Of a stretch of 64,000 nt of DNA, positions 1 to 64,000 are shown one piece after another. The notes below the pieces were generated by a model that worked only from the letters and a program-made list of their open reading frames with translations, was not told the origin of the DNA and did not search any database. Both the position numbers and the translations under genes were made by a program. How positions within the stretch are numbered: position 1 is the first letter of the stretch; each line of letters starts with the position of its first letter. The stretch comes from Tetrahymena thermophila SB210 (lineage: Eukaryota > Ciliophora > Oligohymenophorea > Hymenostomatida > Tetrahymenidae). The stretch is taken from assembly GCF_000189635.1 (NCBI RefSeq), contig NW_002476556.1:1-64000 (forward strand), in the 5' to 3' direction.

Positions 1-53
1 ATTTATTTGTGGAATGAAGTTCTTCTTATAAAAATTTATTTAGTATTTATTTA

Positions 54-2242
54 TTACTAGCTATTTATTTATTTGTATCGAAAAAGAAATTAGCCATATA
101 ATCTGAAATAATTTAAATTTTAAATTAAGCGTTTGTTAAATGTTACCGACTATATATTTTATTCATTCAGCTATTTAAATTTATTTTCCATAAATATCAA
201 TTACTCCTCTCTATAAGTAAAATATTTATTTTTTATATTTTCTTCTATCAAATTTGTCAATTATTTTACGTAAAGTCTCTATTCGTTCATTATCATATTA
301 GAATTTAAAAAGTTAACTTTTTAAATGAAACTATCTCAAACATTTACTTGCTATTTTATTATGAAATTTGTTTAATATCTATATCAACTCAAAATAAGTA
401 ATTACTTCCTATTTTATTTTCAATTTATAGACTGTGTATTAATTAACTGACCAAAAGCTCAAAAAATTTACAATCTGTATTGAAAATTAAATAATGTTTT
501 CTTTTATTGCAGTTTCAGTTATTTTTACATCCTTTTTTAATTATAGTTTGTTTAGACATATTTTTAAATCAATCAATAATCATCTTTTATTACCATCTAT
601 TTTAGATATTCATTTTTATTTAATATTTTATTGAACACATTTTAAAAATTAAATTAATTAAGAAAATTAATTTCTAAAGAAGTAAGCAATGAATAAATAA
701 AGAAATATTAAATGTACCCTCTATTTCCAATTTAAAGTTTGATTAGAATCTACTTTTAGCAAACTAAACCAAAATTAATTACATCCTATTTTATGTTAAA
801 TTAGAGTAAATATTTTTGATAAAAAATTGTATGAAAATATTACTATCTATTTATTATACAAATTAAAGCTAATTCAGAATATTCTCAACAAAATAAACTA
901 AAATTACATCCTGCATTTATTTTAATAATAACTTATAGCAAAATATTCAAGATAAAGTATATTTTATGAAATTACTTGCTATTTATTTTAAATTATTTGA
1001 AATAAATAAATAAATGAATAAACCAGGTATATTAGAAAAATAATTGTTACCTCCTAATTTAATTTAAAAATGAATAGATTGATTATTTTATAGACTTATT
1101 TCATTATATTTTTATCAAATCAATTTATTGAAATGTAATACTAGCTAAATTTATATTTATTATTAATTAATTAATTCAATATTTTTATAAAATAGCAATT
1201 TTTACTCGCTTTTGTATATGTTTTAGTAAATAAATCCTTAATCCTTATCTATTTATTTAACTCTTTTAAATCTCAAAAATTTACTAACTTTTTATTTATT
1301 TTTAGTAAAATAATTCATCAAATTGTCATAAAAATCTTTTTTTAAATAATTACACACTGTTTTTATGTCAAAATTAGTTAAATATCTTAATTCTTCAATT
1401 TATTTATTTAGTTATTTACAAGCTATTTTCATATAAATTTATTTATCAAAAATTAATCAAATTATTTTAATCATATTTTTTACATCCTATTTTTTATATT
1501 TTAATTAATTAATTAATTGAGCATCTTTTAGTCTACTAAAATATTTCAATCATATTTATTTATTACAAGCTTTTTTGAATATTTAAAATAATTAATTAAT
1601 TGAGCATCTAGGATTCTAAGTAAAATATTTCAATCATATTTATTTATTACTGGCTTTTTTGAATATTTAAAATAATTAATTAATTGAGCATCTAGGATTC
1701 TAAGTAAAATATTTCAATCATATTTATTTATTACCAACTTTTTTGAATATTTAAAATAATTAATTAGTTGAGCATCTTTGATTCTAAGTAAAAGATTTGA
1801 TTTATATTTATTAATTACTCCCTTTTATTAAAAAATATTTGAGAATTGAAAATCTAAAATAAAAGGTAATAAATACCTGCTATTTTAATATATAAAGGTA
1901 GTTGAGTATATCAGAATAGAAATTGCACTAAAATGTGTAAATTATTCAAAATTTACAGACTATTTTAAATTTGAAAGTGATTGAGTTAATTCGTTGAATG
2001 AGTAGAAATTAGAAAATCATACTATCTATTTATTTATATATTTATTTAAGGATTAATATTAACATTATCTTAACTGATTATCATAAAGTAAAAATCTTAC
2101 CCTCTATTATTGCATATGAAGAAGAAGTATAAGATTATAAAAATAATCAGAAACATTAGGAAAATACTTGCTGTATTGTATTATTTATTACAAAAAAGGA
2201 TCCATAATTTAATAACCATAAACATAATTGAGTCAAATACAT
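54..2242 (-). CDS. Candidate gene built of one-codon micro-exons (partial, runs off the left edge)
   Basis: No product is recognised. On the plus strand the motif TTAC (sometimes ATAC or GTAC), three variable bases, then CT plus a T-rich tail recurs at 54, 143, 343, 402, 468, 525, 590, 713, 779, 840, 904, 972, 1047, 1138, 1202, 1281, 1350, 1416, 1480, 1563, 1647, 1731, 1815, 1873, 1953, 2020, 2097, 2164 and 2237. Variants with 6 and about 9 variable bases occur at 201 and 266. Read on the minus strand each site is ...AG, NNN, GTA(A/T)...: a 3' splice site, a 3-nt exon and a 5' splice site. Implied introns are mostly 54-88 nt, a normal ciliate size; one is about 120. Intron interiors are mostly unrelated, so only splice-site-like bases recur. 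Minus-strand triplets from the right begin GAT, CAA, AGG, ATA, TCT, CAG. Two of three phases lack TGA, which is weak evidence. A decayed minisatellite or small-RNA locus is the alternative. Confidence 0.45.
1480..1818. repeat. 84-bp tandem units that differ at the central triplet
   Basis: Four successive units of 83-84 bp lie inside the micro-exon array. The 81 bases between the triplet at 1567-1569 and that at 1651-1653 are identical by eye to the 81 bases between 1651-1653 and 1735-1737. The triplets themselves are AAG, TGG and CAA on the plus strand, followed by TCC in the fourth, slightly diverged unit. Recent duplication of the whole unit is clear, yet all three variable positions changed each time. 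Confidence 0.85.
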
Positions 2243-2623
2243 CCTATTTTATAAATAATAGAAATCAAAAATCTCATTCTAAAAAATATTATTTAAGTTA
2301 TAAAAATATTTTAAAGACATTTGGCCTTCTTAGTTAACTTTTTATTTGAGAATTTTAGACACTAATTTAAAATAGTTAAAAGCTTAAAAAAAAAAAAACA
2401 CTGTTTAATTATCAAAATGACATTTTCAGTTCTGAATTAATCATTAAATAAAGTAACTATAAAATATTCTTTTGAATTTTGTTTTATAGAATACAAATAA
2501 GTAGGGTCCTAAAAAAATACTCTAGTTTTTCAAATTATGCTGTTATTTTTTTCACTTACTACTTTTTCTTAAAACTTTCTGTATTAATATCAATTTCGAA
2601 CCCTATAGTATTTATTATTTTAC

Positions 2624-2763
2624 TAAGTCAATATTTCTAACTCAAGAAACAATTTTGCGAGAATAGCTATAAACAAATTTTTGATTTTGAAAAATTTTAT
2701 TCTTTTTCTTTTTGTGCTTTCTAAAGAAAGTTATATGATTATATTTGAAATCATGCTTCTCAT
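2624..2763 (-). CDS. Possible 5' exon of the micro-exon gene
   Basis: On the minus strand an ATG at 2763-2761, preceded by an A-rich stretch (favoured around ciliate starts), opens a frame without TGA. The frame is Lys/Arg-rich and then hydrophobic, including the run KIKNLFIAILAKLFLELEIL. It continues for 46 codons plus two bases to a GTAAAAT donor-like site at 2623. I could not trace an unbroken splice path from here to the first clear micro-exon at 2237. Exon assignments in 2243-2623 are ambiguous, with several GTA and AG candidates. It may be unrelated to the array or not coding. Confidence 0.2.
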
Positions 2764-2943
2764 TTTTTGGGTTCCAAATAAGTAATGCTTAATAGGAATA
2801 GATAACTTAAAAAGGCTATTTGCTTTGTTTTGTTTTGCTTTTTGTATTTAGTTAAAGTAAAAGCTCATTTTTTAAATTAAACTTATTAAGATTTCCATTT
2901 CAAGATAAAATAAAAATTGCCAGTTTTATTCTTAGTCATAAAT

Positions 2944-2995
2944 CAAGTAATTTATTGTTTCTTCATACAAGTTGATGAAATAAATAAATTACTTG
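2944..2995. other. Inverted repeat (hairpin)
   Basis: The arms CAAGTAATTTATT...TTCAT (2944-2966) and ATGAA...AAATAAATTACTTG (2975-2995) pair over about 20 bases around an 8-base loop. It lies in the 2764-3398 spacer between the micro-exon array and the end of the kinase gene. The rest of that spacer holds nothing I recognise. It could shape the 3' end of the kinase transcript (stop at 3399) or be a relic of an inverted-repeat element. Confidence 0.5.
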
Positions 2996-3398
2996 GTTGG
3001 TTTTTTGCTAGCTTATTAATCAATCTTTATTTGCTCTTGATTTTGCTAATTATTCTGAACGTCTGATTTTTTTTCTATTTTTTGATTCTAGATTTAATCT
3101 TGGTGACCTTATACTGGCTATTTCTAGAAAACCTATTAAGAACTTGCTTATTAATTTGAAAAAAAAGGTTAAATATTCTATTTTTAATTTCCCTATTTCT
3201 CCTATTGATTTAACAAACCATCTATTACTTTTTACATTTCCTTTATTTATTAGTTTAATTCATTAATAACTGCCTCCTATTTTTCATTAAAAAATTAAAG
3301 CAGATTAAACAAATATCTATCTTTATTAAGTAATAAAATCAACATGTTTTTATTTTTATCCATCAATCTAAGAATTGAGATATTAGACTAATTCCTTT

Positions 3399-5287
3399 TC
3401 ATTTTTACTTTAAAAAAATTTATTTAATATTTTTATAAAAGGAATTAAAAAAGTACATGATTGGGTAAAATTTATTCTCAAAACCCTGAACATATTCAAT
3501 GTCTTATCTAAACTATCTGATGTATTACTGAGCTTCTGCATCATCCATAACTTCAATAAATTTGCTTTCTAAATCAAATTCAAAAGAAACAATTCCTTTT
3601 AATACTATTAAAGCTTCCTTAACCTTTAACCTCTCTCTTGGAATGAATTTTGTCAATCCATCAATTATGTATCGAAGCTATTTCTCATAAGCAAGGTTTT
3701 AGAAGTCTGCATTATATTGCAAAGGTTGGTGCTTGCTAAAAACTAAATTCGCTTAAAATCCTGAAATCATTGTATATAACAAATAACCTATTAACCAAAA
3801 AAAAAACATTTACAAGAGATACATCTATAAATTCATGAATGATTCATGTGTATATTTCAATTAATTACCTAAAGAACATGCTTCACTCTTCAAATTAATA
3901 TTATAAATTTTAATAATATTTATAAGTTTTTATCTATAAAATACTCTTTGACTTGGTTTTTACTTTACAGCTACTCCTAAGTTCTTGTATTCCTCAGAGT
4001 AAATATCAAATTTTGAGGGATCATAACATTCTGGAGCTTGGAATATAATATTTCCTTTCTTTAGATGAATTAATATAAATATAAATAAGTATCATAGCTT
4101 CATTTCTTATTTTGAGATGTAAAAAGGACTTTACATATTCATCAAAAGCATATCCAGATTATTAAGTGAGATTATCTGCAAATCCAAAATCAGCTTATTA
4201 ATTAATTAATTTTATTAAATTTAAGATTAGAATAATACAATTAATCAAATATCAATGAAAGATTTACAAACAACTGCGTTTCCATTGTAATCAATTAGGA
4301 TATTATCCATCTTCAGATCATTAACTAAGCATTTCTTAGAATGAATAAAGTAAAGACCCTCTGCAATATCCTTTGTGTATTTAATAGCAGATAACTCATT
4401 CAATCTTTAATTTTAGGTATTCTTAATAATATCACTCAATGTTCCTATTTTTTATCGAGATATTCCATTTAATTTATGCATTAAGAGATGGATGCTATAA
4501 AATTTTGAAGGTAATGAATGATATATACCTAAACATTCGGTAAGGACTAAGAAGATATAATCATTTCCTTCTATCTTGTGTAGAAGATTGGCTACATAAG
4601 GAGAGCCCTTGCATTAATTGAGCATTTAGATTTCTTACTAAACTTAACCTAAAATAACTTGATCAACATTGTCCTTTGAATCTTTAATAGGAATTCCTTT
4701 GATAGCATACCTCTTGTTAGTTGATTTTTCCTTTGCTAATACAACTAATCCTTGAGCTCCTTAACCCTAAAAATCTAAATTCATCATATCCTTTTTGCAA
4801 TAACTCGCTCTTCATATCTTTGTAAACCATATTTTAGGCTTTACTCAATGTAGGTTCATTAATGTCAGAAACTTTTGGGATTTTTAGAATAAATAATGAT
4901 TAATGCTGCTTATACTAAAAAATGTTTTGATTTATGGCTTTAAATTGATAGGAGGCCTTAAATTTAAAAAAATGATACTCTGATAGTTGAATATCATCAA
5001 ATAATTATGGAAATTAAAAAAATGCAATTTACTAAGCAACTCTTGTTTTTGAAGCATTTAAATACCCTTATCTGCATACATCTATCTAATTTTCTATCTA
5101 TTTTGGATATGCTGAAGTAGCTTCAACTTTACCATTTCGTGTTGCTATTGATTTTAGCTGATTTATTCCATTAGATCTACCTTATTTTACTAATTATTCT
5201 TTTACCTATTAATTTAACAAATTAATCAAATTATTAAAATATTATGAAGAAACAAAGAGCGACTTTAGTTTTTCTCAACGAATTCAT
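3399..5287 (-). CDS. Protein kinase-like gene, probable frameshift
   Basis: Read with TAA/TAG as Gln, the minus strand shows an ordered kinase domain. A Gly-rich loop GQGAQGLVVLA lies near 4740-4766 and the ATP lysine in YAIKGI near 4700. The helix-C glutamate is in QQEIQML near 4630 and the hinge is LVLTECL. The catalytic loop is LVNDLKMDNILID (4291-4327), followed by DFGFAD (4173-4190), APE in FQAPECY (4026-4043) and a C-lobe ending at TGA 3399-3401. At least four short introns fit; one is 4445-4528. Catalytic Asp, Lys and Asn are present, but the usual His-Arg of HRD is Val-Asn, so this is a non-RD kinase. About 150 residues rich in Gln and Lys precede the domain. The upstream frame reads YDEFRFLG and the next QGAQG lies one base out of phase at about 4763, so an extra base is likely. 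The start at 5287 is tentative. Substrate unknown. Confidence 0.75.
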
Positions 5288-6124
5288 AAACAAAAACATA
5301 TGCATTAATTAATAGTATCATGATTACATATTAGAATATTTGTTTTTTGTTAATATTTAAGAGTAGCTAGCTAATCTTTTATTATGAAAAGTGAACATAT
5401 TTTCAAAAACTTATTTATCTATATTTATAAAGCAAATAATTTTTTATTTAATGCTAAAAATAATTAATTTATATTATATATTGCTAATAAATAATCTAAA
5501 GGATTGGATTTATTTACACCAATAAAGTCTATTTCAAAAATATTAAATATGAGAATCTATGGATAATTTGATCTTTTTTAATATAAAGCTTTTTGATAAC
5601 ATTTAGTTAAAAATAGATATTTTTTCTATTAATTGTATTATTTTTGCTAAAAATTTTAATTATTTAATAAAATTGATTGTAAAAAATATATGAATTTATG
5701 TATTCATTTTTATAGTTATGTAGTTAACACAAAAATATTAAAGCTAATTAAATTATAATTTAATCATTCATATCAATTTTATATATAATTTTATTATTTA
5801 ATTTGACCTGTCAGTGGTAACCATTTGATTTTTCTTACTTGGCATGAAATGAGTAAGTACTATTTATATCTTCTATATATATATATATATATATAGTACG
5901 CTAGAGTACTGCCTTTTTTAAGACTACATACACGAATAATAATAATATATTATATTTTATAATAGTTTTTAAAAAATTCATTTTTTCTAAAAAATTTATT
6001 TTTTTTAATTAGTAAGTAATATCATTATTATGTTACAAAAATAAAATATAAAGTAAAATATTTAAAACTAATAATTTTTATTTATAAAATGCTAATTTCA
6101 GAGCAATATTTTACTAGATACTTT
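5288..6124. other. Intergenic spacer with a dispersed TATATAGTRC element
   Basis: AT-rich DNA without a gene. At 5872-5921 a (TA)n run is followed by AGTACGCTAGAGTACTGCC and a T-rich tail. Similar blocks occur at about 36345-36392 and 46873-46915 in the A-gene spacers, so this is a dispersed repeat end. A small imperfect hairpin (CTTACT ... AGTAAG) lies near 5834-5857. Nothing else is seen. Confidence 0.5.
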
Positions 6125-6706
6125 TCACCATCTTCTTTTTTTGGAATTCTTGCTTTCTATGAATTTGCATACTCCTAAATCTTCATTACAGTTGGGGCAA
6201 GAGTGAAATTTATCTTTGACAGCCTTAACTGTTCCAAGAGTTAAAGTTGCGGTAGCTAAACCGATTAATCCTGGCGCTCTTTAGTATTTTATGTCAGTGA
6301 CAACTAATTTATTACATTTAGGGCAAACTACTTATACTGGTTCAGAAGCCTTTGCACATATTTGCTTAGCACTTAGTTGATTTCCTTATTGCTATTATTA
6401 TTACTATAATTAGGTCTAATTATTATACTCCTATTGTTAGTACATTTAGGGTTAATAAGATTGAGGTTATTGATAATACTATTAGTTATAACCATTTTAT
6501 TTCTAATCTATTTGAGGTTAATTGGATAGTTATTATTATTAGTATTATTGCTATTATTAGCACATTTAAGACTAAGAACCGAATTATTATTGTTAATTAT
6601 AACCATTATACATCATTTATTAATCGAAACCACCATTTGTAGTAGCAGGTTAAGGAGGTAAAGGTGGATATTTAGCTTATTATGGAAAGTATGGGTCTTA
6701 ATACAT
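6125..6706 (-). CDS. LITAF-like zinc-ribbon protein with Gln-rich N-terminus, copy 1
   Basis: An uninterrupted 193-codon frame runs from ATG 6706-6704 to TGA 6127-6125. Residues 1 to about 105 are Gln/Tyr/Pro/Asn-rich, starting MYQDPYFPQQAKYPPLPPQP, and are disordered in character. The C-terminal part carries two CPxC knuckles, VVCPKCNKLVVTD and HSCPNCNEDLG. They flank a roughly 25-residue semi-hydrophobic stretch, APGLIGLATATLTLGT. This is the layout of LITAF/SIMPLE domains, monotopic membrane zinc ribbons found on endosomal membranes. The tail is basic (SKNSKKRRW). The PPLPP element near the N-terminus fits the Pro-rich adaptor motifs seen in that family. It is isolated, on the same strand as the kinase. 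Endosomal function is inferred from family only. Confidence 0.85.
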
Positions 6707-7596
6707 TTTGTTAATGAGTTTTTTGCGTATTTTAGCTTTTATCAATTTGTTTGTTAAATTTTAATTATTAGTAATTCGAAGAGTTACTTTTTAAAAGAAT
6801 GCCATTTAAATGGAAGCATTTTAAAAAATCAGAATTACTTATTGAAATTAAAGTAACGATATTAAAATCTGATGAAATTTTTGAAAGGATAAATAATCAT
6901 TGTTTTTTGAATGAATTTTTTAATTGATTATTAAAGATTTGTCTATTTCTTAATTAAACACATTTTTTTTTACTTAAAAACCCTTTCAAAAGAAAGAAAA
7001 ATTAATTAACTCAGAAATAGAAAAACAAATTTCTATTAATTTCTATTAATGCTCTATGAATACAGAATCAAATCAATATATATATATATTTATATTGACA
7101 AATTAATTATTATTAACTGGTTTTTTTTATGAATAGTAAAATAGAGTATGATGATTAGTTAATAAATATTACAAATTATCATTGAATTTTAATATTAAAA
7201 TGATTGATTGTTAAAAGCAATAAATAAATGTTTCTAATATTTAATTTAATTTTCTTTAAAAGACTTTGATTAAGTTACTAAAGCAATTTCATAAAACATT
7301 GATATAAATTTAATACACTATTGGAAGAATAAATAGATTAATTAAATATGAAGCTAAATTTTAATGTGGAGCAAATATAATTTTATATATGCAATTTATG
7401 ATATAAAAAACATATTTTTTAGCAAATATAAATAATATTTAAATTTAAAAAAATTTATTTTGTGAAACAAATATAAGAATAAAAATAAGAATTGCAAAAG
7501 GAACGAAATATTGGATAATTAAAATGAAATTAAAAAATGCTTGATAATACTTTTAAGATTTCATCCTATCTAGCTTAATGATCGATCTTTGAAATC
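6707..7596. other. Intergenic spacer
   Basis: AT-rich DNA with homopolymer and (TA)n runs. No splice-compatible coding signal was seen on either strand. Confidence 0.5.
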
Positions 7597-7758
7597 TCAG
7601 TCAGAGATATTTTTTTTGAGAGCTTTGATGCCCATAATAGATATCATAGCATAAGGCATTAAAGCGGTTTCACAAATAGTTTTATATAGAACCTCATATT
7701 ATCCCAGTTTTACTTATTTTGAAACTATTCCATTTTATTTTAAAAAATTATTGCTCAT
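7597..7758 (-). CDS. Small ORF, 53 residues, unknown
   Basis: The frame runs from ATG 7758-7756 to TGA 7599-7597 with no internal stop in the ciliate code. It is less AT-rich than its surroundings. Codons such as GCC, CTG and GGC occur, unlike adjacent spacer. It begins MSNNFLKQNGIVSK and has a mildly hydrophobic stretch ETALMPYAMISIMGIKAL that could be a membrane-associated helix, then a lysine-rich end. No family is recognised. It could be an intact small protein or the last exon of a decayed gene. The neighbouring stretch at 7929-8290 is also coding-like. Confidence 0.4.
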
Positions 7759-7928
7759 AATTTACTTTGATTATATGTACTTTTAAGACGAAATATGAAC
7801 TAATTAATACTACTGATTTTTTAGATTATTTTTTACCATCAGATAAAAATTTTTTTAATTTCTAAATAAAATTTAGCTTTAAATTATATTATAAAATAAG
7901 AATTACTAAAATAATAAAGAAAACTACC

Positions 7929-8290
7929 ATGTTCTCAACCCTATCAAAGTGTTTTTGTAGTTTTTATGAATTAAAATAATTATACTAAGGCTGAAGTCAC
8001 CCTAGATGAAGATGACCTCTTTGTTTTGAATTCTTTAGTCCCCTATGAAAACATGTAGACAATCCTTGTTATCCTAAAAATGATCTTAATGATGAACTTA
8101 TTAACTCACATATAAGATATATTAATTTTATTGCTCTGCTTACTAGAGACAAACCTGATTACCCTCAATTTTTATCTAATTTGCTTAAAAAATGTGAGGA
8201 AATTGCACAAGAAATGGAAAATTACATCATAAAAAGGCTTCATAAATATAATATGTATAAATATTATTTTAGTATATAACTAATAAACTC
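7929..8290 (+). pseudogene. Decayed coding fragment
   Basis: Three coding-like pieces lie in different frames. An ATG at 7929 opens a 21-codon frame that ends at TGA. Next comes an acidic frame containing EVTLDEDDLFVLNSLVPYEN. Directly after, two bases out of phase, is a frame containing NDLNDELINSHIRYINFIAL and KKCEEIAQEMENYIIKRL. The last two join smoothly if the dinucleotide TA after ATG near 8052 is ignored. GC content and codon choice are gene-like compared with flanking DNA. I do not recognise the protein. A broken gene is more likely than an intact one because no GT...AG pair restores the frame. Confidence 0.4.
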
Positions 8291-8344
8291 TATTTGCTTG
8301 CATAGCTTTATAAATAATGTGTTTTAACTATTAAAATAATAACA

Positions 8345-8974
8345 ATAACAATAACTGTAACTTACTTTTTAAAGCAAAAAAAAGTAATTTTTAGATTTAA
8401 AAGCAAAAAAAAAAATATTTTCTATTTTTTAAAAATTAAAGCATTTTTTAAAAATAGGGATGAACAAACAGTTTTTATGGGTCTCTTTATAATTAATGAT
8501 AAAAATAAAGTATAAAATTATGCTAAAAATATAATCAATTATCATTTTTTATAAAAATTAATATAAATTACATTATCAATTTTAAACCTATTATAAAATA
8601 ATTTGTTTAAGAAATCATTAGTGCTATCAAATTCACTTAGTTTTAAATAAGAGGAGTCTGTCCTTCTTTATTTTGAATTGGATTTTAACTTGGACAAAAG
8701 AATATTACAGTTTACAGTAAATTAATTAGTTTATCGGAAAATTTCTGCTAACTTTTGATCAAAATAGAAAAAAGGGATTTCTAATAGAAATTAAAAAGTG
8801 ATAAGAAATTAATCTAATAATTCTTCTTCTGCAAACTTAATTGGTATAAAATAATCTTTGTTTTTATTGTTTAATTAGCAGAGAGTTGGTAATAACATAT
8901 AATCAATAATTCACTAATTCCAAAACAAATTAATTTAAAGTAAAAAAAATAAGTAAATAGGAAAAATAATTAAA
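8345..8974. promoter_or_regulatory. Upstream region of A1: degenerate 349-type repeat plus conserved 5' block
   Basis: 8345-8560 resembles part of the 349-bp tandem unit found at 21941-23302 (shared AAAGCAA, TATTTTCTATTTTTT and GTCTCTTTATA tracts). From 8566 to the A1 start lies a block shared with A2-A7. It begins AAATTACATTATCAATTTTA and contains AAGAAATYATTAGTGCTATC, TTTATCRGAAAATTTCTGC, AAAAGTGATAAGAAATTAAT and AGAGTTGGTAA. Its retention before seven paralogues suggests promoter and 5' UTR, although recent duplication alone could also explain it. Confidence 0.5.
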
Positions 8975-11900
8975 ATGTACTTTTTAAAATTTTATCTATT
9001 AATTTTAGCTTTCTCTGTTTTATAAACAAAATCATAATATGAATTAAATATGAAGGTAATTGGAGATGAAAATTGCGATAAGTATATTATATAATAGCTA
9101 AATCAATACAATATTAATTATTCTTGCTAAGGAAATAATATAATAGTAGAAAACTAAGATATAATAGCTTTTGAGTTAAATTTAAAAGATTCGAATATTT
9201 TTTCTTAGATAATAATTTAGGATGTCAAAGTTGTTAATATAAATAGTCTTAACTTAGAAAATCTTTAATCTTAAAATATGAATATGTTAATATCTTTTAA
9301 TAGAATATAAGATTTAAAAATAAAAAATATTAGTATTTCTAAGTCAATAAAGTCCTTTTAAAATTTAATTAATGCCTATAATATTAATTAAATTACTGTA
9401 GGCTAAATATTTCTAAAAGATCTTTTCATCAGATAAATTAGATAAGCAATTTCATTCACCTCTACAATTATTTAAATAGATTAAATAAGCTTAATTAACT
9501 CTTAAGTGTGTTAATTATATTTTTATGGTTATGATAAATTAATGATAAATAAGATTTAAAAGATACTAAATGCAAGTTTTATTCAATTTAATGAATGCTT
9601 TGTGGATTTTATTTTTCAATCACTTAATGAAGTACATATTTTGACCATATATATAGATATAAGTTATATTAATACCTCTCTTACGAAGATATTTAATACA
9701 TTTGCTAAATTTTAAATTTAAAGAAATGAATCTGGCGAAGGATCAATATTAATAAGTTTGATATAATTCAAATCATCTTTTGTTGCTTCATCATATATTG
9801 AAGTCATATAGTTTAATTAAAATATTTTATAAAATAATTTATTGATTATTGAATTGATTTATTAAAAAAATGATAGTAATAGCTCTTTATAATTAGATGT
9901 ATAATTTATAAAATATTTTAATATCTATAAAATATCTTTAGAAGGATTTTCTGACTCTATTTAATCTAATAACTATGAAAGTTTAATTAAATCTTTTAGT
10001 ACAGTATTTATTAATATTTATTCTATATCTGTGTTAAAAAGTGAAAATATAAATGGACCTATTATTTAATGCTTGAATTCTTAATATGTTGAAATAAAAA
10101 GTATGTCCTTATCAAATTTAATAATTTATTCTAGCTTTCTTGATTTAGAAAATATTTAATATTTGTCTTTCTATAATATTGATATAGTAAACACAACATT
10201 TTATGGACATTTGATAAATGCTTAATAAATTTTATCTTTTTCATTAAAATTTTTTAATATATAATAAATACTTATCAATTCAAAATCGCTAATTAATATA
10301 AAAAGTGTAGGCGATGGCATCTTTTAAAATATTTAACTTAAAAAAATAGACACAGACCAAAAATAATCTATAATTTTCTATATCGAATTAGAACAACAAT
10401 TAAAATAAAATAATATCACATTTTAAACAGTTGATGCAGATTTATTATCTAAAAGTAACTTATAATTCTTAACTTTAGATGGCTCGTATTATGAATTTTC
10501 TATGGAGTAATCTAAAATAATAAATGGTCTTCTATTACTTTTGGTGGTTGCTTACATTTTATTAACACTTTTAATACTAATTAATAGTAAAATATAAGGA
10601 TTTAGGATACTACATTTAAATAGTGCAGGAGCAATTATTTAGGGGGTGCTATTTCTGGGGTATCTAAAATTTGGTCATAACGTAACTATTTTATTGAGTG
10701 CAGTAGCTAAATAGGTGGTGTTATATATGCTGTTTAGGAGTTAAATAGTGATATAAATGAGACCTCATTTGAATAAAATAAAGGTTATTTAGCAGCTAAT
10801 ATAGCTAATAAATCTCCTTTAAAGTTAAAAATCTTAGAAATTTTAGAAATAAATTAAATGAATTCTAATGATGAAAATTTATTTACATAAATTAATTCAT
10901 ATTTGTTTCCTGGACTCACCTATATTATAAGATTATCTATAGAAGTAGATGGAGAATAGCATAATCAATACAAAAATAACAATAATTTTGGTAATCTCTA
11001 TTAACTTTTAGTTTCACCTTCATAAAATTTTATTTCTTAAACCCCTACTCAACTTTATTCTATCAACTTTCCCTTTATTTTATGGTCTGCAAGAGATATA
11101 TCTTAGTGGTAAGTAAGAAATAGAATTGGAAGCTATTTAGATTTATTTAGCCTAGCTTTATACTTTAAAAGAAAGTTAATATAAAATATATAATGGGTGT
11201 AAAGAGCAAGGAATGGAAAAAGTATATTTAGATAAATATTCAAGCACTCAATTCATGTGTTAATACTGTGAATAAATGAAGGTAAGCTACTATGGGGTAT
11301 GTCAATAATGTTAAGTTGAATATTTTTCATAATGTTATGGAAATTACTCTGAACTAAAATCATCATATTGGAGGTCAATATATTCAGTAGAGTCTTAAGA
11401 TATTTACTATTGTTCTAATAATCCCTCAAGTTGTTAAGGAGGTAAATTAAATTTATTTAAATTTGATTGATAATAAAATTATTTATTTAACTATAATATT
11501 TCTAAATAAAGGTAGTGGAATAGGAAATGAGCTTTGCTATGAAGGCCATGTAGGAGCCTAATGTTTGGACTGTGATCTTTATGGTGCTTATTGGAATGAA
11601 AGATTTTCTAATGTGGGTTTCTTTTAATGTGTAAAGTGTAGTTCAATATCTTCTAATACTATAAAAATTATAGTATTGCTAACTATTTTGATGGTTAGTC
11701 TACCATTTATTTTATATTCTACCTTGAAAAAGCTTAAAAATGAAATTCTAGCACTTTATTTATCTAAAATGGGTATTTTTTTCATTCGGAAAACATTGCA
11801 GCAATAGACATTGACTTCTACTTACATTAAGATTTTACTATTTCATACTTAAATTTATTTCATATCAAATTAATTCACCAAAGTGGATATACTTTCTACT

Positions 11901-12977
11901 TTATTTTAGTTCTAGTTTTTACTCTACAATCCCTTAAGCTCCTCTTTTCTCTCTTTAAACTGCTTAATTTCTCAGTATAAACCTGAATCAACTAACATAG
12001 GATACACTGAACTTCTTTTAACATTTATGATCCCAATATTTATTTGCTCATTAACAATTCTTGTGTCAATTTGTTTATTTATTTTAAAAAGAAAGCTATT
12101 TAGAAGGAGCCTATATATGTCTATCCTCACTTTTATATATATGTTTATGATAGTTTTTTACTCAATTCTATTAGAGAAAACGCTTAGTAGTTTCTTTTGT
12201 CTAAAACTTGACAAGGATAAATATTATTCTCTTATTGACCTAAGTTTGGAATGTGGAAACTCTCCAGAACTCTATAGAATATAATGTCTAAGCTTAGTGA
12301 TATTAATCTTATTTTTGGTAGTTTTTACATTTGTAGTCTTTGCAAAGCTAATTTAATCACGAAAGAGACTAAATAAAGTTAAAGTCATGTTTGCATTTGG
12401 GTTTTTATACATTGAATATAAAACAAAATTTTTCTATTGGGAGATGGTAAGAATTTTAGTGAAAAGCTTGATCATTTTATTATATGTGTGTTTGAAGTAA
12501 TATCCTTAGATTAGTCTCATTATGATTTCTATAACATTATTTTCTTATATTATGGCTTTAATAAGATTTAATCCTTTCATTTCAGCATTTTTAAATAATT
12601 TAGAAACAATATCAATAATAATTTCAAACATGATACTTCTTTCGTCTATAATGTATTTGCAGTAGAATTAGGATGAAGATAATAATTTTCAAGATTTTAG
12701 AGTTGTGTTTTACTTAATAATTTAGATATGTAACATGCTGTTTTTCTTTTATTGTATTTGGCTAGTAATAACGTCTTTTCTAGAAAAATAAATATAAAAA
12801 TTAAAAAAATGTATTAAATGGAGATGTATTTAAAGATTAAAATCTACAGATAATATGAAAATAAATAAAAATGTTAAAAAAATGATAGCATGTATGAAAT
12901 AAATGCAAATAAGTTAAAAATTAGATTATTCTTTACAACCCTTGTCACACTATGATTTATAAAATGATTTAGATTGA
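8975..12977 (+). pseudogene. A1: multi-pass surface protein paralogue with two frameshifts
   Basis: First member of the A family; the family layout is given under A5. The frame opens at ATG 8975 with signal peptide MYFLKFYLLILAFSVLQTKS and reads cleanly to about 10525. There one base is missing compared with A2-A7 (GGTCTTC instead of GGATCTTC). The shifted frame hits TGA at 10859-10861, leaving 628 codons. A second lesion at about 11103 lacks two bases (ATATCTTAGTGG versus ATATCTTTTAGTGG) and brings the frame back. The remainder, including the intron 11442-11511, Cys-rich module and membrane domain to TGA 12975-12977, is well preserved. Either a young pseudogene or two assembly errors; two independent shifts favour a pseudogene. 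Confidence 0.7.
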
Positions 12978-14011
12978 TAGGTAGATAGCTTTTAAAAAGT
13001 ATCGCTTTGAATTAAAATTTTTTTGATAAAAGCGGGTTTATAATATTTTTTGTTAGGTATATAATCCATATTTTGTAATAAATAAATTATTAAAAAGTAA
13101 ATTTTTTTAAATAAGAAAATTTTTAATCTATAAATATACCCATAAATATGAATTAAAAAAAATTGTAACATTTATAAATAAATTTCATACATGATAAATT
13201 TTATTAATTTTATTGTAATTTTTTGCTGATTTTTTTTACCGTAATATTGAATTATCAACTAAAAAATATGATCTATTGATCAATAATATATCAATTAATA
13301 GCTCTTAACATTTTCTATATAAACATATATTTACTATTTCATGTCAACCAGTCGACCAGTGTCTCAATTATTTTTTAGAAGTTTCCAACATTTTTTAATG
13401 GGCAATAATACTCTTTTTGATAAAATAAATAGTTAAATTTAATAAGAAAATAAAACAAAAAATGTATTACTTTTTGCGATTTATACTATTTATTTAAGGT
13501 AAAATTTTATTCTTAATTTTTCATTATGATCAGTTTGTAAAATTTATATAGAAGACTGCTAATTTGAAGAGATTTTTAAATTATTGTAGATATAACTTTT
13601 GATTTGATTGAATATTAATTGTATTATATTATAATAAAAAATAAATAATTTATATACTAAATTTATAATAAATTAGATAAATAATTAAGTTATTTATATA
13701 TTGATATTAAAATTTAAAATTATATTCGTTTTTATACTATTAATTAAACTAAATTTATATTTAAAATACACCAACAATTTAAAAATTTTTTAGACCTTTT
13801 AAGCTTTTTAATCAAAAATAATAAATAAGTGATATTTATGATTTTTTTTAGCTCTTTATTTTAATTTAGCAAATCAATAAATTAATAAAAAAATAATTTT
13901 AAATTTTTGTAAACCAAAAACTTATTGATAGATAATAGAAACTATTGAAAGACAATACAATCAAATATATTAAAAATGAATACTAAAAGTATTTATTAAG
14001 ATTGTAAAAAA
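12978..14011. other. Intergenic spacer
   Basis: Strongly AT-rich and unstructured. A short GC-richer patch, ACCAGTCGACCAGTGTCTC, near 13348 is the only local departure. No gene is seen. Confidence 0.5.
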
Positions 14012-14551
14012 TCACTTTCTTTTAATTTTTTTGCCTTTTATGACTTAGCATACTCCTATTTCTGCGTTGCAGTTTGGGCAATAATGGAATTTATCTTTAG
14101 TAGCTGAAACTAATCCAAGAGTTACTGTATTAAAGGCTAGTGAGATCAAGCCTGGTGGTCTAACTTTTTTAATATCTGTTAAAACATATTTGTTGCAATT
14201 AGGACAAACCACTGATACTGGGTCAGAAGTATTTGCACAAATTTGTTTTGCTGTCAACTAAGCAGCTTATGGTTAGGATAGTTATTATTACTGTTACATT
14301 TAAGGTTAATTAGAAAATGGTTGTTATTAGTACATTTAAGGTTGATATTATTATGGATATGCTTAATATTGAGGATTGTTAATCATTTATTATTGGTTCA
14401 TTTAAGGTTATACCACAGGTTGTTGCTAATATTATTAATATTAAGGATTATTCGCCATGTAATAAACAGGTTCGCCAACAGTTTAAGCTGGTTAAGGAGC
14501 TAGTGGTGGGTATTTAACTTAATTCTATTATTAGAATTGCTCTTAGTTCAT
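14012..14551 (-). CDS. LITAF-like zinc-ribbon protein with Gln-rich N-terminus, copy 2
   Basis: Intact 179-codon frame from ATG 14551-14549 to TGA 14014-14012. It is a paralogue of the gene at 6125-6706. It has a Gln/Pro/Tyr-rich N-terminus (MNQEQFQQQNQVKYPPLAPQ), then CPNC (VVCPNCNKYVLTDIKK), an intervening weakly hydrophobic stretch PPGLISLAFNTVTLGLV and a second CPNC (YCPNCNAEIGVC), with a short Lys/Arg tail. The shorter frame starting MTAKQ, visible under the standard code, is only its C-terminal half, because TAA and TAG codons upstream read as Gln. Both copies keep the KYPPL motif and all four CPxC cysteines, so both are probably functional. The A1 gene and its spacer separate them. Confidence 0.87.
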
Positions 14552-16613
14552 TTATTTAGAAATAATGTTTTAAAATAAGGTTTTAAGTGTTAGTAATCTA
14601 TTGGATTTTAATTTTTTATATTGAATTTGTCTGTGTTAAGGAAAGTCTTTTTTAATCAATTGTTTGAATTTTGATTAAATTTCTTAATTAAAAAATGAGT
14701 AAAGACCTATAAAAATCTGATTAGTTTTTTTCACCACAAAAATGAATTACATTAAACATATATATTATTTTTAATTAAATTTCAAAGATCTTTTCTACTC
14801 CTAATTAAATACGTCGAAATTACTCCAAAATGAATTGAATTTTTAATTAAAAATTAATTAAAAATAGACAAATTTCAAATTACATATTTTAATTCCAATT
14901 CAAAAATTAAACTTCAAATCTATTCTATTTCTTTATTAATTTCCTTTTCAAAGTGGAAATAGACTTGTTTATTAATTTAGTTCTAATAAGGCACTAAATA
15001 AAGGTTTAAGCCTTTACTGATATCAAATATATTCATTTTTTTTTAAAGTTTCTTTCAAAAATATTCAAATTCTTTCTAATTTAAAGTAATTAGAACTGAA
15101 TTATTGAAATATTTTTAAAAAAAACTAAAATTTTCTTTTAAATAGCATTTCATATTATTAATATGCCAAAGAATAAATTTTTGAAAGCAGTACAAATTTA
15201 TTTTTTACATGTCTGTCTTTTTAAATATTTAAATAAAAGCTTTTAAATAATAAAATTAAAAAAAATATTTGAAGAATTAAACAGAATAATAAATATTTAA
15301 AAAAAAGTTAAAGAAATATTCACTTACTATTAAAATATAAAGGGATATTTAAATAATGTTATTTAAAACTGATTATTTTTGAGATACTTTAAAAGTCATA
15401 AAAATAAATGTTAGAGATTTTTAATGGAAAAATTATATTATTTTGCTATCTTATTAAATATGCGATATTTAAAAAAATAAAGCATTTAGCCTGAGCTGGT
15501 TTTATATTAATTCATTATAAAATATTATTTTTATGCGTTTTTAGCTATTTTAAATTAACAATATAAATGTTTTTTTATTTATTTATTATAAAATATTGAT
15601 TTTGTGCGCTACTAGCTATTTTTAATTAAAATTCTTAAGCAATCAAAATACTTTAATTAATTCATACATAAAAACAGCTGGAATGTCTCAATTTATAAGT
15701 ATAATAATATAATATTTATCACCTATTTACTTTATAATAATACAATCAATATTATACAAATAGATTGATCTCAAACAAATAAAAATTTGTATACATTTTA
15801 ATATTTTATATAAGGCAATATCACTTCAATATTTAATTGGTAAATTATATTCATTTTATGTTAAATAATTTTGCATTTAAAATCAATCATTCTTTTTTAA
15901 CAATAGGCACTAACTAGACTAAAAATTTATGATTAATTTTATTTATATTTTGAGTATTAAAGTCTAAATACTTAAAATTTCTTTAAGTTTTGAATCTATC
16001 TGTTTAATTATTAATGTTTTCATATTCTAAATTTAATTTTATAAAACATAAAGAACTCAATAATTTTATATTTAAAATCAAATAAAAATTATTTAAGATA
16101 CATTTTTTTAAATTTAATCAAGCATGCTTAATTAATTTTAACATAAATTAATCTTGAAAAACTAATAAAATAGAAAATTATTTAACAATTTCCATTTTAT
16201 TAAGAACCTTAGAATGCCATCCATATTATCATTAAATTTATAAATAATAAATTTTTGCTAGTTCTATTTTAATAACTAAATATAACATATATTTTAATCA
16301 AAAGAATTTATTTATTCTAGAATTACAAATTTAAAAATCATAAAATATGATAAATATAAAAAAAATTAATTAGAAAATCCAGGAATTAAATTCTTGATTT
16401 CCTTCATCTATCTACAAGAATTTAAAGCCTGGAAATGAAATAAACATACAAGAATTAAATTTTTTGCTACTTTAATTATTTTTCATAATTTATTTATTCT
16501 GTCTATTATTTGTAATAATTAAATATTATTTAGAACTTAATTAAATTTTTTATTATTTTATAAATAAATTTTTAATTGACTATCAGCATAAAAAAATAAA
16601 GCTAAAAAAAAAA
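14552..16613. other. Long intergenic region with a hairpin
   Basis: About 2 kb of AT-rich DNA with no gene recognised. Two diverged copies of a block (ATTATAAAATATT ... TAGCTATTT) about 70 bases apart lie near 15511-15630. At 16377-16397 and 16415-16435 the arms CCAGGAATTAAATTCTTG and CAAGAATTTAAAGCCTGG form an imperfect hairpin with an 18-base loop, about 180 bases before the B1 start. The equivalent position before B2 lacks it. Confidence 0.5.
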
Positions 16614-18611
16614 ATGGAAGAAAAAAATAAGAGATTTGGAGATTTAAAAGAAGTAATAATATGCTTTTTATTCATTAATTATGATACAAAATCCTTACAT
16701 TATTAAAAGTTTTAAAAATCAAACTTAAGGAATATTACTCATCTCTAATTAGATTTAGGGTAAATATTTATTTATTCATTTACTTATTTTTTAATTAATT
16801 TTAAACAAATGAAAAATATAAGAGAAAGTTGTCTTTATTTATCATAAATTTAATGCATCTATTTATCAAATAAAAAACTTTATTTATTTGATTTTAATTA
16901 AAACATTATTTATCCAAAATAAAATTTGGAGAAAATTCAAAATAGCTCACTCAAATACTTTTTTATTAATAAAAGAAACAAGATAAAAGGAGATGAAGGA
17001 GCAAAAGATCTTGGTATATCTCTAAGTAAGTGCACTGAACTCACTAATTTAATTATTTATATTTAGTAAACTTTATTGGTTTTAACAAATATTATTCAAT
17101 TTATTTTATCTAAAATCTTAAATAGTTAAAAGAAGAGTTTTATTAAAATTAAATTATTTTTTTAAACAACTCTTTTACTATTTTACAAAACAAATCAAAA
17201 ATAAATATTTAAAAAATTCAAATACTTTATTTAACTATATTCATTAAAAGTATGAATGAAATCAAAAATGAAGGAGCATAAGCATTCGGCTTAGCTTTAG
17301 GATCTTGTAAAAAACTCATTGATTGTAAATTATGGATTTAGTAAATTAATTGAATTTATATTTTTATATCTATTTGTATTTTAATTTATTAGCTTTTTCA
17401 AAAATTTTTGAATTTAAAAGTGAAAATTAAATCGGAGATATAGGAGCGTCTGGTATAGCAGCAGGTTTGAGCAATTTTACCTAAATTACAAGTTTAGGTT
17501 TGAGTTTACTGTAAGTTAAATTTAATTTTATTCTGTTTTATGGCATTATAGAAAAAATTAATTTATAAAATATTTTTAAATTTAATAGAAAAAATGAAAT
17601 TGGTGATGAAGGTATTTTTGATATTGGGTTAGCCTTAAGTAAATGTAAGAATCTAATCAATTTATAACTATGGTTACAGTAAATAATTATTATTAAATTT
17701 ATAATATATTTTTATGTTGCTACTATTATACTTTACCTTCTTTATTTAAGACAAATATTTATTCTCTAAGTATGGAGGGAGGTTTTCAAATAATTTATAT
17801 ATTTTAATAATGAAATTTTTGTATTAAAAGTTATTAAAGAAATTTTTTTTACAAAAATATTAACTTTTTGAAATCCACTCAATAAAAATTTAATACTAAT
17901 TATTTTAATATAAAAAGCACAAATTAATTTGGTGATAAAGGCTTATCAGGCCTCCTAATAGGTTTGAATAGTTGTAATCAAATTAAGGATTTAGGTCTTA
18001 GCTTGAGGTATTTAATTATTTTTATTTTCAAATAATAAAAATAAATGAAAATAAAAAAAATGCTAAAATAGATTTTTATTAAATTATGATAATTTAATTT
18101 TTATTTTTGGTTTATTTTTATATTTAAAATTAATATAATAATAAAAAAAGTAAAAATAAAATTACTGATGAAGGGTATTTGAAAATGGACGAATGTCTAT
18201 CAAGTTTAGTAAATTTAACATCTTTGCTTTGTGTTTTCAAGTAGAATTATTTTATTTTCATTTTTGATGCTTTATCCAATAAATAATTAATTAGTGATAA
18301 TGAAAAATTACTCAAGTCGAGAGAAATGATGAATTGCAAAAATGTTAAAGTGCTTAGACTAAGTTTTTGGTAAAAGCAAACTTTTTTATTTTATATTTTT
18401 ACATCTCATAGTATTTTTTAGCTTATTCAAATTAAAAAATTTCATATACATCGTCAAGTTTAATTTTTTAATTGTATGCTTAAAATGTTTTCAAAATTAA
18501 TTTAAATAAAATTTTAAATATAGTTTATGCTCATCAGATGAAGAAGATAATAAACACTATAGAAAAGCTTTTAAAATCAAAAGGCTAGTTAAATTATCTT
18601 TATATTAATGA
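16614..18611 (+). CDS. B1: leucine-rich-repeat protein, one repeat per exon
   Basis: Nine exons, about 250 residues. Exon 1 (16614-16759, MEEKNKRFGDLKEVIICFLF) encodes an N-terminal cap. Exons 2-7 each carry one repeat of ribonuclease-inhibitor type, about 28-30 residues. They begin with N-x-I/F-x-D-x-G (NEIGDEG, NQIGDIG, NKITDEG) and end with LxxLxLxLx just before the donor. Exons 8-9 are a diverged cap, NDNEKLLKSREMMNCKNV and then CSSDEEDNKHYRKAFKIKRL, to TGA 18609-18611. Every intron I could phase interrupts codon position 2/3 (phase 2), so exons can be added or lost without breaking the frame. Introns are about 90-230 bases. It probably acts as a protein-binding scaffold; the partner is unknown. 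It is a close tandem duplicate of B2. Confidence 0.8.
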
Positions 18612-19356
18612 AATTATTTTCATTTATTAATAAATATTTATTTTTATTGTCTTTTATTCATTGCTATTTTTTTATTATAAATAATTTCTGTTGAATCTAA
18701 ACTTTTATGTTTGATTTTTCTTTTGAATTTTAACTTAATTTTTGATCAATAAATTTAAAAACTTAATATAAATTAAAATTACATATTCAATAAATATTTT
18801 TGAAGCAATTGTTTTATTCTTGCAATATTTTTTTTTCTTATTTAAATAGATAGAAGAGGTCTAACAGATCTTAAATTATAGTTTTATAAAATTTCCTCCA
18901 CCTTCTTTTTAAACTAAAAATGACTAAAATATTGAAGATTTATTTAAAATATAATTAGGAGAAATGAATAAGCAAAAATAATTGTTATCTTTATATTAAA
19001 TATTTATTTTTTTATTGTTATTAAGCTATTTATTAATTTGATTATTTTATTTTTTTTCAATTCGAAATTTAGTTTTTATTCATTTTTAGCTTTAAAAATA
19101 GATAAAATAAAAATAATTCACATACATTCTTGCACATACATAGTGACATGCACTCTAAATTACCCCTTTATTTAATTACTTATATATTATCATTATAAAT
19201 ATACAATAAATTTTTTAAAATAATTCAAAAATTTTTTATTTTTTAAATATTTTGGTATTTTCTTACATAATTATTAAGCTTAAAATTTATAAAATAAAAA
19301 TCTATTTATAAATATAAATTGATTATCACATAAAAAATTAAAGCGAAAAAAAAACA
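18612..19356. other. B1-B2 spacer with LRR exon relic
   Basis: Near 18846-18995 a stretch starting TAGAAGAGGTCTAACAGATC matches, in shorter form, the sequence 3' of B2, including ATAATTAGGAGAAATRAATAAG. It appears to be the remains of further 3' LRR exons. Otherwise AT-rich spacer. Confidence 0.4.
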
Positions 19357-21285
19357 ATGGAAGGATAAAATAAGAGATTCACAGATTTAGAAGAAGTAAT
19401 AATATGCTTTTTATTCATTAATTATGATATAAAATCTTTACATTATTAAAAGTTTAAAAAATCAAACTTAAGCAATATAACTCATCTCAAATTAGATTTA
19501 GGGTAAATATTTATTTATTCATTTACTTATTTTTTAATTAATTTTAAATAAATGAAAAATTAAAGAGAAAGTTGTCTGTCTTTATTTATCATAAATTTAA
19601 TGCATTTATTTATCAAATAAAAAACTTTATTTATTTGATTTTAATTAAAACATTATTTATCCAAAATAAAATTTGGAGAAGATTCTCAAAATAGCTCACT
19701 CGAATACTTTTTCATTAATAAAAGAAACCAGAAAATAGGTAATGAAGGAGCAAAAGCTCTTGGCATATCTCTAAGTAAGTGCACAGAACTCTCTAATTTA
19801 TTTATAAGTATTGGGTAAAGTTTACTCGTTTTAACAAATATTATTCAAATAATTTTATCTAAAATCTTAAAAAGTTAAAAGAAGAGTTTTATTAATATTA
19901 AATTATTTTTTTAGACAAATCTTTTACTATTTTATATAAATCAAAAATAAAATTCAAATACATTATTTAATTATATTCATTAAAAGTTTTAATGAAATCA
20001 AAAATGAAGGAGCATAAGCATTCGGTTTAGGTTTAAGATCTTGTAAAAAACTTATTGATTGTGAATTATGGGTTTAGTAAATTAATTGAATTTATATTTT
20101 TATATTTTTATTTTTTTATCACATATTATAATTTATTAGATTTTTCAAAAATTGTTTAATTTAAAAGTTATAATTAAATCGGAGATATAGGAGCGTCTGG
20201 TATAGCAGCAGGTTTGAGCAATTTTACCTAAATTAAATGTTTATGTTTGAGTTTACTGTAAGTTAAATTTATTATTATTCTGTTTTATGGCATTATAGAA
20301 AAAATTAATTTATAAAATATTTTTAAATTTAAAAGAGAAAATTAAATTGGTGATGAAGGTATTTTTGATATTGGGTTAGCCTTAAGCAAGTGTAAGAATC
20401 TAATCAATTTAAAACTATTGTTACAGTAATTATTGTTAAATTTATATTGATTTTTAAGACAAATATTTATTTTTTATATATAGCACTTTGCAATTTTAAA
20501 AAATAGTCATCGAAATCTATTTATTAGCGATGATTTGAAGATTTTTATTAAAGCAATTTTTTACAAAATTATTAGTTTTTGATATCCATTAAAAATGTAA
20601 TATAAATATTTAATTATTTTAATATAAAAAGCTCAAATTAATTTAGTGATAAAGGTTTAGAAGGTATCTTAATAGGTTTAAATAGTTGCAATCAAATTAA
20701 TAATTTAGGTATTAGTTTGAGGTATTTAATTATTATTATTTTCAAATAATAAAAAAAAATGTTAAAATAGATTTTGATTAATTAAAATAAATTAATATTA
20801 GATTTAGATTAAATTTTATATTTAATATTAGCATTTTTATAAAAAAAGTAATAATAAAATTACTGATGAAGGATATTTGAAAATGGATTAATGTCTATCA
20901 AGTTTAGCAAATTTAAGATCTTTGAATTGCATTTTCAAGTAGAATTATTTTTTTTCATTTATGATGCTTTATCCAATATATAATTAGTGATAATGAAAAA
21001 TTACTCAAGTCGAGAGAAATGTTGAATTGCAAAAATGTTTAAGTGTTGATACTAATTTATAAGTAAAAACTTTTTTATTTTATATTTTTATAGCTTATTC
21101 AAATTTAAAAATTCCATATACATCTTCAAGCTTAATATTTTAATTGTATATTTAAAATATTTTCAAAATAAATTAAATAAAATTTTAAATATAGTTTGTG
21201 CTCATCAGAGGAAGAACATAATAAACACTACATAAAAGCTTTAAAAATCAAAAGGCTAGTGAAATTATCATCTGTATAGATTTGA
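19357..21285 (+). CDS. B2: leucine-rich-repeat protein, tandem duplicate of B1
   Basis: Nine exons with the same boundaries and phase-2 introns as B1. The start is ATG 19357 (MEGQNKRFTDLEEVIICFLF) and the last exon ends at TGA 21283-21285. Repeats read NQKIGNEGAKALG, NEIKNEGAQAFG, NQIGDIGASGIA, NQIGDEGIFDIG, NQFSDKGLEGIL and NNKITDEGYLKM, each followed by a Leu-rich strand. Introns as well as exons remain alignable to B1, so the duplication is recent. The last exon contains CSSEEEHNKHYIKALKIKRL. No in-frame TGA was found, so it is likely functional. Its exact C-terminus is uncertain because B3 and B4 have an extra acidic exon that B1 and B2 seem to lack. Confidence 0.8.
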
Positions 21286-21522
21286 AATTATTATCAATAA
21301 ATAAATAAATAAAAATATTAATTTTTAAAGGCTTAAATTAACTGTTATTTTTTTATTGTAAAAAATATCTGTTGCATCAATACATTAATCTTTGATTTTT
21401 CTTTTGAATTTTAACTTAATAATTGATCAATAAATTTAAATACTTAGTATAAATTAAAATTACATCTTCAATATTTTTGAAGCAATTATTTTATTCATGA
21501 AATTTTTTTTTTCATATTTTAA

Positions 21523-21940
21523 TAGAAGAGGTTAAACAGGGCTTATATAATAGTTAAATTAAATTTCCACCTGATTTTTCATAATTTTTATCAATTATTG
21601 TAAACTAAAAATTAATTATAAATGGCTAAATATTGAGGATTTATTTAGGATATAATTAGGAGAAATAAATAAGCAAAAATAATTGGTGTTACTTTAAGCA
21701 ATTATAAGTAACTTGATAATTTAGTGTAGTTTTTATATTAAATATTTATTTTTTTATTACTATTAAGCTATTTATTAATATAATTATTTTATTTTTTTCA
21801 ATTAGAAATTTTGTTTTATTTTATTTTTAATTTATATTTAAAAAATAAAAAGATATATTTTTATAATTTTAAATATATATAGTATTAAATAAGTCACAAA
21901 GGAGCAAAGCAATTTACCTATTTATAGATGATTGTAAGTA
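21523..21940 (+). pseudogene. LRR exon relics 3' of B2
   Basis: The stretch around 21658-21735 translates in part as IGVTLSNYKQLDNLVQ, the pattern of an LRR second half. 21870-21930 contains a frame-broken N-K-S...G-A-K-Q-like start. Neither has a clean splice context. B2 probably once had more repeats, or another LRR gene followed it. 21286-21522 is featureless. Confidence 0.4.
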
Positions 21941-23302
21941 TTAGTAGATGACAAAATTAATTTGACGCAGTGTATTATTTGATATTTGTTAAATTTCTAT
22001 CAAATATATAGTGATATTTTATACAGTCAAATAGCAATTTAAATTTCTAAATAAAATTTGGAGGGAAATTTTTAAAGTAACAAAAAGCAATTTTAGTTTA
22101 TAAAAGCAAGAAAAAGCAATATTTTCTATTTTTTTTTAATTAAAGCATTTATTAAAAATGTTTGAGAAATTTTATCAGTCTCTTTAAATTATAAGTGACA
22201 AAAACAAAGAATTATTTTAAAAAGCAATTAAAAATTATACTAAAAGTAAAATCAATATTGAGAAAAATTATGAATATAAATTTTTTTATTAGTAGATGAC
22301 AAAATACATTTGACGTAGTGTATTATTTGATATTTGTTCAATTTTAATCAAATAATTAGTGATATTTTATACCACCAAATAGCAATTTAAATTTCTAAAT
22401 AAAATTTGCAGTGAAAATTTTAAAGTAACAAAAAGCAATTTTAGTTTATAAAAGCAAGAAAAAGCAATATTTTCTATTTTTTTTTAAATTAAAGTATTTA
22501 TTAAAAATATTTGAGAAATTTTATCAGTCTCTTTATATTATAAGTGACAAAAACAAAGAATTATTTTAGAAAGCAATTAAAAATTTTACTAAAAGTAAAA
22601 TCAACATTGAGAAAAATAATGAATATAAATTTTTTTATTAGTAGATGACAAAATTCATTTGACGTAATGTATTATTTGATATTTGTTCAATTTTAATCAA
22701 ATAATTAGTGATATTTTATACCACCAAATAGCAATTTAAATTTCTAAATAAAATTTGCAGGGAAATTTTTAAAGTAACAAAAAGCAATTTTAGTTTTTAA
22801 AAGCAAGAAAAAGAAATATTTTCTATTTTTTTTTAAATTAAAGTATTTATTAAAAATGCAGGAGAAATTTTTATCAGTCTCTTTATATTATAAGCGGCAA
22901 AAACAAAGAATTTTATTAGAAAGAAATTAAAGATTAAGCTAAAAATAAAATCAACATTGAGAAAAATTATGAATATAAAATTTTTTATTAGTAGATGACA
23001 AAATTCATTTGACGTATTGTATTATTTGATATTTGTTCAATTTTAATCAAATAATTAGTGATATTTTATACCACTAAATAGCAATTTAAATTTCTAAATA
23101 AAATTTGCAGTGAAATTTTTAAAGTAACAAAAAGCAATTTTAGTTTATAAAAGCAAGAAAAAGCAATATTTTCTATTTTTTTTTAAATTAAAGTATTTAT
23201 TAAAAATGAAGGAGAAATTTTTATCAGTCTCTTTATATTATAAGCGGCAAAAACAAAGAATTTTATTAGAAAGAAATTAAAGATTAAGCTAAAAATAAAA
23301 TC
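21941..23302. repeat. Four-copy 349-bp tandem repeat
   Basis: Units begin with TTAGTAGATGACAAAA at 21941, 22289, 22638 and 22988, a period of 348-350. The last unit ends near 23302, where the sequence passes into the conserved block upstream of A2. Units share GACGYANTGTATTATTTGAT, AAAAGCAATTTTAGTTT and TCAGTCTCTTTATATTATAAG. No coding frame persists in the unit. A degenerate partial copy lies upstream of A1 (8345-8560). Confidence 0.9.
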
Positions 23303-23329
23303 TACAATTAGAGTTAAATGCCATTTCTT

Positions 23330-23639
23330 AAATTACATTATCGATTTTAAATATATTATAAATTAACTTGTTTAAGAAATTATTAGTGCTATTAAACCAT
23401 TAAATTTTATATAGGAGTCTCTAATAATCAAAATAGAAAAAGGGTTTTCAAATAGAAATTAAAGAGTGATAAAAGTTTAATCTAATAATTTTTCTTCTAT
23501 AAAATTAATTGGTATAAAAATCTTTGTTTTATTGTTTAATTAGCACAGAGTTGGTAAAAATTTATAATAATTAATTAATTCAAAAACAAATTAATTAAAA
23601 ATAAAAAAATAAGTAAATAGGAAAAAGAAAAAAATTAAA
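23330..23639 (+). promoter_or_regulatory. Conserved 5' block of A2
   Basis: Shorter version of the block before A1. It lacks the segment between the AGGAGTCT region and the AAAGAGTGATAA region that carries TTTATCAGAAAATTTCTGC in other copies, so that segment is dispensable or A2 is regulated differently. Confidence 0.4.
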
Positions 23640-26600
23640 ATGAACTTTTTTAGATTTTATCTAATAATTTTAGTTTTCTTTGTTTAACAAACAAAATCAT
23701 AAGATGAATTAAATATGAAGGTGATTGGAGATGAAAATTGTGATAAATCTGTAATTTAATAGCTAAATGAATAAAATATTATATATTTTTGCTAAGAAAA
23801 TAATATAATGATAGGAAACTAAGATAAAATAGCTTTTGATTTAAATTTAAAAGATTAGAATCTTTTTTCTAGGATAATTATCTATAATATCAAAGTAGCT
23901 AGTATAAATAACCTTATCTTAGAAAATATATAATTTTATTAAAATGATGCATTCATATATTTTAATTAAATATAAGATTTAGAGATGTTAAATATAAGTA
24001 TTTCTAAGTCTATGAAGTCCTTTTATATGTTATTTAATTCAGATTATATTACTTCAATTACTATAAAATAAATTATTCTAAAAGATATTTTCATCCAGAA
24101 AATTAAATTCTAATCTTATTTAATTTACATAAATTAAATAAGCTTAATTAACTCTTAAATCTGTTCACTAAATCTTATTGGGGATGGTAAATTAGCAATA
24201 AAAAATTATTAAAAGATATTGAATGCAAGTTTTACTCAATTTGAATTTACCGAATGTCCCGATTCTGTTTTTTAATCAAAATAAGAAATAAATATTGAGA
24301 GCATAAATTTAGATTTAAGCTATATTAATATCTCTCCTACTTAAATATTTAATGTTTTAAGTTTTTTTGTGAATTCTGTTTAAGGAAAAATAAAAATAGA
24401 TTTGATATCATACTAGTCATCTTTTGTCACAAATTCATACATAGAAGTAATATAGTTCAATTCAGATTTACTGACAAAATAAAGGGCTAATGTAGAGATT
24501 GATAAATTGATTTATTAAAATAATGATAGTAATAGCTCTTTGTATTTAGATGTAAAATCATTATAATCTTTTTTTATAAATGAATTAATTTTAGAAGGAC
24601 TTTCTGGCCCTATTTAATATAGTAGATATCAAAGTTTATTTAAAATTTTTAATACTGGAATTATTACTATTTGGTTAATAACTATTAAAAATTGTGAAAA
24701 TATAAAAGGACCTATTTTTTAAGTCCTTTATTCTTAAGAAATTAAAACAAAATTACTTATCTTAGAAAATTCAGTCATTTATTCTAGCTTTATAGTTTTG
24801 GAAGTTATTATCGATTTGACAATCGAAAATTTTTAAATAAGAAACATAAAATTTTATGGATATTTGATAAATGCATAATAAATTTATAATTTATATTTTA
24901 GATTTTTTATATTATCAGAATCACTTATCAATTCAAAATCGTTATTTAATCTAAAAAATATAAACAGAAGCGTGTTTGGAGAATTTGCTATTGTAAATGT
25001 AAACACAGACCAAAAATAATCTATGATTTTCTATTATGTATTAGAGCCAGAATTAATCATGAAAACAATACTTTTTAGATCTTCTTAGGCAAATTTATAA
25101 ACTGAAAATAACTTATAATTCTTAACATTAGATGGCTCTAACTATCATTTTACAATGTCCAAATCTAAAATAATAAATGGATCTTCTATTAACTTTGGTG
25201 GTTGCTTAAATTTTATTAACACTTTTGATACTATTTAAAATTAAGTAATAGAAATTTGGGGAACTACATTTTAATAATGCAGGAGCAATTATTTAGGAGG
25301 TGCTATTTCTGGGACATCTTTTATTGGGATTTACAATTATTTTATTGAATGCAGTAGCTAAATAGGTGGTGCTATATATGTTGTTTAGGGGTTAAATAGT
25401 GATATAGATTAAGATCATAATAAATTTTAATAAAATAAAGCTTATTTAGCTGCAAATACATTTAATAAATCTCCTTTAAAGTTAAAAATCTTAGAAATTT
25501 TAGAAATAAATTAAATTAATTTTAATGATAAAAATTTATTTACATAAACTAATTAATATTTGTATCCTGGATTGACCTATGTTATTAGATTATCTCTAGA
25601 AGTAGATGGTGAATAGCATAACGAATACACAAATAACAATAATTTTGGTAATCTCTATTAACTTCTAGTTTCACCTTCATAAAATTTTATTTCTTAAACC
25701 CCGAATCAACTTTATTCTATCAACTTTCCCTTTATTTTATGGTCTGCAAAAGATATATCCTTTAGTGGTAAGTAAGAAATAGAATTGGAAGCTATTTAGA
25801 TTTATTTAGCCTAGCTTTATACTTTAAAAGAAAGTTAATATAAAGTATATAATGGCTGTAAAGAACAAGGAATGGAAAAAGTATATTTAGATAAATATTC
25901 AAGAACTTAGTTCATATGTTAATACTGTGAATAAATGAAGGTAAGCTACTATGGAGTATGTCAATAATGTTAAGTTGAATATTTTTAATAATGTTATGGA
26001 AATTACTCTGAGCTAAAATCATCATATTGGAGATCAATATATTCAGCAGAGCCTTAAGATATTTACTATTGTTCTAATAATCCTTCAAGTTGCTAAGGAG
26101 GTAAATTAAATTTATTTAAATTTCATTATTAATAACTTATTTATTAAACAAAAATATTTCCAAATAAAGGTAGTGGAATAGGAAATGAACTTTGCTATGA
26201 AGGTCATGTAGGAGCCTAATGTTTGGACTGTGATCTTTATGGTACTTATTGGAATGAAAGATTTTCTAAAGAGGGTTTCTTTTAATGTGTAAAGTGTAGT
26301 TCAATATCTTCTAATACTATAAAAATTATAGTATTGTTAACTATTTTGATGCTTAGTCTACCATTTATTTTATATTCAACCTTTAAAAAGCTTAAAAATG
26401 AAATTCTTGCACTTTATTTATCTAAAATGGGTATTTTTTTCATTCGGAAAACATTGCAGTAATAGACATTGACTTCTACTTACATTAAGATTTTACTATT
26501 TCATACTTAAATTTATTTCATATCAAATTAATTCACCAAAGTGAATATACTTTCTACTTTATTTAATTTCTAGTTCTTATTCTACAATCCCTTAAGCTCC

Positions 26601-27635
26601 TCCTTCCTCTCTTTAAACTGCTTAATTTCTCAGTATAAACCTGAATCAACTAATATAGGATACACTGAACTTCTTTTAACATTTATAATCCCAATATTTA
26701 TTTGCTCATTAACAATTATTGTGTCTTTTTGTATATTTATTCTAAAAAGAAAGCTATTCATAAGGAGCCTATATATGTCTATCCTAACTTTTATATATAT
26801 GTTTATGATAGTTTTTTACTCAATTCTATTAGAGAAAACGCTTAGTAGTTTCTTTTGTTTAAAACTTGACAAGGATAAATATTATTCTCTTATTGACCTA
26901 AGCTTGGAATGTGGAAACTCTTCAGAACTCTATAAAATATAATGCCTAAGTTTAGTGATATTAATCTTATTTTTGGTAGTTTTCCCATTTGTAGTATTTG
27001 CAAAGCTAATTTAATCACGAAAGAGACTAAATAAAGTTAAAGTCAAATTTACTTTTGGGTTTTTATACATTGAATATAAAACAAAATTTTTCTATTGGGA
27101 GATGGTAAGAATTTTTGTGAAAAGCTTGATTATTTTATTTTATGTGTATTTGAAGTAATATCCTTAGATTAGTCTCACTACGATTTCTATAATATTATTT
27201 TGTTATGTTATGGCTTTAAAAAGCTTTAATCCTTTCATCTCATCATTTTTAAATAATTTAGAAATAATATCAACAATAATTTCAAACATGATACTTCTCT
27301 CATCTACAATGTATTTGCAGTAGAATTAGAATGGAGATAATAATTTTCAAGATTTTAAGATAGCGTTATACTTAATAATTTAGTTATGTAACATGATGTT
27401 TTTCTTTTATTGCATTTGGCTAATAATAATGTCTTTTCTAGAAAAATACATATAAAAATTATAAAAATGTCTTAAATGGAGATGTATTTAAAGATTAAAA
27501 TCTACAGATAATATGAAAATAAATAAAAATGTAAAAAAAATGATAATATGTATGAAAAAAATGCAAATAAATTAAAAATTAGACGATTCTTTACAACTCT
27601 TGTTATCCTATGAATTATAAAATGATTTAGATTGA
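23640..27635 (+). CDS. A2: multi-pass surface protein paralogue, intact
   Basis: Reads without TGA from ATG 23640 to TGA 27633-27635 after removal of one 69-nt intron (26101-26169), giving 1,308 residues. The signal peptide is MNFFRFYLIILVFFVQQTKS. The N-terminal half diverges most from A3-A7, including unique stretches in place of otherwise shared segments near 24400-25100. The Pmp-like motifs are NYLGGAISGTSF and QIGGAIYVV. The Cys-rich module and membrane domain are nearly the same as in A1, including CSSISSNTIKIIVLLTILML. It follows the 349-bp repeat array directly and is separated from A3 by a spacer with an LRR relic. Confidence 0.85.
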
Positions 27636-28794
27636 TTTATAGATATATATCTTTTAAAAAGTACTGCTTTGATTATAATTTTATTTTATAAAGTTAATAT
27701 AATATATTTTATGTTAGGTTTATAATTCACATAGTGTATTTTATAAATGATTAAAATTATTATTTATTATTAGAATTAGAAATTAAAAAATTATTTAATT
27801 AAATAATAAAATTAAAAAAAATAAACAAGTTAAGAAATTAATTTTGACAATACAAGATTAAATATTAAAAGTATTTTTTTAAAAAATCCTAATATTTATT
27901 AACTTTAAATTTGATTTAATTCTGCTTATAAATTTTTTATCTTACTGCAATTCATTTTTTTAAATAATTTTTATTAATAGAAGAGGTTAAATCAATAAAC
28001 CAAAAAAAAGAAAGTGCTTTAAATCAAAAAGATTAGTAGTATTTAAAATAGATTTATGATAATAAATAAATGATGAAATAATTAAAAAATTATTTTAATA
28101 ATAGAAAATATTTACTTTTATTTTATATTTATTATAATAATATAATACAAAAATAATTTAAGACAGAATATAACTAGCTTTAAGATTTTGTTTATCTGAT
28201 AAATATCATAAATTTTTAAATAGTTTATTAAATAAATAAATTTTAAAATAGAAATTTCTTTAAAATGGTTGTTTTTTGTGATTAATATATCTATTAATAA
28301 ATTATAAAAATAAAGAATTATATTAGAAAATAAATTAAAAACTATGCTAAACATAAAATAAACAATTATTTAAAAAAAAATAAAATAAATTACATTATCA
28401 ATTTTAAATCTATTATAAAATTTCTTGTTTAAGAAATTATTTGTACTATCAAAATAACTAAATTTTAAATAAGAGTCTGTATTTTTTTTTGATTTGATTT
28501 TAAATTGGGCAAAAGGTTTTTACAGTTTACAGCAAATTAATTAATTAGTTTATCAGAAAATTTCTGCTAACTAACTAATGATCAAAATAGAAAAAGCCAT
28601 TTCTAATAGAAATTAAAAAGTGATAAGAAATTAATCTTATTATATTTTCTTCTGCAAAATAAATTGGTATTAAATAACCTTTGTTTTGGCTATTTAATTA
28701 GCTCAGAGTTGGTAAAAACTTATAATAATTTATTAATCCCAAACAAGCAAACTAAAAGTTAAAAAAATAAATAAATAGGAAAAGTAAAATTAAA
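27636..28794. other. A2-A3 spacer: LRR-exon relic and conserved 5' block
   Basis: At 27978-28050 the sequence AATAGAAGAGGTTAAATC ... AAAGTGCTTTAAATCAAAAA matches the last LRR exon of B1/B2 (AAAGCTTTTAAAATCAAAAG). It keeps part of the reading K-x-L/F-x-I-K. The 5' block seen before A1 occupies about 28388-28794. The remainder is AT-rich filler. Confidence 0.5.
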
Positions 28795-31700
28795 ATGTAC
28801 TTTTTTAGATTTTATCTAATAATTTTAGTTTTCTTTATTTTAAAAACAAAATCATAAGATGAATTAAATATGAAAGTAATTGGAGATGAAGATTGTGATA
28901 AATATATTATATAATAATTAAATCAATATGATATTAATTATTCTTGCTAAAGAAGTACAATAGTAGTAGAAAACTAAGATGAAATAACTTTTGAGTTAAA
29001 TTTAAAAAATTCGGATATCTTTTCTTAGATAGTAATCTAAAATGTCAAAGTTGTTACTATAAATAGCCTTAACTTAGAAAATCTTTAATTTTAAAATGAG
29101 TTAATAAATTTTTACAAAATATAAGATTTAATAATAAAAAATATAAGTTTTTCTAAGTTTATTATGACTTCCTCTTAAACTTTAATTTATGCAAAAAATA
29201 TTAATTAAATTACTGTAGGCTAAATTTTTCTAAAAGATCTTTTCATTATCTCAGCAATTAAATTCACTTCTTCAATTATTTAAATAGATTAAATAAGCTT
29301 AATTAACTCTTAAGTGTGTTAACTATATTTTTTTGGAAAAGATAAATTAATGATAAAAAGTATATCAAAGATATTAAATGCAAGTTTTATTCAATTTAAT
29401 GAATGCTCTGAAGATTCTATTTATAGTTCATATAATGAAATAAATATTTAGAGCATAAATATAGATGTAAGTTATATAAATATCTCTCTTACTTAGATAT
29501 TTAATAAATTTGCTGGTATTTAAATTGCTAAAAATGAATCTAATGAAGGAGAAATTAAAATAGGTTTGATATCATACTAGTCATCTTTTGTCGCTTCTTC
29601 ATACATTGAAGTTATATAGTTCAGTTAAGATTAAGTTCAATCATCTATTGTAAAGATTGATAAATTGATTTACTAAAAAAATGATAGTAGTAGTTCTTTG
29701 TAATTAAATGTATAATTGATCAAATCTTTTTCTATCAATGAAATAGTTTTATAAGGATTTTCAGGCTCCATTTAATCTAATAGCTAAGAGAGTTTTATTA
29801 AACTTTATAATATTGGAATTATTGAATTTAATTCTTTTACTGTTTTAAAAAGTGAAAATATATAAGGATCTATTATTTAATGCTTTACTTCTGAAAAATT
29901 AATAATAAATAATATTTCCTTATCAAATTCAGTAATTTATTCTAGCTTTATAGATTTAGAATTTATAAAAGAATTGATTCTCTCAAATTTTGATATAGTA
30001 AACATAAAATTTTATGGATATTTGATAAATGCATAATCAATTTTTTATTTAGATTTATAATAATTCAACATATAATAAATATTCATCAATTCAAAATCTC
30101 TATTTTATCTAAAAAATGTAGATAATAGTAACTTTGATAATGTTTAACTTAAAAAAATAAACACAAACCAAAACCAATCTATAATTTTCTATATTGAATT
30201 AGTACGAAAATAAACCTAAAATGAGGTATTATTTATACGAATTGATGCAGATTTATAATCTAAAAGTAACTTATAATTCTTAACTTTAGATGGCTCTAAC
30301 TATTACTTTAATATGGAAGAGTCTAACATATTAAATGGATCTTCTATTAACTTTGGTGGTTGCTTAAATTTTATTAACACTTTTAATACTAATTTAAATT
30401 AAGTAATAGCCCTTTAGGAAACTACATTTAAATAATGCAAGAGCAATTATTTAGGAGGTGCTATTTCTGGGTTATCTTATACAGGCTTAAAAAATACCTT
30501 TTTTATTGAGTGCAGTAGCTAAATAGGTGGCGCTATATATGCTATTTAGGAGTTATATAATATTGATCTAAATTAAAACTCATTTGAATAAAATAAAGCT
30601 TATCTAGCAGCAAATATAGTTAATAAATCTCCTTTAAAATTAAAAATTTTAGAAATTTTAGAGATAAATTAAATGAATTCTAATGATAAAAATTTATTCA
30701 CATAAACTAATTAATATTTGTATCCTGGACTAGTCTATATTATTAGATTATCTATAGATGTAGATGGAGAATAGCATAAAGAATACACAAATAACAATAA
30801 TTTTGGTAATCTCTATTAACTTCTAGTTTCACCTTCATAAAATTTTATTTCTTAAACTCCGACTCAACTTTATTCTATCAACTTTCCCTTTATTTTATGG
30901 TCTGCAAGAGATATATCTTTTAATGGTAAGTAAGAAATAGAATTGGAAGCTATTTAGATTTATTTAGCCTAACTTTATACTTTAAAAGAAAGTTAATATA
31001 AAATATATAATGGTTGTAAAGAATAAGGAATGGAAAAAGTATATTTAGATAAATATTCAAGCACTCAATTCATATGCTAATACTGTGAATAAATGGAGGT
31101 AAGCTACTATGGAGTATGTCAATAATGTTAAGTTGAATATTTTTAATAATGTTATGGAAATTACTCAGAGCTAAAATCATCATATTGGAGATCAATATAT
31201 TCAGTAGAACCTTAAGATATTTACTATTGTTCTAATAATCCTTCAAGTTGCTAAGGAGGTAAATTAAATTTATTTATTAATAAATTATTTATTAAATTAT
31301 AATATTTTTAAATAAAGGTAGTGGAATAGGAAATGAGCTTTGCAATGAAGGTCATGTAGGAGCCTAATGTTTGAATTGTGATCTTTATGGTGCTTACTGG
31401 AATGAAAGATTTTCTAATGTGGGTTTCTTTTAATGTGTAAAGTGCAATTCAATTTCTTCTAATACTATAAAAATAATAGTATTGCTAACTATTTTGATGG
31501 TAAGTCTACCCTTTATTTTATATTCAACCTTTAAAAAGCTAAAAAATGAAATTCTTGCACTTTATTTATCTAAAATGGGTATTTTTTTCATTAGGAAAAC
31601 ATTGCAGTAATAGACATTGACTTCTACTTACATTAAGATTTTACTATTTCATACTTAAATTTATTTCATATCAAATTAATTCACCAAAGTGGATATACTT

Positions 31701-32783
31701 TCTTCTTTATTTTAGTTCTAGTTTTTACTCTACAATCCTTTAAGCTCCTCCTTTCTCTCTTTAAACTGCTTAATTTCTCAGTATAAACCTGAATCAACTA
31801 ACATAGGATACACTGAACTTCTTTTAACATTTATGATCCCAATATTTATTTGCTCATTAACAATTCTTGTGTCAATTTGTATATTTATTTTAAAAAGGAA
31901 GCTATTTAGAAGAAGTTTATATGCTTCTATCCTCACTTTAATATACATGTTTATCATATTATTTTACTCAACTCTATTAGAAAAAACGCTTAGTAGTTTC
32001 TTTTGTCTAAAACTTGACAAGGATAAATATTATTCTCTTATTGACCTAAGTTTGGAATGTGGAAACTCTTCAGAACTCGATAAAATATAATATTTAAGCT
32101 TTGTGATATTAATCTCCTTTTTGATAGTTTTCCCATTTGTAGTATTTGCAAAGCTAATTTAATCACGAAAGAGACTAAATAAAGTCAAAGTCATGTTTAC
32201 ATTTGGGTTTTTATACATTGAATATAAAACAAAATTTTTCTATTGGGAAATGGTAAGAATTTTAGTGAAAAGTTTGATTATTTTATTTTATGTGTGTTTG
32301 AAGTAATATCCTTAGATTAGTCTCATTATGATTTCTATAATATTATTTTGTTATATTATGGCTTTAATAAGATTTAATCCTTTCATTTCAGCATTTTTAA
32401 ATAATTTAGAAATAATATCTACAATAATTTCAAACATGATACTTCTCTCGTCTACAATGTATTTGCAATAGAATTAAAATGAAGATAAGAATTTTCAAGA
32501 TTTTAGAGTAGCGTTTTACTTAATAATTTAGATATGTAACATGCTGTTTTTCCTTTATTGTATTTGGCTAGTAATAATTTCTTTTCTAGAAAAATACATT
32601 TAAAAATTAAAAAAATTTATAAAATGGAGATGTATTTAGAGATTAAAATCTACAGATAATATGAAAATAAATAAAAATGTAAAAAAAATGATAGTATGTA
32701 TGAAAAAAATGCAAATAAATTAAAAATTAGACTATTCTTTACAACCCTTGTTATCCTATGAAATATAAAATGATTTTGATTGA
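28795..32783 (+). CDS. A3: multi-pass surface protein paralogue, intact
   Basis: ATG 28795 to TGA 32781-32783 with one 59-nt intron (31259-31317) gives 1,309 residues in frame. The signal peptide is MYFFRFYLIILVFFILKTKS. The ectodomain includes GGCLNFINTFNTNLNQ, NYLGGAISGLSY and QIGGAIYAIQEL. The Cys-rich module contains CQYCEQMEVSYYGVCQQC. A block of about 490 bases (about 29805-30300) is almost identical to A5 (about 38258-38755), while flanking parts differ more, indicating gene conversion. Role as for A5. Confidence 0.85.
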
Positions 32784-33642
32784 TATATGATAGCTTTTAA
32801 AAGTATTGCTTTGATTAAAATTTTATTTTATAAAATTAATTTATATTATTTTATGTTAGGTATGCAATTCGTATAGTTTTAAATAAATGATTAAAAATAA
32901 AATTATCAATAGAATTTTAAATTAAAAAGTAACTTTTTTTAAATAAGAAAATTAAAAAAATAAATAAATAAGTTGAGAAATTAATTTTGACATGTTACAT
33001 AATTAATATATAAAATAAGTTATTATGAATTTATATAAATATAAAATTAAATGCTTTATAAAGTAGATTAAAGTGATAAATTTAAAAATAGAATTTTTTT
33101 AAAAATATATGTTTTTTTGTGATTAAAAGTGATTTATATATATAATAATAAATTATAAAAATAAAGAATTATTTTAGAAAATAAATTAAAAACTATGCTA
33201 ATTATAAAATAAACAATTATTTAAAAAAAATTAAAATAAATTACATTATCAATTTTAAATCTATTATAAAATATCTTGTTTAAGAAATTATTAGTGCTAT
33301 CAAAACAGCTATATTTTAAATAGGAGCCTGTATTTTTTTTAGACTTGATTTTAAATTTGGCATAAGGCTTTTGCAGTTTACTGTAAATTAATTAATTAGT
33401 TTATCAGAAAATTTCTGCTAACTAACTAATGATCAAAATAGAAAAAGTCATTTCAAATAGAAATTAAAAAGTGATAAGAAATTAATCTTGTTATATTTTC
33501 TTGTGCAAAATAAAATGGTATAAAATAATCTTTGTTTTTGCTCTTTAATTAGCACCTAGTTGGTAAAAATTTATAATAATTAATTAATTCCAAAGAAAAC
33601 ATACTAATAGTAAAAAAAAAAAATAGTAAAAATAAAATTAAA
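32784..33642. other. A3-A4 spacer with conserved 5' block
   Basis: 32784-33237 is AT-rich 3' flank, similar to the flanks of A5 and A6. It lacks the LRR relic seen in the A2-A3 spacer. The conserved upstream block runs about 33238-33642, including TTTATCAGAAAATTTCTGC and AGTTGGTAAAAATTTATAAT. Confidence 0.5.
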
Positions 33643-35996
33643 ATGTACTTTTTTAGATTTTATCTAATAATTTTAGTTTTCTTTATTTTATAAACAAAAT
33701 CATAAGATGAATTAAATATGCAGGTAATTAAAGATGAAAACTGTGATAAATATATTATATAATAGCTAAATCAATACAATATTAATTATTCTTGCTAAGT
33801 AAGTAGAATAGTAGTAGAAAACTAAGATGAAATAGCTTTTGACTTAAATTTAAAAGATTCGAATATTTTTTCTTAGATAATAATCTAGAATGTCAAAGTT
33901 GTTACTATAAATAATCTTAACTTAGAAAGTCTTTAATCTTAAAAATTTGATTAGTTAATATATTTTTACAAAATATAAGATTTAATAATAAAAAATATTA
34001 GTATTTCTAAGTCTATGAAGTCCTTTTAAAATTTAATTAGTACCTTTGATATTAATTAAATTACTGTAAGATAAATTTTTCTAAAAGATCTTTTCAAAAA
34101 CTAATCAATTTAATTCAGCTCTTCAATTATTTAAATAGATTAAATAAGATTAATTAACTCTTAAGGGTGTGAACTATATTTTTTTGGAAAAGATAAATTA
34201 ATGATAAAAAGTATATCAAAGATATTAAACGCAAGTTTTATTCAATTTAATGAATGCTTTGTGGATCCTGTTTATTAATCTAATAATGAAATAAATATTT
34301 AGAGCATAAATATAGATGTAAGCTATATAAATATCTCTCGTACTTAGATATTTAATAAATTTGCTAATATTTAAATCTTTAGTAATATATCTAATGAAGG
34401 AAAAATTAAAATAGGTTTGATATCATACTAATCATCTTTTGTCGCTTCTTCTTACATTGAAGTCATATAGTTCAGTTAAAAAATTTAAACATCTAATATA
34501 GAGATTGATAAATTGATTTACTAAAAAAATGATAGTAGTAGCTCTTTATAATTAGATGTAAAATTGATAAAATCTTTTTCTATCAACGAAATAGTTTTAT
34601 AAGGATTTTCAGGCTCCATTTAATCTAATAGCTAAGAGAGTTTTATTAAACTTTATAATACTGGAAAAATTGATTTTAAATCTTTAACTGTTTTAAAAAG
34701 TGAAAATATGAAAGGATCTATTATTTAATGCCTTAATTCTGATAAATTTAATATAAATAATATTTCCTTATCAAATTTAGTAATTTATTCTAGTTTTATA
34801 TATTTTTAAGCTATTAAAGATTTGAGTCTTTAAAATTTTGATATAGTAAACACAAAATTTTATGGATATTTGATAAATGCATAATAAATTTTTTCTTTAG
34901 ATTTAAAATAATTCAAAGTATAATAAATATTTATCAATTCAAAATCTCTATTTTATCTAAAAAATGTAGATAATAGTGACATTTAGAATATTTAACTTAA
35001 AAAAATAAACACAGACCTAAAACAATCTATAATTTTCTATATCTAATAAGAACTAGAATAAAATTAAAACTATATCAAATTTTAAGCAGTTGAAGCAGAT
35101 TTATAATCTAAAAGTAACTTATAATTCTTAACATTAGATGGCTATAACTATAAATTTTCTATGATATCGTCTAACATAATAAATGGATCTTCTATTAACT
35201 TTGGTGGTTGCTTAAATTTTATTAACACTTTTAATACTAATTAAAATTAAGTAATAGGAATTTGGCGAACTACATTTAAATAATGCAGGAGCAATTATTT
35301 AGGAGGTGCTATTTCTGGGTTATCTTATATCGAGTTAGAAAATAGCTTTTTTATTGAGTGCAATAGCTAAATAGGTGGTGCTATATATGCTATTTAGGAT
35401 TTAAAAAATAGTTATCTAAATTAAAACTCATTTGAATAAAATAAAGCTTATCTAGCTGCAAATATAGTTAATAAATCTCCTTTAAAGTTAAAAATCTTAG
35501 AGATTTTAGAGATAAATTAAATGAACTCTAATGACGAAAATTTATTTACATAAGTTAATTAATATTTGTATCCTGGACTAACCTATATTATAAGATTGTC
35601 TATAGAACTAGATGGAGAATAGTATAACCAATACACAAATAACAATAATTTTGGTAATCTCTATAACTTTTTAGTTTCACCTTCATAAAATTTTATTTCT
35701 TAAACTCCGACTCAACTTTATTCTATCAACTTTCCCTTTATTTTATGGTCTGCAAGAGATTTATCTTTTAGTGGTAAGTAAGAAATATAATTGGAAGCTA
35801 TTTAGATTTATTTAGCCTAACTTTATACTTTAAAAGAAAGTTAATATAAAATATATAATGGGTGTAAAGAACAAGGAATGGAAAAAGTATATTTAGATAA
35901 ATATTCAAGCACTCAATTCGTGTGTTAATACTGTGAATAAATGAAGGTAAGCTACTATGGAGTATGTCAATAATGTTAAGTTGAATATTTTTAATA
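33643..35996 (+). CDS. A4: multi-pass surface protein paralogue, cut by assembly gap
   Basis: ATG 33643 opens with MYFFRFYLIILVFFILQTKS. The frame stays open through the ectodomain, the GGAI motifs (NYLGGAISGLSYIELENSFF, QIGGAIYAIQDL) and into the Cys-rich module (CQYCEQMKVSYYGVCQQC), where it meets the N run at 35997. Sequence after the gap (from 36097) matches the 3' flank of A5 at about 41320. The last part of the Cys module, the intron and the whole membrane domain are therefore missing. By comparison with A5 about 1.7 kb is absent although only 100 N are written. No disabling change was noticed in the visible part. Confidence 0.8.
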
Positions 35997-36096
35997 NNNN
36001 NNNNNNNNNNNNNNNNNNNNNNNNNNNNNNNNNNNNNNNNNNNNNNNNNNNNNNNNNNNNNNNNNNNNNNNNNNNNNNNNNNNNNNNNNNNNNNNN
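35997..36096. other. Assembly gap (100 N)
   Basis: A run of exactly 100 N, a conventional placeholder. Alignment of both edges to the A5 locus implies the missing piece is about 1.7 kb, the 3' part of A4 and some flank. Near-identical tandem copies are a plausible reason for the break. Confidence 0.9.
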
Positions 36097-37235
36097 ATAT
36101 TGTGTAATAAATAAATGATGAAAAATAAAATTATCATTAGAATTTTAAATTAAAAAGTAACTTTTTTTAAATAAGAAAATTTAAAAAAGAATAAATAAGT
36201 TGAGAAATCAACTTTGACAAATTACATAATTAAAATATAAAATAAATTATTATGAATATAAATAAAATTGAATTTCTAATAAATATAAAATTAAATGCTC
36301 TATAAAGTAGATTAAAGTTAAATTTTAAATAATAATATAAATATATATATATTTATATATAGTACACTAAGGTATTGCTTTTTCCAAGGCCTATACATAT
36401 TATATAATAAAGCATTACACCATTTAATAGAAGAGGTTAAATCAATAAACCAAAAAAAGAAAGTGCTTTAAAACAAAAAGATTAGTAGTATTTAAAATTG
36501 ATTTATGATAATAAATAAATGATGAAATAATTAAAAAAATATTTGAATAATAGAAAATATTTACTTTTATATTTAATATTATAATATTATACAAAAATAA
36601 TTTTAGATAGAATATAATTAGCTTTAAGATTTTGTTTATCTGATAAATATCATAAATTTTTAAATAGTTTATTAAATAAATAAATTTTAAAAATAGAATT
36701 TTCTTTAAAATGGTTGTTTTTTATGATTAAAATATCTTATAATAAATTATAAAAATAAAGAATTATATTAAAAATAAATTAAAAACTATGCTAAATATAA
36801 AATAAACAATTATTTTAAAAAAATTAAAATAAATTACATTATAAATTTTAAATCTATTATTAAATATCTTGTCTAAGAAATTATTTGTACTATCAAAACC
36901 ACTAAATTTTAAATAAGAGTCTGTATTTTATTTGGATTTCATTTTAAATTAGGCAAAAGGTTTTTACAGTTTACAGCAAATTAATTAGTTTATCAGAAAA
37001 TTTCTGCTAACTAACCAATGATCAAAATAGAAAAAGCTATTTCTAATAGAAATTAAAAAGTGATAAGAAATTAATCTGATTATATTTTCTTCTGCAAAAT
37101 AAATTGGTATAAAATAATCTTTGTTTTTGCTATTTAATTAGCACAGACTTGGTAAAAATTTATAATAATTTATTAATCCCAAACAAGCAAACTAAAAGTA
37201 AAAAAATAAATAAATAATTAGGAAAAATAATTGAA
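36097..37235. other. A4-A5 spacer: TATATA element, LRR relic, conserved 5' block
   Basis: Three parts are visible. About 36345-36400 carries the dispersed TATATAGTACACTAAGGTA motif followed by a T-rich stretch and CCAAGGCC. 36428-36498 is the LRR last-exon relic (AATAGAAGAGGTTAAATC, AAAGTGCTTTAAAACAAAAA). About 36831-37235 is the conserved upstream block. The motif abuts the relic, so the insertion displaced the sequence that precedes the relic in the A2-A3 spacer. Confidence 0.5.
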
Positions 37236-40200
37236 ATGTACTTTTTAAAATTTTATCTATTAATTTTAGCTTTCTCTGTTTTATAAACAAAATCTAAAGA
37301 TGAATTAAATATGAAGGTAATTGGAGATGAAAATTGCGATAAATATATTATATAATAGCTAAATCAATACAATATTAATTATTCTTGCTAAGTAAATAAT
37401 ATAATAGTAGAAAACTAAGATGAAATAACTTTTGAGTTAAATTTAAAAGATTCAGATATTTTTTCTATGATAAAAATCTAGAATGTCAAAGTTGTTACTA
37501 TAAATAGCCTTAACTTAGAAAATCTTTAATCTGAAGCTTTTAATCAGTTAATAAATTTTTATAAAATATAAGATTTAATAATAAAAAATATAAGTATTTC
37601 TAAGTCTATGACGTCCTTTGACAATTTAATTTATGCATAATTAATTAATTAAATTACTGTAGGCTAAATTTTTCTAAAAGATCTTTTCATTAGCTCAGCA
37701 ATTGAATTCACCTCTTCAATTATTTAAATAGATTAAATAAGCTTAATTAACTCTTAAGTGTGTTAACTATATTTTTTTGGAAAAGATAAATTAATGATAA
37801 AAAGTATATAAAAGATACTAAATGCAAGTTTTATTCATTTTATTGAATGCTCTGAAAATTCTATTTATTATTCATAAAATGAAATAAATATTCAGAGCAT
37901 AAATATAGATGTAAGCTATATAAATATCACTCATACTTAGATATTTAATAAATTTGCTGATATATATCTTGTACAAAATGAATTTAAAGAAGGAGAAATT
38001 AAAATAGGTTTGATATCATACTAGTCATCTTTTGTAGCTTCTTCATACATTGAAGTTATATAGTTCAGTTAAGATTTAGTTAAATCATCTAGTTTAGAGA
38101 TTGATAAATTGATTTACTAAAAAAATGATAGTAATAGTTCTTTGTAATTAGATGTAAAATTGATCAAATCTTTTTCTATCAATGAAATAGTTTTAGAAGG
38201 ATTTTCTGATTCTATTTAATCTAATAGCTAAGAAAGTTTTATTAAACTTTATAATACTGGAATTATTGAATTTAATTCTTTTACTGTTTTAAAAAGTGAA
38301 AATATATAAGGATCTATTATTTAATGCTTTACTTCTGAAAAATTAATAATAAATAATATTTCCTTATCAAATTCAGTAATTTATTCTAGCTTTATAGATT
38401 TAGAATTTATAAAAGAATTGATTCTCTCAAATTTTGATATAGTAAACACAAAATTCTATGGATATTTGATAAATGCATAATAAATTTTTTCTTTAGATTT
38501 ATAATAATTCAACATATAATAAATATTTATCAATTCAAAATCTCTATTTTATCTAAAAAATGTAGATAATAGTAACTTTGATAATGTTTAACTTAAAAAA
38601 ATAAACACAAACCAAAACCAATCTATAATTTTCTATATTGAATTAGTACGAAAATAAACCTAAAATGAGGTATTATTTATACGAATTGATGCAGATTTAT
38701 AATCTAAAAGTAACTTATAATTCTTAACTTTAGATGGCTCTAACTATTAATTTTCTATGATATCGTCTAACATAATAAATGGATCTTCTATTAACTTTGG
38801 TGGTTGCTTAAATTTTATTAACACTTTTAATACTAATTAAAATTAAGTAATATCCCTTGAGGGAACTACATTTAAATAATGCAGGAGCAATTATTTAGGA
38901 GGTGCTATTTCTGGGATATCTTATATCGAGTTATATAATAGCTTTTTTATTGAGTGCAATAGCTAAATAGGTGGTGCTATATATGCTATTTAGGATTTAA
39001 ATAGTAATCTAAATTAAAACTCATTTGAATAAAATAAAGCTTATCTAGCTGCAAATATAGTTAATAAATCTCCTTTAAAGTTAAAAATTTTAGAAATTTT
39101 AGAGATAAATTAAATGAACTCTAATGATAAAAATTTATTTACATAAGCTAATTAATATTTGTATCCTGGACTAACCTATATTATAAGATTGTCTATAGAA
39201 GTAGATGGAGAATAGTATAACCAATACACAAATAACAATAATTTTGGTAATCTCTATAACTTTTTAGTTTCACCTTCATAAAATTTTATTTCTTAAACTC
39301 CGACTCAACTTTATTCTATCAACTTTCCCTTTATTTTATGGTCTGCAAAAGATATATCTTTTAGTGGTAAGTAAGAAATAGAATTGGAAGCTATTTAGAT
39401 TTATTTAGCCTAACTTTATACTTTAAAAGAAAGTTAATATAAAATATATAATGGTTGTAAAGAACAAGGAATGGAAAAACTATGTTTAGATAAATATTCA
39501 AGCACTCAATTCGTGTGTTAATACTGTGAATAAATGAAGGTAAGCTACTATGGAGTATGTCAATAATGTTAAGTTGAATATTTTTAATAATGTTATGGAG
39601 ATTACTCTGAGCTAAAATCATCATATTGGAGATCAATATATTCAGTAGAGCCTTAAGATATTTACTATTGTTCTAATAATCCTTCAAGTTGTTTAGGAGG
39701 TAAATTAAATTTATTTATTAATAAGTTATTTATTAAATTATAATATTTCTAAATAAAGGTAGTGGAATAGGAAATGAGCTTTGCTATGAAGGTCATGTAG
39801 GAGCCTAATGTTTGAACTGTGATCTTTATGGTGCTTATTGGAATGAAAGATTTTCTAATGTGGGTTTCTTTTAATGTATAAAGTGCAATTCAATATCTTC
39901 TAATACTATAAAAATAATAGTATTGCTAACTATTTTGATGGTAAGTCTACCCTTTATTTTATATTCAACCTTTAAAAAGCTAAAAAATGAAATTCTTGCA
40001 CTTTATTTATCTAAAATGGGTATTTTTTTCATTCGGAAAACATTGCAGTAATAGACATTGACTTCTACTTACATTAAGATTTTACTGTTTCATACTTAAA
40101 TTTATTTCATATCAAATTAATTCACCAAATTGGATATACTTTCTACTTTATTTTAGTTCTAGTTTTTACTCTACAATCCCTTAAGCTCCTCTTTTTTCTC

Positions 40201-41224
40201 TTTAAACTGTTTAATTTCTCAGTATAAACCTGAATCAACTAACATAGGATACACTGAACTTCTTTTTACGTTTATGATCCCAATATTTATTTGCTCATTA
40301 ACAATTCTTGTGTCAATTTGTATATTTATTTTAAAAAGGAAGCTATTCAGAAGAAGTTTATATGCTTCTATCCTCACTTTCATATACATGTTTATAATAG
40401 TATTTTACTCAATTTTATTAGAAAAAACGCTTAGTAGTTTCTTTTGTCTAAAACTTGACAAGGATAAATATTATTCTCTTATTGACCTAAGCTTGGAATG
40501 TGGAAACTCTTCAGAACTCGATAAAATATAATATTTAAGTTTAGTGATATTAATCTTATTTTTGATAGTTTTACCATTTGTAGTATTTGCAAAGCTAATT
40601 TAATCACGGAAGAGACTAAATTAAGTTAAAGTTATGTTTACATTTGGGTTTTTGTATATTGAGTATAAAACAAAGTTTTTCTATTGGGAGATGATAAGAA
40701 ATTTAGTGAAAAGCTTGATTATTTTATTTTATGTTTATTTGAAGTAATATCCTTAGATTAGTCTCATTACGATTTCTATAATGTTATTTTGTTATATTAT
40801 GGCTTTAAAAAGCTTTAATCCTTTCATCTCATCATTTTTAAATAATTTAGAAATAATATCAACAATAATTTCAAACATGATACTTCTCTCTTCTACAATG
40901 TATTTGCAATAGAATTAGAATGAAGATAAGAATTTTCAAGATTTTAGAGTTGCGTTTTACTTAATAATTTAGATATGTAACATGCTGTTTTTCTTTTATT
41001 GTATATGGCTAGTAACAATTTCTTTTCTAGAAAAATACATTTAAAAATTAAAAAAATGTATAAAATGGAAATGTATTTAGAGATTAAAATCTACAGATAA
41101 TATGAAAATAAATAAAAATGTAAAAAAAATGATACTATGTATGAAAAAAATGCAAATAAATTAAAGATTAGACTATTGTTTACAACCCTTGTAATCCTAT
41201 GAAATATAAAATGATTTAGATTGA
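37236..41224 (+). CDS. A5: multi-pass surface protein, reference copy of the A family
   Basis: 1,309 residues in two exons (intron 39700-39758, phase 1; TGA 41222-41224). Residues 1-20 are a signal peptide. About 20-515 is an Ile/Asn/Ser-rich region with regular short strands, such as INIQSINIDVSYINI. About 515-600 has GGCLNF, NYLGGAISG and QIGGAIYAI, resembling GGAI motifs of Pmp-type beta-helix repeats. About 600-735 is a beta-rich segment (GLTYIIRLSIEVDG). About 735-865 is Cys-rich (CQYCEQ, CQQCQ, then GSGIGNELCYEGHVGAQCLD). About 870-1250 holds roughly eight or nine membrane helices with conserved KRKLFRRSLY and YYSLIDLSLECGNSS. A basic tail closes it. This fits a plasma-membrane protein with a large exposed head; ligand and signalling role are unknown. 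The 5' end resembles A1, the middle A3 and the next part A4. Confidence 0.85.
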
Positions 41225-42571
41225 TTGCTTGATATATGATAGTTTTTAAAAGTATTGCTTTGATTAAAATTTTATTTTATAAAGTTGATTTATTATATTT
41301 TATGTTAGGTATATAATTCAAATAGTGTAATAAATAAATGATGAAAAATAAAATTATCATTAGAATTTTAAATTATAAAGTAATTTTTTTAAATAACAAT
41401 TTTAAAAAAATAAATAAATAAGTTGAGAAATTAATTTTGACATGTTACATAATTAATATGTAAAATAAATTATTATGAATATAAATAAAATTGAATTTCT
41501 AATAAATATAAAATTAAATGATTTATAAAGTTGATTATAGTGAAATTTTAAATAATAAAAATACTGTATATTCTCTATATTAAGATCCCCCCCCCCCCCC
41601 CCTACTATAAGACCCCATATTTTTTTAAATCATTAATTTTTCTTAAAATATCGTTAAAAATTAAAGATGATGATCAAGGAAATACAGTATATATTAACTT
41701 TAAATTTGATTTAACTCTACTAATAAATTTTTTATCTTACTTCAATTCATTTTTTTAAATAATTTTTTTTAATAGAAGAGGTTAAATCAATAAACTAAAA
41801 AAAATAAAGTGCTTTAAATCAAAATGATTTAGTAGTAATGATGATATATAAATGATAAAAAATAAAAAAAATATTTGAATAATAGAATATATTTTTTTTT
41901 ATTTTATATTTAATAAAATAATATAATGCAAAAAATAATTTAAGATAGAATATAACTAGCTTTAATATTTTATTTATCTGATAAATATCATAAATTTAAT
42001 AAATTTATAAATAGCTTATTAAATAAATTAATTTTAATAATAGAATTTTTTTATTTAAAATGTGTGATTTAAAAATATAATAATAAATTCAAATAAAGAA
42101 TTTTATTAGAAAATAAATTAAAACAAACTATGTTAAATATACAATAAACAATTATTTAAAATTAAAATAAATTACATTATCAATTTTAAATCTATTATAT
42201 ATCTTGTCTAAGAAATTATTAGTGCTATCAAAACCACTAAATTTTGAATAAGAGTCTGTATTTGTTTTTGATGTAATTTTAAATTGGGCAAAAGGCTTTT
42301 ACAGTTTACAGTAAATTAATTAATTAGTTTATCAGAAAATTTCTACTAACTAACTAATGATCAAAAAAAAAAGTCCTTTTCTAATAAAAATCAAAAAGTG
42401 ATTAGAAATTAATCTTGTTAAATTTTCTTCTGCAAAATAATTTGGTATAAAATAATCTTTGTTTTAATTAGTATAGAGTTGGTAAAAAATAATAATAATA
42501 ATTAATTAATTAATTCCAAAGAAAACAAACCAAAAGTAAAAAAATAAATAAATAGGAAAAATAAAATTAAA
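41225..42571. other. A5-A6 spacer: small transposon-like element, LRR relic, conserved 5' block
   Basis: Contains the poly-C element at 41564-41687 (separate entry), the LRR last-exon relic at 41773-41840 (AATAGAAGAGGTTAAATC) and the conserved upstream block from about 42168 to the A6 start. Everything else is AT-rich flank similar to the other spacers. Confidence 0.5.
41564..41687. mobile_element. TA-flanked 124-bp MITE-like element with 16-C run
   Basis: Starts CTGTATATTCTC and ends in the reverse complement of CTGTATTTCCTTGATC, so the termini are inverted over about 8-10 bases. TA flanks both ends. A run of 16 C (41587-41602), followed after a short gap by GACCCC, stands out in DNA with almost no C runs. 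The matching place in the A2-A3 spacer passes straight into TATTAACTTTAAATTTG. Short TIRs starting CTGTA or CAGT with TA target sites are typical of Tc1/mariner-related, including pogo-like, non-autonomous elements. That assignment is an inference. Confidence 0.5.
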
Positions 42572-45500
42572 ATGTACTTTTTTAGATTTTATCTAATAAT
42601 TTTAGTTTTCTTTATTTTATAAACAAAGTCATTAGATGAATTAAATTTGAAGGTAATTAAAAATAAAAATTGTGATAAATATATTATATAATAGTTAAAT
42701 CACTACAATATTAATTATTCTTGCTAAGCAAATAATATAATAGTAGAAAACTAAGATGAAATAGCTTTTGAGTTAAATTTAAAAGATTCGAATATCTTTT
42801 CTTAGTTAGTAATCTAGAATGTCAAAATTGTTACTATAAATAACCTTAACTTAGAAAATCTTTAATATTAAAAATTAGATTAGTTTATTTTTTTTTACAA
42901 AATATAAGATTTAATAATAAAAAGTTTAAGTATTTCTAAGTCTATTAAGTCATTTTAAACTTTAATTGAAACAGATGACATTAAATAAATTACTATAGGC
43001 TAAATTTTTCTAAAAGATCTTTTCATCAACTCATCAATTTAATTCTATTCTTCAATTGTTTAAATAGATTAAATAAGCTTAATTAACTCTTAAGGGTGTC
43101 AACTATATTTTTTTGGAAAAGATAAATTAATGATTAAAAGTATATAAAAGATATTAAATGCAAGTTTTATTCAATTTAATGAATGCGTTGAGGATTCTAT
43201 TTACAATTCAAATAATGAAATAAATATTTAGAGCATAAATATAGATGTAAGTTATATAAATATCTCTCTTACTTAGATATTTAATAAATTTGCTAATATT
43301 TACATATTTAATAATTCATCTAATGAAGGAAAAATTAAAATAGGTTTGATATCATACTTGTCATCTTTTGTCACTTCTTCCTACATTGAAGTCATATAAT
43401 TCTGTTAAAAATCAATTTAATCATCTAATGTAGAGATTGATAAATTGATTTACTAAAAAAATGATAGTAGCAGTTCTTTGTAATTAGATGTAAAATTGAT
43501 CAAATCTTTTTCTATCAATGAAATAATTTTAGAAGGATTTTCTGGTTCTATTTAATCTAATAGCTAAGAAAGTTTTATTAAACTTTATAATACTGGAATA
43601 ATTAATTTTGATTCTATAACTGTTTTAAAAAGTTAAAATATAAAAGGATCTATTATTTAATGCTTTACTTCTGAAAAATTTTAAATAAATAATATTTCCT
43701 TATCAAATTCAGTAATTTATTCTAGCTTTATCGATTTACAATTTATTAAAGATTTGATTCTCTAAAATTTTGATATAGTAAACACAAAATTTTATGGATA
43801 TTTGATAAATGCATAATAAATTTAAGATTTAGATTTAAAATATTTAAATATATAATAAATACTTATCAATTCAAAATCTCTATTTAATCTAAAAAATGTA
43901 AAAGATAGCTTCATTTAAAAGATTTAACTTAAAAAAATAAACACAAACCAAAAACAATCTATAATTTTTTATATTGCTTTTTAACTAGAATAAAATTAAA
44001 ACTATATCTAATTTTAAGCAGTTGATGCAGATTTATAATCTAAAAATAACTTATAATTCTTAACTTTGGATGGCTCTAACTATTAATTTTATATGCAATC
44101 ATCTAACATAATAAATGGATCTTCTATTAATTTTGGTGGTTGCTTAAATTTTATTAACACTTTTAGTGCTAATTAAAATTAAGATATAAAAATTTACCAT
44201 ACTACCTTTAAATAATGCAGGAGCAATTATTTAGGAGGTGCTATTTCTGGGATATCTCATATTGGATTAGGAAATAACTTTATTGAATGCAGTAGCTAAA
44301 TAGGTGGTGCTATATATGCTATTTAGGAGTTAAAGAGCGATCTAGATTAAAACTCATTTGAATAAAATAAAGCTTATTTAGCTGCAAACATAGTAAATAA
44401 ATATCCTTTAAAGTTAAAAATCTTAGAGATTTTAGAGATAAATTAAATGAACTCTAATGATAAAAATTTATTTACATAAACTAATTAATATTTGTATCCT
44501 GGACTCACCTATATTATAAGATTGTCTATAGAAGTAGATGGAGAATAATATAACGAATACACAAATAACAATAATTTTGGTAATCTCTATAACTTTTTAG
44601 TTTCACCTTCATAAAACTTTATTTCTTAAACCCCTAATCAACTTTATTCTATCAACTTTCCCTTTATTTTATGGTCTGCAAAAGATATATCCTTTAGTGA
44701 TAAATAAGTAATAGAATTAGAAGCTATTTAAATTTATTTAGCATAGCTTTATACTTTAAAAGAAAATTAATATAAAATATATAATGGGTGTAAAGAACAA
44801 GGAATGGAAAAAGTATATTTAGATAAATATTCAAGCACTCAATTCGTGTGTTAATACTGTGAATAAATGAAGGTAAGCTACTATGGAGTATGTCAATAAT
44901 GTTAAGTTGAATATTTTTAATAATGTTATGGAAATTACTCAAAGCTAAAATCATCATATTGGAGATCAATGTATTCAGTGGAGTCTAAAGATATTTACTA
45001 TTGTTCTAATAATCCTTCAAGTTGTTAAGGAGGTAAATTAAATTTATTTATTAATAAGTTATTTATTAAATTATAATATTTTTAAATAAAGGTAGTGGAA
45101 TAGGAAATGAGCTTTGTTATGAAGGTCATGTAGGAGCCTAGTGTTTGAACTGTGATCTTTATGGTGCTTATTGGAATGAAAGATTTTCTAATGTGGGTTT
45201 CTTTTAATGTGTAAAGTGTAGTTCAATATCTTCTAATACTATAAAAATTGTAGTCTTTCTAACTATTCTGATATTTAGTCTACCCTTTATTTTATATTCA
45301 ACCTTTAAAAAGCTAAAAAATGAAATTCTTGCACTTTATTTATCTAAAATGGGTATTTTTTTCATTCGGAAAACATTGCAGTCATAGACATTGACTTCTA
45401 CTTACATTAAGATTTTACTGTTTCATATTTAAATTTATTTCATATCAAATTAATTCACAAAAGTGAATATACTTTCTAGTTTATTTTAGTTCTAGTTCTT

Positions 45501-46557
45501 ATTCTATAATCCCTTAAGCTCCTCCTTCCTCTCTTTAAACTGCTTAATTTCTCAGTATAAACCTGAATCAACTAACATAGGATACACTGAACTTCTTTTT
45601 ATGTTCATGATCCCAATATTTATTTGCTCATTAACAATACTTGTGTCAATTTGTATCTTTATTTTAAAAAGAAAGCTATTCAGAAGAAGTTTGTAAGCTT
45701 ATATCCTCACTTTCATATACATGTTTATAATAGCATTTTACTCAATTCTATTAGAAAAAACGCTTAGCAGTTTCTTTTGTCTAAAACTTGACAAGGACAA
45801 ATATTATTCTCTTGTTGACCTAGATTTGGAATGTGGAAACTCTTCAGAACTCTATAAAATATAATGTTTAAGCTTAGTGATATTAATCTTATTTTTGGTA
45901 GTTTTCCCATTTGTAGTTTTTGCAAAACTAATTCAATCACGAAAGAGACTAAATTAAGTTAAAGTCATGTTTACATTTGGGTTTTTATATATTGAATATA
46001 AAACTAAATTTTTCTATTGGGAGATGGTAAGAATTTTAATGAAAAGCTTGATTATTTTATTTTATACGTATTTGAAGTAATATCCTTAGATTAGTCTCAT
46101 TACGATTTCTATAATGTTATTTTGTTATATTATAGCTTTAATAAGCTTTAATCCTTTCATCTCATCATTTTTAAATAATTTAGAAATAATATCAACAATA
46201 ATTTCAAACATGATACTTCTCTCGTCTACAATGTATTTGCAATAGAATTAGAATGAAGATAATAATTTTCAAGATTTTAGAATAGCGTTATACTTAATAA
46301 TTTAGATATGTAACATGCTGTTTTTCTTTTATTGTATATGGCTAATAATAATGTCTTTTCTAGAAAAATAAATTTAAAAATTAAAAAAATGTATAAAATG
46401 GAGATGTATTTAAAGATTAAAATCTACTGATAATATGAAAATAAATAAAAATGTAAAAAAAATGATATCATGTATGAAAAAAATGCAAATAAATTAAAGA
46501 TTAGATTATTCTTTACAACCCTTGTTATCCTATGAAATATAAAATGATTTTGGTTGA
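42572..46557 (+). CDS. A6: multi-pass surface protein paralogue, intact
   Basis: ATG 42572 to TGA 46555-46557, intron 45033-45091, 1,308 residues. The signal peptide is MYFFRFYLIILVFFILQTKS. The ectodomain keeps NYLGGAISGISH and QIGGAIYAIQEL. In the membrane domain the loop reads RRSLQAYILT where others have RRSLYASILT. The TAA there is Gln in this code, and this is why standard-code ORF callers miss the segment in this copy only. A stretch near 43965-44040 (YIAFQLEQNQNYIQFQAV) is shared almost exactly with A7 but not with A3 or A5, another conversion patch. Role as for A5. Confidence 0.85.
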
Positions 46558-47661
46558 TTTATGATAGCTTTTAAAAGTATTGCTTTGATTAAAATTTTAT
46601 TTTATAAAGTTGATTTATTATATTTTATGTTAGGTATATAATTCATATAGTGTTAAATAAATGGTTAAAAATAAAATTATCATTAGAATTTTACATTAAC
46701 AAGTAACTTTTTTTAAATAAGAAAATTAAATAAATAAGTTGAGTAATTAAATTTGACAAGTTATATAATTAAAATGTTAAATAAGTTATTACGAATATAA
46801 ATATAATAGAATTTCTAATAAATGTAAAATTTTATGCTTTATAAAGTAGATTATAGTGAAATTTTAAATAATAAAAAAATATATATAGTGCCCTAAGTTA
46901 CTGCCTTTTATCAAGGTCAGCTTATAGCAAGATGCCATTCAAAAATTCCGTCGTTTGGAATTGACTTATTATGAAATAGATTTTTTAATTATTTATTCAA
47001 AAATCTGATTTTGATATCTTTTATTTTATATTTAATTTAATTATATAATGGAAAAAATAATTTAAGATATAATATGACTAGCTTTTAGATTTTGCTTATC
47101 TTGATAAATATCATAAATTTATAAATAGTTTATTGAATAAATTAATTTTAAAAATGAAATTTTTTTTAAAATGTTTTTTTGTGATTTATATTTATTGTAA
47201 TCAATTATAAAAAAAAGAATTTTATTATAAAATAAATTAAAAACTACGCTAAAAATAAAATAAAAAATTATTTAAAATTTCAATTTCAATTTTAAATCTA
47301 TTATAAAATATCTTGTTTAAGAAATTATTAGTGCTTTCAAAACAGCTACATTTTAAATAGGAATCTGTATTTTTTTTGGTTTAGATTTTAAATAAGGCAA
47401 AAAGCCTTTACATTTTACAGTAAATTAATTAATTAGTTTATCAGAAAATTTCTGCTCTCTATTGATAAAAATAGTTAAATGGATTTCTAATAAAAATTAA
47501 AAAGTGATAAGAAATTAATCTTATTATATTTTCTTCTGCAAAATTAATGTATAAAATAATCTTTGCTTTTATTGTTTAATTATCACAGAGTTGGTAAAAA
47601 TTTATAATCATTAATTAATTCTAAAAAAAATTAACTAAAAGGAAAAAAATAAAAAGATTAA
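46558..47661. other. A6-A7 spacer with TATATA element and conserved 5' block
   Basis: About 46873-46960 holds the dispersed motif TATATAGTGCCCTAAGTTAC followed by a T-rich tail and an unusually GC-rich patch (GCCATTCAAAAATTCCGTCG) seen nowhere else in the spacers. No LRR relic is visible. The conserved upstream block runs from about 47277 to the A7 start, with its TTTATCAGAAAATTTCTGC segment intact. Confidence 0.45.
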
Positions 47662-50600
47662 ATGTACTTTTTTAGATTTTATCTAATAATTTTAGTTTTC
47701 TTTGTTTTATAAACAAAATCATAAGATGATTTAAATATGAAGGTAATTGGAGATTAAAATTGTGATTAATATATAATACAATAGCTAAATGAATAAAATA
47801 TTATATATTCTTGCTAAGATGATAATATAATAGTAGAAAATTAAGATGAAATAGCTTTTGACTTAAATTTAAAAGATTCGAAGATTATTTCTTAGATAGT
47901 AATCTAGAATGTCAAAGTTGTTACTATAAATAGCCTTAATTTAGAAAATCTTTAATTTTAAAAAATCAAATTTATATCTTTTGAAAAAATATTAGATTTA
48001 ATAATAAAAAATATAAGTATTTCTAAATCAAAAGAGTACTTTTAAATTTTAATTTATGCAGATGATATTAATTCAATTACTATAGGCTAAATTTTTCTAA
48101 AAGATCTTTTCATCAGCTAAGCAATTTAACTCACCTCTTAAATTATTTAAATAGATTAAATAAGCTTAATTAACTCTTAAGGGTGTCAACTATATTTTTT
48201 TGGAATAGATAAGTTAATGATAAAAAGTATATCAAAGATATTAAATTCAAGTTTTGTTCAATTTAATGAATGCTTTGATGATCCTATTTACAATTCAAAT
48301 AATGAGATAAATATTTAGAGCATAAATATAGATATAAGTTAGATTAATATCTCTAATACTTAGATATTTAATAAGTTTGCTGATATTTAAATTTTTTAAA
48401 ATAAATATAAATAAGGAAATATAAAAATAGGTTTGATATCATACTATTCATCTTTTGTTACTTCTTCATACATTGAAGTTATATAGTTCAGTTAAAATTC
48501 AATTTAATCATCTAATGTAGAGATTGGTAAATTAATTTACAAAAAAAATGATAGTAGTAGCTCTTTGTAATTAGATGTAAAATTGATCAAATCTTTTTTT
48601 ATCAATGAAATAATTCTAGAAGGATTTTGTGGTTCTATTTAATCTAATAGCTAAGAAAGTTTAATTAAAATTTTTAATACTGGAGATATTTAATTTAATT
48701 CTTTAACTGTTTTAAATAGTGAAAATATAAAAGGATCTATTATTTTATGCTTTAATTCTTAATATTTTAAAATAAGTCATATTTCTTTATCAAATTTAGT
48801 AATTTATTCTAGCTTTATAGATTTAGAAGTTATTAACAATTTGATTCTCCAAAATTTTGATATAGTAAACACAAAATTTTATGGATATTTGATAAATGCT
48901 TAATAAATTTAATCTTTAGATTTATAATATTTAAACATATAATAAATATTTATCAATTAAAAATCTCTATTTAATCTAAAAAATGTAGATGATAGTAGAT
49001 TTTCAAATATTTAACTTAAAAAAATAAACACAGACCAAAAACAATCTATAATTTTTTATATTGCTTTTTAACTAGAATAAAATTAAAACCATATCTAATT
49101 TTAAGCAGTTGATGCAGATTTATAATCTAAAAGTAACTTATAATTCTTAACTTTAGATGGCTCTAACTATTATTTTTATATGCAATCATCTAATATAATA
49201 AATGGATCTTCTATTAACTTTGGTGGTTGCTTAAATTTTATTAACACTTTTAGTACTAATTAAAATTAAAATATAAAAATTTACGATACTACGTTTAAAT
49301 AATGCAGGAGCAATTATTTAGGAGGTGCTATTTCTGGGTTAACTTAAATTGGATAATAAAATAATTTTATTGAATGCAGTAGCTAAATAGGTGGTGCTAT
49401 TTATGCTATTTAGGAGTTAAATGATGATCTAGATAAAAACTCGTTTTAATAAAATAAAGCTTATTTAGCTGCAAACATAGTAAATAAATATCCTTTAAAG
49501 TTAAAAATTTTAGATATTTTAGAGATAAATTAAATGAATTATAATGATAAAAATTTATTTACATAAACTAATTAATATTTGTATCCTGGACTAACCTATA
49601 TTGTAAGATTGTCTATAGAAGTAGATGGAGAATCGTATAACCAATACACAAATGACAATAATTTTGGTAATCTCTATAACTTTTTAGTCTCACCTTCATA
49701 AAATTTTATTTCTTAAACCCCTAATCAACTTTATTCTATCAACTTTCCCTTTATTTTATGGTCTGCAAAAGATATATCCTTTAGTGATAAATAAGTTATA
49801 GAATTAGAAGCTATTTAAATTTATTTAGCATAGCTTTATACTTTAAAAGAAAGTTAGTATAAAATATATAACGGTTGTAAAGAACAAGGAATGGAAAAAA
49901 TATATTTAGATAAATACTCAAGCATGCAATTTATGTGTTAATACTGTGAATAAATGAAGGTAAGCTACTATGGAGTATGTCAATAATGTTAAGTTGAATA
50001 TTTTTCATAATGTTATGGAAATTACTCAGAGCTAAAATCATCATATTGGAGATCAATATATTCAGTAGAGCCTTAAGATATTTACTTTTGTTCTAATAAT
50101 CCTTCAAGTTGCTAAGGAGGTAAATTAAATTTAATTACTAATAACTTATTTATTAAATTAAATATTTCTAAATAAAGGTAGTGGAATAGGAAATGAGCTT
50201 TGCTATGAAGGTCATGTAGGAGCCTAATGTTTGAACTGTGATCTTTATGGTGCTTATTGGAATGAAAGATTTTCTAATGTGGGTTTCTTTTAATGTGTAA
50301 AGTGCAATTCAATTTCTTCTAATACTATAAAAATAATAGTATTGCTAACTATTTTGATGGTAAGTCTACCCTTTATTTTATATTCAACCTTTAAAAAGCT
50401 AAAAAATGAAATTCTTGCACTTTATTTATCTAAAATGGGTATTTTTTTCATTCGGAAAACATTGCAGTAATAGACATTGACTTCTACTTACATTAAGATT
50501 TTACTGTTTCATACTTAAATTTATTTCATATCAAATTAATTCACCAAAGTGGATATACTTTCTTCTTTATTTTAGTTCTAGTTTTTACTCTACAATCCCT

Positions 50601-51643
50601 TAAGCTCCTCCTTTCTCTCTTTAAACTGCTTAATTTCTCAGTATAAACCTGAATCAACTAACATAGGATACACTGAACTTCTTTTAACGTTTATGATCCC
50701 AATATTTATTTGCTCATTAACAATTCTTGTGTCAATTTGTATATTTATTTTAAAAAGGAAGCTATTCAGAAGAAGTTTATATGCTTCTATCCTCACTTTA
50801 ATATACATGTTTATGATAGTATTTTACTCAATTCTATTAGGAAAAACGCTTAGTAGTTTCTTTTGTCTAAAACTTGACAAGGATAAATATTATTCTCTTA
50901 TTGACCTAAGCTTGGAATGTGGAAACTCTTCAGAACTCAAAAAAATATAATATTTAAGCTTAGTGATATTAACATTATTTTTGATAGTTTTCCCATTTTT
51001 AATATTTGCAAAGCTAATTTAATCACGAAAGAGACTAAATAAAGTCAAAGTCATGTTTACATTTGGGTTTTTATACATTGAATATAAAACAAAATTTTTC
51101 TATTGGGAGATGGTAAGAATTTTAGTGAAATGTTTGATAATTTTATTTTATGTGTGTTTGAAGTAATATCCTTAGATTAGTCTCATTATGATTTCTATAA
51201 TGTTATTTACTTATATTATAGCTTTAATAAGATTTAATCCTTTCATCTCATCATTTTTAAATAATTTAGAAATAATATCAATAATAATTTCAAACATGAT
51301 ACTTCTCTCGTCAACAATGTATTTGCAGTAGAATTAGAATGAAGATAATAATTTTCAAGATTTTAGAATAGCGTTTTACTTAATAATTTAGATATGTAAC
51401 ATGCTGTTTTTCTTTTATTGTATTTGGCTAATAATAATGTCTTTTCTAGAAAAATAAATTTAAAAATTAAAAAAATGTATAAAATGGAGATGTATTCAAA
51501 GATTAAAATCTACAGATAATATGAAAATAAATAAAAATGTTAAAAAAATGATAGTATGTATGAAAAAAATGCAAATAAATTAAAAATTAGACTATTCTTT
51601 ACAACCCTTGGTATCCTATGAAATATAAAATGATTTAAATTGA
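47662..51643 (+). CDS. A7: multi-pass surface protein paralogue, probable 1-base deletion
   Basis: Exon 1 (47662-50119) reads without TGA: signal peptide MYFFRFYLIILVFFVLQTKS, ectodomain, NYLGGAISGLTQIG, QIGGAIYAIQEL and the first Cys cluster. The intron is 50120-50178. Exon 2 codes for the usual module and membrane domain to TGA 51641-51643. However, exon 2 bases from the acceptor to ATG 50693 number one fewer than in A5. The difference lies before 50221, near the GYEGHVG-equivalent codons. Read literally, the frame then meets TGA at about 50231. If real this removes the membrane domain, leaving a potentially secreted ectodomain or a pseudogene. A single-base assembly error is equally possible, since all downstream sequence is well kept. 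Confidence 0.7.
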
Positions 51644-52673
51644 TTGATAGCTTATAAAAAGTATAGCTTTTATTAAAGTTTTATTTAAAATAAGTGAATT
51701 ATTCTATTTTATGTTATGTATATAATTCATATATTGTAACAAATAAATTATTAAAATTATAATTGATTATTAGAATTTGAAATTAAAAGAAGCTTTAATT
51801 AAATAATAAAATTAAAAAGATAAACAAGTTGAGAAATTAATTTTCACAAGTTGCTATTAAAATATAAAATAAGTTAGTTAAAAAAAATAAAATTTACATT
51901 GAAATAAAGAATTAAATGTTTTCATGTTTTCATAAGACAATTTTAATGAAATTTTAAATAATAAAAAATACTGTATCCTCTCATTAATTAAGACCCCCCC
52001 CCCCACCTCCTCCTCTAGGTAACTTTTTAATTTTTTTTAATTAGTTTAAGCTGATAAATTTTAAAAAAATAACATTAAGTTGATAAAATTTAAATTATAT
52101 TTGATTATTTAAAATAGTTAATTTTTAATTTTGGAAATATCTATATAAAAATTATTTTATTATTTTAAATGATTTTTTTATAAACCTATTTATATATTTT
52201 TTTACCTTTTAATTTTAAACCAGTAATTTTCAAAACTCATCGTTTTGTATTCTTTATAAAGCCTAAGATTTTTGATTAATATGAGCAAGAGCTGAATTTG
52301 AACAAGCAGATAAAACAAAAAGCAGGATTATAGTAAGCATACAAGCAGCATCAGTAGTAGCTATCAGTATTTAAATACCAAATAATATGTAAAAATAATT
52401 ATTAAAAAACAAAATTTACTTTATATTAATTATAAAAAAACAAAAAAATGGCTAATTAATTTATTATAAATTGAAATAATTTTGTATAGGAAATTTAATT
52501 TGGGAATTGTAATATAATATACTAATTTTATATCTAAATTATTTAAATAATTCAAATGTCAATTTTAATTAATTAAAAATTAATAAAGAAAAAATTAAAA
52601 AAAATAATATCAAAATTAAAAAGTATTTTTAATTAATTTGTTAACTATCTTAAAAACTTTAAATATAAAAAAA
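51644..52673. other. A7-B3 spacer: poly-C element end and orphan coding-like island
   Basis: At 51969 TA-CTGTATCCTCTC followed by an 11-C run (51994-52004) repeats the left end of the 41564 element, but no matching right end was found. About 52232-52385 is less AT-rich and open in one plus frame (KPKIFDQYEQELNLNKQIK, then a Gln-rich run), resembling one exon of a coiled-coil protein without recognisable neighbours. The rest is AT-rich. Confidence 0.4.
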
Positions 52674-55365
52674 ATGCAAGGATAATTTAAAAGGTTTTAC
52701 AACTTGGAAGAAGTATTTATAATGTCTTATTTTATTTATTTTAACATTTTACTTTTACCTAACTAAAAGTTTGTAAAATCCAAAGAAAATGCTATAACGA
52801 GTCTCTCAATATGGTTAATGTAAACTCATATAATTACTTATTTTTTTAAATTAAAAGATATAGAATTTAAGTTTAAAACTCAGTAAATATTCATTACATG
52901 AATTTTTTCAGTATGAAACAAAATTTTTTCAACTAACAATAAAATTCATATTCAGTAAAAATAATTTGTTTTTGTAAAAATAGTAATAAAAAATTAGATT
53001 ATGAGGGAGTTAAAACAATTAGTTCTAATTTAAAAGAATACAAGGATATAACCAAGTTAGATTTATCTATAAGGTAAACATAATTTTAATTATCTACAAT
53101 TTTTATTTAATTAAATTAAAAAAACAATATAAATAAATACTTAAGTTTATTTATAAGAAATATTATGTATGAAAATATGAGATGAGATTACTCTTACCTT
53201 TTATAAGTTTTAAATGATATATTAATTTTGAATTAAATATCTATTTCATGATAAATAAATATCTTAAATTCATTTTTTTGAAATTAATTTTTTGTAATTT
53301 ATTTTGTTAAGTGGAAATAAAATAGATGATAAAGGTGCATATGCATTTGGTTAAGCTTTAAGTTACTTTGGAAATCTCACATATTTAAGTTTATACTTAA
53401 AGTAATATTTAATAAAATTTTTTATTATCTTTGAATTAGAATTTATTATTAACTTATTTTGATTTCAGTAATTATACCTATATTTCATTAAATAATTCAA
53501 ACTAATTAAGCTTATGAATTATAATTTATAATATTATAGTGATAATAATATTGGTGATAGAGGCATAACCAAGATATCAATAGGTTTAAGCAATTCTTCT
53601 ATGATTACCAATTTAATCTTGAGTTTAGGGTAAGTTTAATTATTTGTTTTAAAAAAATATTTTAGTTTAAAGAAATTAAAATAAAAGAAATTTAATTATT
53701 TTGTCTCTTAAATTTTAAAAAAAATATTTTAAACAAAAGTGATAATTAAATCAATGATGACGGAGCCTATGCAGTTGGTGTAGCTTTAAGAAAATTCAAA
53801 CATTTGGAAGATTTATAATTATGGTTAAAGTAAGTATTTTACAAGTTATTTTGGTAGTTGATAAAATATTATTTCATCTCGCTATGAATATATTTTATAA
53901 ATAGTAATTTATTTTCTAAAAAAATTTATGTCTTTAAATTTGTAAATAAAAGTGGAAATTAATTCGGCGATAGAGGAATTTCAGGTATTGTGACAGGTTT
54001 GAATAATTGTACTTAGTTGAAAATATTAAAAGCTGGCTTTGGGTATATAAATTAATATTTATTTACTTTGCATCTTTCATAAAAATTTTGATTTTAAATT
54101 AATCAGAATCTTTTAAATATAAAAGAGATAATAAAATAACAGATGAAGGATATTTAAAATTGGATTAGTGTCTCGCAGGATTAGTAAACTTGCAATATTT
54201 ACTCTATGGTTTTTTGTAAAAATTATATTTTTTACTTGTTATGAATATTTAATTTTTTAAATTATTAGCTCTGGCAGTGAAAAAATGTTAAAATCGAGAG
54301 ATATTCTCAACTGCAAAAATGTTAGGATACTCACTCTACAGTTTGAGTAAGTGTCATTTTTTCAATTATTATTGAAAATTTATTAAATTTCTTCCTTTAT
54401 TAATTTCTTTAAAACTAATTATTTTTGCTTTCTAAAATATCTCCTTTTGAATTAAATAATTAATATCTTTAATTATTTTTTTTTGTAAAATTTTTATAAA
54501 TAAATAATTAAAATAAATTTTAAATAAAAGACCTAAATTACTAAAAAGTGAAAAAATTCAGCATAAAATTAAGGCTCTTAAAATTTTAAGACTAGTTGTA
54601 TTAGAAGTATGTATATTTTTATTGATTAAATATTTTATCTATATTTTAGAGCTAATGAAAAGCTATTTATCAAAATTTAATACAATTTTGTTTATAAAGG
54701 GAGAAAAAAATTTTAAACTAGAATAGAAAAATTAAAATATACTTTATTATCAAGTACATTCATTTTATAATTGATAATTTTCGATTTCAGCATTATTTTT
54801 ACAAAATTATTTCTTGTTAATCTAGAGTAAGATCAAACATAAAAATAATGATCAAAATTTCTTTTGATAGAACATAAAAAAAACTATAGAATTAAATATA
54901 AAAAATAATAGGGTTACTTGTTTTGAAAATATCTACCTTTTAATAAAGATTATCAAACAAACAAATTTTTTTAATATTATTTATAGTTCAGTGCTAAAAT
55001 ATAGTAGAAATATTATGATAGATAAATAAAATTATAAGAGCTCTTAAAATTAATATTATTAAAAGTATTACAATTCTGAATAAATGTAATTATTTTATAA
55101 TAAAAAAATATAAAAGATCATAAAAAATAATTAATATTAGAAAAAAATTAAAATTATAATAAGTTTTAAAATTTTGTAGATAAACTCTTATAATAAATAT
55201 TCATAAATAATACCCCCTCCCTTTAATTTAATTTTAATATTATTTTAACTTTTATTGTTTATAAATATCAATTTTATTAATTTATAAATAACCTTTTAAT
55301 ATTATTAGGTACATTAATATGAAGATTATGAGGATGATGGCATCGATTATCCATATTTTGAATGA
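52674..55365 (+). CDS. B3: leucine-rich-repeat protein with acidic C-terminal exon
   Basis: Ten exons fit. Exon 1 is MQGQFKRFYNLEEVFIMSYF, aligning to the B1 cap. Repeats are NKKLDYEGVKTI, GNKIDDKGAYAFG, NNIGDRGITKIS, NQINDDGAYAVG, NQFGDRGISGIV and NKITDEGYLKL. Then come the SGSEKMLKSRDILNCKNV exon and one ending KALKILRLVVLE. A long intron of about 700 bases (about 54611-55308) leads to a final exon VHQYEDYEDDGIDYPYFE, ending at TGA 55363-55365. The acidic Tyr-rich tail has a clear counterpart in B4, which supports this last exon. Without it the frame would read on to a TGA near 54770. LRR introns are phase 2, but the last is phase 0. Probably a protein-interaction scaffold; partner unknown. 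Confidence 0.75.
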
Positions 55366-56407
55366 TAATTTATATCAATTTCATTAAATAAGCTTTACTG
55401 ATTATTATTTTATTGAAATATTTGTGTTATCTATCTATCAATATAACTTTTTCTATTTTTTCAATCATTTTAAAATTTAATTTTTTCACTCTTTAAAAAA
55501 AATAATATTTAACAAGATTTTATTGAAAATGAGTAATACTTGAAATAATATTTTTATTTTATTAAATAGAGAATTCATTAATATCTATTTATGATTAATT
55601 TTAAAAAATGAATTAAATTGATAAATAAAAAAGCTTAAATTACAAGAAAAAATTATTTCCTTACTTTATTAAAAATAACTAAATAATATTTTTGTAGTTT
55701 ACTTTAAAAAAAATAAACTAAATTATTAAATTTAAAAGCAAGAAGTGGATAAAAAAGTTTTTATTTGCTTTATTAAAAATAACTAAATGTTATTTTTGTA
55801 AAAGCCTTTAAATTAATTATTAAGATTAATTTGTTAATTTTTATTGAATTACTTTTATATTCTTGCTATGATTAAAATTAAGGAATTCTAAAAGAAAATT
55901 ATCTTTTCAAATTATAATTAGCTTTTTCCTATTTTTGATTGATAAAAATCAAATGAGATAAATTTAGTTTATTTGCGTATAAATTTAGTTTATTTTAGAT
56001 TTTTAATATGCAAAATAAAAAATGGATTTTTTTAAAAAAATGATATTTAGAATTACATTCTTTCAAGTTAATCAAATTTAACCTTAAATTTTTAAAGAAA
56101 TAAGCTAATATGTGTTTACTTTACATAGATTCCTAAAAGAAAAAGAGGTGATTTTTTTCTTATTTGAGGAAAATTGATGATAAGAAATTTTTTATTTGAA
56201 AAGAATTTCATATGAAGAATTAAAATTATTGATTGATTAAAAATCTGAAAAAATTATACTTTTTTTTATCAATAAAAAGTAATTTTTTTAATTTGGTTTT
56301 TCACAAATAAAAAGGATAGATCAATTTATTTTAATTAATAAAAGATAATAAAAAAATAAATTGATTAAAAAAAAATCCAAAAAAGAAATTGATAAAAATT
56401 TAATTAA
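55366..56407. other. B3-A8 spacer
   Basis: AT-rich. A block TTTATTAAAAATAACTAAAT with a T-rich tail occurs twice (about 55668 and 55769). The conserved upstream block of A1-A7 is absent, in line with A8 being the oldest member of the array. Confidence 0.45.
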
Positions 56408-59400
56408 ATGAAAAATTAGAAGATTTATCTAGTTATTTTAGTTTTGATAATTAAATTGGAAATATCCTTGAGCCAAAGTGAAATTAAAAACAATATTCAA
56501 GATTAAAGTTGTGATGTTAATATAATTTAATAACTTGAGCTATAAAAAATATCTTATTCATGTTCAGACAATTAAATATTAATATAAAATTAAAATCAGT
56601 TAAATTTTGATTTATAATTAGTCGATATAACAATTACTTCCTCAGTATTGATCTCAGATATAGTTGTTATTAATATGGGAAATTTAGTTTTATCAAATAT
56701 TAAAGCTTCATCATCTTAATATTTTATATAATTTAAAAGCATAAATAGTTTAAGCATATAAAATTTGAGTATTACTAATAGTAAAGATTTCTCTAATATT
56801 ATTTAGACTGATTTCATCATCTAATTAATGATTGGTAAAATATTGTTAAAGGATCTCTATGGTACTTAATCTATGGATATTTTTGCAGTTGATATTAATA
56901 TTGATCAAGTTAATTTTGATAATACTTTAGTGAGTTATTTTTAAATAACAAGTAAAAATCAGATGAAAATAAATAATTTAAAAATCTAACGCAATGAATA
57001 ATTCTAATAATCTAATATATTTAATATGAAGTAAATTTATTTTACAGAATCAGAAATAATTATCTAGAATATTGATATAGAAATAAATAACTTTTCTATT
57101 TTAAATTCCCAACCAATAACAGAGATTATTAATTTTTATATTGAGACCGAAAAATAAATTCAAAATATCTAAATAGGTTAGATATCATACGCTACATCAT
57201 TGGTAAGTACTCCTCACTTTTAAGTATTATAATTCTTTCAACAGAAAACTTTAGAAGGATAAATATACATTAATAAATTTATTTACAAATAAAATAATAT
57301 CAATAGCTTTTTGTAAGTAAATATAATGCATATTTAAATATTTTAGATAGATGCATTGGATGTAGAAGGATATTCTTAATATATTTAACCATAAAGTGAA
57401 TAGAGTTTATTTAAATTTTTTAATACTAAGACTATTGAGATTAACTCTGTTACTATGTCTTAAAGCGATTTATTGTGTGGATCACTTGTTTAAGGTTCTA
57501 ATGGTGTAAGCTTTAAAATAAAAGAAATTTAAGTCTCTTCTTTATAAATTTATTCAAATTTGATAGATTTACAAAGTTTTGACACTATTTGGATCTTAAA
57601 TTTCAAAGTATCGAATACAATTTTTGATCAATTTTTAATAAAAGCAAATCAAGTTTTATATTTTCGACTTGAGAAAACTAACATTTAATAAATATAGATT
57701 AATTAGGTCTCTTTGTTTAATTTAAAAAATTTAGATTAAAGTTTGTTTTAATCAATCATAATTAGCTAAGTCAATACAAATTTAGTTCAAGTTACAATAT
57801 TTTTAATAGAATAAGAATATATATAGAGCTTAAATGAGGTATACTTTGAAGAAATAGTTGCTGATTTATAATCATAAAATAATATTTAATTTTTAAATTT
57901 AAATGGTTTTTCTAGTTTTATCCTAGAGCGTTCGCAAATAATTAAAGGATCTTCAATTAGCTTTGGTGGCTGCTTAAATTTTATTAACACCTTTCAGACA
58001 AATTAATTATCTAAATTCTCTATTTCACAAAATACATTTATATAATGCAAAAGCAAATACTTAGGTGGAGCAATATCAGGAATTTCAAATATTGATTCTG
58101 AAAATAAATTTATTAATTGTAATAGCTAAATAGGTGGTGCTATATATTTTATTTAATAAAGCAACATAATAGATTCAAATTAATTTTCTGGAAATACAGG
58201 TTTCTTAGCAGCTAAAAATTATAACAAATAAGCTATGAAATTAATAATTGAAGAAATTTTAGAAATAAATAATAACAATCAAAATAATTCAAATGTATTT
58301 ATAAAAACTGACCAATATTTATACCCTGGTTTGACTTATATTATAAGATTTTCAATTGAACTAGATGGAAAGTTGTATGATCAATATACTGATAAAAACA
58401 ATTTTGGTAATCTTTACAATTTTTTAGTCTCACCTTCTAATAATTTCATATCTACTATTCCTGCCCAGCTCTTTTCTATAAATTATCCCTTCCTAGTATG
58501 GACTGCTTAAGATGTACAGTTTGATGGTAAGTAAGCAATAGATTTAGAAGATATTCGAATTTACTTAGCATAATTATAAATTTTAAGAACAAGTTAGTAT
58601 AAAATATACAATGGATGTAAAGAGCAAGGAATGGAAAAAATTTATTTAAATAACCAGTAAAATATATTCTTCATATGTAAGTACTGCGAGCAAACAAAGG
58701 TTAGCTACAATGGAGTATGTCAAAATTGTTAAGCAGATTAATTCTCATAGTGTTATGGAAATTACTCAGAACTAAAAAAATCTTATTGGAGATCTATATA
58801 TTCTGTAGATTAATAAGATATTTATTATTGTGCTAATAATCCTGAAAGTTGTTAAGGAGGTAAGTAAATTTTATTATTTCCAACTATATTTTTTAATTGA
58901 ATATTATAATAATTTATTTCTAAATAAATAAGGTAGTGGAATTGGAAATGAGCTTTGTTATGAAGGTCATGTAGGAGCTTAGTGTTTAAATTGTGATATT
59001 TATGGTGCCTATTGGAATGAAAAGTATTCTATAGTGGGCTTCTTTTAATGTGTAAAGTGTAATTCAATATCTTCTAATACAGTTAAAATTACAGTATTAA
59101 TTGTTGTGCTGGTGTTAAGCCTCATATTTATTTTGGTTTCAACATTTAAAAAGCTAAAAAACGAAATTTATGCACTTTATTTATCTAAGATGGAAATTTT
59201 CTTCATAGGAAAAACACTTTAAAAATAAACACTGACTTCTACTTACATTAAAATCTTACTATTTCATATTTAAGTCTATTTCATATCAAGTCAATTCACA
59301 TAAGTTGATATAATTTCCACTTTTTTTGAGTTTTAATTCTTATTTTACAATCCTTTAAGTTCCCCTTTCTTCTCTTTAGACTGCTTAATTTCTCAGTATA

Positions 59401-60392
59401 AACCTGAATCTGTGAGTATGGGATATACAGATCTTCTTATTACATTTATTATACCATTATTGATTAGCTCAATTACCATTTTTATATCAATAAGTGTATT
59501 TATTTTCAAAAGAAAGCTATTCAGAAGGAGTCTTTATGCAACTCTCCTTACTTCTGTATACATATTTATAATAGTTTTTTACTCAATTCTATTAGAAAAA
59601 ACTCTATCTAGTTTCTTTTGTCTAAACCTTGACAAGGATAAATATTATTCTCTTATCGATCTAAGTTTGGAATGTGGAAATTCTTCAGACCTCTAAAAAA
59701 TATAAAATCTAAGCTTAGTGATATTAATCTTATTTATGATAACTTTCCCTGCAATTGTTTTTTTTAAATTGTTTTAATCTCGCTATAGATTGAAAAAAGT
59801 GAAAGTTATGTTTACATTTGGGTTTTTATTTAATGAATATAAAGTTAAATTTTTCTATTGGGAGATGATTAGAATTTTAGTGAAAAGTTTGATAGTTTTA
59901 TTTTCAGTATGCTTAAAGTAGTATCCTTAAGTAAGTCTCATAATGATTTCATTGATATTATTCGGATATGTTTTGGCATTAAATAGCTTCAATCCTTTCG
60001 TCTCATGGTTCCTCAATAACTTAGAAAAAATATCAATAATTATTTCAAATATTATATTACTCTCTTCTATAATGTTCTTGCAATAAAATTAGAGCTAAAT
60101 CGATAACTATTAAAATTTTAAAATAGTATTTTACTTATTAATTTAGGTAATAAACATGATATTTTTCTTTTATTGTATATGGTTGATACTGACATCATTT
60201 TTAGAGAAATAAATATAAAAATTATAAAAATGCATCAAATGGAAATGCATTTAGAGATTCAAATCTACAAATAATATAAGAATAAATAAAAATATTAAAA
60301 AAATGATTTCATGTGCTAAAAAAATGCAGTTCTTATACAACTTAGATAATTCAAGAAATTCTTTACTATCCTTTGAAATTTCAAATGAATGA
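56408..60392 (+). CDS. A8: divergent multi-pass surface protein paralogue, intact
   Basis: 1,303 residues (intron 58860-58932, TGA 60390-60392). The signal peptide is MKNQKIYLVILVLIIKLEIS. The first 500 or so residues are only loosely alignable to A1-A7 but keep the strand pattern and the early NIIQQLEL...ISYSC. From GGCLNFINTFQTNQ onward similarity is high: KYLGGAISGISN, QIGGAIYFI, GLTYIIRFSIELDG, GIGNELCYEGHVGAQCLNCD. The membrane domain keeps KRKLFRRSLYATLL and YYSLIDLSLECGNSS. Conserved membrane part with divergent head is the pattern of a receptor or antigen family under changing extracellular pressure. It sits between LRR genes B3 and B4, supporting an LRR-plus-A ancestral unit. Confidence 0.85.
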
Positions 60393-61123
60393 GTTAGTGA
60401 TAATTATCTTTATCTAATTTAAAACAATATTTAAATAAAAGTTTTTTTTATATTAATTAATTATTATTGATGAATAAATAAAAATAATTATATTTATGAT
60501 AAATAAATAGTTTTAATTATAAATAATATTTTTTTATTTTTAAAAATATTTATTGTATATTGAGAGAGAACAATTATACATATAATAAAAATTAATTGGG
60601 AAATTTTACTGTTTAATTTTGTATTTTTTAATAAAATTATAAATTTTTGAAAATTGTTATTTTATTTTAAATAATATTATATTTAAACCAACTTAATTAC
60701 TAAAAAATAAATAAAATATTCAATAAAAAAATGCATATCCACTAATTATTAGGTCAAAAATAGATTGCTTTCACAAGATATTTGGCAAATAACTAAATTA
60801 TTATTATTAAAATAAAAAATATTCTCCCAACTATCGAATAAACATTTACTCAACTTAACTGAATAAAATTTGGTTAAAACAGTATATTATATAATAAATC
60901 CCTCACTCAATAATACCTAAATTTTTTTCATAATTCTGTGGAGGTTAATAATTAAAACTTATAGTATTATATTTATTTAAATTTTTTAAATTATTAGATT
61001 TGAAATAATAAAGTTCATTTTGAAATTTAAATTGCATGCTTGAATTTCTTTCAGAAAGTAATAAAGATTAATTAATTAATATTATTAATTGAATAGTTAT
61101 AAATAAAAGTAAAAGTAAAAAAA
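60393..61123. other. A8-B4 spacer
   Basis: AT-rich flank without recognisable elements. A short GC-richer patch (CTCCCAACTATCGAATAAAC) near 60824 is not coding in any frame. Confidence 0.45.
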
Positions 61124-62462
61124 ATGATTTCGCAGAAAGAAATCTTTGACGACTTAGAAAAAGTTATTACTATTTTCTTCAATATTATATTTATAAAATA
61201 TTTTTATGCTAAATTAAAGTTTATTAACTCTGATAAAAGGGACACTATAGAATTGAGTTTAAGAACAAAGTAAAAATATAAAAATTAATTTCGATTACTT
61301 ATAAAATTGCTTTTAATATTAAATTTAAAAATTTTTTAAATAAACAATTCATTCTAAAAAGTTTTTTTAGATTTAATTACTTTTTTCAATTCAAAAATTA
61401 TAAATGTATTTTTTAACTAATTATTTTTAAAAAAGCGGTAGAAATGTAAGTGAAAAAAGAGTAATAGAAGTAAGCGAAGCTCTAGCTCATTACAAAAACT
61501 TAATAAGCTTATAATTATTTTTCTAGTAATTTTTAATCAGATTATATTTTTTTGTATTAATAACAGATATTTAATTTCAAATAACTTACTTACTTGTTTA
61601 TGCCTTTTAAATTTTATATTTTCAAATCTTAATTTTTTAAAGAATTCTGCTTAATAAAAAGTTATTTTTAATAAAATATCTGTAAAATCTTGTTTAATAA
61701 TTTAAATTTTTGTTAATTTACAATATTATGTTTTTCTTTTCTCAAGATAAATTAATTATTTTTTTAATTACATAAAATAGTTATGCAAAAATAGGAGATA
61801 TAGGAGTCTCCATTTTAGTAAATTCCCTAAGCAATTTTACGAAGATCAAATAGTTGGAAATAAGTCTAATGTAAATACCATTTATTATTTTTTTTGCTTT
61901 TTATGTTTAAAATTTTTCATAATTTTATTACATAAAAACTAATTTAATCATATGGAAACAATTTTAAAAAAATAATTTATTAATTAAATATCTTAATCAA
62001 TATTTTAATAAATTATTTTATATTCAAGTGATAATTAAGTTGGTGACGATGGAGCTTTAGCTATTGGAACAGCTTTAGGCTAATTAAAGAATCTAGCTAA
62101 GCTAGACCTATGGATATAGTATTTTTTTTNNNNNNNNNNNNNNNNNNNNNNNNNNNNNNNNNNNNNNNNNNNNNNNNNNNNNNNNNNNNNNNNNNNNNNN
62201 NNNNNNNNNNNNNNNNNNNNNNNNNNNNNAAGTAAGTTATTAGCACAAAGTAAAAGCACTTAAAATCAAAAGGCTAGTTAAATTTAGTGTAAATATTCAA
62301 AATATCTTTAATTTTTCATAGTTTAAATAAAATAATTAACAATATAATTTAAAAGTTACTTATTATTTTTTTTACTATTATAAAAAACAAATTTCTTAGG
62401 TGGAATATGATGATGATATCCCTATATATTATGATTATGATGATTTGGATGATTTTGCTTGA
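61124..62462 (+). CDS. B4: leucine-rich-repeat protein interrupted by an assembly gap
   Basis: Exon 1, MISQKEIFDDLEKVITIFFN, aligns to the LRR caps of B1-B3. Exons 2-4 encode repeats (GRNVSEKRVIEVS, AKIGDIGVSILV, NQVGDDGALAIG), each ending at a phase-2 donor. N run 62130-62229 follows. After the gap an exon with KALKIKRLVKFS leads, over an intron of about 110 bases, to a final acidic exon VEYDDDIPIYYDYDDLDDFA, ending at TGA 62460-62462. The last exon corresponds to the B3 tail. About four exons are presumably lost in the gap. Because B5 next door lacks both ends, the two halves shown here might come from different gene copies. Confidence 0.65.
62130..62229. other. Assembly gap (100 N)
   Basis: Placeholder run inside the LRR gene B4. 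The sequence just before it (about 61627-62129) reappears nearly unchanged at about 62803-63309, so a local duplication probably caused the break. Confidence 0.9.
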
Positions 62463-62961
62463 CAAATAACTTAACAAAAAAATTACTGATTGATTAGATT
62501 TTAGAATAAAATTTTATTATATTATCAATTAATTAATTATTTTATATTCTTAATATTGTGAAGAATAATTTATTTTTATTTATTTTTGCTAAAAAAAGTC
62601 ATTTTATATTTCATTAATAATTTTAAATTTAGAATCATTTTATTTAAGAAAGGAATAATAATAAAAAGATTAATATTTAAGCAATTTATATTCTTCTTAA
62701 GATTCATAAAAAACTGAATATTTTCTTAGAGATTTTATTAAATTAGAGTAGGATGCAATTTGATTTATGATAAACAAAGATTAGTTTTTTTATTTTTGAG
62801 TTAAAATCTTAATTTTTTAAAGAATTTTGCTTAATAAAAAGTTATTTTTAGTAAAATATCTGTAAAATCTTGTTTAATAATTTAAATTTTTGTTAATTTA
62901 CAATATTATGTTTTTCTTTTCTCAAGATAAATTAATTATTTTTTTTAATTACATAAAATAG
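62463..62961. other. B4-B5 spacer and start of a 0.5-kb segmental duplication
   Basis: No first or second LRR exon is found here. From about 62803 the DNA copies intronic and exonic sequence of B4 (from about 61627), beginning at TTTTTTAAAGAATTYTGCTT. B5 therefore seems to start inside an intron. Confidence 0.55.
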
Positions 62962-63813
62962 TCATGCAAAAATAGGAGATATAGGAATCTCCAGTTTAGT
63001 AAATTCCCTAAGCAATTTTACGATGATCAAATAGTTGGAAATAAGTTTAATGTAAATACCATTTATTATTTTTTTTGCTTTTATGAAAAATTTTCATAAC
63101 TTTATTACATAAAAACTAATTTAATCATATGGAAACAAATTTAAAAAAATAATTTATTAATTTAATATCTTAATCAGTAAATAAATAAATTATTTTGTAT
63201 TCAAGTGATAATTAAGTTGGTGACGATGGAGCTTTAGCTGTTGGAACAGCTTTAGGCAAATTAAAGAATCTAACTAAGCTAGAAATATGGATATAGTATT
63301 TTTTTTTAATTGTAGCTTTATTGTTTAATTTAATTTTGTGAATTATTTTCATATTGTTTAAATTTAAAATGAAAAAAAATATATTATTTTTTTTAAGCTT
63401 TATGATTTATTTTTTAATATGAAAGTTTAAACAAATTTGGAGATAGAGGAGCTAAAAAAATTGAAGCAGGTTTGAGAAATTGCTCCGAACTAAAAAGTTT
63501 ATCAATAGGAATAGGGTAAATAAATTAATATGCTTACTCAAAATATTTTTTAAAAGATTAAGTAAAGAAAAATATTTACACATTTCTAATAAATAATAAG
63601 AACAAACAATATGAGTGATGAGGGATACCAAGAATTTGATAAATGTTTTGCTTCATTACCAAACTTATTTTCTTTATACTGTTACATCATGTAAAATTTA
63701 TTTTTCTATTTACTATTTAACTGTCTTTTTTAAATTAGTGATAAAGAAAAATTATTAAAGTCTAGAGACATAATTGAATGCAAAAACATAAATGTACTTA
63801 CACTATTTTTAGA
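62962..63813 (+). CDS. B5: 5'-truncated leucine-rich-repeat gene running to the window end
   Basis: Five exons with phase-2 junctions: AKIGDIGISSLV, NQVGDDGALAVG, NKFGDRGAKKIE, NNMSDEGYQEFDKCF and the penultimate-type exon DKEKLLKSRDIIECKNI, whose donor is at 63814. The first two are almost identical to B4 exons 3 and 4. The others would correspond to B4 exons hidden in the gap. No cap exon lies upstream, and the expected final exons would lie beyond base 64000. It is either a partial duplicate or the misplaced middle of B4. Confidence 0.6.
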
Positions 63814-64000
63814 GTAAAAAATAATATAAAATTGATTTCTATATTTTTGTGACTAAAATATTTTTTTTATTTTAGCAATTAAAATAATTTTTTATATAAT
63901 CAATAAAGCTATTTTTAAATAGATTAATTTATATTTTGAATACTTTTAATACTAATTAATTTTCTAAATACAAAAATTAATAAATTGAAATAAAATGTTT

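Follow-up and report, generated by a model that had tools for sequence, protein, structure and literature searches.

Introduction

What is encoded at the start of this stretch of Tetrahymena thermophila DNA, where sites of the form AG, three variable bases and GTA follow one another on one strand at short intervals? The stretch analysed (the window) comprises positions 1-64000 of contig C20 in an assembly of 101.0 Mb and 445 contigs. The original prediction proposed a gene of single-codon micro-exons. Our analysis makes it very probable that the array forms the 3' coding region of a protein kinase gene, composed of consecutive 3-nt exons and phase-2 spliceosomal introns that split each codon, the splicing being predicted from the DNA.

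The array at the start of the window

Window positions 1-2400 hold 29 AG-NNN-GTA sites on the minus strand and 0 on the plus strand, close to the figure of about 30 minus-strand sites first given. The remaining part of the 64-kb window holds 21 on the minus strand and 42 on the plus strand. The spacing is 57-91 bases, apart from an interval of 124 bases between sites 591 and 715 and one of 201 bases from 144 to 345; the regular spacing and the first of these intervals had been described correctly, but that interval is not the single exception it was taken for. Two exons of other length lie inside the 201-base interval, AGAGGA (205-210) and AGACTTTAC (270-278), and they align with AAAGGA and AGACATCAC of a paralogue on contig C7, in agreement with the variant sites of about 6 and 9 bases that had been described. 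The statement that interval interiors are mostly dissimilar holds in part but fails at 1459-1826, where an 84-base tandem repeat is present in 4.4 copies with 87% matches. Because the array runs into the contig start it is truncated, and since no telomere repeat was seen at window 1-60 the contig ends may be assembly breaks. The predicted exons are as follows.

58..2243, minus: array of micro-exons, 31 in all as predicted, 29 being 3 nt long and the other two 6 and 9 nt; intron lengths 54-121 nt; truncated at the contig start
2241..2243, minus: micro-exon 1, GAT
2168..2170, minus: micro-exon 2, CAA
2101..2103, minus: micro-exon 3, AGG
2023..2025, minus: micro-exon 4, ATA
1957..1959, minus: micro-exon 5, TCT
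1877..1879, minus: micro-exon 6, CAG
1819..1821, minus: micro-exon 7, GGA
1735..1737, minus: micro-exon 8, TTG, in the block of similar 84-nt units
1651..1653, minus: micro-exon 9, CCA, in the 84-nt-unit block
1567..1569, minus: micro-exon 10, CTT, in the 84-nt-unit block
1484..1486, minus: micro-exon 11, GAT
1420..1422, minus: micro-exon 12, CTT
1354..1356, minus: micro-exon 13, TGT
1285..1287, minus: micro-exon 14, TTA
1206..1208, minus: micro-exon 15, CGA
1142..1144, minus: micro-exon 16, CTA, without C7 counterpart in the alignment
1051..1053, minus: micro-exon 17, GAG
976..978, minus: micro-exon 18, CAA
908..910, minus: micro-exon 19, GAT
844..846, minus: micro-exon 20, ATA
783..785, minus: micro-exon 21, GAT
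718..720, minus: micro-exon 22, AGG
594..596, minus: micro-exon 23, ATG, follows the one 121-nt intron
529..531, minus: micro-exon 24, GAT
472..474, minus: micro-exon 25, ATT
406..408, minus: micro-exon 26, GAA
348..350, minus: micro-exon 27, CAA
270..278, minus: micro-exon 28, 9 nt, AGACTTTAC, aligned with C7 AGACATCAC
205..210, minus: micro-exon 29, 6 nt, AGAGGA, aligned with C7 AAAGGA
147..149, minus: micro-exon 30, TCG
58..60, minus: micro-exon 31, CTA

Elsewhere in the window, positions 21939-23306 carry about 3.9 copies of a 350-nt tandem unit (94% matches) with no obvious domain by eye. On the plus strand, long open frames occur at 8759-12977, 23013-27632, 56393-58897 and other places; to the eye, some of them look membrane-like and rich in Cys. 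Frames with NQIGDIGASGIAAGLSNFTQITSL-type repeats, resembling leucine-rich repeats (LRR) of the RNI type and cut by short introns, lie at 16400-20500. A Pfam search with five window frames, the LRR-like one included, gave no match (for the LRR-like frame, none at 0.001). A search of a plasmid collection gave no match. The genome contains a match to ciliate telomerase RNA of 161.9 bits, which together with the TAA and TAG inside kinase matches (see below) indicates Tetrahymena or a near relative; this RNA appears to be the same as that of T. thermophila.

Exon lengths and splice signals across the genome

Three-site chains of the pattern numbered 569+739 genome-wide, compared with 124+119 for a reversed-pattern control, and a stricter chain gave 99+243 compared with 0+0. 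Chained triplets total 604, in 21 regions on 19 contigs; these regions include C4, C13 and C10, not shown to adjoin a kinase, and the array on C116 lies outside the 604. For the TGA, codon-usage, intron-pair and similarity tests below, a chain was a run of three or more AG-NNN-GTA sites with a spacing of 40-100 nt, and no other sites were used. In 10 array regions AG-N(k)-GTA was found 409 times in sense and 18 times in antisense for k=3, and every other k from 0 to 30 gave 13-43 sense hits.

Exon chains were built by dynamic programming for 11 arrays, every length other than 3 being charged the same cost, and 391 of the 444 exons were 3 nt long; the splice-site matrices, used here and for further arrays (C213, C88, C13, C10 and C116 among them), had been trained on 3-nt sites. 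The other 53 exons reached up to 21 nt; their length was 3n in 33 cases, 3n+1 in 8 and 3n+2 in 12, and two of the 33 (18 nt each, in C26 and C50) are probably mis-joined 3-nt exons.

For 25 of the window introns, no AG occurs in the 450 nt that precede the acceptors, compared with 37 in the 994 nt of intron body. In a set of 450 introns (lengths 46-97, median 68) the values are 0.16 and 4.42 per 100 nt, and G is generally scarce before acceptors (0.021 vs 0.098, window introns). We read this AG-free zone as the requirement of a spliceosomal acceptor. The idea of tandem 3-nt coding exons with short introns thus draws sequence-level support from the AG exclusion and the exon lengths, and also from the frame, the stop codons and the paralogues described below.

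The composition of the triplets is uneven: TAG, GTA, GTC, TAC, ACC, CTC, GCC and GCG are absent among the 604, and TAA occurs twice. TAA, TAG and triplets starting with GT may be so rare because competing splice sites are avoided.

The array adjoins a protein kinase gene

The array had been proposed as a gene of its own. Ordinary exons were instead read upstream of it on the same strand, and the window array is, on this reading, the 3' part of a protein kinase gene with 28 family matches in the genome.

3457..4790, minus: protein kinase domain, several ordinary exons and introns, hand-joined from a three-frame reading, limits approximate
3457-3787, minus: last kinase exon, ends in phase 2 (..ENKFYPI), frame checked
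3344..3407, minus: ordinary 64-nt exon KNEKELVQYLNSQIDGQKQKH, phase 2 at start, phase 0 at end
2993..3276, minus: 284-nt exon, Q/E-rich, coiled-coil-like, ends in phase 2 at the donor AA, then GTAATTTA
2244..2992, minus: 749-nt stretch from the last long exon to micro-exon 1, a single long intron or introns plus unrecognised exons

The hand-joined window kinase matched Pfam PF00069 (Pkinase) with an E value of 3.8e-34 and 118.7 bits, the gathering cut-off being 31.7. Counterparts of the 64-nt exon are present on C7, C213, C26, C50, C56 and C29, and on C26 and C29 ordinary protein kinase exons matching the minus-strand gene of the window lie upstream of the arrays on the same strand. A micro-exon chain was looked for in window 2244-2992 and none was found; this stretch is about 250 nt longer than its equivalent in C7 and C213.

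The 28 places in the genome were found as matches to a 75-residue piece of the window kinase, and TAA and TAG occur inside kinase matches. Downstream DNA was examined for 19 of the 28, and an array was found at 17 (C20, C7, C213, C26 twice, C29, C50, C56, C9, C415, C88, C422, C419, C274, C205, C161 and C195), those of C415 and C161 being partly N and that of C88 weak, with 8 chained triplets and AG-NNN-GTA 16 times in sense and 5 in antisense. At the remaining two, the downstream DNA is N on C42 (2372 of 2700 bases) and the contig ends on C319. Sixteen of the 28 matches lie at most 6 kb from a contig end, with the array side toward that end. C42:2373-2700 is a second copy of window 3375-3702 with 99% identity. 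Pfam searches with five tail proteins gave no match for four and two weak matches (E 0.14 and 0.15) for one, none of them LRR.

The exons at 3457-3787, 3344-3407 and 2993-3276 join in one open frame with two bases over, and therefore the next intron would be in phase 2, presuming that 2244-2992 contains no further exon or 3n exons only. Phase 2 is found on C7 and C213 at the same donor as that of the window 284-nt exon, and by our own reading of the sequence the C26 and C56 arrays are also entered in phase 2. As the triplets are codon-sized but in phase 2, each codon would be split 2+1. On C50 and C29 the donor entering the array is without GT, so some copies may be broken.

Paralogues and the state of the window copy

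A partner of the window array is situated where contig C7 ends, and C213 carries a third copy. Between the window and C7, 28 of 87 triplet bases differ, 188 of 1873 in intron interiors and 2 of 143 in AG/GTA. The predicted joined readings are IKGYLRDCHLIFVYDQSKIQIGWILNKDFTEDR for the window, RKGYLKDYSSHYDVYNSKKWIGSIQKQDITKDL for C7 and KGYLQDGYGCYWVYDCRKEWIGKIWEQYITKDHQNYMK for C213.

The window could hold a decayed or silent copy of a real gene family, which would be compatible with the main reading and which we consider unlikely. The fast evolution without synonymous excess (see below), the cut by the contig start and the 749-nt stretch without clear exon before the array would all agree with decay; against it, AG and GT are retained at 31 of 31 predicted exons, lengths are still 3n and the phase-2 frame is open despite the triplet differences from C7.

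Intron families and the origin of the arrays

The introns fall into families, one of which, of 69 nt, comprises 206 members (at least 80% match) spread over 12 regions. The exact 30-nt start of the 69-nt intron occurs 152 times in the genome, 150 of them after AG and three bases. A copy of this start at C167:639386-639420, after AG-CAA, is isolated among the matches listed. Folding of the intron as a hairpin was no better than in shuffles (z 0.80), and imperfect inverted ends were seen by eye.

Flanking triplets of intron pairs within a region differ by 0.67-0.74 per base at any intron identity. Beside 108 pairs of identical introns from 16 regions (67 pairs from C26 and 28 from C56a) the triplets differ by 0.69 and 0.67 per base, the random value being 0.696. 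Because triplets next to identical introns differ at about the random level, the introns appear to have been copied or homogenised largely without the codons, and we favour insertion or intron-to-intron conversion as the origin of the array introns. If new introns inserted at a constant distance from a phase-2 intron already in place, the exact one-codon step would follow. Tentatively, and somewhat short of an even chance, an intron family may propagate by one-codon steps, after the 2nd base of each successive codon of the kinase tail whatever the codon; the spliceosome would then have to remove tens of introns serially around 3-nt exons, and tails would diversify codon by codon.

It is doubtful that the arrays arose instead by plain tandem duplication of exon plus intron units with codons diverging later, an alternative to this origin and not to the splicing. 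The array at C116:1-1650 would fit it: introns of two types, 60 and 64 nt long, alternate there, GAA/AGA triplets are repeated and the phase-2 reading is KEKDYLKEEEKKEQQMNEQL; its triplets are partly co-duplicated, with a divergence of 0.43-0.54, below random. The 84-nt tandem block of the window would also agree with duplication, as would whole triplets identical beside identical introns in 6.5% and 10.2% of pairs (4.0% expected) and a 5' triplet divergence of 0.33 in the four intron pairs that rare variants held in common mark as closest. However, the near-random triplets beside the 108 identical-intron pairs argue against it, and 52 pairs sharing rare intron variants still show divergences of 0.60 and 0.65.

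The reading frame of the arrays

Read in phase 2, the 604 triplets of the 21 regions contain 0 internal TGA (shuffling the order of the triplets gives P 0.0006; this and the P value below treat related triplets and pairs as independent). The same triplets give 17 TGA in phase 0 (7 of 21 regions) and 23 in phase 1 (12 of 21). Only three phase-2 TGAs were found, each at the final junction of an array chain (C26, C50 and C56b), and they are plausibly stop codons. The avoidance is confined to neighbouring exons, as expected if every exon is joined in order. Exon skipping as a generator of diversity found no support, TGA not being avoided at skip junctions (10 vs 6.9 at i+2). Differences between paralogues are concentrated in phase-2 codons (90 codons hit compared with 100.1 under the null, P 0.0014) and show no clustering in other frames, the test covering 7 of the 10 aligned arrays of the synonymous test. 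Those 10 arrays gave no synonymous excess in phase 2 (6 vs 10.2 expected) and 23 vs 17.7 in phase 1; both tests omit those codons of the 84-nt block that cannot be aligned.

For C26 (two copies), C50 and C195 the pairwise scores sum to 616.8 in phase 2, compared with 448.4 and 453.8 in phases 0 and 1. The phase-2 tails of this group have no internal stops, the phase-0 readings all contain TGA, and C195 is likewise stop-free in phase 1. The tail predicted in phase 2 is IGYIKDEDWRMMMFYEKKDWKKQIGKVYIGKHDDDLDFQTGKYFWEEYECEYELF and then a stop for C50, and IGWIKWDDWLNEKMMIFYEKKDWKKQIGKAYHSKQLIIDEMEMEDNDYQEIIPDACYECQYELF and then a stop for C26; that of C195 has FYEK and YECEYQLF in common with them. 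The predicted proteins are conserved in this group, with the motifs I(G)(W/Y)IK..DW and FYE, and YEC.Y(E/Q)LF where the end is reached. The sequence GATTGG is interrupted by an intron after GATTG in C26 copy 2, C50, C195 and C56 and is continuous in C26 copy 1, C274 and C419; thus what one copy would read after splicing, another reads without an intron. The predicted C29 tail has a hydrophobic stretch, ILKITGLVCLIIGVVVGYKVA. A PDB search with the C50 tail gave as best match an engineered protein (E 6.4e-4) with no stretch passing alone, which we took as chance.

The original prediction of single-codon exons corresponds to spliced micro-exons in phase 0, one whole codon each. The exons are codon-sized, but the best evidence is for phase-2 introns with each codon straddling an intron, and phase 0 is highly improbable. 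The window trio C20, C7 and C213 speaks for it: the summed similarity of these three, 195 in phase 0 compared with 174 and 175 in phases 2 and 1, would by itself favour phase 0. The window array itself is without TGA in phase 0, and C13 and C10 read about as well in phase 0 as in phase 2. A codon-usage log-likelihood test did not favour phase 2 (z 0.04) and found the triplets non-random as codons in phase 0 (z 6.0, against a different null of column shuffles and with non-independent triplets). Phase 2 alone, however, is stop-free in all three members of the trio: C7 has one TGA in phase 0, and C20 and C213 contain stops in phase 1. With the 17 in-frame TGAs noted above, TGA would have to be sense, and TGA triplets in phase 0 are common to C26, C50 and C195; the lower similarity of that group in phase 0 and the upstream exons that end in phase 2 also argue against it.

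A DNA-level or satellite structure (recombination, excision or a packaging motif) that merely resembles splice sites could account for tandem units, near-identical 69-nt sequences and the many arrays at contig ends, but has next to no probability in view of the strand bias, the AG exclusion zone, the 3n exon lengths, the frame of the adjoining kinase exons and the stop codons at array ends.

Comparison with known systems

No report of tandem 3-nt exons was found in the open literature among the matches listed, in line with the earlier expectation that such a run would be new. The micro-exon genes of schistosomes contain tandem symmetric micro-exons of about 6-36 nt and keep the frame on skipping. 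Like them, the arrays would code largely in tandem symmetric micro-exons, but their exons are nearly all 3 nt long, each codon would be split and they lie behind a kinase domain: 391 of 444 predicted tail exons are 3 nt and 33 of the 53 others 3n, the kinase half is in ordinary exons, and the splicing here is predicted. Introners, or introner-like mobile introns, are many near-identical introns at many sites. The families described here resemble them in the same respect (206 members in 12 regions; 152 exact 30-nt starts), whereas 150 of the 152 copies stand after AG plus 3 nt, at exact one-codon steps. At recursive splicing (ratchet) sites an acceptor is followed almost at once by a donor, leaving a zero-nt exon; the array acceptor likewise nearly abuts a donor and sequential removal is likely, but 3 nt would be retained.

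Drosophila homothorax has a single 3-nt micro-exon, which the excerpted text of PMC7392893 presents as one alternative exon in a normal gene. It shows that a 3-nt exon can be spliced, and the present arrays would have dozens in succession. Tetrahymena itself has LRR arrays of 90-bp exons, described in the excerpt of PMC6564038 as fixed 3n tandem exons with more than 98% phase-2 introns, rapidly expanded and enriched in subtelomeric and pericentromeric regions. The arrays studied here share with them the kind of genome, the tandem 3n exons and, on our reading, the phase-2 introns, although trio similarity and codon usage favour phase 0 on that last point. They differ in that their 3-nt exons are found in kinase tails with no LRR, and the repeated part is the introns, not the codons. 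The excerpt of PMC3274533 has the word 'microexon' once, as a TopHat option.

Discussion

In the proposed gene structure, exons of 3 nt, occasionally 6, 9, 12 or 15, would alternate with phase-2 introns of about 50-100 nt, and each codon would consist of two bases, an intron and a third base. The spliced mRNA would extend the kinase frame into a fast-evolving tail. Since two spliceosomes cannot share a 3-nt exon, the introns would have to leave singly, and from established splicing biology we expect sequential removal, one by one. Each removal would add three bases to the growing mRNA and expose the next GTA donor. The skipping of one exon would keep the frame, given that almost every exon is 3n long and the introns are in phase 2. 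The tail may serve as a variable interaction region behind the kinase and its coiled-coil-like linker.

Standard annotation and RNA-seq aligners have difficulty in recognising such genes, which may therefore be missed elsewhere. If the proposed structure is true, the exons of these genes reach the lower size limit and an intron interrupts each codon; the genes would then put to a direct test the models of how exons and introns are defined, of sequential splicing and of the minimum length of an exon. They would also be a natural experiment on intron gain, because identical introns separate unrelated codons at exact 3-nt steps.
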